IMG/VR virus record: IMGVR_UViG_3300004460_000357 | Coordinates: 1 to 39,621 of that record | DNA: 39,621 nucleotides | Origin: a virus | Strand: one strand, 5' to 3' | Shown: positions 1-39,621 of the stretch, one piece after another | Position numbering within the stretch: the first letter of the stretch is position 1 | How the letters are laid out: each line of letters opens with the position of its first letter | Translations under genes and position numbers: made by a program | Notes under the pieces: model-generated | The model's input: the letters and a program-made list of their open reading frames with translations, nothing else | Databases searched by the model: none | What the model was told of the DNA's origin: nothing

Positions 1-98
1 CGCCTGAGCCAACGCCTGAGCCTATTAAAGCTGTTAATAGGCCGCCAAAAGCACCGGCTAGACCTAAAGCAAAAAGTAAGACTAATGCACCTAAGTAA
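1..98 (+). CDS. C-terminal end of deoxynucleoside monophosphate kinase (continues from the right end of the window)
   Basis: This is the tail of the kinase that begins at 39098. Bases 1-13 are identical to bases 39609-39621. When those copies are merged, the reading frame runs on without a stop: Thr-Pro-Glu-Pro repeats, then a Lys/Pro/Ala-rich tail ending in NAPK and a TAA stop at 96-98. The repeat unit is 12 nt long. The tail looks unstructured and basic and is not part of the kinase fold. The last four codons and the stop overlap the start of the next gene by 14 nt, so the two are probably translationally coupled. The exact number of TPEP repeats is uncertain because the sequence was cut inside the repeat. 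Confidence 0.85.
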   Translation, partial: PEPTPEPIKAVNRPPKAPARPKAKSKTNAPK

Positions 99-534
99 GT
101 GGGATAAACGATTCTTTACCCTAGCTAGCGAAGTTGCTAGTTGGAGTAAAGATCCTAATAAACAAGTTGGCGCAGTAGCTATATCTGCAGACAAACGCAG
201 AATTAGCTATGGTTACAACGGTTTTCCTTCTGCTATTCAAGATACTGAACAACGGCTTAGCAATAAAGAAGTTAAAAACAGTTTATCTTTACACGCAGAA
301 GTTAACGCTATTTTAAACGCAAAAGAAAACTTAGCTGGCTGGACTATTTATTGCAGTGAAGCTATTTGTGCTAATTGTGCCTTGATTATTATTCAAGCAG
401 GTGTAACAAAAGTCGTAATGCCTGCAATAAAAGCTAATAGCACATGGAAAGATTCTTGTGAACGCGCTATAATTATGTTCAATGAAGCAAATGTTGAGCT
501 AACCTTAATTAATGAGATACCTTATTATGTCTAA
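85..534 (+). CDS. Deoxycytidylate (dCMP) deaminase
   Basis: The 149-residue protein is a zinc-dependent cytidine-deaminase-fold enzyme that converts dCMP to dUMP. The zinc site is clear: HAE at residues 70-72 (His ligand and catalytic Glu) and Cys95-x-x-Cys98. An N-terminal segment with KDPNKQVGAV and GYNG is typical of the ComE/T4 Cd family. The usual PC before the last cysteine pair is replaced by AIC-A-N-C. The start overlaps the end of the kinase gene by 14 nt and the stop overlaps the next gene by 8 nt. In this nucleotide-metabolism operon it supplies dUMP for thymidylate and competes for dCMP with the ThyA-fold enzyme at 38295-39098. Confidence 0.92.
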   Translation: MHLSKWDKRFFTLASEVASWSKDPNKQVGAVAISADKRRISYGYNGFPSAIQDTEQRLSNKEVKNSLSLHAEVNAILNAKENLAGWTIYCSEAICANCALIIIQAGVTKVVMPAIKANSTWKDSCERAIIMFNEANVELTLINEIPYYV

Positions 535-1312
535 AATAACTATCAGACCTTCTTCTGTAGATGCATTTTTACAGTGCCCGCAACAGTGGAAGCGAGTATT
601 TATTGACGGTGAAACGTCTATTCCTGGGGCTCGTGCAGCTATTGGTACAGCCATTCACAAAGCTGCTGAAGTTCTGTGGCGAGATGCTATGGTTACTAGA
701 AATAAAGATTCTAATTTGTCTAAATTAACCGATGCGGCTATTGAAGCTTTTAAAGAAGAAGAGCAGCACGGCTTGCAGTATGACTTAGGCGAAGACGCTA
801 ATACAGCAGCTGTTGAAATTGTAAAAGGTACTGAAGCTTTTGTTGACGACATAGTACCGTTTACATCTATACCAACAGGTGTAGAAGAACGCTTTACAAT
901 AGAAATACCTAATCACTCTATGGTCGAAGCTATTAGTGGTACCGTAGATTATATCAGTGACGATGTTATTGCGGATGTTAAAACGTCAAAGCGCAAACCA
1001 ACAGTAGCTAACTACGAAACGCAGCAAAGCATCTATAAAATACTAGCGAATAAAAATGGGCGTAACATCAAGCACAGTCAAATACACGGTGTTGTGCTTA
1101 AGAAAGTACCAGAAGGTACAATTCTAGAAGCTCAAATCAATGAGCAAAAAGCTAAAGGCGCAGTAAATACTCTGCTAGACACTTTAGACGTTTATCATCA
1201 AGATATTATTGATCCAGATTTGCTGTTTCGGGGTAATCCAAAGTATTATTTGTGCTCGCCTAAGTACTGCAAATTTTATAATGACTGCAAATTTGTGACC
1301 GGAGAAGCTTAA
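527..1312 (+). CDS. RecB/Cas4-type PD-(D/E)XK nuclease with Fe-S cluster cysteines
   Basis: The 261-residue protein starts MSKITIRPSS. It has the AddB/RecB/Cas4 nuclease signature: SSVDAFLQCPQQW near the N terminus, a conserved His in GTAIHKAAE, an Asp in GTVDY, then DVKTS carrying the catalytic acid and Lys, followed by a Gln-Tyr segment. Three C-terminal cysteines (YLCSPKYCKFYNDCKF) plus the N-terminal QCP cysteine make the four ligands of a 4Fe-4S cluster as in this family. It probably resects linear DNA or degrades host DNA. An in-frame ATG at 512 exists. I prefer 527 because it gives the usual N terminus and overlaps the deaminase stop by 8 nt. It overlaps the helicase gene as TAATG. Confidence 0.88.
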   Translation: MSKITIRPSSVDAFLQCPQQWKRVFIDGETSIPGARAAIGTAIHKAAEVLWRDAMVTRNKDSNLSKLTDAAIEAFKEEEQHGLQYDLGEDANTAAVEIVKGTEAFVDDIVPFTSIPTGVEERFTIEIPNHSMVEAISGTVDYISDDVIADVKTSKRKPTVANYETQQSIYKILANKNGRNIKHSQIHGVVLKKVPEGTILEAQINEQKAKGAVNTLLDTLDVYHQDIIDPDLLFRGNPKYYLCSPKYCKFYNDCKFVTGEA

Positions 1313-2508
1313 TGAAGCCTTATCAGTCACAATTAGATATGGCTGATAAAGCATTTAGCGTACTAAAGCAGTACGCTATTGTTTATTTAGCCGCAGAAGA
1401 GCGCACAGGCAAAACAGTAACATCTTTATTAGTTGCAGAAAAGTGTCAAACAGCTAATTCTGTTTTAGTTTTGACAAAAAAGAAAGCTATAGACGGATGG
1501 ATGGACACATTAAAAGCAGTCGATTTTTTAACTAAAGCTTATACTGTAACTAATTATCATCAAGCTAAGAATGAAATAGCTAACTACGATATTGTAATTC
1601 TAGACGAAGCGCATAATTACATAGCTGCAGCACCTAAATCATCAGCAATTTGGAAAGCTGTTAAAAAGATAACTAAGGGTTGCCCGCTAATCTACATATC
1701 AGCAACACCAAATGCGCAAGGCCGGCAACAATTGTACCACCAATTTGCTTTAAGTGATTGGTCACCATGGGCTCGCTACAAAACGTTTTATTCTTGGTTT
1801 AGAACTTACGGTGTACCTACAGAAATTTGGATTGCAGGGCAAAAACGTCCTGTGTATACTAATGTACACGATGAAATGGTTGTAGAAGAAACTAAACATT
1901 TGTTCGTAACTAAGACTAGGCAAGAATTAGGTTTTGAACATGAACCAACAGATAAGCTGCATTCTATTCAGCTGGAGCAAAGCACCAAAGACGTATATAA
2001 TACTTTAGTTAAAGATCGACTAATAGAAATTCTACCTAATAAAATGCTGGTCTGCGACACGCCAATGAAATTGCGAACAAGCTTACACATGTTAGAAGGT
2101 GGTGTAGCTAAAGTAGGCGAAGAGTATTTAACTCTAGCTAATACAGAAAAGCTAGACTACGTTAAAAATACTTGGGGTGATACTAATAACTTGGCTATTT
2201 TTTACCAGTATATAGAAGAAGGTAATAAGTTACGTAAAGCTTTTCGTTACGCTAAGATATTACAAGGCACTAGCTATGCTGAAGGCATTGATTTGTCTAA
2301 TATCAAACACTTAGTTATTTATAGTCAAGATTTTAGCACCGCAAGACACACTCAACGACGAGCAAGACAAGCTAACATTAATCGCAGTGATGAAATAACT
2401 GTACACTTTTTACTGTGCGAAAATGCAGTTTCAGAGCAAGTGTACAATATAGTTTCTGTAAACAAACAAAACTTTGTAGATTCAGTATTTGATAAGGTGG
2501 CAATATGA
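1312..2508 (+). CDS. SF2 DEAH-type DNA helicase
   Basis: The 398-residue protein has the superfamily 2 motifs in order: Walker A-like AAEERTGKT near residue 30, the Walker B/DEAH box ILDEAHNY near residue 95, motif III YISATP near 130, and motif VI QRRARQ near 350. It is a phage-size helicase with only the two RecA-like domains. It resembles the compact helicases found beside RecB-type nucleases in other phages, and may act in recombination or replication-fork restart. A strong Shine-Dalgarno (GGAGAAG) lies 7-8 nt before the ATG, and the start overlaps the upstream stop by 1 nt. The end overlaps the ligase start as ATGA. Confidence 0.9.
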   Translation: MKPYQSQLDMADKAFSVLKQYAIVYLAAEERTGKTVTSLLVAEKCQTANSVLVLTKKKAIDGWMDTLKAVDFLTKAYTVTNYHQAKNEIANYDIVILDEAHNYIAAAPKSSAIWKAVKKITKGCPLIYISATPNAQGRQQLYHQFALSDWSPWARYKTFYSWFRTYGVPTEIWIAGQKRPVYTNVHDEMVVEETKHLFVTKTRQELGFEHEPTDKLHSIQLEQSTKDVYNTLVKDRLIEILPNKMLVCDTPMKLRTSLHMLEGGVAKVGEEYLTLANTEKLDYVKNTWGDTNNLAIFYQYIEEGNKLRKAFRYAKILQGTSYAEGIDLSNIKHLVIYSQDFSTARHTQRRARQANINRSDEITVHFLLCENAVSEQVYNIVSVNKQNFVDSVFDKVAI

Positions 2509-3338
2509 CTTTTAAACCAATGTTAGCGTGCAGCAAAATACCTGCACTCGAAGATATTAAGTACCCTGTTTATGCCTCGCCTAAACTAGACGGCATACGC
2601 TGCCTTATTGGAAAAGACGGTAAAGCGTATTCCCGGAATTTAAAGCTGGTACCTAATAAGCATATACAGCAAACCCTGCAAAACTTAAATTTACCTGAAC
2701 TAGATGGTGAGCTAATGGTTAAAGGTGATTTTAACTCTGTACAAAGTGCTGTTATGAGTCAAGAAGGTAAGCCTAATTTTTATTACAACATTTTTGACAC
2801 TTGTGCTACTAGTGTGCCATTTAAACTGCGTAACGAATTTGTTAAAACGTACTGCAATCAAGTGTCTAATATTAAATTGCACGCTCTACCACACATCATT
2901 ATAAACAATGCAGAAATGTTATTTGAATACTGGGAGACTTGCTTAGCTAAAGGCTATGAAGGTGTCATAGTTCGTGACATATATGGACCGTACAAGCAAG
3001 GTCGTAGTACAATGCGCGAAGGCTACATGCTTAAGCTAAAAAAATTCTTCGACGATGAAGCAACTATTGTTAGCTACGAAGAATTAATGCGCAACAATGA
3101 TACTTCAACTAAACAGTTGGCTAATTTATATGGTGCGGATATGTTAGGCTCTTTAGTTGTCACGTGGAAAGGTAAGGAGTTTAAAATCGGTTCTGGCTTT
3201 GATCAGGCAACTAGAGTTGAGCTATGGCATAATCCGGAGGCTCTAATAGGTAAGCAAGTTACTTTTAAGTACCAGGAAGTTAGTAAATACGGCATTCCGC
3301 GTTTTCCGACTTTTAAAGCGTTTAGAGAGGGCTATTAG
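2505..3338 (+). CDS. ATP-dependent DNA ligase
   Basis: The 277-residue enzyme seals nicks during replication. The nucleotidyltransferase motifs are visible: motif I SPKLDGIR with the adenylated lysine near residue 29, motif III ELDGEL near 66, IIIa YNIFD near 98, motif IV EGVIVR near 155, and motif V MLKLKKF near 175. A short C-terminal OB-fold follows (ADMLGSLVV, then GSGF). The length matches the small T7-type and bacterial ATP-dependent ligases. An AAGGTGG ribosome-binding site precedes the ATG, which overlaps the helicase stop by 4 nt. Confidence 0.93.
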   Translation: MTFKPMLACSKIPALEDIKYPVYASPKLDGIRCLIGKDGKAYSRNLKLVPNKHIQQTLQNLNLPELDGELMVKGDFNSVQSAVMSQEGKPNFYYNIFDTCATSVPFKLRNEFVKTYCNQVSNIKLHALPHIIINNAEMLFEYWETCLAKGYEGVIVRDIYGPYKQGRSTMREGYMLKLKKFFDDEATIVSYEELMRNNDTSTKQLANLYGADMLGSLVVTWKGKEFKIGSGFDQATRVELWHNPEALIGKQVTFKYQEVSKYGIPRFPTFKAFREGY

Positions 3339-3339
3339 C

Positions 3340-3525
3340 ATGGGCAAAAAAGCTAAAAAGCGACGCGAGGCTAAAGCAGTTAAAGCAGTTAAAGCAGTTA
3401 CAAAAGTGCCTTTACAACAAAAGCAGTCTATTGTTAGTATGCAAGCCGCATTATCAATAGCGCGCAGCAGAGCAAACGCACTTGCAAGATGGCGTAAGCG
3501 TGTAAAAGAAAATAAAGTCGAGTAA
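3340..3525 (+). CDS. Small highly basic protein of unknown function
   Basis: The 61-residue protein is very rich in Lys and Arg (MGKKAKKRREAK at the N terminus, ARWRKRVKENK at the C terminus) with an Ala/Val-rich centre. A 9-nt repeat (gcagttaaa) encodes AVKAVKAV. There is no hydrophobic segment. It begins 2 nt after the ligase stop, inside the DNA-metabolism operon, so a nucleic-acid-binding accessory role is plausible. That is inference; I do not recognise a family. Confidence 0.65.
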   Translation: MGKKAKKRREAKAVKAVKAVTKVPLQQKQSIVSMQAALSIARSRANALARWRKRVKENKVE

Positions 3526-3531
3526 TTATAA

Positions 3532-3819
3532 ATGGCCTCTGAGTCTAAGCTACAAACTAAAATAATTAAAGCCCTTGAAAAAGAGGGCTTTGTTGTAATT
3601 AAAATAGTCATAGCTAATAAAGCTGGACACGCGGATATTATTTGTTGCGCGCCTAACGGAAAGTTCTTTGCTATAGAAGTTAAAGACAATGATACGCCCA
3701 GGGCTTTACAAGAGTACCAATTACAGCGATATCAAAACAATAACGCCATAGCTTTTTGGTGCGATAGTTGGCAAATGTTTACTTCTATGTACGATTCAGT
3801 AAAACACTTACTTATGTAA
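3532..3819 (+). CDS. VRR-NUC-type nuclease
   Basis: The 95-residue protein has the minimal PD-(D/E)XK core of the VRR-NUC family: an N-terminal helix (SESKLQTKIIKALEK), GHADII in place of the usual GxPD, then FAIEVKDND carrying the catalytic Glu and Lys, and a helix with Gln residues (RALQEYQLQRYQ). Phage VRR-NUC proteins are thought to cut branched DNA such as Holliday junctions or replication forks. It is the last gene of the rightward DNA-metabolism operon and is followed by the structured element at 3880-3972. No clear Shine-Dalgarno is visible. Confidence 0.8.
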   Translation: MASESKLQTKIIKALEKEGFVVIKIVIANKAGHADIICCAPNGKFFAIEVKDNDTPRALQEYQLQRYQNNNAIAFWCDSWQMFTSMYDSVKHLLM

Positions 3820-3879
3820 GCCAGTAAATGGCATTCAGCCAAGCCAAAGAAAAGTCCTTTAAAATCAATAACTTAGACA

Positions 3880-3972
3880 AGCTCCTATAAGCTCCCGTAT
3901 CAGCTTTAAAATTAGGCCTATATAAACACCTTAGGAACATTTTAAAACGCGATACGGATAAAATGAGGAGCG
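3880..3972. repeat. Long interrupted inverted repeat, copy 1 of a two-copy structured element
   Basis: In the 186-bp gap between two converging operons the sequence forms a segmented stem: AGCTCCT (3880-3886) with AGGAGC (3966-3971), CCGTATC (3895-3901) with GATACGG (3951-3957), and TTTAAAAT (3905-3912) with ATTTTAAA (3939-3946), around an AGGCC-containing loop. The same plan occurs at 26242-26334 with a different but still paired middle segment. There is no T-run, so it is not a standard intrinsic terminator on either strand. A bidirectional stop, RNase site, protein-binding cruciform or replication site are all possible. Confidence 0.7.
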
Positions 3973-4005
3973 CGATATTTAGTTAAAAATGACAGTAAAG
4001 ACTAA

Positions 4006-4443
4006 TTAGCCAAGTAATGCAAGTATTAGCGAATATGCGGCACCTGCCATTGCAGCATACAGCAAAGCTTTATTAGCTCTTTGATCATCTTTATTATGAT
4101 ATTGCATCGCGGACCTTATGTGACAGTAGGCAGCAACTATACCGAGTCCTTGACGCAACGGAATATTAAAATATACGCCAGTTTGCATTAGCGTATCTGT
4201 TACAGCTAAATTTAAGTACGCTGCAGACCAAGGCAATAACCAATACAAGTTATCTAATGTTTCTCCAGCAAAGCCAATAAATACCCCAATAATAAACCAG
4301 TCTTCTGTTTTTAATGCTTTGCCTCGTTTAGCTTTAGCTACAACAACTTGAGTTGACTTGTACCAAAGCGTAACAACTAATACAGACAATACAATAGTTG
4401 TTATTGTTAAACCGCTAGACAGTAATTCAGCTATCTTTGACAT
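4006..4443 (-). CDS. Polytopic membrane protein at the end of the late operon (possible holin)
   Basis: The 145-residue protein has about three to four hydrophobic segments: residues 11-28 (TITTIVLSVLVVTLW), 50-60 (IIGVFIGFAG), 105-112 (GIVAAYC) and 127-144 (LLYAAMAGAAYSLILALLG), with charged loops between. It is the last gene of the leftward late operon and follows other membrane proteins and a putative wall enzyme. A lysis role such as a holin is therefore likely, but this is from context. It overlaps the preceding gene by 17 nt. Confidence 0.6.
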   Translation of the reverse strand: MSKIAELLSSGLTITTIVLSVLVVTLWYKSTQVVVAKAKRGKALKTEDWFIIGVFIGFAGETLDNLYWLLPWSAAYLNLAVTDTLMQTGVYFNIPLRQGLGIVAAYCHIRSAMQYHNKDDQRANKALLYAAMAGAAYSLILALLG

Positions 4444-4690
4444 TATTGCTCTCTTCTATTTTAACTAATACTGATGCACTCAATTGCTCTACTCCATCCA
4501 TGCGACCTTTTAAATAGTTCATATCGCCAGTAAGAGATATTAACTTTTCTTTTGCCTCCTCGTGCATTGTTTCGCACTTCTTTAGCCTTTCTTGTTCTCT
4601 GTTGGAAGCAGCAACTAGTAATTTCCATAATACGCCAATTACAGCAACTAAACTAGTTATTACAGCTATAGACTCTGGCCTAATATCCAT
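4427..4690 (-). CDS. Small membrane-anchored coiled-coil protein (possible spanin or holin component)
   Basis: The 87-residue protein has one N-terminal transmembrane segment (about residues 8-27, AVITSLVAVIGVLWKLLVAA) followed by a charged heptad-like helix to the C terminus. This topology fits an i-spanin or a class III holin/antiholin. It sits in a run of membrane proteins after the tailspike and DUF5675 genes, and its start overlaps the stop of the gene before it at base 4690. No o-spanin lipoprotein was found nearby. Confidence 0.6.
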   Translation of the reverse strand: MDIRPESIAVITSLVAVIGVLWKLLVAASNREQERLKKCETMHEEAKEKLISLTGDMNYLKGRMDGVEQLSASVLVKIEESNNVKDS

Positions 4691-5199
4691 TACCGTTTAA
4701 ACACTCCGCCAGGTCGCGAACCAAACCACCAACCTACGCACATTACAGCTAAGTATACGGCGGCGTTTACCATATCGTGTAATAAGCCAGTTAATTCAGT
4801 CGGGCTAAATGCATCCAACCCACCCACAGTTTTCCATACAGCACCAAACAAGATAGATACGGTAATCAATAAATAAAACGTTATACCAGGCCGCACAAAG
4901 CGCAAAACGCCTTCCACTTTGTTGCCGTGTGTTTGAGATAAACCAAATGCCTGTAACTCGCCTTCTTCTATAGTTATGGCGCCTTCTACTTTAGCCCGTT
5001 CCATCTGCTTATCTGCCATGTCTAATTCATGCGTACGCTCTAATCTCGATTCAGCAATATCTAGCCTACGCATAGCTTCTTCGTATCTATACTGTTCTTT
5101 TTTAGCTTTAGCTTCAAAAAACTTAGACACCATGCCGCCAAGCAAGCCGGTAATGCCTGCCGCCCCAGGACCTACAAAAAGATCAACTAACCAATCCAT
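4690..5199 (-). CDS. Membrane protein with central coiled coil (3TM holin-like)
   Basis: The 169-residue protein has a glycine-rich hydrophobic N terminus (GPGAAGITGLLGGMV), a long charged helix (residues 28-75, rich in E, K, R), and two C-terminal transmembrane segments (FYLLITVSILFGAVW and AAVYLAVMCVGWWFG). This matches the layout of phage 3TM-holin-type proteins often found near tail genes. A good Shine-Dalgarno (GGAGGTGAT) lies just upstream of the ATG. It probably acts in lysis, but no experiment-based family assignment is possible from sequence alone. Confidence 0.65.
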   Translation of the reverse strand: MDWLVDLFVGPGAAGITGLLGGMVSKFFEAKAKKEQYRYEEAMRRLDIAESRLERTHELDMADKQMERAKVEGAITIEEGELQAFGLSQTHGNKVEGVLRFVRPGITFYLLITVSILFGAVWKTVGGLDAFSPTELTGLLHDMVNAAVYLAVMCVGWWFGSRPGGVFKR

Positions 5200-5213
5200 C
5201 TATCACCTCCAGT

Positions 5214-5594
5214 TCAAACGCTTTTTTTGTTTACAGTTTCTGCAAATTTGCGCAATGCATATCGGCTATTTAATACAGCTAAACTGCCGGCTAAATAGCC
5301 TGTCCGCATACCTATAATTAGACAACCTTTAGTATGCGCTCTAACATTACCATTGTGTATTAAAATACCGCTTCGATTTTCAACTTTAGTTACGTGAAAG
5401 CACGGTTTATACTTTCCAGAACCAGAGCGCTCCAAAAAGTTAACTCGATAAGTATCAGCAGGGATGCAAGATGTGTTTCTTTCATTGTTTTTCCACGACG
5501 GTTCTAGTATATAGAATATTGCGCTGTTTATAACTAAACAACCTAGTGTTTCTGCGCTGGTTCGTTTAAACCTAATTAGCTTAGCTTTCATCAT
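5214..5594 (-). CDS. DUF5675-family protein, candidate cell-wall enzyme
   Basis: The 126-residue protein has the family pattern: an opening IRFKRTSAETLGCL, then ILEPSW, SCIPADTY (usually SCIPAGxY), VENRSGILIHNGN and TKGCLIIG, and a C-terminal SRYALRKF helix. The IHxGN...TxGC arrangement resembles the His/Cys active site of YkuD L,D-transpeptidases. The family has no confirmed function. No other lysozyme, amidase or transglycosylase is recognisable in the genome, and this gene sits between the tailspike and the membrane proteins, so it is the best endolysin candidate. That is inference. Confidence 0.75.
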   Translation of the reverse strand: MMKAKLIRFKRTSAETLGCLVINSAIFYILEPSWKNNERNTSCIPADTYRVNFLERSGSGKYKPCFHVTKVENRSGILIHNGNVRAHTKGCLIIGMRTGYLAGSLAVLNSRYALRKFAETVNKKSV

Positions 5595-5605
5595 AATACT
5601 GTAAT

Positions 5606-7735
5606 TTAAAGTAGTACGTTAACATTTATGCGTTCATTAGCGTACGCATTAGTCCAGTATAAGACCAACTTACCGTTTGTAAGCGCTGTAGCTTTTGATG
5701 TACCTGTAGCAATAGTATCAACTGCCGCGGATATAGCAAAATCGGCGCCTATACCGGTGTTAGCTTTAAATATTTCTTTGACTGTAGCTACAGTAGAAAC
5801 TACACCGCCCGCAAAGTCGTATGTTATTGAGGCAATATTTTTTTCAGCAAATCGATAGTTTACATTAGCGCCAGGATTTGCATTAGCAGTCATTAGCAGT
5901 TCAACCACCATAGGATCAACAAACGGTATTTCAATGTAAGAATCTGTGCCGTCATCTTTAATTTCTAGCCAATTTTTCATGTACCCAAAATACTGTATAT
6001 TTGGTGAATTCGTAATCGACAGTAAATCTTTATTATCACCATTTATGTTAGATATTTCGTAGTTTTGTGTATTTCCACCTGCTATTGAAATTGACGTAGT
6101 ACCGGCGCAATTTTCAAAGTCTAAATCTTTTAGCTTAACTGTGCAAGCTTCGTTAGTGTTAATTTGAATCGGAGTAGCTAATAGCTCTTTAAAATCACAG
6201 TCGATAAATTCAGTTGTGCCACGTGCTGCTGCAGATAGCATATCTAAGGCATACATTGTTGTACTTTGTGCATAGTTAACATTAGTTTTTAGCCCGTTGA
6301 ACTCGCAGCCTTTAAATACTAATCTATGCGCGCTAGTACCATAGTTTTTAATTGCTGCGCCAAAGCAGTTTCTGAATGTGCAATCGCTAAAAGTTAAATC
6401 GCCAACTGGGGCAGTAGTAACATTTCGTGTTCTTACATAGCCTTGAAATGTGCTAGAGTCTTGCGCGTTTTTAACAAAAGAGCAGCCAATTACGCGCGTA
6501 TTTTTAACTGTAGTACTTGCCCAATCAATTGCGACTATTGCAGCATAGTTAAATGTACAGGCTGAAATAACGGAATCCTCAGAGCCAATAAACATTTGCG
6601 TATTGGACACGTAAAAATCGCACCCATGCATTATTGAGTTTCTAGCGCTAAACGTTACTGCTGTAGACGCATTATCGAATATGCAATCTGCAATTACTCC
6701 GTCACTGCCAGAAAAAATACACCCGCTAGCCGGAAAAGAAGCAAATACATTTCTAATTGTATATCCTGGTATAAGAGCAATAATTGGATTAGACCCCCCT
6801 TCCATCCAAATATCGTTCAGCGTAACAGGTGCACCACCACCGTCTTGTGTATCGTCGCTTCTATAGCCAAGTTTGAACGAACCTGTAGCACTCATAAAAA
6901 CGTGTGCGCCGCCACCACTAATAGTCTGACCTTTTCGTACCCATACTGCACCTAATACAACAAAGTCGCCGCCTTCTAAGTCTAATTCAACTTGATTTAC
7001 GTCGGCATAAATTTTGTCCGCTTGTAGCGCTTCATTAAATGCTTTAGTATCATCTGTTGAACCATTACCAACTGCGCCATACTGAAAAGGATTTACTTTA
7101 TTTGTATAATTTCTTTTCCACTCAGTGCCATCGGCAGTCCAAAAGTAACCGTGTTGCGCACTTTGACCTGTAGTTGATCCTGTGCCGTCAAAACCGCCAA
7201 TAGAGCTAGCGGAAACTGCCGTTCCTTCTGTTGGATTAACATTTGTGCCGCCGGTTTTGTGGAGAGTAAAGCTACCTTTAGGGCCTGCTGTTGTTGCTGC
7301 CCAGCCTGCTAAGTAGGACTGTATGTATACTTGACTTTGGTCTGGTGTTGTTAGTATAAATTCACTAATAGACGGATACTTAACTAAAGACAGATTAAAA
7401 CGCTCTTTAACTGTTGTAGCGGCATCATAAGCGTCATAGCTTAATACCCATTGCCCAGAACCTTCATTAGGAGCAATGAATTGGAAATTGTCCACAGTTT
7501 CAGCTGAAGCAGCAGCAAACCGATAAAATCTAACCTGAGAGTTAGTAACATAGGTGCAATGAGAATATTTAGCTGTGTCTAACCGCTGTACTTCTATAAT
7601 AGAAGTAACAACCCAAGGTAGGTCTATTGCGCCTAAATCTTGACTAATGCCTTGTCGAGATTGCGTGATAGAACCTTGACCTAAAGCTAAGTCTTCTTGT
7701 GTTATTAACGCTTTTGTTATGATACGCTCTGTCAT
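5606..7735 (-). CDS. Tailspike with right-handed beta-helix (pectate lyase-like)
   Basis: The 709-residue protein begins MTERIITKAL. Its first 110 or so residues are a virion-anchor domain shared with the 202-residue protein upstream. A neck follows, then FQYGAVGNGSTDDTKAF (residues about 215-231), the hallmark start of pectate-lyase-3/tailspike beta-helices. Many short imperfect rungs run to about residue 590, then a C-terminal domain. It should bind and probably cleave host surface polysaccharide; the catalytic residues are not identifiable by eye. An in-frame GTG/ATG further upstream (to 7843) is rejected because MTERIITKAL aligns exactly with the start of the paralogue. Confidence 0.88.
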   Translation of the reverse strand: MTERIITKALITQEDLALGQGSITQSRQGISQDLGAIDLPWVVTSIIEVQRLDTAKYSHCTYVTNSQVRFYRFAAASAETVDNFQFIAPNEGSGQWVLSYDAYDAATTVKERFNLSLVKYPSISEFILTTPDQSQVYIQSYLAGWAATTAGPKGSFTLHKTGGTNVNPTEGTAVSASSIGGFDGTGSTTGQSAQHGYFWTADGTEWKRNYTNKVNPFQYGAVGNGSTDDTKAFNEALQADKIYADVNQVELDLEGGDFVVLGAVWVRKGQTISGGGAHVFMSATGSFKLGYRSDDTQDGGGAPVTLNDIWMEGGSNPIIALIPGYTIRNVFASFPASGCIFSGSDGVIADCIFDNASTAVTFSARNSIMHGCDFYVSNTQMFIGSEDSVISACTFNYAAIVAIDWASTTVKNTRVIGCSFVKNAQDSSTFQGYVRTRNVTTAPVGDLTFSDCTFRNCFGAAIKNYGTSAHRLVFKGCEFNGLKTNVNYAQSTTMYALDMLSAAARGTTEFIDCDFKELLATPIQINTNEACTVKLKDLDFENCAGTTSISIAGGNTQNYEISNINGDNKDLLSITNSPNIQYFGYMKNWLEIKDDGTDSYIEIPFVDPMVVELLMTANANPGANVNYRFAEKNIASITYDFAGGVVSTVATVKEIFKANTGIGADFAISAAVDTIATGTSKATALTNGKLVLYWTNAYANERINVNVLL

Positions 7736-7739
7736 AGTC

Positions 7740-8348
7740 TTATACCTGCACCCAAATATCGTTATTGGCAATGTAAGTATACACTGCGCCAGAGCTAGCT
7801 GAAATATTACTCGAACTAGCGTTACTGAATTGCCCTGCGCCACCGCTTAAATGACTAATAGTAGTATTAGCATCTGTAACTAAAATTACTAATTTTGCGC
7901 CATTTCTCAAGGCACCTGTAGCGTTAGTAAAAACCGTACTAGAGCTATTAGCGGTTTCCACCGTGTCTGTACCAGTTACAATAAAAGTTGCCTGATTAGC
8001 GGTCCAAGTTTTTACTAAGCTGTGGTTTGCTGCTAATGCATTAACAAGTACCCATTGACCAGAGCCTGTGTCTGGATCAACATAACTATAGTCGTCTGCA
8101 ACTTCGTTAGCAGTTACATCGTACTGGTACAAGTTAATTACTGATCCGTTGTTAACAATTGCGTGCTTGTACTTAGTTGTGTCTAAAGCGCTAAGTAATG
8201 CAAACGAAGTAACAACCCAAGGTAAGTCAATTTGCGTAACGGATTGGCTGACAGATTGCCGCGTTTGATTAGTTACACCTTGACCTAAAGCTAAGTCTTC
8301 TTGTGTAATTAAAGCTTTTGTAATAGTTCGTTGCGTTCGTTGCGTCAT
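7740..8348 (-). CDS. Short tail protein sharing the tailspike anchor domain
   Basis: The 202-residue protein begins MTQRTQRTITKAL and shares with the next gene the blocks ITKALITQEDLALGQG, IDLPWVVTS, LDTxKY and GSGQWVL over about 110 residues. After that it has only a short Ser/Thr/Asn/Gly-rich beta domain (residues 115-202) in place of a beta-helix. It may be a tail fibre or an adaptor to which the larger spike is added. Alternatively it is a second, short receptor-binding protein. The shared domain shows that the two genes arose by duplication. Confidence 0.8.
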   Translation of the reverse strand: MTQRTQRTITKALITQEDLALGQGVTNQTRQSVSQSVTQIDLPWVVTSFALLSALDTTKYKHAIVNNGSVINLYQYDVTANEVADDYSYVDPDTGSGQWVLVNALAANHSLVKTWTANQATFIVTGTDTVETANSSSTVFTNATGALRNGAKLVILVTDANTTISHLSGGAGQFSNASSSNISASSGAVYTYIANNDIWVQV

Positions 8349-8353
8349 AGTAA

Positions 8354-11113
8354 TTACCGTAAGTCTATAAGTCTGCCATTGTCTAAGCCTATAGCTAAAA
8401 AGCCTTTATCAGCTAGAATGATTTTTTCTGTCTTAGTAAGAGGCGCTGCATTGGTTATATCTCTGCCAAGCAAAGCAGAGATTTCTTCCGCTTTTGCTAC
8501 ACGATGCATAGGAACTTCACGGCCCGCTACAGGTCGTCTACCAGGTCCACTTTTATAAAATTTTTGATTACGTTTATCTGTGAAGACTTTTAACCTAACT
8601 GGCACGTTGCCTTCAGATATTTCTTTAGCTGTCTCTGCTTGCAATCTTTTCATAGCTGCAGCTAGTTCTACATCATCGCCTATGTCTTTTAATACTTTGT
8701 TAGCTACAGTGCTATCCAGCGGGTCTTCTAAAAATTTGGCCGCTTTAGACACTAAAGCGCTAACGTCTGCTTGCGGTCCAGGCTTTGCCCTATTCATGAA
8801 TCGCCAAACATTATTAACAAAAGCCATTTTCATTTTACCACGAATAGTAGTTGCAATACCATCAGTAGAAGCTTCGCGCAAGTTCGGATTAACTTTAAAC
8901 AGTTCTCTGTCATTGCGATAGACATTAGAAAGCTCGTCTACAGCACGTTTAAGCTTTTGCGCTTTAGCAGAACTAAAGTTGTAGTATTTTAGCTCTTCTG
9001 CTAACTCAGTAAAATGTACTGCTTTAAAGCCTTCGCCGGAACCCGAAGAGTGCTTTTTACTTAGCTGTTCAATGATTTCGTTTTCTACTAAAGCTTTTGT
9101 TTTTACTGGTATTTTAGCTACAACATCAGCATAAGTGTCGTCTAAGTCTGGGCCATGCTTAACTAAAGCTCTAGCTACATCTTTAGGCGCAACACCAGGT
9201 TTAGTTACGGCTTTAAACAAGGCGTTCTTTTGCACCATTTTAAATTCACCGTATGCCTGGTTTACGTCTTTCCAGTCTTTTAGCCACTGTTTACCTTCTG
9301 GCGTTGCTTGCATAACACGAGCAATTTCTGAATCAACTTCTGCCCTTGCTTCTTTTATACCTTGGTCAGCAACAAACTTAGACTTGCTCGTAACTTTGTT
9401 AGCGTATTTAAACTCGTTTAAAAGTTCGCGTAAATCTAACAAATCGTTAAACGTTCGACTAGTGCTTTTTTGATCTATTTTGACTAAAACTCGCTGCAGC
9501 TTTTCTACAACAGCAGGGTCTGCTATTTCGTCAATTGTTTCTTCTAAAAGTGGTCTAACTGATTTATTAGTCAGGCTAAACTTGTACTCAGCTGGTACCA
9601 ATTCTGCACCAGATGCTTTTACAACTCCATAAGATGCTTTAACATTATCCGAATAATCTTTTAGCGCACTTCTTAGCTGAATACCTGTATCGTCTGTTGG
9701 ATTTTTTGCTGCCTGCAAAACAGTTTTAGCTCTTGCGTTTAAGTCTGCTCTAACTGTTAGCGCAGCTCTATTGTCGTTACGGGCTGCAGCCGCTACAATA
9801 GCTTCTCCGCCTGGTGTAGTTGTAGGCAAGGTAGCTAGTGCTTTTTCTTGCGCTGTTTTACCGGGTGCAGAAGTTTGGTTTAATTTTTCCCACCGCGTAA
9901 CTAATTCTTCTACTTGGTCATCATCTAAATAGCCTAAAGTGTCCTTAAGTGCAGCATATGCGCCAGCTGTGTTGTTATTGCGCACCGCATTATAAGCATG
10001 CCTCAAAGACTTCCAACTGCCTTGTATTAGTTTTGCTGTTGCTCCACCAGCTACTTCAAATACTGCGCCCATTTGTGCAGCACCAATAGCTTTTTCTAGC
10101 GCAACATTAGCGCTTAACTCTTCTTGCGCTGCAATAGCACTAGACAAATAGTCAATTTCTTCGCCGGCTACTACGCCAATGATACCGCCTAAAGCAATAG
10201 CTCCAAGCTTTGCATACGGATGTTTTACTGGCACTTTAGAGCCAGCTATAGCACCAGCAATGCCACCAGCTACTTCGTATTTAGACTTACCAATGCTTTG
10301 TAAAAAGCCGGGCGTTACTCGGTGTAAATTGCCTGCATTGTCGTATGCAAAAAACTCGCCTTCTTGATGCACTAATTGAATACCACGTTCTTCAGCAAGC
10401 GCTGCAATATTTTCTATATTTTGCGCTTGTATAGACCGCCACTCAGCATCTGCAGCATTGTCAAAATTGCTTTTAATCCACTTAAATGGTCGTTCGACAG
10501 AATTAAGTTCTTGCAAGTTAGCTAGTAGCTCTTTACTGTCTTGTCGCCAATTTTCTTCTCTTAATGCATGACTATAAATAGCGTCAATACCATCTTGTGA
10601 ACCTGGATTAGCCTTAATGTCTTTAGCTATTCGTAACACTTCTTTAGGCTCAAGATAATTACGAATGCGCTTTTCGTACTCTTCATCTGTTGGCGTTATA
10701 CCAGGTATACCAAATGATCCTGGCATATTTCGCATTTTGATAGGGTCATTAAAATTACCGTCTATATCGGTTGAAAATTTGCGGTAAGACTTTTGTACAG
10801 CTAATGGATTTGTTGTACTGGGTTTAGCAAAAAAGTCTGGATCAGTAACTATTAGTTGTGCTTTATTCGCAATGTACGCATCTTGTTGTTCTTGTGTAAT
10901 CCCTTGATCAGTTGCTTTAGCCCTAAATGCAATTTCGTCAAAACCTTCTTGTGGTACTGTAATAGACGACGGCGTAGACGTTGGTGCTGCAACTTCTGTA
11001 GTAGCGTTTTCAACTGGCGCTGTCACTTTGGTAGCCAAATAAGCGTCTTGATCTACAGCACTAATACCTTGCTCTGTAGCTTTAGCTCTAAACGCATCTT
11101 CATTAAAATCCAT
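8354..11113 (-). CDS. Large internal virion (DNA ejection) protein
   Basis: The 919-residue protein opens with two imperfect copies of an AFRAKATxQGI...QDAYxxxK motif (residues about 7-28 and 62-83), spaced by a Pro/Thr/Val-rich linker. A glycine-rich hydrophobic stretch near residues 280-320 (GGIAGAIAGSK, GAIALGGIIGVVAGEE) resembles a glycine zipper able to insert in membranes. The rest is long charged helices. This composition fits the largest ejection protein of podoviruses, which crosses the envelope with the DNA. I see no lytic transglycosylase motif. It overlaps the portal gene by 1 nt. Confidence 0.7.
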   Translation of the reverse strand: MDFNEDAFRAKATEQGISAVDQDAYLATKVTAPVENATTEVAAPTSTPSSITVPQEGFDEIAFRAKATDQGITQEQQDAYIANKAQLIVTDPDFFAKPSTTNPLAVQKSYRKFSTDIDGNFNDPIKMRNMPGSFGIPGITPTDEEYEKRIRNYLEPKEVLRIAKDIKANPGSQDGIDAIYSHALREENWRQDSKELLANLQELNSVERPFKWIKSNFDNAADAEWRSIQAQNIENIAALAEERGIQLVHQEGEFFAYDNAGNLHRVTPGFLQSIGKSKYEVAGGIAGAIAGSKVPVKHPYAKLGAIALGGIIGVVAGEEIDYLSSAIAAQEELSANVALEKAIGAAQMGAVFEVAGGATAKLIQGSWKSLRHAYNAVRNNNTAGAYAALKDTLGYLDDDQVEELVTRWEKLNQTSAPGKTAQEKALATLPTTTPGGEAIVAAAARNDNRAALTVRADLNARAKTVLQAAKNPTDDTGIQLRSALKDYSDNVKASYGVVKASGAELVPAEYKFSLTNKSVRPLLEETIDEIADPAVVEKLQRVLVKIDQKSTSRTFNDLLDLRELLNEFKYANKVTSKSKFVADQGIKEARAEVDSEIARVMQATPEGKQWLKDWKDVNQAYGEFKMVQKNALFKAVTKPGVAPKDVARALVKHGPDLDDTYADVVAKIPVKTKALVENEIIEQLSKKHSSGSGEGFKAVHFTELAEELKYYNFSSAKAQKLKRAVDELSNVYRNDRELFKVNPNLREASTDGIATTIRGKMKMAFVNNVWRFMNRAKPGPQADVSALVSKAAKFLEDPLDSTVANKVLKDIGDDVELAAAMKRLQAETAKEISEGNVPVRLKVFTDKRNQKFYKSGPGRRPVAGREVPMHRVAKAEEISALLGRDITNAAPLTKTEKIILADKGFLAIGLDNGRLIDLR

Positions 11114-12954
11114 TACACCGCCTCATTAGTATTAGTTGGCAATTTAGTATCTTGGCCGTGTGAACCTTGAGAAGCTGAAGTAACACCTTGAGCTAATTGT
11201 GCTGCGGCTTCTTCCATTGTTGCATTACCACCTAGCATTTCAGCTGTTTGCTGTAACACTCGCGCAACTTCTGGGCTATACTTCGTTTTAAAAGTACGAA
11301 GCATTAAGCTACTTACAGCAAAGAAGCCGGCTGGATTAACTTGCGCTAACATTTGTCCAACATTACCAGACATGACTTGTTCTAGCATTAGCTGTGTGCG
11401 TTCATCTTCATCGTTGTAAGCAACACTTTCAATTGTAATGTCAAAATCTGTAAAAGCAAATTCCGTACCTTCTTCTGGTATTGGTGCAAATATTAGCTGA
11501 CCATTATCATCTGTTGCAGGTTCGTTCGTTTCTGGGTCATATACTTGTTCAAACATCGGCACCATGATTGGTTGCCCCGTTTGATCCATTTGGCCATTCC
11601 ACATTGTTTCTGGCTTATTCAGCTCCACATAGCGACCGCCAACAAGTTCATCAGTAACCCTTAATACTTGATTAGCTGTAAAATACTGTTTAGCCAGATG
11701 AACCACGTCGCGACCTAGGAGCTCAAAAAAGGCTTCAATACGGACAGTTAAATAACGTAAAGCCATAACAGTTGCGTTTTGCTGTAGTTTGACTTTTCTG
11801 CCGGAATCTGAAGCATATGCCATACCTAAAAAGCTATCGTTTACACTAAGAACGCGTTGAATGCGGTCAAAAGCTCTGTCAATAACTGCGTACTGTTCTA
11901 AAGCGTCTCTAGCTAAGTTTTCAATACGTAGCCCTTTAAGCGATTTAACTTGTATTACGCCGTTAACTCTATTAAAAGCATCAATAAAGTCAGGTAAATC
12001 AGAAGATAAAGCATTTTCTTCTACAAAAGCTTTTTGCGTATTAATCATTAACTGCAGCTTAACTAATGCTTGATTGATTGCTTTTTGTGACTCTTTAACT
12101 TCACGAAAAATACCGTAGTATTCAGTATTACTAGAGGTATGTAATTTCACTACACGGTAAGGCCATTTAACTTCTTTATACGTAATTTCTTTACGCTCTA
12201 GCTCAACTTCACCAGACCACCATACAGTCCAACGTTTACCATTGTCGTCTTCTACTACAGTTTGTACAACTAAGTAATTATTAAACACTCTATACCGACC
12301 TTGAAATTGATCACCGTGAGTGTACTCAAATTCTGCTTCTTCTACTTCGAGAAAATTATAGTATTCTTGTAGCTTGTCTAACTTGGCTTTGCCCCAAACT
12401 TTTACGATAACTTCTTCAGGCACCCACTTAAAACGGTGTAAAAATCGTGCGTCTTCATAATTACGATCAGTACTCATAGGGTCTAGAACTAATTCGTAGT
12501 CATAAACTTGGTTTAACTCTATGTTGTAAAGCGGACGATTAAACTGATCTCGTTTACCAGTATAAACGGGTTCTACTTGACACGCCATTAAGCCAGAAAT
12601 CATACCGCATAGCTTAACTTCATCACCTTCAGTTGCCATACGATTGTGATTAAACACTGCATTGATAGTGTCAGTCATAAGACTAGCTATAGTCTGATCA
12701 TTTTGCTGCGTAGGTTCCGCTCTAACGGTGTTTACTACTGTAGAGTAATAACCGACTAACATTCTGGCAAATAACTTTATAACATTAAAAGTTTCTTTTG
12801 GCTGACCGCGATTTTCAAGTATATTTAATTGGTCTTGTGTCCACTGACGATTATGGTACATATTCCATATTTCGTCTGCTTCTACGCGAGATTCCCAAAA
12901 TGCTTCATAACCCATTGTAAATGAGTCTTTTAATGTTTGAATGTCAGTTTTCAT
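11113..12954 (-). CDS. Portal protein, P22-like
   Basis: The 613-residue protein matches P22-type portals: an N-terminal helix pair with WTQDQLNILENRGQP and NVIKLFARMLVGYY, a central wing region (YDYELVLDPMS, EDARFLHRFKWV), and a core region with SQKAINQALVKLQLMINTQ and LGMAYASDSGRKVKLQQNAT, then an acidic/Gln-rich C terminus. It forms the dodecameric DNA gate of the capsid. The gene lies far from terminase and capsid genes, between two ejection-protein genes, which is not the usual portal-scaffold-capsid order. Confidence 0.85.
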   Translation of the reverse strand: MKTDIQTLKDSFTMGYEAFWESRVEADEIWNMYHNRQWTQDQLNILENRGQPKETFNVIKLFARMLVGYYSTVVNTVRAEPTQQNDQTIASLMTDTINAVFNHNRMATEGDEVKLCGMISGLMACQVEPVYTGKRDQFNRPLYNIELNQVYDYELVLDPMSTDRNYEDARFLHRFKWVPEEVIVKVWGKAKLDKLQEYYNFLEVEEAEFEYTHGDQFQGRYRVFNNYLVVQTVVEDDNGKRWTVWWSGEVELERKEITYKEVKWPYRVVKLHTSSNTEYYGIFREVKESQKAINQALVKLQLMINTQKAFVEENALSSDLPDFIDAFNRVNGVIQVKSLKGLRIENLARDALEQYAVIDRAFDRIQRVLSVNDSFLGMAYASDSGRKVKLQQNATVMALRYLTVRIEAFFELLGRDVVHLAKQYFTANQVLRVTDELVGGRYVELNKPETMWNGQMDQTGQPIMVPMFEQVYDPETNEPATDDNGQLIFAPIPEEGTEFAFTDFDITIESVAYNDEDERTQLMLEQVMSGNVGQMLAQVNPAGFFAVSSLMLRTFKTKYSPEVARVLQQTAEMLGGNATMEEAAAQLAQGVTSASQGSHGQDTKLPTNTNEAV

Positions 12955-14444
12955 TATTGTGATACCTCTGCAGCTATTGCATCAAGCTTAGACATTACGT
13001 CTTCATTCAATACTGTAGATGGCTCTGTTTTTGACTGTTTAGCTGGAATAACGTCAGGAGTAGATTTATCCATGGTAGAAATAAACCTGATACGTTCTTC
13101 TAACCCGTCAATTATATTTTCCAACGATTCTTTATCGCGGCCAACTCTAAAATGCATTATATAACTATTATTAGTATCTAGTAACGCCTGCATTTCGCCT
13201 TGTAACTGTGACAAAGCAGTTTTAAACTGAACTAGCACTGGTCCAGTTTGCTGCTTTAAATCGCCAAATTGATCCTGGAACGCTTTCATTTCACCTTCAG
13301 TTAATACTGAACCGTACAAAGCGTTACGAAGTATATTTCTATAAGCAGAATAAGCAGAAGTAGCTTCTACACCGTCTACTTTGTCACGCACGTATTTTTC
13401 TACGTCATTACTAAAACGGTCTATAATGCCTGTTTCTTTGTCTGTAATTTTAGTTGCAGGATCGCCAATAGCTATTAATTGTTTAATTTGACCAACTTTT
13501 TTCTTTTCTGCTGCAGATAGTTTAAGATTACCTACTTGCTCCATGCGCTCAATTTTGGCTTCAAAAGTTCGACGTACTTTAGGATCATTCATGGATAAGT
13601 CAAAATAGTCTTTGCCAAACCTAGTTTCTGCTAAACCGTCTATTGAGTCGCGTACAGTGTCTACTTCGTCAATATTTTTACTTACTGCAGTTTGTCTGTC
13701 TCTAACAACTATGTTATTAAATAACTCATTGTATCGCTCTAAACCTTCTGGTGTATCTTTGCTTAAACCTTCTTCTTGCAACAAGCGTTCAGCTTCACGC
13801 TCGTCTTGCGTGCCGCTACCGCCAGAGCCACGGCGTAGTAAAGCAATAATTTCTGCTCTCTCTCGTTGCTGTTTTAACTCTCGCTCACTAGCGTACCTAG
13901 TATAACCTGTACCACCTTTAAGCTTGTCTACAGATCGTATACTAGTAGTACCATCAATATCAGTAACGCGAACAAATGCACCTTTAGCCGCTGGATTAGC
14001 TAATACTGCGTTTGAATCAAAACCGAGGCGCTCTAATTCTAATTTGTCGCCGTCATTCAAATTGTCTATTCTAGCAATACTACTTAGAGGTCCTGTAGGC
14101 AGTCCACTAGATTTTAAATCTTGAACTAGTGTTGTTAAATGCCTAGCGTCATTGTCAGAAGAAAACCGATCAAAAGCGTCAAAAGTACGCGACTTAACAG
14201 TTGACTGCAGTAACGTTTTATTTTGTTCACGTAGCTTAACTAGCTCTTGCTGTGCAATTTCATTTTGTACGCCAAACATTTCTTCTGTAGGTTCCGTAGC
14301 CTGAAGTGCACGTAATCGCTGATCTTGTTCTTCTTTTACACTTCTAGCTTTTGCACGTTCAGCAGCACGCTCAGGGCTGCTATTTCTAGCTATTCCCTGA
14401 GTTAACGCACTTGAGATGACTGATGTAGTTAAGTTATCTGGCAT
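12954..14444 (-). CDS. Putative internal virion/ejection protein, coiled-coil rich
   Basis: The 496-residue protein is strongly helical and charged, with Gln/Glu/Arg-rich heptad stretches (residues about 25-80 and 200-240) and no hydrophobic segment. A glycine-rich hinge (RRGSGGSG) is near residue 210. I recognise no catalytic motif. Position between a short ejection-type protein and the portal, and its composition, suggest a structural or ejected virion protein. The start overlaps nothing; a GATC-containing 10-nt spacer separates it from the gene upstream, and it ends 1 nt into the portal gene. Confidence 0.6.
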   Translation of the reverse strand: MPDNLTTSVISSALTQGIARNSSPERAAERAKARSVKEEQDQRLRALQATEPTEEMFGVQNEIAQQELVKLREQNKTLLQSTVKSRTFDAFDRFSSDNDARHLTTLVQDLKSSGLPTGPLSSIARIDNLNDGDKLELERLGFDSNAVLANPAAKGAFVRVTDIDGTTSIRSVDKLKGGTGYTRYASERELKQQRERAEIIALLRRGSGGSGTQDEREAERLLQEEGLSKDTPEGLERYNELFNNIVVRDRQTAVSKNIDEVDTVRDSIDGLAETRFGKDYFDLSMNDPKVRRTFEAKIERMEQVGNLKLSAAEKKKVGQIKQLIAIGDPATKITDKETGIIDRFSNDVEKYVRDKVDGVEATSAYSAYRNILRNALYGSVLTEGEMKAFQDQFGDLKQQTGPVLVQFKTALSQLQGEMQALLDTNNSYIMHFRVGRDKESLENIIDGLEERIRFISTMDKSTPDVIPAKQSKTEPSTVLNEDVMSKLDAIAAEVSQ

Positions 14445-14454
14445 AGTAGTGATC

Positions 14455-15108
14455 CTAAGCCGTACTGGCAGCTGTTGTATTATTTGGATTGCCCATTGGC
14501 GCGCCTACTGTTGTAGTACCAGTAGGCCTATCTAATATAGCTTGTAGTGCATCAAAAGTAGAATCAACTGCAGCTCCTGTAGCTTGCCCAGCTGCTCGCG
14601 TAGCTAACCTAGAATCTGCACTAAGTTGTGCTGTTCTACTTGACAACGCCTGTTGCACATTATTAGCCGGGTTTTGACCTAGGCCAATTTGTAAAAACTC
14701 TTGTTGTACTTGGGCACTTTTTATTGGTGCTTCGGCACGAATGCGTGCGCGTTCAGAAGCAGAATTTATTGCAACATCTCTTTCAATATCTGCAGCTAAA
14801 CCTGAAGTGGCAATGCCTCGCTGTTCTAATGTTGTTCTTAACCCATCTAAAGCCTGCGCTTTTTCTTGCTCAAATGCTTGTAGCCCTTGAGTTTCTAAAA
14901 ACGCTGGTGTTAAAGCTTCATAATAATCAGACAGATTAGTTTGAATATCACCAAACGCGTCTAACCAATCGTTATACTGTGCTTGCGCAAAGCCTAAGTC
15001 GTTACTAGCTGCATTTGCAGCTGACTTCCTGGCTTTACTTGCGCTATTAGAAGACACTGCTGCGCCTACAACGGCTGAACCCGCTACTGCTACTGCTACC
15101 CAAGCCAC
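14455..15108 (-). CDS. Putative short ejection protein (P22 gp7/T7 gp14-like)
   Basis: The 217-residue protein has an Ala/Val/Gly-rich hydrophobic N terminus (MAWVAVAVAGSAVVGAAV) followed by Ala-rich amphipathic helices (SASKARKSAANAASND, EQEKAQALDGLR, NSASERARIRAEAPIKSAQVQ). This layout is typical of the small internal virion proteins that are first to be ejected. The C terminus is Pro/Gly/Thr/Asn-rich and probably disordered. It starts 1 nt after the stop of the cupin-like gene. Confidence 0.65.
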   Translation of the reverse strand: MAWVAVAVAGSAVVGAAVSSNSASKARKSAANAASNDLGFAQAQYNDWLDAFGDIQTNLSDYYEALTPAFLETQGLQAFEQEKAQALDGLRTTLEQRGIATSGLAADIERDVAINSASERARIRAEAPIKSAQVQQEFLQIGLGQNPANNVQQALSSRTAQLSADSRLATRAAGQATGAAVDSTFDALQAILDRPTGTTTVGAPMGNPNNTTAASTA

Positions 15109-15471
15109 CTAGCTATCCTCCACAGTGTTAGCTTCTATAACAGCTAAATCTGTTTCTTCTGTTACATGAATTGTCATATATTTAACTTTTGTATTGGCAA
15201 ATACTGCACGTTTATCACCTTTTAAAGCATGAATAACATACGGTGCTTTGTATGTTGCTGTACCATATTTTGAAGTGACAGTACAAGTACCTTCTAGTAA
15301 AATAGACAGATGATTTGTTTTGTGAAACTTACCTATAACTGTATCACCAGCTTCAATAGTACACACTCTGCCATATACACCGTCAGAAAAGAAATGATCC
15401 AAATGGCACTCTATTTGTGGCATCTGGCTTAACGTGTCTTGCAGTCTGTTTATTTCAGTAGATTTAGTCAT
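15109..15471 (-). CDS. Cupin-fold protein in the virion operon
   Basis: The 120-residue protein fits a single cupin barrel: GDTVIGKFHKTNHLSILLEG (residues about 42-61) resembles cupin motif 1 with spaced His residues, and YKAPYVIHALKGDKRAVFA resembles motif 2 with one His. The set of metal ligands is incomplete compared with enzymatic cupins, so a structural or sensing role is as likely as catalysis. Similar small cupin-like genes occur among structural genes of marine podoviruses. It lies between a tail-type protein and the ejection proteins. Confidence 0.65.
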   Translation of the reverse strand: MTKSTEINRLQDTLSQMPQIECHLDHFFSDGVYGRVCTIEAGDTVIGKFHKTNHLSILLEGTCTVTSKYGTATYKAPYVIHALKGDKRAVFANTKVKYMTIHVTEETDLAVIEANTVEDS

Positions 15472-15477
15472 AATAGA

Positions 15478-16266
15478 TTACTTATTTATGTCTGCAAAGA
15501 AATCAAAAAAAGACGAATTAACTGCAGTTCCATTGGAAGACGAAATTGCTGTTACTAATATGTCATGCTTTGGCGGTACAATAATAAATGGTTTAAACTC
15601 TATGGTAGCTTGAGAAGACGTATTTCTAGATGACATTAATAATCTTGTACGCAAATGTTCTCCACATGCATTAAATTTTAACCTAAAATCAACAGCAGCT
15701 GCTTGTTGTCTATTAACAAATGCATCCCAGCGTGTTATAACGAAATAGTTATCACTAGACACAGTTGTGCTAGCTTTTAATGTACTTTGTGCATCACTGT
15801 CCATTGTGCCGTGCCAAAAGTCTAAATCAGATGGAATACCGTTACTAATAGCAGTATCTTCATAAACATACACATCCCCTGCTGTAGCGCTAACGCTTAT
15901 ATTGTTAAGCCTAGTTACCCTAAATAAAGGCGTAGATAACACTACTTTGTTTTGACCGTTTAATGTTACATCCTGTGTGTTAAATGAAATAGTGGCATCT
16001 ACGTTTAAAACCATGCCTTCTACTGAAATAGTTTGTACGTCACTTGCGTTTGTGCTACTAATGGTGTCTATAGTATTGTCTGCAGGTAAAAGTTCTGTTC
16101 TAGACAGAACATTAACAGATGTTTCAGAAGTGCCTATAGCTTCAGCTCTGCCAAATTTGTGCAACGATTTTCGATTAATCGTTACTTCATCACCATAAGT
16201 AGCGAGTATCTCTTGTCTGACAAAATCGAACCAATTGTCAGCATATGGTAATCTTTGTTCTGCCAT
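15478..16266 (-). CDS. Putative virion structural protein
   Basis: The 262-residue protein is not recognised. It starts with aromatic MAEQRLPYADNWFDFVRQEI and is otherwise beta-rich with many Ser, Thr, Asn and Val residues, like phage tail or head-surface proteins. A segment FKPFIIVPPKHDILVTA occurs near residue 230. Its place between the tail-tube gene pair and the cupin-like gene makes a tail or neck component likely. Confidence 0.6.
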   Translation of the reverse strand: MAEQRLPYADNWFDFVRQEILATYGDEVTINRKSLHKFGRAEAIGTSETSVNVLSRTELLPADNTIDTISSTNASDVQTISVEGMVLNVDATISFNTQDVTLNGQNKVVLSTPLFRVTRLNNISVSATAGDVYVYEDTAISNGIPSDLDFWHGTMDSDAQSTLKASTTVSSDNYFVITRWDAFVNRQQAAAVDFRLKFNACGEHLRTRLLMSSRNTSSQATIEFKPFIIVPPKHDILVTAISSSNGTAVNSSFFDFFADINK

Positions 16267-16272
16267 AATAAT

Positions 16273-16695
16273 TTACTCTATAATGTTTACAGCGCGTAAG
16301 GCTGCAAATAGTGAATCTAATGTAGCACCAACAGTTTCAACTTCATCTGCAATAGCTTGCACTTCAGCTTGTACATACGCACCCGATATTGTTGGTGCAG
16401 TATACGCAATGTCAGTAATGGTAACACCTGATTGATAGCTAACAATACTGTCTCGAATTACGTTTAAATCATCTCGTATAGCGTCTAAAGCGCTTTCAAA
16501 ATCAGACACAGCTTCAGATAATGATGCTAATGTTTGTTGCGTCAATTGCTCTGCCGTACCTGCTTCTTCGTAGCCTACTGCACCACGGTAACCTAAAACT
16601 AAATCTAACTGCTCTACTAGTTTTACGGCAAACGCTCTAACCTGTTTAAATTCTTGGAACTTAGTTGGCACGCTAACTATTGTTTGATTAGCCAT
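16273..16695 (-). CDS. Small helical structural protein
   Basis: The 140-residue protein starts MANQTIVSVP at an ATG that overlaps the stop of the preceding tail gene by 8 nt. A TTG further upstream would add five residues (MMVML) and is not preferred. It is predicted to be mostly helical, with two long segments (LTQQTLASLSEAVSDFESALDAI and VQAEVQAIADEVETVGATLDSLF) in heptad-like register, so it may be a trimeric coiled-coil tail needle or fibre. No family is recognised. Confidence 0.6.
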   Translation of the reverse strand: MANQTIVSVPTKFQEFKQVRAFAVKLVEQLDLVLGYRGAVGYEEAGTAEQLTQQTLASLSEAVSDFESALDAIRDDLNVIRDSIVSYQSGVTITDIAYTAPTISGAYVQAEVQAIADEVETVGATLDSLFAALRAVNIIE

Positions 16696-18604
16696 TAGCA
16701 TTACCATCAAGCCATTCTAGCTCCCTTAATTCACCTGGGCCTTCTACTTTGAAGCTTATATAAAAGCCGCGCTTTTTATCTTGCGGTATTTTTATTTCAT
16801 GCGAATCTGTCGTTGTTTTAGTATACACACCAATTTCAATACCGTCGATATACACAGTTAAAGTCACAGAACCTGTAGAATAAAATCGCACTGACGAGTA
16901 TACTTTTTGCTCTACTAAACCCGCACCTTCAAATTCAGGTGATACATAAGTCATAGGCAATGTTGCATCACTGCTTAGCAATTGATACAGCTGCCCGTTT
17001 TTATGCCCGTAAATATTATCGTTTGCAACAACTAAATAATCAACATCGTATTCAAACTGTTTAAAAATACCTCGATCAAAATCTAATGCTATAACGGATC
17101 CATCTGTTAGTTGCACTTGATATACTTGATCATATAATATAGCGTTTACTGAGCTATATAATTGCTTACCTAATTTGTCTCTAGAAATTACTTTTACGTC
17201 TGAACCATCAGAAGCACAAATGCCGTCTGTAGACAGCCATAAAGCGGTATCTTTTGTTTCTTGTATAGAATCGTGTGAAATGCAACCTTGATCATTGGCT
17301 AATATTTGTTGGGCAAACGCTGTAGGCCCTGTACCTGTAACTAAATATGTTTGATAGTAAGTGTGTATTAATAAGCCAATAGCAGTTTTGCTTATGCCAG
17401 TTAATGGCGCAGGAAAGTCTAAAAAGAATGACTCTGGCCAAGCATCAGGATTGCCAATTGGCGTAAACCTTAGCTTATCTGCTACTGCGCCGAATAACAT
17501 TGCATATGATTCAGTCAAGTATTTTAAACCTACTGGAGCTACTGCGTTTTCTGTGCTAGTCAGTATAGTACCAACTATATCAGTATCTATCACTGTATCT
17601 AAGTATGAAATTGTGCCGTTATTAATAGTTGTGACTAGTGAAAATACTGTTAAATTACCGCCTATTCTATAAATACGTATCTTGTCTACTTGTGGATCGC
17701 TACTAGCAGGAATAGCTGTTATTTGCACTTCACCATTTATTACTTCTACTTCGTTAGACAATAACGGCGTCGACTCTGCACCTGTTCTTGAGCTATAATA
17801 AGTAATAGCGTATTGCAAAGTGCCAGTTATTTTTTCTTCTTCTTCTAACTCATCGTTAGCAGAAATGTCATACGTGTTATCAATTACGGTAGTTGCAGCA
17901 GTTTGATAATCACTAGTTAAAGCTTTCCAAGCACTATCGAAGTAACGATAAACACGAACTAAGTCTGCGTTTGTGTCTTCAAAAGTCAGCTCTACTTGAT
18001 TTTCACCTGTTTGTACTATGCGACCATGAAATGTAGCATAGCGTAAACCAGCTTGACTAGTACTTGAAACATTGGTAGGTCTGCCGCCTCTAGTAACTGG
18101 TTTTAAAGTAACTTCTTCTACAGGTACCTTAAAATAAGAATAAGAAACAAAACCTGTTGTAGATGATTTATTTACTACTTTATACTTATACGCGCCTTCT
18201 AATAAATCTGAAGCCCCATCAAAGCTTGGTGTTAACGTTATTCTTTCAATTGACTCTGGTGCTGACGCAGCGATAGCAACAAGCGTACCTGTTGGCGGTG
18301 TTATACCTAGTTGGTATTCAATACCTGTCAATATTTTAACCGGTGCATTTATCCGATCTGCTTTGTATAGTATTTCTTTGTACTCAAGAAAATCTGCTGG
18401 TGAACTATCAGAATACCACACTTGATCTGTTACTGAAAAATAGCTATACCTATTAATTGATGCAACAGAAAGTACTTTGTCTTTTATTGGTGTAAGCACA
18501 GCTGTGTCGGAATCAACATTAGTATACTGCCGAGCTTCATTGTCAGCGATCAACTGGGCGTCTACTCGTGTACTTAACCCGCCATTAAAAGCTTTAATAC
18601 GCAT
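16688..18604 (-). CDS. Tail hub/tubular protein (P22 gp10-like or T7 gp12-like)
   Basis: The 638-residue protein opens with IKAFNGGLSTRVDAQLIADNEARQYTNVD, a form common to tail hub/stabilisation proteins that open with a short FxGGLxxxxxxxxIxxxxa motif. The body is beta-rich with fibronectin-like repeats (IRIYRIGG near residue 305) and a propeller-like region (LWLSTDGICASDG near 455), typical of nozzle proteins that close the tail tube. It starts exactly where the adaptor gene stops (1-nt overlap) and is followed by the small helical protein. Confidence 0.75.
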   Translation of the reverse strand: MRIKAFNGGLSTRVDAQLIADNEARQYTNVDSDTAVLTPIKDKVLSVASINRYSYFSVTDQVWYSDSSPADFLEYKEILYKADRINAPVKILTGIEYQLGITPPTGTLVAIAASAPESIERITLTPSFDGASDLLEGAYKYKVVNKSSTTGFVSYSYFKVPVEEVTLKPVTRGGRPTNVSSTSQAGLRYATFHGRIVQTGENQVELTFEDTNADLVRVYRYFDSAWKALTSDYQTAATTVIDNTYDISANDELEEEEKITGTLQYAITYYSSRTGAESTPLLSNEVEVINGEVQITAIPASSDPQVDKIRIYRIGGNLTVFSLVTTINNGTISYLDTVIDTDIVGTILTSTENAVAPVGLKYLTESYAMLFGAVADKLRFTPIGNPDAWPESFFLDFPAPLTGISKTAIGLLIHTYYQTYLVTGTGPTAFAQQILANDQGCISHDSIQETKDTALWLSTDGICASDGSDVKVISRDKLGKQLYSSVNAILYDQVYQVQLTDGSVIALDFDRGIFKQFEYDVDYLVVANDNIYGHKNGQLYQLLSSDATLPMTYVSPEFEGAGLVEQKVYSSVRFYSTGSVTLTVYIDGIEIGVYTKTTTDSHEIKIPQDKKRGFYISFKVEGPGELRELEWLDGNANG

Positions 18605-19422
18605 TAGCCCATACCTCTGTATTCAGAAGTATTATTATGTGCTATTGTAGTGTTTGCTTGCTTGCCTACTGCTTTTAAATCAATTAACTCGTTTTGATAC
18701 AATATAAGCTCTTCATTACCCATAGCTCTATTCTGCGCATCTATGTCATCGCGTAAAGCAGTACCGCTAATATACTTAACTAACGCTGTATCAAAAGCGT
18801 CGGGAATTTCTGGATCGTCTAAAACAGATGTAACAGCTACCGGCCTTCTCACGTATTCTGCAACTAAATAGCTACCTTCTGCACCACCTACAATAATACC
18901 AAAAGGTGCAATTGTTTCATCTATTAATTCAGTGTCATAAATTGATGCAGTGGTGCCAAAAGCAGAATCCACTGTATAGCCAGTTAAAGCATCAGTAACG
19001 CCAAACATAGACGGATCAGCTTCATAAGTGTCATACAAGTTGTCAATAAACGGTCTTGGATAAACTCGTAGTGTTCTAGAATCTTGTCGATCTGTAATAA
19101 CAACAGTTGGTTCACCGGTCGTAGTGTGTAGTCGCCAGTCTGAACCGTAGATACGCTCCATTTGCTGCGCCATGTAAATTTCTAACGGCTTTTGAGCAAA
19201 TAAAGCGTCTTTTAATTTGATAAAATCTTCGGGTAGTACATATGTATACTGACCTTTAATTATAGTTATAGCCGCAGTTTTTTTAAACAGCTCTGCTTTT
19301 TTGGCTATATCGTATTGGCCTTCATTTAAGCGTCGAATTAAAGATTTAACAGTCCAGCGAGTTCCATTAGAATCGCCTAGTGTATCTCTAACTCTTGTTA
19401 TTATGTCTTCTACTCTACTCAT
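18604..19422 (-). CDS. Head-tail adaptor protein (P22 gp4/T7 gp11-like)
   Basis: The 272-residue protein has the connector pattern: MSRVEDIITRVRDTLGDSNGTRWT, then LIRRLNEGQYDIAKKAELFKK, GQYTYVLPEDFIKLKDAL and RTLRVYPRPF, followed by ALVKYISGTALRDD and a C-terminal helix. Such proteins sit between the portal and the tail hub. The start codon has no clear Shine-Dalgarno; a GC-rich hairpin (19429-19452) ends 6 nt upstream of the ATG, so its translation or the level of its mRNA may be set by that hairpin. Confidence 0.75.
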   Translation of the reverse strand: MSRVEDIITRVRDTLGDSNGTRWTVKSLIRRLNEGQYDIAKKAELFKKTAAITIIKGQYTYVLPEDFIKLKDALFAQKPLEIYMAQQMERIYGSDWRLHTTTGEPTVVITDRQDSRTLRVYPRPFIDNLYDTYEADPSMFGVTDALTGYTVDSAFGTTASIYDTELIDETIAPFGIIVGGAEGSYLVAEYVRRPVAVTSVLDDPEIPDAFDTALVKYISGTALRDDIDAQNRAMGNEELILYQNELIDLKAVGKQANTTIAHNNTSEYRGMG

Positions 19423-19428
19423 ATAAAT

Positions 19429-19452
19429 AGCAAGCCCTTTTCAGGGCCTGCT
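19429..19452 (-). terminator. Hairpin between the capsid-associated gene and the adaptor gene (attenuator-like)
   Basis: On the minus strand AGCAGGCCCT and AGGGCTTGCT form a 10-bp stem with one mismatch, closed by a GAAA tetraloop. It is followed by ATTTAT rather than a proper T-run, so full termination is doubtful. It lies between highly expressed capsid genes and the head-tail genes, where phages commonly reduce transcript level. It could alternatively protect the upstream mRNA from 3' decay. Confidence 0.55.
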
Positions 19453-19459
19453 CCGCAGA

Positions 19460-19921
19460 TTAAGCAGTTTCAGAGAAGTTAGTAACTTCGCCAGTAGCTT
19501 TTTCATGCTCAACATACTCAATTACTAATAGCACTTTACCTGCAGTAGGTGCAGTACCAGCATAAGTAGGTTGATAAGTAACAACACCAGAAGTTGTTTT
19601 TAACTGAGGCACAACAGCGTTAGTACCACCACTTAGCGCAGTATTAGCCGCTGAAGTAAGATCACCGCCGTCAATAAGCGTGTCACCTCCAGCAAAACCA
19701 ACATTAGCTACGGCAGAAGTACCTGCATTGTTAGCAGTTAAAACAAGCATTTCTGCTTTTGTCACATAAGCTTCTTCAGGAAGTGTAAATAGTTCGTAGT
19801 CATCGCCTGAAGTAGTTAGATCAAAGTCAGACGTGTCTGCTAAATCTAATACTGCAGTGAAGACACAAACACCACGCTTCTTATGAAAACCAAGTTTACG
19901 AGTTAAATTTTGTGTGGCCAT
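19460..19921 (-). CDS. Capsid-associated (possible decoration) protein
   Basis: The 153-residue protein is rich in Ala, Gly, Thr and Val, predicted beta-rich, with a short basic N terminus (TRKLGFHKKRGVCVF) and an acidic C terminus. It follows the major capsid gene by 14 nt and precedes a hairpin, so it is probably co-expressed with the capsid protein at high level. Proteins in this place in related phages are head decoration or head fibre proteins. The call is from position and composition. Confidence 0.6.
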   Translation of the reverse strand: MATQNLTRKLGFHKKRGVCVFTAVLDLADTSDFDLTTSGDDYELFTLPEEAYVTKAEMLVLTANNAGTSAVANVGFAGGDTLIDGGDLTSAANTALSGGTNAVVPQLKTTSGVVTYQPTYAGTAPTAGKVLLVIEYVEHEKATGEVTNFSETA

Positions 19922-19935
19922 TATTCAACTCCTCC

Positions 19936-21069
19936 TTATTGTACTTCTACGTCAACAGCAACAACACCATAATCGAGCGAAGCAATTTTCGCACTCTTAT
20001 AATCACTATTTTCAGCAGTAAGGTTACATTTCTGCGTATTCATCCAGAACTCAACAGCAGATTCAGAAGTAATTCCAAAATCTTGAGATTCTTGATATTT
20101 GTAATCAGGCATTTTACCAAATGCTGATTGCAACGCACCGGCTCCCAAGATCAATCCACGGGAGTGAAGATTTGCACTAGCGTAGTCAAAAGAAGCTTGA
20201 CCAGTCCATGCAGCAGACGCAGGGTTTGCACCTGAGTACTGACGTAAACCAGCAATCTCAATTTCTGAATCATCCAAGCCCCAACCAACAGTTGAGCCAG
20301 AAGTGTCACCAAAGAATTGAGAAGCTTCAACAATTAATAGCGCACCAAGCTTACCGATGACACCTTTAATATTGCGGTTTTGATCGCCTCGAACATCACC
20401 AGAACGAACAATAGTTTGATAGCCAGCAGTGTCAGCTCGTAAAAGATTAGCCATGGCCGAATCAATTACGAATAACCAACAAGGTTGATCACCATTAACC
20501 ATATAAGGGTCTGGAGGACGACGAACAGCGCCAGTTGAAAAACCATTTGAAGTACGCAAAATCTTTTCGATGTCCAAAAGGTCATCAAAAGTAAACGTAG
20601 TACCCAAATCGATTACGTGCGAAGGAGTTTGACCTAGTGTGCCTTGAGCAGCATCAAACAAAGCCTGATCCTTAAAGCGAATAAATTGGTCGCCCAATTT
20701 GCTTCGTGAATCGCTATGTTGATTAATACCCAAATCACCAATGTCAACACCGTCAAATTCATCACCATTGTCTACTACTAGACGGTAACGATCAACTGTG
20801 ATTTTATCGGAGAATTTACGCTTAACTTGGCCTTTGCCATAAGCGGTGTCTTTGTTTTTGATTGCTTTACCAGTAGTATTACCAGAATAGTCAAAAACAA
20901 CTGTGTGACCTTCTGCGGCGTTAGAATTGTTTACTTGGTAAACAATGGCATCTTTACTAGAACCTGTCATAGGTGCCCAGAAAGATTTCGCGGCAGCTTG
21001 TATTAAGCCTTCACGCATCCACTTCTTACGCTTCAGGTCTGATGTCAATGGGACAACAGCTGTAGCCAT
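19936..21069 (-). CDS. Major capsid protein, N4 gp56-like
   Basis: The 377-residue protein matches the N4 gp56/DUF4043 major capsid family: KRKKWMREGLIQAAAKSFWAP near the N terminus, VVFDYSG (usually VxFxL), a KRKFSDKITVDRYRLVVDNG segment, and LGDQFIRFKDQALFDAAQG near residue 130. Length is close to the family norm. A strong ribosome-binding site (GAGGA) precedes the ATG, and a structured 5' leader lies upstream (21114-21203). It forms the HK97-fold shell. It follows the scaffold, Gp49 and RyR genes in the late operon. Confidence 0.88.
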   Translation of the reverse strand: MATAVVPLTSDLKRKKWMREGLIQAAAKSFWAPMTGSSKDAIVYQVNNSNAAEGHTVVFDYSGNTTGKAIKNKDTAYGKGQVKRKFSDKITVDRYRLVVDNGDEFDGVDIGDLGINQHSDSRSKLGDQFIRFKDQALFDAAQGTLGQTPSHVIDLGTTFTFDDLLDIEKILRTSNGFSTGAVRRPPDPYMVNGDQPCWLFVIDSAMANLLRADTAGYQTIVRSGDVRGDQNRNIKGVIGKLGALLIVEASQFFGDTSGSTVGWGLDDSEIEIAGLRQYSGANPASAAWTGQASFDYASANLHSRGLILGAGALQSAFGKMPDYKYQESQDFGITSESAVEFWMNTQKCNLTAENSDYKSAKIASLDYGVVAVDVEVQ

Positions 21070-21113
21070 GAGAGTTTCCTCTAAATAGTTTAATAAATTA
21101 CTTACTAAGCCAC

Positions 21114-21203
21114 TTAGAATTCCAGTTTACTGATTACTCGACGGTAAGTAAGCTGTTAATCAAGTTAGCTTTAAATACGGCGTCGAGTATCAGAATTGGA
21201 GTA
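21114..21203 (-). promoter_or_regulatory. Structured 5' leader of the major capsid gene
   Basis: The 188-bp gap upstream of the capsid gene contains CTGATTACTCGACG (21130-21143) opposite CGTCGAGTATCAG (21181-21193): a 13-bp stem with one bulged base. Inside it, AAGCT and AGCTT pair again, and outside it GAATT and AATTC can extend the stem. On the minus strand an AT-rich TATTAT box lies upstream of the structure near 21215-21225, so a promoter followed by a stabilised leader is likely. The -35 match is poor. Confidence 0.55.
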
Positions 21204-21257
21204 CTCATATGCACTTAAATATAATATGCTAAATCTAATAAAAAGTACACTTTAAAT

Positions 21258-21593
21258 TTAATAATTATTGCAACTTACTATAACTGCTTTAAACAAGTAG
21301 TCTTTAACTTGCTGCTCTTGCGGTAAATTACAATAAGGCACAAAACAAGGGTGTTGTTTTAAAGCTTCATTTTTAACTTCGCCATAAGTCCATCCGTCTA
21401 GTTCTTTTTGCCTTAACCAACTATTGTGGCTTTCTTCTGGCGTGGCATCACTAGCCAAATGAAATTGCACTCCGGCAATAGCGCTATCTTTTTGCCGCTG
21501 TGGCGCTATTTCCCACGCTACTTGCGAATAATCGCCAAGACTGGCACAATAGGCTCTGTTTACTTCATGCGCTATTGCTGCTGTTTTAACTAC
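21258..21593 (-). CDS. RyR-domain protein; 5' half lacks a standard start codon
   Basis: The frame encodes a full phage-type RyR domain: IAHEVNRAYC, then AWEIAPQRQKDSAIAGVQFHLA, then SHNSWLRQKELDGWTYGEVK, KQHPCFVPYCNLPQEQQVKDYLFKAV. RyR repeats occur in many phage genomes next to Gp49-family genes, as here; the function is unknown. Only a GTG at 21470 is a standard start, and it would discard the conserved first third. Upstream, the frame is open to 21611 and overlaps the Gp49 gene end, but contains no ATG, GTG or TTG. Use of ATA at 21575, a minus-1 slip at CTT-TTG-TAG (Gp49 stop) or a sequence error are options. Coordinates give the conserved extent. Confidence 0.7.
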   Translation of the reverse strand, partial: VVKTAAIAHEVNRAYCASLGDYSQVAWEIAPQRQKDSAIAGVQFHLASDATPEESHNSWLRQKELDGWTYGEVKNEALKQHPCFVPYCNLPQEQQVKDYLFKAVIVSCNNY

Positions 21594-21889
21594 AAAAGTT
21601 GAAAGTTTTCTTTTAGCAAGTATCCTTCAAGCAACCAAATTTTATTACGCGCATTTTCTAAAGCAATTTTTTGGCCTATTTCTATATCGAAATTTTCTGG
21701 GCTTGCACAAGCACTTTCGCCAATTACAGTAAAACCGTTCTTTAGTGTCAAACAGCAAACCGTTGTTTGTGTATCTTCAAAAATATGATACTGCCTTTTA
21801 ATAATGCATTTATCAATATAATCGGGCGTAAGACGAGGCGCAGTCAAACCTTTTTCTTTAATTTCATTTTCAATGTTTTGTTCACTCAT
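21590..21889 (-). CDS. Gp49-family phage protein (PF13876-like)
   Basis: The 99-residue protein has the family signature: TPDYIDKCIIKRQYHIF, TTVCCLTLKNGFTVIGESAC, ASPENFDIEIGQKIALENARNKIW and LLEGYLL. These proteins are widespread in tailed phages and have no known function. Its ATG overlaps the scaffold stop (TAATG), so the two are coupled. The 3' end overlaps the open frame of the RyR gene. Confidence 0.85.
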   Translation of the reverse strand: MSEQNIENEIKEKGLTAPRLTPDYIDKCIIKRQYHIFEDTQTTVCCLTLKNGFTVIGESACASPENFDIEIGQKIALENARNKIWLLEGYLLKENFQLL

Positions 21890-22620
21890 TAGTATGTCTC
21901 CTTAACATAAGACTGAACTGCATCACCAGTTTGAGCTTCTTTAGAAGGTTCTTTACCTCCTGGAAGCTTATTCATACTTTTGGGGATGTCTGGATTGTCA
22001 TCTGCACCTTTGACTTTAACATTAGGCGTTAAAAACTTTTCAGCAGCTTCTAAAAACTCGTCAAAAGTCCATTTATCTTCACTAAGCTTTTTAGTATACG
22101 AAGCAGGTAACTGATTTTCCATAACGTCATCATTAAGCTCTATACCCGTGCGTTCTGTAAATTCCTGATACGCCGTCGTTCTAACTTCTGCTTCGCTTGC
22201 TTTTTTACCTTTAGTTTGAAACTCAGTGATTTTTTCTTCCTGCAATTTTTTCGCCGTGCTTTCATGCTCGTTGATTTTTTCACGCCAAGCCTCAGGATCA
22301 GAAGTTTTTAAATCATCAAGTTCTTCGCGCTCTTCGTTAGTTAGATGCATAGTAGCATTTTTAACTACATGAGAAGTTAACTCGGTGTTAACTGTTTCTA
22401 ACTCTTTTACACGCTGTCTAGCTTTAGTATAACCGCCTTGTGTATCTCGATAACGCTTTTCAGCTTTAGCTGCATACACAATAGCTTCTGGTAAGTCGGC
22501 CAGCGTTTCTTCTGGTATGTCCCATTTACCTTCTTCTGTTTGTACCATAGCCGATACAACCGCATTAACTTGCTCTTGTACGCTAGGTGTGTTATCGTTA
22601 GTTTCTTTTTCTTCACTCAT
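21889..22620 (-). CDS. Capsid scaffolding protein
   Basis: The 243-residue protein is highly charged and helical, with Glu/Lys-rich coiled-coil stretches (KAEKRYRDTQGGYTKARQR; NEREELDDLKTSDPEAWREK) and a Lys/Gly/Asp-rich C terminus, as expected of a scaffold. It lies shortly upstream of the major capsid gene. The ATG at 22620 is preceded by GGAG at 9 nt spacing; the TTG at 22635 would include that Shine-Dalgarno in the coding region, so 22620 is preferred. It is the first gene of the late leftward operon. Confidence 0.78.
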   Translation of the reverse strand: MSEEKETNDNTPSVQEQVNAVVSAMVQTEEGKWDIPEETLADLPEAIVYAAKAEKRYRDTQGGYTKARQRVKELETVNTELTSHVVKNATMHLTNEEREELDDLKTSDPEAWREKINEHESTAKKLQEEKITEFQTKGKKASEAEVRTTAYQEFTERTGIELNDDVMENQLPASYTKKLSEDKWTFDEFLEAAEKFLTPNVKVKGADDNPDIPKSMNKLPGGKEPSKEAQTGDAVQSYVKETY

Positions 22621-22686
22621 TTTTAGTTGCTCCAAATTAAACGAAAACGAATACCATATAAGGTTCTTCCATTATGTATAAAAAGG

Positions 22687-22699
22687 TGTACAAAGTACA
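22687..22699. promoter_or_regulatory. Palindrome TGTAC-AAA-GTACA in the divergent late/terminase promoter region
   Basis: A perfect 5-bp inverted repeat with a 3-bp centre. On the minus strand it overlaps the region just upstream of a CATAAT box (22670-22675) that could serve the scaffold/capsid operon, with TTGTAC 18 bp upstream of it. The palindrome is a candidate operator for control of the late operon. Confidence 0.5.
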
Positions 22700-22715
22700 A
22701 TAATTTTATTAAAAT

Positions 22716-22740
22716 ATAGTAAATGAAACTAATTTACTAT
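22716..22740. promoter_or_regulatory. Perfect 9-bp inverted repeat, candidate RHH operator
   Basis: ATAGTAAAT (22716-22724) and ATTTACTAT (22732-22740) are exact reverse complements with a 7-bp spacer. The site lies 16 bp before the ribbon-helix-helix gene and between divergent operons. RHH repressors usually bind such symmetric sites near their own promoter, so autoregulation is likely. No good -35 box is seen for the rightward promoter; the right arm contains TACTAT/TATTAT -10-like sequence. Confidence 0.6.
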
Positions 22741-22756
22741 TATTGCGAGACTAGTG

Positions 22757-22933
22757 ATGAACAAGACACACTCTTTCTCTACTAAAAATCAGACGGATTT
22801 TGATTTTATAGAGCGAATGAAAATTGAAGCTAGACGAACTGGCAGAAACTTTAGCTGGGTTTGTATACAAGCCTTAAAAGAATACAAAGCTAATAAGGAT
22901 CAAACCAGTGGCGAATCTAACCGAAAAAACTAA
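22757..22933 (+). CDS. Small ribbon-helix-helix-like regulator
   Basis: The 58-residue protein has an N-terminal segment MNKTHSFSTKNQTDFD that could form the DNA-contacting strand, then FIERMKIEARRTGRNFSWVCIQALKEYK, which matches the two-helix pattern of Arc/CopG proteins (turn at TGRNFS). It overlaps the small terminase start by 26 nt, so it leads the terminase operon. Perfect palindromes lie directly upstream. It may regulate terminase and the divergent capsid operon, coordinating packaging with head assembly. The fold call is by pattern; the protein is below the usual length cut-off of gene callers. Confidence 0.65.
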   Translation: MNKTHSFSTKNQTDFDFIERMKIEARRTGRNFSWVCIQALKEYKANKDQTSGESNRKN

Positions 22934-23417
22934 GCTAATAGCTCTAGCGCATTTAAAAGTTGGTAAAAAGCCTAAAGAAGTTGCTGACTTGCTAGACATG
23001 TCTTATGCACAAGCTTTAAAGCTAAATAAAGAATTAGCTAAAGCTGAGCAGCAAGATAACTTACAAGAACTATTTAACTTAGATGAAGCAGCGCTAGAAA
23101 CTTTGTTTGAAAAAGTGCAAACTGAATTAACAGAGCCAATGCAAGCGTTAACCGGCGAAGTTCTTTCAGTTGATGAGTCTATTTCACAGCTAAGTAAATC
23201 TGTTGAAGGCTTAGGCATACTTGAAAAAGAAATGCAAGATGCTGCTATTGTTTTAGTTAAAAAGATTACAGTGCAAGCAACTACGTCAACTACTACAGAT
23301 ACTATTTTAGTACTAGCCGAAGCGTTAGCTAAATTGCAAGGCGCATTCTTTGCTAAAGGTACTAATGTGCAAGTAAACAATATTAACGGATCATTTGAGA
23401 AATACTTACGTGACTGA
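22908..23417 (+). CDS. terS: Terminase small subunit
   Basis: The 169-residue protein starts at GTG with AAGGAT upstream. It has an N-terminal helix-turn-helix (LIALAHLKVGKKPKEVADLLDMSYAQALKLNKEL), a central helical region with Glu/Gln repeats for oligomerisation, and a C-terminal segment (GAFFAKGTNVQVNNINGSF) found at the end of other small terminases. It recognises phage DNA and presents it to the large subunit, whose gene overlaps its 3' end. Confidence 0.85.
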   Translation: MANLTEKTKLIALAHLKVGKKPKEVADLLDMSYAQALKLNKELAKAEQQDNLQELFNLDEAALETLFEKVQTELTEPMQALTGEVLSVDESISQLSKSVEGLGILEKEMQDAAIVLVKKITVQATTSTTTDTILVLAEALAKLQGAFFAKGTNVQVNNINGSFEKYLRD

Positions 23418-25026
23418 TTTAGCTATTACAGAAAAAGAGTTTTTGCAATGGTTTCCTAAACACGAGTATGTCTGGGAACTACTAAATACCTCACCGCGTA
23501 CTGAAGGTGAATTAGTAACTAAATATTTACCTTCTAAGCTGTGGCGATTAAACAATCTTTACAGTATCATTGATAAATATGGCGAACCTTGCATATTTAA
23601 AATGAACAGAGCACAATTCTATGTTTATAGCCATTTGTTTCTTCATCCTCGCCTTATTGTTCTTAAATCTCGCCAGCAGGGTATCTCCACCCTTTTTCTT
23701 GTTTCTTATAGTGATGATAGTCTTTTTTACAGTAATTTTAACTGTGGCTTAATGGCACAAGATAAAGAAGCTGCATCGTTACTATTAGAGCGAACTAAGT
23801 ATTTATGGGATCAGTTTGATCCACAAATTAAAGAGTTCGTTAATCGCAAGTTAACAAAGGATAATGCCAGTGAACTTGCTTTTAATAACAATAGTAGTCT
23901 TTTTATTCGAACCTCCTTTCGGTCTGCTACTCTTCACCGTTTGCACATATCAGAGCTAGGTAAAATTGCCAATAAATTCCCTGATCGTGCAAAAGAAACT
24001 AAGACAGGTACTTTGCAAGCTCTTGCTCCTGGCAACATTGGTGTGGTGGAGAGTACAGCTGAAGGCGCAAACATGTTTAAGACAATGTGGGATGCGGCTA
24101 TAGCGCATTCTACCAAAGGTAACCTTGCAGCTAAAGATTTCATGCCTGTGTTCTTGCCTTGGCTTGATGATCCTGACTGTGTTGAATTCGAGCAGCAGTA
24201 TATAGACAACAATGCAGCTAACTACTTTTCTAAGCTTGAACAAGATACCGGTCGCATATTATTGCCAGAACAAAAGAACTTTTGGATAGCGCAAGAGCGA
24301 GAGCTAGAAGGTGACATTCACCAAGAGTATCCAGCTACACCAGCAGAAGCCTTTGCTGCAGCTAAAGACGGTACGTATTGGGCACGTAAATATTTAGAGC
24401 AAATAATTAGAGGTTCACGTAAAGTACTTGACTTGTATGATCCTAACCTTGACGTATACTGCGTTATGGACCTTGGTCGCAATGACTATATGGTTTTGCT
24501 TTTTTTTCAAGTGTACCGAAATTCAATTCGTATAATACATAGCTATCATAATTCAGGTGAAGGCCTAAAACACTACGCAACTAAGTTGACTGAATTCAAA
24601 ACTAAGTATGATTGGTCACTTAAAGAAATTGGATTGCCGCATGATGCTGTAGTAGTAGATTTAAGCGAAGAAGGACAGCGTTCACGTAAAGACATACTAC
24701 ACGATTACGGCGTAACTAACACTATTGTGCTGGAAAAACAGGGCGTGCTTGCGGGGGTGGAATCAGTTAGAGAAGCTCTACCGTACATGTGGATAGACAA
24801 GAGTTGCGATTACATAGATCAATGTTTTATGAACTACACAAAAGAATGGAACGATACGCTAAATACATGGAAAGATTCACCAAGAAAAAACGAATATGCA
24901 CATGGTGCTGATACTGTTAGGTATATGATTCAGTACTGTCACAGACATCTTCACTTTTCCTTTACATCTCAGAACACCAAAAAGTCTCCTCGTACTAGAT
25001 CACAGGCAAATGGCATAGCTATTTAA
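23395..25026 (+). CDS. terL: Terminase large subunit
   Basis: The 543-residue packaging motor has an N-terminal ATPase with a variant Walker A, LKSRQQGIST (near residue 90), and a Walker B-type LHISELG region (near 180) then VVESTAEG (coupling motif, near 220). The C-terminal RNase H-fold nuclease begins at VMDLGRNDYMVLLFF (near 359) with further acidic residues in DAVVVDLSEEG and EYAHGADTVRY. The given start is TTG at 23395; GTG at 23410 is equally possible, and both overlap the small subunit gene. The gene lies on the strand opposite to the rest of the structural genes. Confidence 0.9.
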   Translation: MRNTYVTDLAITEKEFLQWFPKHEYVWELLNTSPRTEGELVTKYLPSKLWRLNNLYSIIDKYGEPCIFKMNRAQFYVYSHLFLHPRLIVLKSRQQGISTLFLVSYSDDSLFYSNFNCGLMAQDKEAASLLLERTKYLWDQFDPQIKEFVNRKLTKDNASELAFNNNSSLFIRTSFRSATLHRLHISELGKIANKFPDRAKETKTGTLQALAPGNIGVVESTAEGANMFKTMWDAAIAHSTKGNLAAKDFMPVFLPWLDDPDCVEFEQQYIDNNAANYFSKLEQDTGRILLPEQKNFWIAQERELEGDIHQEYPATPAEAFAAAKDGTYWARKYLEQIIRGSRKVLDLYDPNLDVYCVMDLGRNDYMVLLFFQVYRNSIRIIHSYHNSGEGLKHYATKLTEFKTKYDWSLKEIGLPHDAVVVDLSEEGQRSRKDILHDYGVTNTIVLEKQGVLAGVESVREALPYMWIDKSCDYIDQCFMNYTKEWNDTLNTWKDSPRKNEYAHGADTVRYMIQYCHRHLHFSFTSQNTKKSPRTRSQANGIAI

Positions 25027-25123
25027 TAAATTTATTGTATTACTACGGCAGTCATTTATGAGCCAAATATGCATAGTTTAATAAATTTATTGTATTACTA
25101 TAGCAGTCATTTATAAGCCAAAT
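25022..25123 (+). repeat. Two 47-bp direct repeats after terL
   Basis: Copies at 25022-25068 and 25077-25123 differ at only three or so positions and lie 55 bp apart. Each begins with the perfect palindrome AATAAATTTATT and ends AGCCAAAT. The first copy contains the terL stop codon. They begin the 1.6-kb low-coding region and may belong to an origin, an end-processing site or a transcription-end region. Confidence 0.75.
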
Positions 25124-25217
25124 CTTCTAAAAGAAGCCCTAAGGCCGATTCTTGCCCCGGGCCTATAAAATATAAAACAGTAGTAAGAATCACTATCATT
25201 ATCACTACTATTATCAT
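25107..25217 (-). CDS. Putative single-span membrane peptide
   Basis: The 36-residue frame encodes MIIVVIMIVILTTVLYFIG, a clear transmembrane helix, followed by a short acidic tail (GPGQESALGLLLEDLAYK). The ATG has GAGAAGAG 7 nt upstream. It is on the strand opposite to terL and in a repeat-rich region; its 3' end lies in the second 47-bp repeat. A longer frame extends to 25316 but lacks a good ribosome-binding site. It may be a chance frame, so confidence is low. Confidence 0.35.
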   Translation of the reverse strand: MIIVVIMIVILTTVLYFIGPGQESALGLLLEDLAYK

Positions 25218-25245
25218 TAATAGCTCTTCTCTTATAGCGATAGCG

Positions 25246-25261
25246 GACGGCAATAGCCGTC
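25246..25261. other. GC-rich hairpin GACGGC-AATA-GCCGTC
   Basis: A perfect 6-bp stem with a 4-nt loop stands out in an AT-rich region. It has no following T-run on either strand. It lies 30 bp upstream of the promoter at 25291-25319 and may insulate it from terL transcription. Confidence 0.45.
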
Positions 25262-25290
25262 TACTATAGCAACAAGGTATAATAAAGCTG

Positions 25291-25319
25291 TTTACTTTTA
25301 TAGCAAAGACTGTCATAAT
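25291..25319 (+). promoter_or_regulatory. Sigma70-type promoter TTTACT-N17-CATAAT
   Basis: TTTACT at 25291-25296 and CATAAT at 25314-25319 are separated by 17 bp. The same form occurs at 26576-26604 and 35022-35050. It is placed to transcribe the small genes at 25358 and 25572. This supports use of host RNA polymerase. Confidence 0.6.
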
Positions 25320-25574
25320 GTTATTAACAAATCAAAACAACCGACGAGATTACTACTATGCTTGCTATTATTAATGCTGAATCAATTTTATTCGATGCTA
25401 TACAAGATAATGACAGCGACTTTAAAACTACGTTTGAGCCAGTATTAAAAGAGCTACAAGCATGTATAACGCATAAAACAACACTGATGAGTCGTGCAAG
25501 TGCAGACTATGTTAATGCTTGCTAATGTTTTATGTTATTAACAAATCAAAACAATCGACGATATTACTACTATG
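25318..25574 (+). repeat. Duplicated 43-bp gene leader
   Basis: The 43-bp sequences at 25318-25360 and 25532-25574 differ at two positions. Each ends in the ATG of a small gene, so the leader and start were duplicated as a unit while the coding sequences differ. The second copy has lost the GAG that may act as ribosome-binding site in the first (GACGAG to GACGAT). Confidence 0.75.
25358..25525 (+). CDS. Small acidic protein of unknown function
   Basis: The 55-residue frame MLAIINAESILFDAIQDNDSDF...ADYVNAC reads as a plausible helical acidic protein. It has a promoter 40 bp upstream and a leader shared with the next small gene. Translation signals are weak (GAG 10 nt before ATG). Such small early genes beside promoters are often host-takeover proteins; here that is only a possibility. 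Confidence 0.5.
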   Translation: MLAIINAESILFDAIQDNDSDFKTTFEPVLKELQACITHKTTLMSRASADYVNAC

Positions 25575-25676
25575 AATATTACAACATGTGTAAATAAAGA
25601 AGTGATAATATTGACTGACGTTAGCGATACTGAAGTAGACTTTATTACAGAACACTATAGAGCTATAGAGCTATAG
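25572..25676 (+). CDS. Small gene truncated by an 8-bp tandem repeat
   Basis: The frame MNITTCVNKEVIILTDVSDTEVDFITEHYRAIEL stops after 34 residues inside the tandem repeat AGCTATAG at 25661-25684. If the repeat had one unit in place of three, the frame would stay open to the TAA at 25777-25779 and encode about 30 more residues (…TTNCLILSGEYLNTLLIDF…), which look protein-like. The gene therefore looks disrupted or phase-variable by repeat expansion. Leader shared with the gene at 25358. Confidence 0.45.
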   Translation: MNITTCVNKEVIILTDVSDTEVDFITEHYRAIEL

Positions 25677-25684
25677 AGCTATAG
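25655..25684 (+). repeat. Short tandem repeat (AGCTATAG)x3
   Basis: A CTATAG followed by three exact 8-bp units. Each unit contains the palindromes AGCT and CTATAG. Eight is not a multiple of three, so copy-number change shifts the frame of the small gene it lies in. Confidence 0.85.
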
Positions 25685-25796
25685 AGACAACTAATTGTCT
25701 TATCCTGTCTGGCGAGTATTTAAACACTTTGCTAATCGATTTTAGTAATAACACAAACATACATATCAAACATAACTAATTATAATTGGGGGTGGA

Positions 25797-25860
25797 GAAC
25801 TAATAGCTAAGTGATTGGAATGGCGGTGAATTACTTTTGGGTTCAAATCCAAAAAATCCA
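25797..25860 (+). other. tRNA-like relic
   Basis: TAGCTAAGTGATTGGAATGGC (25804-25824) reads as positions 8-25 of a tRNA, with a 4-bp D stem (GCTA/TGGC) and GG in the loop. TTTTGG-GTTCAAAT-CCAAAA (25835-25854) resembles a T arm, though its loop is 8 nt. Only about 10 nt lie between them, so the anticodon arm is missing, and the ends do not form an acceptor stem. A TATAAT box lies at 25781-25786. This is a decayed tRNA gene, an attachment-site remnant or a small RNA, not a working tRNA. Confidence 0.4.
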
Positions 25861-25951
25861 TTACTATTTTTCTATAATACTAAAAATCTATATTTATTAA
25901 AGACTAAAACACCCCCCCTAATATATACTATACCGGGATACGGATTTTTCG

Positions 25952-26162
25952 GATTTGCTCCCCTTTAAGAAACTTATTTTTTATTACTTTTTGGAATATA
26001 CTTTATTCGCTCAATTTTACTACACTTACCTGCCTAATCTATTTATCCTAAATTGCCGATTTGCTCCCCTTTAAGAAACTTATTTTTATTACTTTTTGGA
26101 ATATACTTTATTCGCTCAATTTTACTACACTTACCTGCCTAATCTATTTATCCTAAATTGCC
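25952..26162 (+). repeat. Tandem repeat, two copies of about 106 bp
   Basis: Copies at 25952-26057 (106 bp) and 26058-26162 (105 bp) are identical except for one T in a T-run. Each begins GATTTGCTCCCC and ends TTTATCCTAAATTGCC. No convincing gene is present; a 62-codon frame across it is low-complexity. TTATCCTAA resembles the DnaA box TTATCCACA at seven of nine positions, once per copy. An origin or end-processing role is possible. Confidence 0.9.
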
Positions 26163-26241
26163 CGTTAATTACTTTAATGCTAGTGATAGCAGCAAATTAC
26201 ACTATTCGTAAGTCCTTGATTTTTATACAAATTTTTCATCA

Positions 26242-26334
26242 AGCTCCTGTAAGCCTCCACACCGTGTTTAAAATCAGGCCCTGATGATCATATCAGTTCA
26301 AATTTTAAACACGACACGGATTAAACCAGGAGCT
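26242..26334. repeat. Long interrupted inverted repeat, copy 2 of the structured element
   Basis: AGCTCCT (26242-26248) pairs with AGGAGCT (26328-26334), and CGTGTTTAAAAT (26263-26274) pairs perfectly with ATTTTAAACACG (26302-26313); CCGTG can also pair with CACGG (26315-26319). The loop holds AGGCC and a further small inverted repeat CTGAT/ATCAG. The design and key words match 3880-3972: outer AGCTCCT/AGGAGC, inner TTTAAAAT/ATTTTAAA, and a middle segment whose sequence differs but still pairs. The whole stretch 26163-26575 has no gene. Confidence 0.7.
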
Positions 26335-26575
26335 CAAATTTCGTCTAAAAACAGAGGTAATGCCAAAATCAGTCAAACAATAACAGTAAATGCACTATCA
26401 ATTCACCCGTATCCTTAAACCAAACATTTAGTTATGTCTATAAGAATATCATTAGTTATAGTTATAAACTCTAACGAAAGTGCTTACTTTTCTACTTCTT
26501 ACGTTTATAATTATAAGCATCAAGTCGACAAACTCAGGAATATAAGTTAAAGCGAGAATTACTTGAAAATAAATG

Positions 26576-26604
26576 TTTACAAGCAAGATTAACAACGTTA
26601 TAAT
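26576..26604 (+). promoter_or_regulatory. Sigma70-type promoter TTTACA-N17-TATAAT
   Basis: TTTACA at 26576-26581 and TATAAT at 26599-26604 with a 17-bp spacer are a near-consensus host promoter. It drives the rightward early block starting at 26640. The downstream leader CACAAACCAACAGGTAAA (26618-26635) is repeated exactly at 27805-27822 before another gene in the block and carries the AGGT ribosome-binding site. Confidence 0.75.
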
Positions 26605-26639
26605 TAACTTACACAATCACAAACCAACAGGTAAAGATC

Positions 26640-27080
26640 ATGTCAAATTCAAATGTTAAAAAAGTATACATCCCTTTAATTGAACTTCTTGAAGCAAACA
26701 AGAATAAGTCCATAAAAACGCTAATGCCTGAAATACTTGCGTTGACACAATCCAAAACACAAGCTAAGACTTATAGAGTTAACGAGAATGGCGAAGTCAC
26801 TCACGTATTCTGCTACTACCATAAACTATGGGAAGACGTTAGCATCGCAGAGTATGGAGCTAAGGCTAAAACAGCCTCTGGTCTCAATACCATGTGCAAA
26901 GAAGGCTTATCAAATTGGTCTAAACAACAACGTGATTACAAGAAAGCAAAATCACAGATATTAGATCAAGTTGTCGCCGGTACACTATCAGCCGATAAAG
27001 TTGAAGACACTTTGCATGACTTAGAGCAAGCTAAAGATCAAATTGTGCTTCGTGAAGACGGTCACGGCGAAGCAGAGTAA
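26640..27080 (+). CDS. Conserved early protein, paralogue of the gene at 35110
   Basis: The 146-residue protein is unrecognised but shares with the 166-residue product at 35110 the pattern GxVTHxxCxYxKxW, then GAKAxxASGxxxMxKEGxSxWSKQQRxxKKxK, and a C-terminal acidic helix. Both begin with a VKK.Y..LIE.L helix. The central Gly/Ser/Lys block and charged helix suggest nucleic-acid or protein binding. Each paralogue is the first gene after a TTTACA-N17-(T/C)ATAAT promoter, so both are probably expressed immediately after infection. Confidence 0.75.
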   Translation: MSNSNVKKVYIPLIELLEANKNKSIKTLMPEILALTQSKTQAKTYRVNENGEVTHVFCYYHKLWEDVSIAEYGAKAKTASGLNTMCKEGLSNWSKQQRDYKKAKSQILDQVVAGTLSADKVEDTLHDLEQAKDQIVLREDGHGEAE

Positions 27081-27086
27081 TTAGCT

Positions 27087-27557
27087 ATGTTAACACCACA
27101 ACTCATTAGCTACATTGATAAGCTGTCTAAAGAAGAGTTGGCTAATCAGCTCTTCATAGATAGCACAACTAGAGTACTGAATCGCAACGCCTATAACTTG
27201 GCTAAAGCTAAGAAATATGTCAGCATAATCGACTTAGACTCTTTAAAGTATATCAATGATAGCATCAGCCATAGAAAAGGCGACATCCTATTATTAAAAC
27301 TTGCAACACTACTGAGCAAGAATTTTAGTGACGTTTACCGTATCTCTGGCGATGAATTTGTGGTATTATCAGATTGTAACATTAACCCACAGCTTAAAGC
27401 TCTCCAGCATCAGTTTAAGATATTCAGCTTTGGTACTTCTACAACACTAGACAAGGCTGATTTAAAATTGCAAGCGGATAAACAACAGCGAGAGTCTTCA
27501 GGATTAAGAGCTCAACGAGGAGAACAACCGCCATGGTACCAGACGCATATTTCTTAG
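27087..27557 (+). CDS. Minimal stand-alone GGDEF-domain protein (diguanylate-cyclase-like)
   Basis: The 156-residue protein has the GGDEF signature set: DSTTRVLNR (25-33; usually DxLTGLxNR), IDLDSLKYINDS (48-59; metal-binding Asp49, Lys54, base-binding Asn57), SHRKGD (61-66), and the active-site loop RISGDEF (85-91). FSFGTS (113-118) and ADLKLQADKQ (124-133) match the family's C-terminal strand and helix. There is no sensory domain and no RxxD inhibitory site before the motif. The segment after SGDEF is shorter than in bacterial enzymes. It could make c-di-GMP or another cyclic dinucleotide, or bind GTP only. The 3' end overlaps the next gene by 25 nt. Confidence 0.8.
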   Translation: MLTPQLISYIDKLSKEELANQLFIDSTTRVLNRNAYNLAKAKKYVSIIDLDSLKYINDSISHRKGDILLLKLATLLSKNFSDVYRISGDEFVVLSDCNINPQLKALQHQFKIFSFGTSTTLDKADLKLQADKQQRESSGLRAQRGEQPPWYQTHIS

Positions 27558-27802
27558 TTGACTGTTACAAAGGCACAGCTGTTCAATGGTCATTAATCGT
27601 GTACAAACTCAGTAAGCTATCGCATTATGTACTAGCTACTGAAAAGTTTAGAACGCCAGACAATACGTTAGGAGATGTAACAATAGTTATAAGTAAAGCT
27701 TATCGCAACTTTCCTCAACATAACGTCGTACTAGAAAACTATGGAAGCAATAACGAGATGGAGCTTAAACAAATAGCTGAAGCTCTACTAATTCAGCAAT
27801 AA
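27533..27802 (+). CDS. Protein of unknown function coupled to the GGDEF gene
   Basis: The 89-residue protein starts at ATG 27533, with a strong GAGGAG ribosome-binding site lying inside the GGDEF coding sequence. It looks like a compact alpha/beta protein (DAYFLVDCYKGTAVQWSLIVYKL, DVTIVISKAYRNF) without hydrophobic spans. No family is recognised. The 25-nt overlap suggests the two proteins act together or in fixed ratio. Confidence 0.7.
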   Translation: MVPDAYFLVDCYKGTAVQWSLIVYKLSKLSHYVLATEKFRTPDNTLGDVTIVISKAYRNFPQHNVVLENYGSNNEMELKQIAEALLIQQ

Positions 27803-27827
27803 TACACAAACCAACAGGTAAATAACA

Positions 27828-28277
27828 ATGCACAGCAATCAAATATTAGCTTTAATCCAAGCAGACAAATTCTACTTAGTTAAAGTCCGATTTAAACACA
27901 ACAGTCAGTCACAAGGCATTACGTACAGCGACAAAACTTATACTTATAAAGTTCCTAAGTTTGTTAAACTTGAGTTAGAAGACGAAGTAATAGTTGATTC
28001 GCCTTTTAATGGTTTTGTCGTCGTGAAAGTTGTCGACATAATTGACGGCGGAGTACTGTACGACCAAGACTTTACTAACTCTAAAGGCTATAAGTGGATT
28101 GTGCAAAAAGTTTGCGCCGATCAATATTATAAGCACCTTGAACGTGAGTATGAAGCTGAGCAAGTACTTAAACAACACTTAACTAACAAAGCTCGTAAGG
28201 AAGCCATAGCTAGCATCAATGAAATGTTTGGCGAAGATTTGCTAACGAATTTAAACGAAGTATTAGCTATAAGGTAA
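27828..28277 (+). CDS. YTYKVP-domain protein, paralogue of the gene at 34464
   Basis: The 149-residue protein has a beta domain DKTYTYKVPKFVKLELEDEVIVDSPFNGF followed by VVKVVDI, then YKWIV, and a C-terminal charged helix (residues 100-149). The order resembles the small 3'-DNA-binding domain at the N terminus of PriA (YxVP...GxxVxV...GxV), but similarity is too short to assign. The product at 34464-34862 shares the YTYKVP, GD/ED-xAVV/VIV and Y-x-W-V blocks. A leader identical over 18 nt to that of the gene at 26640 precedes it. Confidence 0.65.
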   Translation: MHSNQILALIQADKFYLVKVRFKHNSQSQGITYSDKTYTYKVPKFVKLELEDEVIVDSPFNGFVVVKVVDIIDGGVLYDQDFTNSKGYKWIVQKVCADQYYKHLEREYEAEQVLKQHLTNKARKEAIASINEMFGEDLLTNLNEVLAIR

Positions 28278-28283
28278 CTAGCT

Positions 28284-28463
28284 ATGAATCAGAAATACTT
28301 TATGCCTTTAGCACCAGGCGGAACTGCATGTGGTTGGCTAATCTCAGACACTGAAGACAAAGCCTGGGAAGCACTAATGGAAGACGCATCCCATATGCCT
28401 TATGAAAATAAACAAGCCTTTATCGATCGAGGTTACACTGTTGAAGAGGTTATAGAAAAATGA
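28284..28463 (+). CDS. Small protein of unknown function
   Basis: The 59-residue protein MNQKYFMPLAPGG…RGYTVEEVIEK lies in a chain of tightly packed small genes and ends by overlapping the next as ATGA. The C-terminal YENKQAFIDRGYTVEEV is common to small phage proteins without known role. It is too short for many gene callers but has normal codon use and coupling. Confidence 0.65.
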   Translation: MNQKYFMPLAPGGTACGWLISDTEDKAWEALMEDASHMPYENKQAFIDRGYTVEEVIEK

Positions 28464-28579
28464 TTTCATTTGCATGGCTATACATATTAGTGGGCTTAAC
28501 ATTACAATCTGTTATTGTATGGCCGCGATTTCTTTTTCTTAATACCTATTACTCTATTCTTTATTATACTGGATATTAA
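28460..28579 (+). CDS. Small membrane peptide
   Basis: The 39-residue frame is hydrophobic and aromatic (MISFAWLYILVGLTLQSVIVW, then a Tyr/Phe/Leu-rich tail), with one membrane span. It overlaps the preceding stop as ATGA and is 2 nt before the next start. Such peptides among early genes may affect the envelope or superinfection, but nothing in the sequence shows which. Confidence 0.5.
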   Translation: MISFAWLYILVGLTLQSVIVWPRFLFLNTYYSILYYTGY

Positions 28580-28581
28580 TT

Positions 28582-28794
28582 ATGATTACGACAATTGAGC
28601 AAGCAACTAAAGTACAAACCCTTAGAGTAGCTAAAGGCAAACAAGGCCATAGCAAAGCAGTTAGATTGTTTTGTAAACGCGGGCTTAACTTGCAAAACCT
28701 TGAAGACTACAACAAGTACCTTCAGCTTAAGCAAAGTTTGCCCTCTATAGACATTAGTCCTAAAGCCGAACAAGTAAAAACAGAGGAAAGCTAA
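28582..28794 (+). CDS. Small basic protein of unknown function
   Basis: The 70-residue protein is Lys/Gln-rich: MITTIEQATKVQTLRVAKGKQGHSKAVRLFCKRGL, then LEDYNKYLQLKQ and an acidic end. It could bind nucleic acid. It sits between two small membrane peptide genes, with 2-nt and 0-nt spacings. No family is recognised. Confidence 0.6.
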   Translation: MITTIEQATKVQTLRVAKGKQGHSKAVRLFCKRGLNLQNLEDYNKYLQLKQSLPSIDISPKAEQVKTEES

Positions 28795-28893
28795 ATGATA
28801 CTACTAGCGCTCGCAATTGCAACAGTAGCTGGCTGGTTACCGCTAACGTGGGCGCTAGTAGCTGTTATACTTTATATATGGTTAGGTAATTAA
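28795..28893 (+). CDS. Small membrane peptide
   Basis: The 32-residue frame is a single hydrophobic helix (MILLALAIATVAGWLPLTWA…). The start follows the preceding stop directly, with GAGGAAAG upstream as a good ribosome-binding site. The stop overlaps the next ATG (TAATG), so it is translationally coupled to the DnaA-like gene. Confidence 0.55.
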   Translation: MILLALAIATVAGWLPLTWALVAVILYIWLGN

Positions 28894-29330
28894 TGAATTT
28901 ATTTAAACTTACAACTAAAGACGGTGAACAATATTTGTTAGCTAATAACATGACTGTTGCGCTGTCTAGATATGAAACAGGCTATGTTACTAGTATAGAA
29001 CACTTGTCAGACAATGTCATAACAGTCAGCGAAAACAACACTGTTATAGCACCAAGCGAGTTACTTTACACTTTTTGTACAGTTAATAAGTTAAACATAG
29101 AGGCAGTGCAAAGTGCAGATAGATCAAAATATTTAGCTGAAGCTAGGAGAACTATAGCGTATTTATTAGAAACAGAATTAGCTTGCTCATTGAGTAGAAT
29201 TGCTGGGTTAATAAATAAAGACCATACTAGCGTAATGCATTACAAAGCTAGTATGGTCAAACAGCTGGAAGCTAAAGAAGGATTAGCTTATGAGTATTTA
29301 ATGAATTATTACAATGCTACGGCAGAATAA
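28893..29330 (+). CDS. DnaA domain IV-like DNA-binding protein
   Basis: The 145-residue protein ends in a helix-turn-helix close to DnaA domain IV: an entry helix (LLYTFCTVNKLNIEAVQS), then YLAEARRTIAYLLETELACSLSRIAGLINKDHTSVMHY. KDHTSVMHY matches the DnaA signature RDHTTVLHA that reads the DnaA box. The ATPase domain is absent; the N terminus (residues 1-60) is a different beta-rich domain. It may bind phage or host origins, or compete with host DnaA. It is last in its block, and its 3' end overlaps the opposing dUTPase-like gene by 14 nt. Confidence 0.78.
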   Translation: MNLFKLTTKDGEQYLLANNMTVALSRYETGYVTSIEHLSDNVITVSENNTVIAPSELLYTFCTVNKLNIEAVQSADRSKYLAEARRTIAYLLETELACSLSRIAGLINKDHTSVMHYKASMVKQLEAKEGLAYEYLMNYYNATAE

Positions 29331-29964
29331 TGCGATCTGCTACTTTGTTAGCATAATGCCACTCAAGCTTTTTATACAGCTCTTTAAATGTCATATCCTT
29401 ATTAGCGCCGTAAATTTCCATCATAACAGCATTATCTTCGCAGCCATTCCAATCTTTTTTATACGTACCCTCAAGGTAACCGTTATTCCAACGGAACATG
29501 TTGAGGGTATTTTTAATCATATACACCCAGTAAATTTCTTTTAAATCCATACCATAGACTAAACAAATAGCTAAGAATAGATCTATCCTCCAGACTCCAT
29601 CAGATAGCCCAGCAGCCAAGAATTCTTTTAAGTTGATACAAACATCAGAATTGTCTAAATCTTCGTAGGTGTAGCTATGCTCGACCGCATCTTGAATATC
29701 TGCAACAATGTCTTTTTCAATACCGTCAATTAAATAGCAGTTCATCATAAAGTGCCATATATCAATAAGCTCAATACGAACATTATCATAGTCGATCTCA
29801 GAGTGCTTCCACCATTTAAATCCTAAGGCATCTAGTAATTCACCTGTTTCAACTATAATAGCTTGAGCTTGATCCCACGGCTGTTGCTTCCATTGTGGGT
29901 GCAACTTAGTCTGTAAAGCGTTTTGCATTGTAAGCATTTCTTGCATCAATTGTTGATCATTCAT
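29317..29964 (-). CDS. Dimeric dUTPase/dCTPase-type nucleotide pyrophosphatase
   Basis: The 215-residue protein has the all-alpha dUTPase_2 pattern: IIVETGELLDALGFKWWK (residues about 36-53) with the metal-binding ExxE, ELIDIWHFMMN (about 65-75) with ExxD, and YMIKNTLNMFRWNNGYLEGTYKK near the C terminus (KNxxN and GYxxGxYKK). It hydrolyses dUTP, and perhaps dCTP, to the monophosphate; T4 gp56, which removes dCTP in a modified-cytosine phage, has been placed in the same superfamily. It is the last gene of the leftward replication block and converges on the DnaA-like gene. Confidence 0.85.
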   Translation of the reverse strand: MNDQQLMQEMLTMQNALQTKLHPQWKQQPWDQAQAIIVETGELLDALGFKWWKHSEIDYDNVRIELIDIWHFMMNCYLIDGIEKDIVADIQDAVEHSYTYEDLDNSDVCINLKEFLAAGLSDGVWRIDLFLAICLVYGMDLKEIYWVYMIKNTLNMFRWNNGYLEGTYKKDWNGCEDNAVMMEIYGANKDMTFKELYKKLEWHYANKVADRIILP

Positions 29965-29972
29965 AGTAACTC

Positions 29973-30086
29973 CTAAAGTGACGCAATAGCGTTGATTATT
30001 GTTGAAAAGAATAAGTAAGCTGCAAGTGTAGTTACTAGTATAGTAGCGCTGACAAAGAACTGTTTCCAGTTAAATTTAGTCTTCAT
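29973..30086 (-). CDS. Small membrane peptide
   Basis: The 37-residue frame MKTKFNWKQFFVSATILVTTLAAYLFFSTII… has a basic N terminus and one membrane span. It overlaps the stop of the upstream gene as ATGA and has TTGGAGC about 8 nt before its ATG. It fills the gap before the dUTPase-like gene. Confidence 0.55.
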   Translation of the reverse strand: MKTKFNWKQFFVSATILVTTLAAYLFFSTIINAIASL

Positions 30087-30280
30087 TTATTTGCTCCAAT
30101 GTTATTGTTCACTAACTCATCTGTATCACTCCTCTTTATGTTCTTTTGAAATTCTTTTAGCTTCGCATTAATTTCTTTATCAGAAAATTCGCAGCTAGGT
30201 AATTGCTTTACTGTATTACCGGCAGCTAAATAAGCTTGTGTAGCTAATTCTATTTCTTTGCTTTCTTTTTGTTTACTCAT
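30083..30280 (-). CDS. Small charged protein of unknown function
   Basis: The 65-residue protein is helical and charged (MSKQKESKEIELATQAYLAAGNTVKQLP, then KEINAKLKEFQKNIKR). It directly follows the primase-helicase gene with no gap. No family is recognised; a small replication accessory factor is possible. Confidence 0.6.
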   Translation of the reverse strand: MSKQKESKEIELATQAYLAAGNTVKQLPSCEFSDKEINAKLKEFQKNIKRSDTDELVNNNIGANK

Positions 30281-32524
30281 TTAGTCTTCCTCTATTTCAT
30301 TAAAAGGTTTCTTTGCTCTATATTTGCGTATTTGCGGTATATCGTAATAGTAAGACTTTTGACCGTTTAGCGTGGTCGGCACTTTAGTGAATTGTTTCAT
30401 ACAAGTATTTAGTCCACGCTTAGTACCTTTACCATCTGTCATTTCGTAATATAAATCTTGTAAGTCATTTTCATAAATTCGACCTTCAGCAGTCCCATTA
30501 AATATTTGAATTGCGTCATATTCAACAGCTAATTCTTCTAGTTCCATAAACATAGCATTAGAAAGTAAAAACGCTATACGTTGACCAGCGCCATAAGCAT
30601 TAGCTATTAGCTTTTTCTTATCTTCTGTGTCTGGTGGCGTCATATATTCATCATGGCTAAGATTGTCAACTTCCGTTGCTAAGTAGTAAGCAAAATCGTT
30701 AATTTCATTTTCTATAGCTTCTTGTACTGCGGCTACACCCCCAAAAGACTGAACCCATGCTTGTTCTCTTAAATTGTTAGGGCAACTAAATAGTGCCATT
30801 CGTCTGTCGTCACCTTCAACAAACAGTGGATTTCTATTAGCCGTCATAACAAATGTAGCGTTGTGAACGTAGTTAAAACCATCGGTGCGCATTTGCCTTA
30901 CCTGCACTTTATTTTTACCTGTGTAGGCTTTAATTTTGCCTAAGGCATTTTCTTTTTCGTCGTACCTAGTAAGTTGGTTACCATACTCATCTAGCTGCAC
31001 AAAATATTTGTCTAGTAGCCAACCGTTATACATTTCTAAAAACTCTTTGACTGTTGGTCTTGCTAAACTATCTTCACCAATTATCAGTTCAATAATCTTT
31101 ACTACTGTATCTTTACCTGCACCTGGTACACCTAAAAAATAAAGAACAACTGGTGAGTACTCAAATTTATCTAGCTTACGTCGCATAAATTTCAGTAAAT
31201 AGTTTCGCGTATAATTATCTGGCACTAAGGACTCAAGAAACTGTAATATAGCAACAGGTCTAGTGTATTTATCTGCGTATATGGCAGGTTCTTTAAAAAT
31301 ACTTAAAGCTAATGAAGGCGAAAAAGTATTAAACGCAATAGCATCAGTGCTGTTAAAAAAGCCGAAAGGCTTAGCCGGCGTACTAGTAACATCAACTAAT
31401 GGCAAAGTACTTTTAATTTCTTTGCGGCCTGGTGGATCAATAGCTATAGCTTCTACGTAACTGCAAAATTCTTGCTCTCTATTAAAAGCTTTAGATTTAC
31501 AACTAAGTACATCTGCGGCGTAATAGTTCATTCTATTGGGGTCATAGAAAGCATCAATAATTTCATTTCGCTTAGACATTAATTGCAACTTACCTTCTTG
31601 CCAATTTTCGTCATACTGCCAAATAGGTACGCCGTCAACAGAAGCACGCTCTTCTACCATAGGTTCGATTACAGTTGATGACAATCGAACTTTAGGCATT
31701 GGCGTACTAAACATATTGTTAATAACTTCCATAGCATCAACGTAAAGATCAACATCTACACTAGGATCAGCGCCAAGTATTCCGCTTACTTTAGATAAAT
31801 ACTCTGAGCCACGGCCTTCTGGAACGTCATCTGGAGCCAAATATTTTTTATCTACGTATTCGTCTGAATCCCTAAAATCTTTTGGCGTGAGAACTCTGAA
31901 GAGGTTAGGAATGACTTTTTTAGATCGAACAAAATTGTTTAATTGCGGTGCTAAGTGATTTACCCAAGTTTTTTCTGACAACTCGCGTTCTGCCAGCGAT
32001 ACTTTAACAGGCTTTAATGATTTTAATAAAGCTAGTACTTCTAATGGAGCTTCTTTTAATTCAACTAGCTTAAAACGCTCTTTAGTTTTATTTGCTTCTG
32101 AAGGCAAATAAACAAAGCCACCGTTAGAATAAAAGTCTAATCGCATTGCCGCAGTATTTAGTCTAAACGTGTCCGGCACTTCAGAAGAATACTTATAAAC
32201 TATAATACCTGCATTTAAGTCTGCACCTAAGTTATCTTTTTTACCTTTACTAATAAAATGAAACTTATATGTTGGGTCTAATGCCTTAAACAAATTATAC
32301 GTGGTTGTATCATCACAGTCTATAGCTATAATATCAGAGATGCTGCCTGTTATAACGCCGCCTAAAGGCGAGGCTTCTTCATTGAATTTTTTGGCAAAAG
32401 CTACGTTCCAATTCTCTGGAAACATAGGCAAAGTTTTCTTACCGTTAGCTAATCGTTTTAACTCACCACCTAGCGGAACTGTATGCCACTTTAAATCTAT
32501 ATAAGGTTTAATTGTTTTTATCAT
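30281..32524 (-). CDS. Primase-helicase (AEP-type primase with D5-like SF3 helicase)
   Basis: The 747-residue protein joins a primase to a replicative helicase. The N-terminal prim-pol-like part shows LGGVITGSISDIIAIDCDD (IDCD acid pair near residue 70) and MRLDFYSNGGFVYLPS. The helicase has Walker A GVPGAGKDT (residues 465-473, Lys471), Walker B FVQLDEYG near 504, and the motif C/sensor MTANRNPLFVEGDDRRM near 560, as in D5/SF3 proteins. It would unwind and prime phage DNA. It overlaps the small protein gene upstream by 17 nt. Confidence 0.87.
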   Translation of the reverse strand: MIKTIKPYIDLKWHTVPLGGELKRLANGKKTLPMFPENWNVAFAKKFNEEASPLGGVITGSISDIIAIDCDDTTTYNLFKALDPTYKFHFISKGKKDNLGADLNAGIIVYKYSSEVPDTFRLNTAAMRLDFYSNGGFVYLPSEANKTKERFKLVELKEAPLEVLALLKSLKPVKVSLAERELSEKTWVNHLAPQLNNFVRSKKVIPNLFRVLTPKDFRDSDEYVDKKYLAPDDVPEGRGSEYLSKVSGILGADPSVDVDLYVDAMEVINNMFSTPMPKVRLSSTVIEPMVEERASVDGVPIWQYDENWQEGKLQLMSKRNEIIDAFYDPNRMNYYAADVLSCKSKAFNREQEFCSYVEAIAIDPPGRKEIKSTLPLVDVTSTPAKPFGFFNSTDAIAFNTFSPSLALSIFKEPAIYADKYTRPVAILQFLESLVPDNYTRNYLLKFMRRKLDKFEYSPVVLYFLGVPGAGKDTVVKIIELIIGEDSLARPTVKEFLEMYNGWLLDKYFVQLDEYGNQLTRYDEKENALGKIKAYTGKNKVQVRQMRTDGFNYVHNATFVMTANRNPLFVEGDDRRMALFSCPNNLREQAWVQSFGGVAAVQEAIENEINDFAYYLATEVDNLSHDEYMTPPDTEDKKKLIANAYGAGQRIAFLLSNAMFMELEELAVEYDAIQIFNGTAEGRIYENDLQDLYYEMTDGKGTKRGLNTCMKQFTKVPTTLNGQKSYYYDIPQIRKYRAKKPFNEIEED

Positions 32525-32840
32525 TGCGCACCCACTTACCTAACGGAAAATAACCTTGATAACTCCAAGAGTCTGGATTTTGCTGTACTTCGTTATTGTC
32601 AGTAAGCCAAGGTGGGAACAGCGAAGCAAATATGCCCTCGGCTAACTCAGGCATACTAGTTTCTTTTTTAAGCGCGCTGTGGTAATGATTAAGCAATGGT
32701 GTTAAGCTACCTCTAGCTATGTCTAAGTTAAAATCAGCAATTAAGCGGCTTAATGGCACGCCTAATTGCTTACGTTCGTACAAAGTTAGCAGTAAAGATT
32801 TAGCTACTAACTTCCTTTTAGCTTTTGTTTTTGTTGCCAC
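32508..32840 (-). CDS. Small protein upstream of primase-helicase
   Basis: The 110-residue protein has a basic N terminus (VATKTKAKRKLVAKSLLLTLYERKQLG) and a helical middle (SRLIADFNLDIARGSLTPLLNHYHSAL), with a Trp/Pro-rich C terminus. I chose GTG at 32840 because GGAGAGG lies just before it; a TTG at 32852 would place that site in the coding region. It may be a helicase loader or replication regulator by position, but no motif supports this. Confidence 0.6.
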   Translation of the reverse strand: MATKTKAKRKLVAKSLLLTLYERKQLGVPLSRLIADFNLDIARGSLTPLLNHYHSALKKETSMPELAEGIFASLFPPWLTDNNEVQQNPDSWSYQGYFPLGKWVRNDKNN

Positions 32841-33904
32841 TAGCCTCTCCAAGATTTTGCTTTAGCTAACATAGCTTTAAACTCTACTATAGCTAATCGA
32901 CGCATGTACTGCTTATTTCGGCTAAAATACTCTTCTAATAGCTCTACAGGTAGTTTAGGCACGATCGCTACGGAAGAAGTACGATAACTGTTAGACTCTT
33001 TAACGCAACCATAATAACTTGAGTTAATCACTACAGTGTTTGTCATATTGCGATCTAAATACATTTGCAGTTCAGCTTGATTTTGTACAGGTATTTTGCC
33101 AGGATGCTTTTTAACAAAATGCTGATAACACGCTTCTTTAACTAGCATTGGACTAACGCTAGATAAGTACTCTAAATCAGCTATACCTTCATCTACATAT
33201 TCAGCAACTTTTTGCAAATCGTCAGTTTCAGACCACATTCGCGCTGTCAGCCACTTAAGATCAAAAGCGCTAACAGTTTGTCTGTCTCTTTCGAGCTGCA
33301 AATATTCTGGCTTAACGTTATACCCATATGTTAATTGTGTTTTACAAACAAATAAGCCTTTAACATATAGCTGACCAGGTTTGTCGAGCAAAATATCACC
33401 ATAACTAGTTTGCTTTATTGCACCAATATTATTTTGTAGCTGCAAACATATATCAATAATAGACTCTTTATTAGAATCACTCAAGCCAGCAATAACAACA
33501 GTCAAACCTTCATTCTTAGTTGCTGCTTTGTTTTCAACTATAGACAATAACTTAGTTTGGTATTGCTTAGACTCGCTAAACTCAGGGCGCCATTCAACAT
33601 TGTTATTGTAGAATACTACAGGATAGCCAAGGCGAGTTAGTACTAATAATGCTATTTTATAACCTTCTCCAAATGATCCTATGGTATCTTTATCATCTTT
33701 AGATGAACATCCTAATAGCAGTGACGATGGAGATAACTGTGAATACTTACTAAATAGCATTAGTTTGTCATCTATAAATTCATACTCAAATGGGCTGTTG
33801 CTGTCAAGCGCATTTTGAATTAGCTCTCTAACAGCTTCTTGCAAACCCCAATCTTTTACATAGTTAATACTCAAAGACAATTCGTAACGTTTTTCACTAA
33901 ACAT
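32840..33904 (-). CDS. GHKL-fold ATPase
   Basis: The 354-residue protein has the Bergerat ATP site of GyrB/Hsp90/MutL proteins: N box EAVRELIQNALDS (residues 23-35; Glu27, Asn31, Asp34) and a G2-type LLLGCSSKDDKDTIGSFGEGYKIAL (62-85). The usual DxGxG G1 box is replaced by SKYSQLSPSS. The rest does not match gyrase, kinase or MutL C-terminal domains. The SSK…IGxFGEGxK form resembles MORC/paraMORC-like phage ATPases. It is in the replication block and overlaps the next gene by 1 nt, so a DNA-handling or anti-host role is likely. Confidence 0.82.
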   Translation of the reverse strand: MFSEKRYELSLSINYVKDWGLQEAVRELIQNALDSNSPFEYEFIDDKLMLFSKYSQLSPSSLLLGCSSKDDKDTIGSFGEGYKIALLVLTRLGYPVVFYNNNVEWRPEFSESKQYQTKLLSIVENKAATKNEGLTVVIAGLSDSNKESIIDICLQLQNNIGAIKQTSYGDILLDKPGQLYVKGLFVCKTQLTYGYNVKPEYLQLERDRQTVSAFDLKWLTARMWSETDDLQKVAEYVDEGIADLEYLSSVSPMLVKEACYQHFVKKHPGKIPVQNQAELQMYLDRNMTNTVVINSSYYGCVKESNSYRTSSVAIVPKLPVELLEEYFSRNKQYMRRLAIVEFKAMLAKAKSWRG

Positions 33905-34127
33905 TCCGACTACCTCTATTAAGCATTTGTGACTTAAAAGACAGCACAGGAAAACCGCGGTAAAACATAAACGGTTTAGCGCCGGTCAGTTGAGGATGAG
34001 TAGTATCAGCTTTGAATAAATGCCTAAGATCATCAGCATGAACTAGTAACTTAGTTATGCGTAATTGCTTTGCTTGGCGTTGCTCTATATAAGCATCTAA
34101 GCGATCAAAAATGTTAGTCTTTTTCAT
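33897..34127 (-). CDS. Small protein of unknown function
   Basis: The 76-residue protein has a helical charged N terminus (MKKTNIFDRLDAYIEQRQAKQLR) and a second half with LTGAKPFMFYRGFPVLSF. No family is recognised. It overlaps the glycosylase gene by 14 nt and the ATPase gene by 8 nt, and so is part of the same leftward unit. Confidence 0.6.
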   Translation of the reverse strand: MKKTNIFDRLDAYIEQRQAKQLRITKLLVHADDLRHLFKADTTHPQLTGAKPFMFYRGFPVLSFKSQMLNRGSRNV

Positions 34128-34467
34128 TATTGTATTCCTTGTAACGGAGAGTACAGTTAGGACAGCGGTTTAATAAATCTTGCAATGCAGATTTACGGTT
34201 TATCTTAGTTAACAGTACGCCACGAGGCAACATAGCTAAATTAGGCTCAATAAGTGGCGACTCGTGTTTCATACCACGATTAAGCATTTCGGCAGCTAAT
34301 TCATCATGGCGCTGCACAAGTGCTTTAGGTTCTGCTTGGTTCATTATAGAATGACCGGCAATAGATTTGCCTTTATTAATAGCGCCAACAAACATATGGC
34401 ATTCTACATGCTCGCCGCCAAGATGTTTATTGCACAGTATCTGAGGTGGAACCATCCACATTCTCAT
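34114..34467 (-). CDS. Pyrimidine-dimer DNA glycosylase-like protein (DenV-related)
   Basis: The 117-residue protein matches the PF03013-type family: MRMWMVPPQILCNKHLGGEHVE at the N terminus, HMFVGAINKGKSIAGH, and QRHDELAAEMLNRGMKHESPL. By alignment Glu22 corresponds to the catalytic Glu23 of T4 DenV. DenV uses the amine of Thr2; here residue 2 is Arg, so the chemistry may differ. A Cys pair lies at the C terminus (RCPNCTLRYKE). It would begin excision repair of UV dimers in phage DNA. The start overlaps the upstream stop as ATGA. Confidence 0.75.
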   Translation of the reverse strand: MRMWMVPPQILCNKHLGGEHVECHMFVGAINKGKSIAGHSIMNQAEPKALVQRHDELAAEMLNRGMKHESPLIEPNLAMLPRGVLLTKINRKSALQDLLNRCPNCTLRYKEYNNEKD

Positions 34468-34862
34468 AATCTGTTAACTTTAGGCGTATTCGTATTGTCT
34501 TTGCGCCATTGTTTTTCTACAGCTTTTTGACTATTCCACCAAGATATATCAGCAATACAAGCAACCCAGCGATATTCGTATGGTTTAGTATAATCGATAG
34601 CAGGAATTTCGTGTACTTTTTTGACTTCTGTTAATTTGTAGCCCGTATTAGTTTCAACTACGGCTAAATCGCCAACTTTACAAAAAGCATCTTCAGGCAC
34701 TTTATATGTATATTCACGCTTACTAGTATCGCCAACAAAAGATGCTGAAATAGTGTAGAATGTGCCTTCTTGTTTTTTAGTTAATTCGTGCATGCTAAAC
34801 TCCATAGTGTGTGCAATTAGCATTGAAATTAGTATTGCTAGTAATAATAAGCTATTTTTCAT
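34464..34862 (-). CDS. Membrane-anchored YTYKVP-domain protein, paralogue of the gene at 27828
   Basis: The 132-residue protein has a hydrophobic N-terminal segment (residues 3-17) that could be an anchor or signal sequence, then the shared domain REYTYKVPEDAFCKVGDLAVVETNTGYKLTEV and YEYRWVACIAD. GAGAG lies about 6 nt before the ATG; the later ATG codons have no such site. It is the first gene of the leftward early block. Unlike its paralogue it has lost the charged C-terminal helix and gained the hydrophobic start. Confidence 0.65.
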   Translation of the reverse strand: MKNSLLLLAILISMLIAHTMEFSMHELTKKQEGTFYTISASFVGDTSKREYTYKVPEDAFCKVGDLAVVETNTGYKLTEVKKVHEIPAIDYTKPYEYRWVACIADISWWNSQKAVEKQWRKDNTNTPKVNRL

Positions 34863-34890
34863 TTCAACTCTCGTCTAAATTTGAATAGCT

Positions 34891-34911
34891 ATTATCTCAT
34901 ATTCACGTGAA
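34891..34911 (-). promoter_or_regulatory. Extended -10 promoter with adjacent palindrome for the leftward early block
   Basis: On the minus strand TGAGATAAT (34891-34899) fits an extended -10 box; no good -35 is present. Directly upstream lies the perfect 10-bp palindrome TTCACGTGAA (34902-34911), a candidate operator. The block reads leftward from 34862. The rest of the 247-bp divergent gap holds the rightward promoter at 35022-35050. Confidence 0.5.
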
Positions 34912-35021
34912 ACATCGAAATAATATTTAGCTATATACATAATAACTAAATAGAATATAAAGTCTTGCTTCTTTATATAAGCTAAGTTTAAACGTTATTC
35001 AACAAATTTATTTAAAACAGG

Positions 35022-35050
35022 TTTACATTGAATTCGTTTACGTGCATAAT
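35022..35050 (+). promoter_or_regulatory. Sigma70-type promoter TTTACA-N17-CATAAT
   Basis: TTTACA at 35022-35027 and CATAAT at 35045-35050 with a 17-bp spacer. It drives the gene at 35110 and probably the replication operon to its right, in part limited by the terminator at 35632-35661. Same design as the promoters at 25291 and 26576. Confidence 0.7.
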
Positions 35051-35109
35051 CAATATCAACTTCTTAATGAAGTCATTTATTTAAATAAATTTTATCGGAG
35101 AATATTCTA

Positions 35110-35610
35110 ATGTCAGTTAAAAAAGCTTATGCAAATCTTATCGAATTTTTAAAAGTAAACGAAGACAAAAAAGTAAAAACAATTCTTGATGAAGTGGTTA
35201 CTATGTGTTCGGCTAAATCTGCCGGCTCTTCTGCTACTACTGTCCATCGTGATGAAGCTGGTATCGTTACTCACATTCGTTGTGGTTACTTCAAACAATG
35301 GCTGCCTATATCTCATGTTGAGTTTGGCGCAAAAGCAGGTTCCGCATCTGGTTTCAGCCCGATGAGTAAAGAAGGTACTTCTTTATGGTCTAAACAGCAA
35401 CGCGAAGCTAAAAAGTCAAAAGAAGACTTGCTACAAGGTGTTGCTTCTGGTGAAGTTGAAGCTTCTGATTTGGCTAATCGTTTAGAGCAAATTGAAGAAA
35501 CTCGTACTAGCACTTACAGTCATCCGTTAGGAACTGACACTGTTGAAGAAGCAATCGCGTTAACTTCTGCAGATTTAGATGCTATGTGTGAAGCAGAAGC
35601 CGCTGAATAA
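35110..35610 (+). CDS. Conserved early protein, paralogue of the gene at 26640
   Basis: The 166-residue protein shares the GAKA..ASG...M.KEG.S.WSKQQR..KK.K block (residues about 76-106) with the 146-residue product at 26640, and differs by an extended acidic C terminus (EAIALTSADLDAMCEAEAAE). It has a strong ribosome-binding site (CGGAG) and is followed at once by an intrinsic terminator, so it can be made as a short, abundant transcript. Function unknown; a DNA-binding or host-takeover role fits the expression pattern. Confidence 0.78.
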   Translation: MSVKKAYANLIEFLKVNEDKKVKTILDEVVTMCSAKSAGSSATTVHRDEAGIVTHIRCGYFKQWLPISHVEFGAKAGSASGFSPMSKEGTSLWSKQQREAKKSKEDLLQGVASGEVEASDLANRLEQIEETRTSTYSHPLGTDTVEEAIALTSADLDAMCEAEAAE

Positions 35611-35631
35611 GCACAAAATTGCTAAGTAAGT

Positions 35632-35661
35632 AAATAAACCCATTAAGTTGGGTTTATTTTT
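35632..35661 (+). terminator. Intrinsic terminator after the 35110 gene
   Basis: AAATAAACCCA (35632-35642) and TGGGTTTATTT (35649-35659) form a perfect 11-bp stem with a 6-nt loop, followed by TTT. It ends the short transcript from the promoter at 35022 and may let partial read-through into the replication genes. Confidence 0.8.
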
Positions 35662-35778
35662 ATTTACCGCTTCTTATAGCTAAAACAGCAAACCCTTATA
35701 ACTAAACAATATTATCTTTAATTCAATAAATTCAATATAATAATTGCTCGAGTTGCGTTGATTACGCTTTTGCATTTA

Positions 35779-35832
35779 AACTTTGTATCTAACTTTGACA
35801 CGCACTTGTAAATAACTTTGACTATAACTTTG
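35779..35832 (+). promoter_or_regulatory. Four AACTTTG repeats upstream of the SSB gene
   Basis: AACTTTG occurs at 35779, 35791, 35814 and 35826, giving centre spacings of 12, 23 and 12 bp: two closely spaced pairs. They lie within 70 bp of the SSB start. One copy overlaps a perfect TTGACA (35795-35800), but no good -10 is at standard spacing. They look like binding sites for an activator or replication protein. Confidence 0.6.
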
Positions 35833-35848
35833 TAAAGGTACATTTCTG

Positions 35849-36550
35849 ATGGCTAAATATGCTACTCAACCAGTTCAAACTCCTATTGGCGATCTCGAGT
35901 GGGTTATCATTTCCGGCGAAGGAAAAGAAAATCTAAACGGTGATATGCAATATCAAGCATCTGTTGTTCTTGATCCAGAGCAAGTAGACGAAAAAACTTC
36001 CGACTCAAAAGCAGCAGAAGCAAAAGCTTTTATTGAAGGTATCCAAGAATTTTGGACCGCCAACAAACCTACGGGTTACAAAAGCGCTAAGCCAGATACA
36101 AGCGGCTTGTATCCTCACACATTGCCTACCGGCGAAAAAGATGAAGACGGTAACAATGTTTACGAAGAAACGGGTAAATTTGTTCTACGCACTAAAACAG
36201 GCACAACTTACCCTGACGGTTCAAATAAAGTAATTAAAATCTTTAACGCTAAAGGCTCAGAAGTTTCTATAGGCGAAAAGAAAATTGCTAACGAATCGCG
36301 TGGACGCATCGGCTGTGTTATGGCTATTTATGCAACACAAAAAGGTAAAGCTATAGCTAATGCCGGTGTTACTTTTTATCTCAATACTCTTCAGCTGTCT
36401 AAATTTGTCGAATATGCTGGCGCAGGTTTCGAAGCAATTGATGACGAAGACGAAGAAGATGCTTTTGAAGGCGTTGGTGATATGGGCGGAATCAGTGATG
36501 ACGATGCAAGCACTAACACAGCTTCGGCAAGCAAGCCACGATTAGACTAA
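35849..36550 (+). CDS. Single-stranded DNA-binding protein (T7 gp2.5-like)
   Basis: The 233-residue protein starts MAKYATQPVQTPIGDLEW and has an OB-fold-like beta-rich body (QYQASVVLDP, GKFVLRTKTG, IKIFNAKGSEV, GRIGCVMAIYAT, GVTFYLNTLQLSKFVEY). The C terminus is strongly acidic (DDEDEEDAFEGVGDMGG…DDDAS), the hallmark of phage SSBs whose tail contacts polymerase and helicase. It is followed by a terminator and then the DNA polymerase gene, which fits a replication role and high expression. Confidence 0.8.
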   Translation: MAKYATQPVQTPIGDLEWVIISGEGKENLNGDMQYQASVVLDPEQVDEKTSDSKAAEAKAFIEGIQEFWTANKPTGYKSAKPDTSGLYPHTLPTGEKDEDGNNVYEETGKFVLRTKTGTTYPDGSNKVIKIFNAKGSEVSIGEKKIANESRGRIGCVMAIYATQKGKAIANAGVTFYLNTLQLSKFVEYAGAGFEAIDDEDEEDAFEGVGDMGGISDDDASTNTASASKPRLD

Positions 36551-36556
36551 TTTAAT

Positions 36557-36582
36557 GCCGGTGTAACAGCCGGCTTTCTTTT
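36557..36582 (+). terminator. Intrinsic terminator between SSB and DNA polymerase
   Basis: GCCGG (36557-36561) and CCGGC (36570-36574) with an 8-nt loop, followed by TTTCTTTT. It would raise SSB over polymerase by partial termination. Confidence 0.75.
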
Positions 36583-36616
36583 AACTCAAACTAATGAGTA
36601 TAAACGAGGAGCTCTT

Positions 36617-38290
36617 ATGAGCGAAATATACAACGTAGTGTCACTAGATACTATAGCTAAAAGTATAGACCCTTCCCAAGACCTTGCTTTCGATACGGAA
36701 ACCGTTGGAAAGTATGGTAGAATCCGACTGGCCCAATTTTATCAACGCCATTGGCCAAAAGCTTTAATGGTAGATTCACCGTCCATTTTTGAACTTTTTC
36801 AACTATTAGTTTCTTTAAAAGACACTAACATAGTTATGCAGTATTGTTCTTACGATATTAGTACAGTACAAAAACAAACAGGCAGCCGATGGGTACCGCA
36901 AACATTTAACGATACTTTTTTGCTTGCCAGATTAGCGTTACCGCAATTAAGTAAGTACAGTTTAGATGAACTTATTAATTACGCAATAGGACATGATCCT
37001 TATGCCGCAGCTAATATAGTTAAAGCAGATATGCACAAACTAAATTGGGGTAAGCTAATTCTTGAGCCAAAAGAATTGCTTTATGCGGCGTTAGATGTTT
37101 ATTACTTATTTGATCTTTATGACAAAGTAAAAATAGCAGAAGACACCTTATCATATAAAGTAGACATGCGCGCATTAAGGCGAGCACTAGACTTCCAGAA
37201 TAACGGATTTTGTGTCGACCAAGATCGAATAGAGCTCCAGTATGCTTCTAATTTGGCTCGTATCAAAGAAATAGCTTTACCTATTAATGCAAACAGCTGG
37301 AAACAAGTTAGACCTTACATTGGCTCTGAGAACTCCGATGACCTTGGTTTAGCTAAGCTTTCTATGAACGGCAATGACAAAGCTGCAGCTGTTCGCGAAA
37401 CTAGAAAGCTGTTAAAGCAAAATTCATTTTTAGACAAATTTAGCACTGACGACGGTCGTATTTATGGACATTTTGCGCCTTCAGCTCGTTCTGGCCGTTT
37501 TACTTGCTCTAACCAAAATTTGCAACAATTACCTAGAGCAACTAAGGGTTGCTTCGGTGTGCCTGAAGGCAGGGTGTTACTGTATTCGGATTATGCTCAA
37601 CTTGAGCTAAGAACTGTTGCAGCCATCACCGGCGATCGTACTTTGTGCCAGTTGTTTTATGACAATGCTGATCCTCATAATCACGTAGCTAAGTTTGTAT
37701 TTGGCGAAAACTTTACTAAAGATCATCGTCAAACCACTAAAACGATAAACTTTAATGCATTGTATGGTGGTGGTGCTGGCATGCTGCAAGGTATTCTTTT
37801 AAAGCAAGCAAATCAGTGGTTAGAAATTGATGAAATAAAAGCTATCATGCGTAAATGGCGGCGAATATTTCCTGGCATTGTTGGCTGGCAAGAAAAAGGT
37901 ATCGGTGATTATAACAAAGGTAGACTAGGCTCCACGCCATTTGGTCGACAATATCGCGGTAATCTGATGACAGATCAGCTAAATATTGCTAACCAAGGTT
38001 TTGGCGCTGACATAGCTAAGTTAGCTTTGCATTATATGTACGATGACTTGTTGGCTAATGATGCGCAACTAGTTAATTTCATTCACGATTCTTACATAAT
38101 TGAAATGCCCGATGACGAAATAGCGTATAAAAAGGTTGCTAAATTAGCGGCCGAAGCTATGAAAGAAGCGTGGATTGAAGGGTCTAAAATGGCCAAAGTT
38201 ACTGATATACCTATGCCAGTTGAAATAGGTGTAGGCAGTAACTGGGGCGACTTGGAAGCAGGTAATACAATTTATTCACTAACGGTATAA
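36617..38290 (+). CDS. Family A DNA polymerase with 3'-5' exonuclease
   Basis: The 557-residue enzyme has exonuclease motifs FDTET (Asp26, Glu28), QYCSYDIS and YAALD, then polymerase motif A YSDYAQLELR (Asp325), motif B RQTTKTINFNALYG (371-384) and motif C HDS (490-492). Motif B has Phe379 at the position equal to E. coli Phe762. Motif C has Ser in place of the usual Glu of HDE. It is shorter than T7 polymerase and lacks the long thumb insert that binds thioredoxin. A strong GAGGAG site precedes the ATG. It is the replicative polymerase. Confidence 0.95.
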   Translation: MSEIYNVVSLDTIAKSIDPSQDLAFDTETVGKYGRIRLAQFYQRHWPKALMVDSPSIFELFQLLVSLKDTNIVMQYCSYDISTVQKQTGSRWVPQTFNDTFLLARLALPQLSKYSLDELINYAIGHDPYAAANIVKADMHKLNWGKLILEPKELLYAALDVYYLFDLYDKVKIAEDTLSYKVDMRALRRALDFQNNGFCVDQDRIELQYASNLARIKEIALPINANSWKQVRPYIGSENSDDLGLAKLSMNGNDKAAAVRETRKLLKQNSFLDKFSTDDGRIYGHFAPSARSGRFTCSNQNLQQLPRATKGCFGVPEGRVLLYSDYAQLELRTVAAITGDRTLCQLFYDNADPHNHVAKFVFGENFTKDHRQTTKTINFNALYGGGAGMLQGILLKQANQWLEIDEIKAIMRKWRRIFPGIVGWQEKGIGDYNKGRLGSTPFGRQYRGNLMTDQLNIANQGFGADIAKLALHYMYDDLLANDAQLVNFIHDSYIIEMPDDEIAYKKVAKLAAEAMKEAWIEGSKMAKVTDIPMPVEIGVGSNWGDLEAGNTIYSLTV

Positions 38291-38294
38291 AATT

Positions 38295-39098
38295 ATGAGT
38301 TATGAACAAGACTATGCCACTTTAGTTGAGTCCATCTTAGCTGACGGTATTTATAGAGAAACAAGAAACAAGCCAACATATTCACTGTTCGGTAAAACAC
38401 TATTTATAGACGAATTAACTCGTGGCGAATTTCCAATGCTAAGTGGGCGTAAACTGTTCCACAAAGGCGTAATTGGAGAATTCGCCGCCTTTCTTCATGG
38501 GGTCAAAACAATCGAAGACTTTGAAAAATTCGGCTGCAACTACTGGTCTAAGTGGGCAGATCAAAATGGTAACTTAAATGTAGACTATGGTAATGTTTGG
38601 CGCAATTTTGAAGGCTTTAATCAATTAGCTGCTGTAATCGACCAGTTAAAAGCAGACCCCGCAGGCAGACGACACTTAATATCTGGCTGGCGTCCGCATA
38701 AATTAGCCGAACTGTCTTTGCCTTGTTGCCATCTGTTATATCAATGGTATGTTAATGCTGAGACCAATGAGCTAGAAATGATTTGGTATCAGCGATCTGT
38801 TGATACTATGGTTGGCTTGCCTTCTGATGTTATTCTTGCGGCTTTATGGAATTGCTTAATGGCATTCGAAACAGGCTATAAACCTGGTCGCATTATTATG
38901 ATGCTAGGTGATACCCATATTTATGCTCCGCATGCAAATAATGCGCACGAGTATGTAGATCGCGTTAGTGGAGAATTGCCACCCTCTCCTAGATACGGAA
39001 TAGCTGATGGCGCTAATTTCGATAATTTTAACCCTAGCCATTTTAATCTTTACAATTACAATCCATTAACTAAACTAGACTTTGAGGTGTTTGAATAA
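38295..39098 (+). CDS. ThyA-fold enzyme, probably dCMP hydroxymethylase (or related dCMP methylase)
   Basis: The 267-residue protein has the ThyA core: Arg24, Glu62, Trp84/Trp87, RRHLISGW (125-132), catalytic Cys145 in CCHLLYQ, YQRSVD (165-170), and GDTHIY (205-210). The block that is GLPFN in thymidylate synthase is GLPSD here (174-178), so Asp178 replaces the Asn (E. coli Asn177) that reads uracil. Asp at this place is the hallmark of T4 dCMP hydroxymethylase (Asp179), and Asn-to-Asp makes thymidylate synthase act on dCMP. The RTGTG loop is RNKPT, and the C terminus lacks the PVAI-type end. It overlaps the kinase start by 1 nt. Other reading: a divergent thymidylate synthase. Confidence 0.85.
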   Translation: MSYEQDYATLVESILADGIYRETRNKPTYSLFGKTLFIDELTRGEFPMLSGRKLFHKGVIGEFAAFLHGVKTIEDFEKFGCNYWSKWADQNGNLNVDYGNVWRNFEGFNQLAAVIDQLKADPAGRRHLISGWRPHKLAELSLPCCHLLYQWYVNAETNELEMIWYQRSVDTMVGLPSDVILAALWNCLMAFETGYKPGRIIMMLGDTHIYAPHANNAHEYVDRVSGELPPSPRYGIADGANFDNFNPSHFNLYNYNPLTKLDFEVFE

Positions 39099-39621
39099 TG
39101 AATAAGTTACCTACAGTATTACTAATCGGTGAGAGCGGTGCAGGCAAAGACGAAGTAGCTAAACTATTAGCTAAGCACTACGGTTTTCGCTTTGCGCCTA
39201 CTTCTTACATTGCGTGCGAACAATTTGTGTTTGAAAAATTAAGCGACAAGTACGACACCATTGAAGCTTGTTATGAAGATCGCCGCAATAATATGCAATT
39301 GTGGAAAGACCTGATTGCAGAATTCAATACGCCAGATAAAGCTAAGCTGGCTAAAAAATCCTTAAAAGTTAGTGACATTTATTCTGGTATTCGCAAACGC
39401 GATGAATTTGACGCAGCTAAAAGCTTATTTGATGTAGTTGTTTACGTAAATGCTGAAGATCGTATTGGCAAAATTAGCGATTCTATTGTCGAGCTATCAA
39501 GGGCTGATTCAGACTTAACAATAAATAATAACGGCACAATTAAACAGCTATCGCAATCAGTTAAGCGACTGTATGCTAAATTAGTTAACTTTGAAGCCAC
39601 TGAGCCAACGCCTGAGCCAAC
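39098..39621 (+). CDS. Deoxynucleoside monophosphate kinase (N-terminal part; gene runs off the window)
   Basis: The visible 174 codons encode a P-loop kinase: LIGESGAGKDEVAKLLAKH (Walker A, residues about 8-26), YSGIRKRDEFDAAKSLFDVVVYVNA (about 88-112; NMP-binding Arg residues) and SDLTINNNGTIKQL, as in T4 gp1-type dNMP kinases, which phosphorylate dTMP, dGMP and hydroxymethyl-dCMP. Directly after the ThyA-fold gene (TAATG overlap), it would convert that enzyme's product to the diphosphate. After residue 166 comes a TPEP repeat that continues at base 1 of the window to the stop at 96-98. Confidence 0.85.
   Translation, partial: MNKLPTVLLIGESGAGKDEVAKLLAKHYGFRFAPTSYIACEQFVFEKLSDKYDTIEACYEDRRNNMQLWKDLIAEFNTPDKAKLAKKSLKVSDIYSGIRKRDEFDAAKSLFDVVVYVNAEDRIGKISDSIVELSRADSDLTINNNGTIKQLSQSVKRLYAKLVNFEATEPTPEP

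Follow-up and report, generated by a model that had tools for sequence, protein, structure and literature searches.

What two distant non-coding hairpins do in one viral genome is the question raised by an IMG/VR virus record of 39,621 nt, analysed here over its whole length (the window). PHROG matches indicated a genome of podovirus type, its late operon on the minus strand and its replication genes on the plus strand. A sequence-only reading had pointed to two elements with AGCTCCT/AGGAGC outer arms, and both were found as claimed. The named arms were located at 3880-3971 and 26242-26334, and the pattern AGCTCCT-N70..85-AGGAGC marked exactly these two sites (three matches over both strands against 0.03 expected; three reached in 0 of 100 shuffles). 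The two copies, A and B, are one imperfect hairpin element of about 98 nt present twice in the window (Table 1). Either strand of either copy folded as a strong RNA hairpin (z -3.7 to -7.7 in four folds, equalled by none of 200 dinucleotide shuffles in each), and the minus strand of B was the most stable 100-nt segment in a scan of the whole 39.6 kb in steps of 10.

VRR-NUC (to 3819) and the last late gene (4006-4443, minus) converge on a 186-nt gap; copy A lies in this gap, 31 nt past the stop codon of the late gene. Copy B lies in the 1.6-kb non-coding gap that runs from the terminase large subunit (22908-25026 by PHROG matches) to the first gene of the early operon, to which it is antisense. 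The pair does flank the late and terminase region, as had been remarked, but this is a property of the window phage and not a general trait. The likeness of A and B extends beyond their arms: TTTACTGTYATT (minus, 3999 and 26390) and AAGTCCTT (3852 and 26210, beside A and B) each occur at only two places in the window. Allowing up to three mismatches, TAAGTCnTTGATTTATAA also matched twice in the window, 3' of A and of B (0.75 expected by chance). This motif, imperfectly matched and facing either way, was found directly 3' of A, B, both copies of record G032 and the copies of G052 and G046; it leads into an AAGGAG start site in G032. Locus L102 (Amaethon) has two hairpins of the TAAGTCnTTGATTTATAA motif at 4316-4403 and 4621-4735, with 5' arms 85% alike, which flank an origin-like repeat.

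Table 1. Positions of the hairpin copies and neighbouring features in the window, and sites of copies in related phages
Feature	Position	Strand	Score, records or remark
Hairpin copy A	3877..3974	minus	R2 93.2 bits, R3 75.9 bits
Hairpin copy B	26238..26336	minus	R2 98.6 bits
Flanking motif directly 3' of A, TAAGTTATTGATTTTAAAGGACTT	3852..3875	minus	match to TAAGTCnTTGATTTATAA
Flanking motif directly 3' of B, TAAGTCCTTGATTTTTAT	26209..26226	plus	orientation opposite to B
5' flank of A, block common with region upstream of B, TTTACTGTCATTTTTAA	3983..3999	minus	
TTTACTGTTATT block upstream of B	26379..26390	minus	sole other place with the 5'-flank motif of A
Origin-like inverted pair AATCCAAAAAATCC / GGATTTTTCGGATTT, AT-rich centre	25846..25955		about 300 nt from B; context, outside the element
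Deaminase/pyrophosphohydrolase-like gene to exonuclease gene junction			G010, G032, G055, G024, G007
After DNA ligase			G032, G052, G047, G046 (and near duplicate G049)
After VRR-NUC, meeting point of early and late operons			G040, G008
Terminase-to-early gap, or beside it		early-operon strand	G001, G011 (two), G029, G012
Terminase-to-early gap, or beside it		opposite strand	B, G066, MW202744 (two), G013, weak G045

Several other features of the window were recorded. An inverted AATCCnAAAAATCC / GGATTTTTnGGATTT pair, a candidate replication origin, occupies the equivalent gap group-wide (window 25846-25955, VPMS1 42196-42299, Amaethon 4482-4624, L159 254-426, L008 12520-12990); in VPMS1 it is a hairpin with 40-nt arms. 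Tandem repeats with AATAAATTTATT at the terminase stop codon (25022-25123) are a candidate packaging site, and repeats of this kind also follow the terminase in L008, PH1, KF-1 and MW202665. A 97-nt tandem duplication (92%) at 25961-26162 lies between the origin-like repeat and B, and 43-nt repeats start at 25318 and 25532. Two phrog_10459 paralogs (26640-27080 and 35110-35610, plus) each stand first in a plus-strand operon. The early operon encodes a 156-aa protein (27087-27557, plus) with a GGDEF domain (Pfam E 4e-11) and an SGDEF signature. A 145-aa protein (28893-29330, plus) has a DnaA C-terminal DNA-binding domain (Pfam E 6e-9), and possibly is initiator-like or origin-binding. One and the same short repeat in tandem (CGCCTGAGCCAA) occupies both contig ends (1-25 and 39598-39621), which suggests that the record is probably a circular molecule opened at this repeat.

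Occurrence in related phages

By terminase, the relatives of the window phage are Pseudoalteromonas phage PH1, Vibrio phage VPMS1, the Edwardsiella KF-1 group (Kafunavirus per record taxonomy), Dickeya phage Amaethon and two uncultured records. A covariance model (R1) was built from the minus strands of A and B. It gave nothing convincing in the loci of 12 relatives searched together with the window, nor in nine of their records, these being the nearest relatives by terminase and VRR-NUC. Among 68 loci retrieved by alignment of the first early gene product (phrog_10459), R1 matched L142 at 4432-4534 (E 7e-9), L159 at 32-129 (E 0.008) and, weakly, L160. A search of related phages with a model from both copies had been proposed as a check. 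A second model, R2, was made from A, B, L142 and L159. Scanning for the loop pattern gave 14 stretches, three of them true (L183 at E 1e-13 and two in contigs already known), and whole-record searches contributed more copies. The matches in L142 and L183 count as independent finds. A third model, R3, was then made from 14 copies aligned with MAFFT. Since R2 and R3 were trained on earlier matches, this chain of models is partly circular.

At E<=0.01, R3 matched 20 of 76 related records (12 of 40 and 8 of 36), a tally in which G006 stands in both record lists, G046 and G049 are near duplicates and G025 is disbelieved. The match in G025 (17.5 bits, partial) was no better than the control and was rejected as a copy. 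Matches outside the training set were found in G001, G007, G024, G029, G008 and G066, with a weak one in G045 (23 bits). In the control of 80 unrelated viral loci (728,508 bases), the best score was 17.2 bits (E 0.92). At most two clear copies were found per related record by R3, and the L008 copy lies on the plus strand. R3 gave no match in PH1, MW202665, KF-1 or Amaethon, and none below E 6.5 in VPMS1, IW-1, ETP-1 or ZHX.

Searches by sequence or pattern were also made. With blastn, both regions against phages and B against plasmids left the element unmatched. The exact terminal-arm pattern GCTTAYAGGAGCTTG occurred in 82 stretches of viral contigs, all by chance (R1 on 80; all inspected by eye). 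A second loop pattern gave 15 stretches: L175 and L183 were already known, seven new ones were of other kinds and not such hairpins, and the remaining six had come up in the first loop scan, negative or below E 0.5. One strict loop pattern in bacterial genome contigs gave five stretches, none an element by R3; loop-variant copies would escape it. Rfam 15 had no match in the window at the gathering threshold, and in E-value mode returned mostly miRNA-precursor matches, far under threshold. We found no description of such an element in the literature, which does not show that none exists.

Absence from close relatives had been named as a point against selection for structure. The outcome was mixed: in IMGVR_UViG_3300032087_003790, the closest full relative, A is missing but a diverged homolog occupies the place of B. 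On the phrog_10459 tree, the element is present in 19 of 47 rows, where absence may be false in short records, and this distribution takes at least 10 changes, against a mean of 15.2 in 500 shuffles, one of which was as low. This patchy presence indicates that the element is dispensable. Between the deaminase-like and exonuclease genes of KF-1, IW-1, ETP-1 and ZHX, a 25-nt stretch agrees with the 3' end of the G052 copy in 22 of 25 letters, with no 5' half; none of 500 shuffles of the KF-1 gap matched this 3' end as well. The stretch is a degenerate or partial copy.

Unlike hairpins were found in comparable gaps: in VPMS1 after SSB (z -8.2) and at the deaminase-exonuclease junction (z -5.2), and in MW202665 before SSB (z -6.4). 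Among 23 gaps hand-picked from six phages, including MW202744 which holds copies elsewhere, 11 folded with z under -2.5. These unlike hairpins suggest that the presence of a hairpin at such junctions matters more than its exact sequence. In locus L103 (VPMS1), a perfect 22-bp stem at 31551-31636 lies between SSB and the gene that follows it; its sequence is unrelated to A and B.

Covariation and structure of the RNA

The sequence-only reading had also held that the middle arms change in compensation between the copies. Its comparison of CCGTATC/GATACGG with CGTG/CACG, however, pairs unlike segments. In the minus-strand alignment, CCGUAUC/GAUACGG of A stands opposite CCGUGUC/GGUGUGG of B, with one-sided changes whose G-U wobbles keep pairing. 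Of 26 pairs compared between A and B, 16 were identical, seven had changed on one side with pairing kept, three were broken in one copy and none had changed on both sides with pairing kept. Compensation therefore fails on the two copies alone, and only other phages rescue it.

The RNA has an outer stem of about 8 bp, a 6x6 internal loop, a long inner stem of about 16-20 bp, another loop and, at the apex, a conserved stretch. In the four sequences A, B, L142 and L159, 91.3% of cells were paired and two-sided change was seen in 13 of 26 pairs (6.5 on average after shuffling, with none of 500 shuffles reaching 13). Shifting the partner by one to three columns left one to five two-sided pairs. Across the 14 copies, 73.0% of cells were paired against 63.5% when shuffled (0 of 500), 19 pairs had changed on both sides against 14.1 (6 of 500 as high), and the covariation score was 0.408 against 0.250 (0 of 500; at most 0.245 on a one-column slide). 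As the copies were picked by structure-aware models, these counts are biased towards structure; the cleanest evidence is the four-sequence count together with the R1 match to L142. Selection for structure is thus borne out by the relatives but not by A and B alone.

The outer stem was the least well paired helix (66%) and the apical letters were the most conserved, reading (A/G)ATATGnTTATCARGGCCTAA. A profile made without A and B scored their minus strands at 30.9 and 42.8 bits, respectively, and their plus strands at 13.7 and 4.5 bits. In strand-neutral folds, G-U outnumbered A-C by 53 to 34 (p 0.053, suggestive), and by 12 to 2 in A and B alone. The same folds gave stems of 35-43 pairs in 13 of 14 copies and 30 in one, long enough for the roughly two helical turns of a T7-type RNase III processing signal. 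Taken together, the elements are very probably a real structured RNA family. A and B are copies of a structured RNA element of about 98 nt found in some Kafunavirus/PH1/VPMS1-like phages.

Sites of the copies and proposed role

All 12 operon-site copies (A included, G049 left out as a near duplicate of G046) begin 3-31 nt (median 10.5) past the stop codon of a co-directional gene. Copy A shares the meeting point of the G040 and G008 copies, where it follows the last late gene on the late strand. The exonuclease downstream of the deaminase-like gene belongs to phrog_107 in three cases and phrog_69 in two, indicating that the element tracks the upstream gene. Copies that follow the ligase likewise have a constant upstream gene, and VRR-NUC or unknown genes downstream. 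Masking of a Shine-Dalgarno site by the AGGAG arm was considered and rejected, start codons not being adjacent in most copies.

We favour an mRNA 3'-end or intercistronic processing/stability hairpin, by analogy with the RNase III sites of phage T7, and give this reading a probability of about 0.5. Several traits fit it: the copies lie past stop codons, are co-directional with the gene ahead and stay with that gene whatever lies downstream; the stem is long and no T-run follows it; and relatives have unlike hairpins. The hairpin would be cut in the mRNA by a double-strand RNase, host RNase III being the obvious candidate, or might instead block 3' exonucleases. The upstream cistron would thereby gain its own protected 3' end. 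Copy A would serve the 3' end of the late transcript, and B may belong to an RNA of its own that diverges from the early operon, or be a spare copy near the origin. Against processing, B has no co-directional gene ahead of it, and 6 of 11 copies in the terminase gap are oriented against the early operon. The patchy presence of the element, the modest excess of G-U over A-C and the strong folding of only 11 of the 23 gaps in relatives also weigh against it. Amongst the roles offered by the sequence-only reading, a small RNA or other transcript-level role comes nearest.

RNase III is not known to require a conserved apical sequence, so processing alone leaves the loop unexplained. The conserved apical loop suggests a second, specific partner, either protein or RNA. 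We tentatively extend the processing reading to a dispersed RNA regulon, a conjecture with the odds against it. Copies spread in the genome and alike through mutual copying would be interchangeable 3'-end modules at DNA-metabolism cistrons, their apical loop read by a common phage or host factor.

It is rather unlikely that the element is an operator, at which a phage RNA-binding protein reads the apical loop and tunes translation or decay of neighbouring nuclease or ligase genes. The apical stretch is the best-conserved part, the genes directly downstream are often nucleases, and T4 gp43 acts on its own leader hairpin, as outlined in PMC3014915. However, the downstream start, where a gene follows, is some 18-88 nt off and the gene varies; A and the copies of G040 and G008 close their operons, no co-directional gene following; and the phage protein is putative.

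Less likely still is a hairpin that moves or copies itself (in the manner of a MITE, or by template switching), tolerated behind genes and of minor function. Its presence is patchy, and the copies of MW202744 and of G011 have partial arms or flanks in common. Copies are mutual best matches within the genome in three of four two-copy genomes (MW202744, G011, G032), and the best match of A is B, that of B being the G052 copy. Yet the stem is maintained by covariation despite large sequence change, the element recurs at the same two junctions in phages that have diverged, and inspection of A and B by eye found no target-site duplication. A MITE or insertion sequence remnant would have inverted ends with unlike flanks and a target duplication; the flanks of A and B are common to both, unlike those of transposed copies. 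Inheritance at fixed junctions and copying within the genome both seem to occur.

A structure acting at the DNA level (a cruciform, or a hairpin in single-stranded DNA) that serves to start replication, in resolution or in packaging is improbable. Several gap copies lie 150-480 nt (by eye) from the origin-like inverted GGATTTTTnGGATTT pair. However, only gap copies are near it; twelve copies sit behind genes away from the origin-like region, always on the strand of the gene, and the middle-helix substitutions of B pair solely as minus-strand RNA. Most operon copies in relatives lie between genes of the replication operon, far from the terminase, and the origin, resolution or packaging role once suggested is not supported in general. 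Least probable of all is a transcription terminator or antiterminator RNA: A and the G040 and G008 copies do stand at operon ends and would place a structured RNA in the nascent transcript, but no T-run follows the stem, which leaves the suggested transcription block of intrinsic type unsupported, a terminator scan gave no site at B and, close to A, a single unrelated one, and most operon-site copies are mid-operon, where full termination would harm.

Comparison with known systems

The element is a covariation-backed RNA with no Rfam 15 match, in a phage group with few cultured members. Should the proposed mechanism be true, lytic phages outside the T7 lineage would divide polycistronic mRNAs by shared, copyable hairpin modules. 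The factor might be sought through the conserved loop, and Edwardsiella phages of the KF-1 type, with a partial copy at the same junction, are a possible laboratory entry point.

Phage HK022 has two related structured RNAs in its genome, the put RNAs, which lie early in transcripts and form two-hairpin structures. The window phage also has two related structured RNAs in one genome, but they are single hairpins at mid-operon and operon-end sites. Bacterial REP/BIME elements are dispersed palindromic repeats after stop codons, thought to shield mRNA 3' ends. Here too dispersed palindromes follow stop codons, but they are 98 nt rather than short units and phage-borne, with no associated transposase seen. 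Instead of the many short palindromic copies per genome of REP/BIME, one or two occur, with at most two clear copies per record.

The gp43 operator of T4 and RB69 is likewise a phage mRNA hairpin with a conserved loop (PMC3014915). It is 16-18 nt in length, at a single site in its own leader, whereas the element here is long, dispersed and placed behind genes.

The RNase III processing signals of phage T7 (R1.1 and others) are described in PMC4858673 as irregular hairpins between the genes of polycistronic mRNAs of a podovirus. Here too a hairpin lies behind or between polycistronic genes, on the sense strand in 12 of 12 operon-site copies. In contrast, B and five other gap copies run against the early operon, the apical sequence is kept across copies and phages, the copies are homologous and RNase III cleavage is putative. 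We know of no such shared sequence among the T7 sites. The element, uncatalogued in Rfam 15, would thus act like known intercistronic hairpins, and is novel in its conserved loop, its homologous dispersed copies and its phage group.

Follow-up and report, generated by a model that had tools for sequence, protein, structure and literature searches.

The question raised by this locus is whether a small phage protein that consists of a single GGDEF domain is an active diguanylate cyclase, a mere nucleotide binder or a relic, and how an active enzyme would serve the phage. The window, i.e., the whole stretch of DNA analysed, is a virus record of 39,621 bases. The features discussed are compiled in Table 1.

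Table 1 Features of the GGDEF gene and its surroundings, positions in the window
Feature	Position	Strand	Basis or remark
Sigma-70-like promoter match, 11/12	26576..26604	+	consensus only; upstream of the preceding gene
Preceding gene, PHROG 10459 (function unknown)	26640..27080	+	6 bases upstream of the GGDEF ORF
Stand-alone GGDEF protein gene	27087..27557	+	ATG start, 156 aa; Pfam, PHROG, tblastn, fold
D49-L-D-S-L-K54-Y-I-N57-D58	27231..27260	+	metal-binding Asp49, GTP-contacting Lys54/Asn57 by motif
G65-D66, base-recognition Asp	27279..27284	+	motif spacing; D66 Asp in 54/62
S87-G-D-E-F91 signature	27345..27359	+	SGDEF variant
Family tail K132-x2-R135-x3-G139-x-R141-x2-R144-G145-x2-P148	27480..27530	+	alignments, regex counts
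Following small ORF, 89 aa	27533..27802	+	25-base overlap with the GGDEF ORF end; no Pfam/PHROGs match
Next ORF, PHROG 13551 (unknown function)	27828..28277	+	operon membership inferred

The protein and its place in the genome

The 156-aa protein scored 43.3 bits against Pfam GGDEF (PF00990, cut-off 23.8) and 41.3 bits against NCBIfam TIGR00254 (cut-off 37.4). Residues 11-153 matched PHROG 5594, the family of YuA gp44, with E=9e-20, a full-length match including the tail. The motif set named by the sequence-only reading, Asp49, Lys54, Asn57, Gly65-Asp66 and Ser87-Gly-Asp-Glu-Phe91, was recovered at exactly these positions; the metal- and GTP-binding residues of a GGDEF domain (D49, K54, N57, D66, D89, E90) are all present. 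The roles of Asp49, Lys54 and Asn57 are presumably those of the corresponding PleD residues.

An AlphaFold model built with 13 family sequences reached a pLDDT of 93.8 and a pTM of 0.86. It presents three helices, a strand, two helices, two strands, a helix, a strand, a helix and a short last helix. Foldseek listed 75 PDB chains at E<=0.001 with GGDEF-containing chains as top matches, and VIA-align superposed the model best on 3qyy (Z 15.2, 120 residues, 1.8 A) and also on PleD 2v0n (Z 13.9, 117 residues, 1.6 A); the proposed palm fold thus agrees with solved GGDEF domains including PleD. Among viral structure models, the best match was a protein of Bordetella phage CN1, followed by a 1,143-aa fragment. 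The predicted model also bears out the lack of a sensor domain, as only two short helices (residues 4-12 and 15-23) precede the palm. An inhibition site, defined as RxxD five residues before the signature, was rightly described as missing; the corresponding regex was matched by 1 of 62 family domains, compared with 14 of 88 bacterial GGDEF domains. The description of a shortened C-terminal part was correct in that a stretch is missing, but the gap is internal and the C-terminus is not truncated: the protein retains the last helix (residues 121-137), which is strongly conserved, as is the tail. Residues have been lost between the strand with SGDEF and the strand with SFG, and 44 remain from Gly88 to Lys132; the most frequent class of family members has 65 there.

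By TerL identity (57% to MW202744, 51% to PH1, about 46% to VPMS1 and KF-1, 74% to contig L165), the nearest phages are Kafunavirus-type podoviruses. Neither an integrase nor a repressor was found among the 29 window proteins scanned against PHROGs, and a lytic lifestyle is plausible. A counterpart of the PHROG 10459 gene behind the terminase was present in 8 of the 11 terminase-bearing relatives compared, a comparison made without L170. The GGDEF gene occurred in none of these 11, of which L164 and L166 end before the slot and L168 covers part of it; in L165 other ORFs come after the conserved gene. Judged by this gene order, the GGDEF gene occupies a variable slot after a conserved gene of the early region, the pattern of a putative exchangeable early host-takeover gene. 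The narrow gap upstream and the overlap with the following ORF make one transcript likely. Promoter matches in the region were not in excess (18 found, 19.4 expected from shuffles). The terminase is followed by ~1.6 kb (25027-26639) in which no ORF is convincing, and the far end of this segment holds the best promoter match of the region (Table 1). No c-di-GMP riboswitch or any other Rfam family was detected in the window, and PilZ, EAL and HD-GYP domains were absent from the window proteins scanned with Pfam.

Two protein families of this region occur in pairs that flank the block 29317-34467: PHROG 10459 at 26640-27080 (+) and 35110-35610 (+), and PHROG 13551 at 27828-28277 (+) and 34464-34862 (-). 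The arrangement suggests a duplicated early-gene set. A 145-aa protein (28893-29330, +) contains only the DnaA C-terminal helix-turn-helix (Bac_DnaA_C, 36.3 bits) and has a relative in L022, another GGDEF-bearing phage contig. The gene at 34114-34467 (-) encodes a Pyr_excise protein (65.2 bits), a pyrimidine dimer DNA glycosylase like DenV of Vibrio phage VPMS1.

Relatives, conserved residues and the tail

Against 50,697 phage records, tblastn yielded 114 records with a match (limit E 10, many of them weak), 47 of them covering at least 80% of the query, with full-length matches down to E=2e-28. Full-length homologues among the matches listed belonged to Yuavirus (Pseudomonas) and Vojvodinavirus (Bordetella) at about 39-44% identity. 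The record of YuA gp44 is labelled 'contains diguanylate-cyclase domain; putative role in host cell conversion', and similar labels are found in the records of MP1412, PaSz-4, AN14, CN1, CN2, MW2 and FP1. Lysogens of Bordetella phage LK3, which carries a homologue, formed more biofilm, which the excerpted report ties to the phage GGDEF gene by correlation only (PMC8471281). GGDEF domains in phage polyvalent proteins were discussed by Iyer et al. 2017 as possibly interfering with or using cyclic-nucleotide signals (PMC5512222, in excerpt). With these annotations and papers preceding, neither the kind of protein nor the idea is new; the sequence-only reading was sound as an observation and well formed as a hypothesis, it concerns an already annotated family, and its implied novelty was overstated. 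In Yuavirus, the GGDEF gene also seems to be an accessory, present in 47 records (at least 80% coverage) compared with 61 records that have a YuA-like terminase (at least 80% identity). Two records deserve a remark. In Pseudomonas phage BL8 (L003) the GGDEF gene at 3001-3471 is unannotated and overlapped by a CDS in another frame (3221-3961) labelled 'anti-restriction', likely a misannotation. Sphaerotilus phage SN1 (ON165687.1), with Sphaerotilus natans as stated host, has a terminase that shares 99.6% identity with the one of Pseudomonas phage YuA.

A single-sequence scan of viral contigs revealed no relative, whereas profile scans succeeded. The IMG/VR profile scan provided 61 loci from 68 pattern matches, and a search with the family HMM through every open frame of loci L017-L029, L066 and L106-L163 and of the window returned 68 domain rows. 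The conservation set started from 67 rows, from which L162 (cut off) and L025 (an ordinary GGDEF) had already been excluded, and comprised 62 distinct domains once duplicates were removed. In an alignment with 15 Rabinowitzvirinae-type homologues 50 columns were invariant, including D49, D51, K54, N57, D58, H62, G65, D66, R85, G88-F91, K132, R135, R141, R144, G145 and P148. In the larger set, the invariance of D51-D58, including Lys54 and Asn57, is by construction, because these residues belong to the scan pattern DSLK[YW][IVL]ND. D49, G88, D66, D89, E90, K132 and R141 lie outside this pattern. D49, G88 and E90 were each kept in 61 of the 62 domains (one gap each) and D89 in 60 (one Ala, one gap); in the tail, K132 was present in all 62, R135 in 56 (5 Lys, 1 Ala), R141 in 60, R144 in 59 and P148 in 60. 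The base-recognition position was occupied by Asp in 54 domains, otherwise by Asn (5), Gly (1), Thr (1) or a gap (1). For the stand-alone relatives, a median dN/dS of 0.37 indicated selection (15 sequences; 80 of 105 pairs with 0.1<dS<2, the other 25 excluded for dS outside 0.1-2).

The first signature residue was Ser in 49 domains, Gly in 9, Ala in 2 and a gap in 2, thus the SGDEF form is the norm of the family. The remark that SGDEF variants are active in bacteria holds for ECA3270, which was reported as active, but an exchange of Ala to Ser at the first signature position inactivated VCA0965 (both in the excerpted text of PMC3974145). In the excerpted account of Hypr GGDEF enzymes, the GTP specificity of GacA is driven by Asp at the base-recognition position, and the cGAMP synthases carry Ser or Thr there (PMC6456294). 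The window protein has D66 at this position, matched by motif spacing, so that a synthesis of mixed dinucleotides appears unlikely from the residue.

The tail (K-x2-R-x3-G-x-R-x2-R-G-x2-P), in a loose definition, was found in 60 of the 62 distinct domains, and 54 of 68 family ORFs matched a strict regex. Its core was absent from all 88 bacterial GGDEF domains from genome-contig loci, a set itself gathered by pattern scan, and the strict form from 5,190 other open frames of the same loci. For the Lys/Arg pair of PleD, which we take to be K442/R446, motif spacing points to K132 as the counterpart; the structural alignment ends with residue 141 paired to 447, and the profile alignment places the tail elsewhere.

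The majority of the family domains, 46 of 62, reside in ORFs of 665-3,211 aa. The remaining 16 rows are in ORFs of less than 330 aa, and a single ORF on an Oxalobacteraceae MAG contig (L066, 107-865) accounts for two of these; it holds two partial domain copies in tandem, one with SGAEF, and represents a degenerate branch. InPase, RadC, LPD22 or LPD39 domains, or a match to a DarB-like antirestriction PHROG, were found in the giant ORFs tested, by domain content the make-up of polyvalent proteins. InPase was present in 14 of 52 giant ORFs, in several directly adjoining the GGDEF domain. The pairing also occurs as neighbouring ORFs: in L028 (pair 756-3740 and 4229-6829) an InPase-bearing ORF adjoins one with GGDEF and LPD39. 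A delivery of the giant proteins in the virion was not supported by neighbouring genes, as among ten compared with PHROGs eight were unmatched, one matched endolysins and one a family of unknown function. Stand-alone carriers had no conserved gene partner beyond genes common to related phages. Annotated records among the matches listed in plasmid searches were mostly ordinary GGDEF/EAL proteins. In a tree built by a quick method, a group of 47 rows (support 98) comprised the domains of giant proteins and L066, with the other stand-alone ones outside, and the window domain had a long end branch (0.96); viral and bacterial domains separated with weak support (58), and the order of events is not resolvable from this tree. 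As a new element, the tail unites the stand-alone phage GGDEF proteins with the domains in giant phage polypeptides, two sets for which no published connection was found in the literature searched. It is also a simple marker for collecting the family.

Function of the phage protein

We lean, at somewhat better than even odds, towards an active, single-domain and feedback-insensitive diguanylate cyclase that is made early to reset the c-di-GMP level of the host. The gene product would be a catalytically competent member of a GGDEF family of mobile elements, expressed with the early gene after entry. It would dimerize and form c-di-GMP from GTP without sensor input or I-site feedback, and thereby push up host c-di-GMP. 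The phage would most likely benefit by taking over the host, whose c-di-GMP-dependent behaviour (motility, pili, envelope and exopolysaccharide) may be reset during phage replication. Activity, product, dimerization, timing and benefit are all inferred. An enzyme is favoured over a relic or a mere binder because both acidic residues, the base-recognition residue and the Lys of the last helix are conserved; Asp at the base-recognition position together with the missing I-site argues for GTP-specific, feedback-insensitive c-di-GMP synthesis. The fused InPase of some members could remove the pyrophosphate released by the cyclase, an argument that is suggestive only, since InPase occurs in diverse polyvalent proteins (PMC5512222, in excerpt). 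The nearest tested precedent are the YIP peptides of PB1-like phages, for which the excerpted review describes a rise of c-di-GMP via the host cyclase YfiN, a decreased motility and an increased biofilm mass (PMC9145820); a comparable effect is proposed for the window protein. Against this reading count the Ser in place of the first Gly of the GGDEF signature and the accessory nature of the gene in relatives, as well as the conflicting placements of the counterparts of PleD K442/R446 and the negative Rfam, PilZ, EAL and HD-GYP results for the window. Isolated GGDEF domains without a dimerizing region are often weak, which also counts against activity.

The same Ser would fit a dead protein that binds GTP or c-di-GMP, or that acts as a dominant-negative subunit in mixed dimers and lowers or misdirects host c-di-GMP. 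Degenerate members such as the SGAEF copy in L066 exist, and a GGDEF domain on its own could pair up with host ones. However, 60 or 61 of the 62 domains retain D49, D89 and E90, although a mere binder could do without one or both of the acidic catalytic residues, and the lack of an I-site speaks against a c-di-GMP binder; we consider this alternative unlikely. Even further from our expectation, and very improbable, is a recently captured fragment of a host cyclase that decays without function in the window phage. The absence of the gene from slot-covering relatives, the variable slot and the long end branch would suit such a fragment. Yet the tail is that of the viral family and foreign to the bacterial domains compared, the ORF is intact with the whole conserved set, and the G+C content of the gene equals that of the genome (0.384 vs 0.381). 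Tail, intact ORF and complete set argue for an arrival as a phage-type gene.

An effect on immunity was also considered, in which the product, or GTP or a dinucleotide held by the protein, acts on CBASS- or Panoptes-type systems during entry. Such a counter-defence has been proposed in print for polyvalent GGDEF domains (PMC5512222, in excerpt). It would be in line with the company of the domain in giant ORFs, i.e., InPase, RadC, LPD22, LPD39 and the DarB-like antirestriction match, and with the gene annotated as anti-restriction that often adjoins the GGDEF gene in Rabinowitzvirinae. No immune system is known as a target, however, and PADLOC gave no match, nor did Pfam and PHROGs reveal a recognised anti-defence domain in the window neighbours of the GGDEF gene. 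To our knowledge, c-di-GMP, the predicted product, is not a common CBASS signal. Altogether we regard counter-defence as quite improbable. A wider reading, to which we likewise assign a low probability, takes the tail-marked GGDEF as a dedicated viral signalling enzyme, separate from host cyclases, whose output would override cyclic-dinucleotide surveillance, or act as a decoy for it, in the opening minutes of infection. The enzyme would act both as a free early protein and as a domain of giant polyvalent proteins that enter together with the DNA. Its unregulated output would be pulled forward by the fused pyrophosphatase in some members, and the invariant tail arginines may be part of an altered active site or a contact to a host effector. 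Destruction and sequestration of cyclic nucleotides are known from phages; an early phage-made cyclic nucleotide, if true, would be the opposite strategy.

Comparison with known systems

The palm domain of mCpol/OptS of Panoptes is distantly related to GGDEF in general, and OptS nearly lacks a linear GGDEF motif (PMC12657218, in excerpt). A specific relation found no support: the window protein has SGDEF where the linear motif of OptS is nearly absent, PADLOC was negative, and no mCpol/OptS chain was among the listed structural matches, a weak test. With the bacterial cyclases PleD, WspR, SadC and DgcB the protein shares the palm fold and the motif set, but it has no sensor or dimerizing domain, no RxxD, an internal deletion and an extra tail. 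The GGDEF domains of polyvalent proteins (Iyer et al. 2017) belong by the tail to the same domain family, whereas the window protein has one domain only, not the several of a polyvalent protein, and the shorter stretch from Gly88 to Lys132; in the accessible portions of that paper (PMC5512222) the tail is not described.

Closest are YuA gp44 and its counterparts in Yuavirus and Vojvodinavirus, stand-alone proteins of about 150-157 aa with the same catalytic set and tail and equally without an I-site, which align over the full length at about 39-46% identity. Their carriers are siphoviruses of the Mesyanzhinovviridae (Rabinowitzvirinae), whereas the window phage is a Kafunavirus-like podovirus, its GGDEF gene has no recognised adjoining anti-restriction gene, and the upstream gene differs. 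YuA on P. aeruginosa PAO1 offers a direct test system for the question raised by the YuA annotation, and since the tail joins the stand-alone and the giant-protein GGDEF domains, the question becomes testable there.

Follow-up and report, generated by a model that had tools for sequence, protein, structure and literature searches.

The open reading frame near the end of the window, that is, the whole 39,621-nt stretch of the IMG/VR record IMGVR_UViG_3300004460_000357 (positions 1 to 39,621), raises the question of which nucleotide its product modifies and what it makes of it. The frame is intact and encodes a protein of 267 amino acids, which matches the Pfam family Thymidylat_synt (PF00303) with 210.9 bits and also exceeds the cut-off of the NCBI thymidylate synthase model TIGR03284; plain thymidylate synthase is the label obtained from both sets of models. 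An initial annotation had proposed a T4-like dCMP hydroxymethylase serving a cytosine-modification pathway. On the evidence below, we consider it reasonably probable that the gene encodes a dCMP C5-methylase making 5-methyl-dCMP, and that the virion DNA contains 5-methylcytosine (5mC).

Table 1. Positions in the window of the synthase gene, of its diagnostic codons and of the genes considered with it.
Feature	Position	Strand	Basis
ThyA-fold enzyme, predicted dCMP C5-methylase	38295..39098	+	PF00303, alignments, residue survey, AF2 model
Asp97 codon, clade-invariant, Val93 in EcThyA	38583..38585	+	residue survey
Leu142 codon, three before Cys145; Asp in known hydroxymethylases	38718..38720	+	residue survey; PMC6400193
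Catalytic Cys145 codon	38727..38729	+	alignment
Asp178 codon, predicted cytosine-reading residue (EcThyA Asn177 site)	38826..38828	+	alignment, residue survey
dNMP kinase-like (gp1 type)	39098..39621, continuing 1..98 across circular junction	+	phrog_139 9e-13, PF21448 weak
dCMP deaminase	85..534	+	PF00383 1.3e-18, phrog_174 1.4e-36
dUTPase_2-type NTP pyrophosphohydrolase, candidate dCTPase/dUTPase	29317..29964	-	PF08761 1.6e-24
Family A DNA polymerase, upstream of synthase, would need to use modified dCTP	36617..38290	+	PF00476

The protein was aligned from end to end with EcThyA (264 amino acids). Asp178 was found opposite Asn177 of EcThyA and Asp179 of T4 gp42, and Cys145 is kept together with Arg167, Ser168, Asp170, His208, Tyr210, Arg125/126, Glu62, Trp84 and Tyr98; on both points the initial annotation was borne out. 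It had also described the C-terminal tail and the RTGTG loop as lost. The tail, however, aligns with that of ThyA, follows a motif kept throughout the clade (..[IL]xFELxx, with letters that differ from ThyA) and is confidently modelled by AF2, and the loop is rather altered (RNKP-T), one residue shorter and with its Arg kept. The AF2 model (pLDDT 95.8) resembles ThyA with a TM of 0.9, and its best PDB matches are closed thymidylate synthase complexes. Among the PDB matches of the protein sequence, the third best is the L. casei entry 1njc, of which the aligned chain reads Asp at the base-reading site and which we take to be the N229D mutant of L. casei thymidylate synthase.

The clade of the window enzyme was collected from IMG/VR, GTDB contigs and named phages, which gave 91 open reading frames, some of them near-copies (L-numbers below denote loci). 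Asp occupies the 177/178 site in 89 of them and Asn in the two others (L011 and L038). As a control, viral synthases were scanned for the canonical GLPF[N/D]I motif, the pattern admitting either residue at the base-reading site; all 120 viral matches had Asn, and 119 of them carried the RSxD motif in frame. The occurrence of Asp in the clade (89/91 versus 0/119) is more than chance. The change of Asn to Asp is known to shift ThyA from dUMP to dCMP, giving a dCMP methylase (PMC8670742). Because of the contrast between the clade and the canonical viral synthases, dCMP is the likely substrate of the window enzyme. In the MetaGPA study, Asp177 synthases were linked with phage contigs carrying modified cytosine, and position 147 differed between modified and unmodified contigs (PMC8670742). 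His146 is retained in the window enzyme and its clade, unlike this variation, which counts against the methylase reading, and since the clade keeps His at the variable site, MetaGPA is no proof that the clade belongs to its modified set. The td genes of T4-like phages were considered as a counter-example to the meaning of Asp and set aside: T4 td has Asn (1tis), and the only td gene with Asp is L190:1498-2358 (OQ845958.1, T4-like Escherichia phage pEC-M719-6WT.2), whose signatures are otherwise canonical, Asp177 (GLPFDI) being the sole departure.

With dCMP as the likely substrate, methylation and hydroxymethylation have to be told apart. In the ternary complex of T4 gp42, the hydroxymethylase is marked by Asp145 three residues before Cys148, by Ser94 two before Tyr96 and by the absence of a tail; Asp145, contacted by Ser94, activates the water, and the D145N variant gives no product (PMC6400193). 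Three residues before Cys, all 91 clade members have Leu (Leu142 in the window), as in ThyA. Residue comparison showed K-D-x-P-C in SPO1 gp29, annotated as a dUMP hydroxymethylase, and in the M6 homologue, presumably another; since these two share the Asp with T4 gp42, it is a mark of hydroxymethylases of both substrates. The enzymes related to that of Xp12 read K-N-[VI]-P-C, with Asn at this place. Two residues before the active-site Tyr, the window enzyme has Val96 and the clade V, L or I, the T4-type Ser/Thr being absent.

The clade thus appears to combine a cytosine-reading Asp with a ThyA-like methylation apparatus, and would correspond in nature to the dCMP methylase engineered from the L. 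casei synthase. The hydroxymethylase preferred by the initial annotation was not upheld, because the Asp three before Cys and the Ser two before Tyr are absent and the tail is present; of the two bases that it named, 5-methylcytosine, its second option, is better supported than 5-hydroxymethylcytosine (5hmC). The residue three before Cys could serve as a rule separating methylases from hydroxymethylases among thousands of phage synthases.

The strongest alternative is a dCMP hydroxymethylase working by another route, in which Asp97 would replace T4 Asp145 as the water-activating base and the virion DNA would carry 5hmC without sugar. Asp97 is invariant in the clade, stands directly before the active-site Tyr98 at the Val site of ThyA and is structurally equal to the T4 Ser94 that touches Asp145 (PMC6400193). 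A carboxylate at this place could activate water, which counts against the methylase reading, and Asp178 as well as a gene cassette like those of T4 and Thanatos (PMC12838424) would suit such an enzyme. However, Asp97 is also kept in the Asn-type members, Leu replaces the Asp found in known enzymes of both substrate types, the tail is retained, and dihydrofolate reductase (DHFR) is encoded by some relatives. Carbamoyltransferase and GT2 family proteins, signs of hypermodified 5hmC, were found in 0/49 genomes, and this form of the base was rejected. On balance, hydroxymethylation by Asp97 seems unlikely.

Two trees were built with the signature columns left out. In both, the clade formed one group (support 99-100) beside canonical ThyA and apart from gp42 (100) and from the Xp12-like group (98), while the AU test rejected neither the clade joined with gp42 (p 0.22) nor the clade joined with the Xp12-like group (p 0.19). 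The description as T4-like in the initial annotation is not supported: the marks of gp42 other than the Asp are lacking, and the best tree places the clade next to ThyA and away from gp42, although by the AU test a joint gp42 clade is compatible with the data. Asp177 in the window clade would thus represent a third lineage, likely of separate origin.

Compared with canonical ThyA, its nearest clade, the window enzyme has the same Leu at -3, Cys-His pair, tail and fold, but Asp for Asn177, Asp for Val93 and LPCCH for L[AP]PCH. The laboratory dCMP methylase L. casei N229D likewise has a ThyA frame in which this Asn is replaced by Asp; it was engineered at one residue, whereas the lineage of the window enzyme arose in nature and carries other changes too, such as Asp97. 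With T4 gp42 the likeness extends to the fold, the base-reading Asp, the catalytic core and the functions of neighbouring genes (dCTPase-like, deaminase, dNMP kinase), yet equivalents of Asp145 and Ser94 are missing, the tail is present, the clade is another one and the 49 genomes gave no GT2 glycosyltransferase.

The DNA of Xp12 is fully 5mC and a dCMP methylase activity has been reported (PMC8543423, PMC9206674), while the gene behind this full replacement was called unknown for its relative AXL1 (PMC9206674). The Xp12-type methylase, with AXL1 gp63 and its Mesyanzhinovviridae relatives as putative genes, resembles the window enzyme in Asp177, in the lack of Asp three before Cys and in the tail, and its neighbours include an NTP pyrophosphohydrolase (NTP-PPase) and a dCMP deaminase, as in the window group, with DHFR in AXL1. 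It differs by its separate clade, by Pro after Cys (His in the window), by Asn at -3 (Leu in the window) and by its greater length. AXL1 and its closest kin, siphoviruses of about 65% GC, also differ in this from the window group. By mechanism, the best reading of the window enzyme is a phage dCMP methylase, a known kind, here represented by a new lineage from a new group of viruses. Among the Xp12 relatives themselves, Asp177 without the hydroxymethylase Asp was observed in L091:8623-9564 (AXL1 gp63), L187, L188, L174, L178 and L179, and synthases of the AXL1 gp63 type are, judging from their residues, good candidates for the 5mC gene left open by the AXL1 paper (PMC9206674). A second synthase-like gene, with Asp177 and Asn three before Cys, lies beside a gp42-type hydroxymethylase at L155:1561-2496.

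The contig ends share a 13-bp overlap and the kinase frame continues into the start of the window, indicating a circular junction, which places synthase, kinase and dCMP deaminase in one operon-like row. The neighbours named in the initial annotation, including the dUTPase_2-type enzyme, were all confirmed. One synthase gene per genome was present in 33/33 genomes searched; a "bifunctional DHFR-TS" annotated in MW202744 was discarded, as it did not align as a synthase. The deaminase occurs in 22/24 Asp-type records, being absent from VPMS1 and Kolga, while it is missing in the Asn-type L038 and none was found in the fetched stretch of L011 (Fisher p 0.018, with two Asn-type members, one a 21-kb fragment). 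At L002:10347-10955, L001:10357-11106 and L004:10385-10984 (KF-1, PH1, Amaethon), the deaminase is fused to dGTP_diPhyd_N (PF18909). NTP-PPases of one PRA-PH-type family were found in 37/48 relatives, in many of them adjoining the synthase, and more distant members in both Xp12-like genomes, AXL1 and RDJL6; in the window, L008, L016 and L017, a dUTPase_2 takes their place.

Dihydrofolate is a product of methylation and not of hydroxymethylation. As DHFR is needed only if dihydrofolate is made, its presence in some relatives counts for a methylase: it was found in L069, in the Asn-type L011 and in the sister L008, where it lies next to dUTPase_2 and to a gene identified by eye as a ribonucleotide reductase, and a weak DHFR-like gene directly follows the synthase in L033. 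No DHFR was found in the window itself, which counts against the methylase reading. The domains associated with modification by MetaGPA include PF01503, PF00383, PF14437 and PF14743 (PMC8670742), all of which occur in the window clade. For the Shewanella phage Thanatos, modified cytosine was correctly predicted from three genes, those of a dCTP pyrophosphatase, a deaminase and a hydroxymethylase (PMC12838424).

From the sequence, residues, gene set, phylogeny and palindrome statistics, we infer the following substrate, product and fluxes. The Asp in place of the uracil-reading Asn would allow the ThyA frame to bind dCMP, and the remaining ThyA chemistry (attack by Cys, transfer of the methylene group of CH2-THF, closure of the site by the C-terminal tail and hydride transfer) would yield 5-methyl-dCMP and dihydrofolate. 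The NTP-PPase would lower dCTP and supply dCMP, 5-methyl-dCMP would be phosphorylated to its triphosphate by the dNMP kinase together with kinases of the host, and the PolA-type polymerase would incorporate the modified dCTP, so that virion cytosine would be wholly or partly 5mC. Any excess of 5-methyl-dCMP or dCMP may be converted by the deaminase to dTMP or dUMP.

Avoidance of palindromes is frequent in phages with plain cytosine. It was measured here as the observed/expected ratio (O/E) of 6-mer palindromes containing C or G, which was 0.96 for the window and on average 0.90 (0.77-1.01) for 32 Asp-type loci. The values were similar in the comparators, with 0.97 for T4, 0.91 for AXL1 and 0.92 for DLP4, the last two standing in for Xp12, and nine hand-picked control phages, which we assume to have unmodified cytosine, gave 0.32-0.73. 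For matched hosts, the values were 0.98 for VPMS1 versus 0.33 for VpV262 (V. parahaemolyticus) and 1.01 for Kolga versus 0.32 for HTVC010P (Pelagibacter). A wider set of 120 further podovirus loci softened the contrast, with means of 0.52 for T7-like, 0.50 for VpV262-like and 0.71 (0.40-0.97) for N4-like phages, the last overlapping with the Asp-type values; the Asp-type median was reached by only 1.7% of these controls, the loci within the clade not being independent. The two Asn-type members, at 0.78 and 0.87, fall inside the Asp-type range, which, like the overlap with N4-like phages, counts against the methylase reading. The weak avoidance in the clade suggests protected DNA and, together with Asp178 and the neighbour genes, supports the use of dCMP in a cytosine-modification pathway put forward in the initial annotation.

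A roundabout thymidylate synthesis, in which dCMP would be methylated and 5-methyl-dCMP then deaminated to dTMP, leaving ordinary cytosine in the DNA, is a still less probable explanation. The distribution of the deaminase between Asp-type and Asn-type members points that way, as does the work of Kuo (1982) on Xp12, entitled "A new thymidylate biosynthesis" in the reference list of PMC8543423; however, VPMS1 and Kolga are Asp-type yet have no deaminase, the kinase and NTP-PPase better fit incorporation, and palindrome avoidance is weak. An ordinary dUMP thymidylate synthase tolerating Asp is very improbable: the Pfam and TIGR03284 cut-offs are passed, fold and tail are ThyA-like and Asp also occurs in the td gene L190, but Asn-to-Asp moves ThyA from dUMP to dCMP (PMC8670742) and the clade stands apart from the control synthases in its Asp.

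To return to the dCMP methylase, 5mC would probably hide the virus DNA from host DNA-cutting enzymes. The named isolates in the clade, Edwardsiella KF-1, Vibrio VPMS1, Pseudoalteromonas PH1, Dickeya Amaethon and Pelagibacter Kolga, put the prediction within direct experimental reach; the literature yielded no restriction data for the first four and no DNA analysis of any clade relative. We see about even chances that widespread phages of ~40 kb with Pelagibacter, Vibrio, Edwardsiella, Pseudoalteromonas and Dickeya hosts replace cytosine by 5mC, by means of a dCMP methylase that evolved from ThyA independently of the Xp12 and T4 enzymes, via Asp178 and Asp97. If so, 5mC replacement would be common in small podoviruses whose gene is annotated simply as "thymidylate synthase", with a bearing on their restriction standing, on Type IV (5mC-dependent) restriction and on viral metagenomics.

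Some other genes of the window were also observed. A DenV-like pyrimidine dimer glycosylase (PF03013) is encoded at 34114-34467 (-), and a short, degenerate GGDEF-domain protein at 27087-27557 (+). The small protein at 28893-29330 (+) has a DnaA C-terminal helix-turn-helix (PF08299) and is a possible origin binder. Two paralogues of the uncharacterised family phrog_10459 lie at 26640-27080 and 35110-35610 (+).
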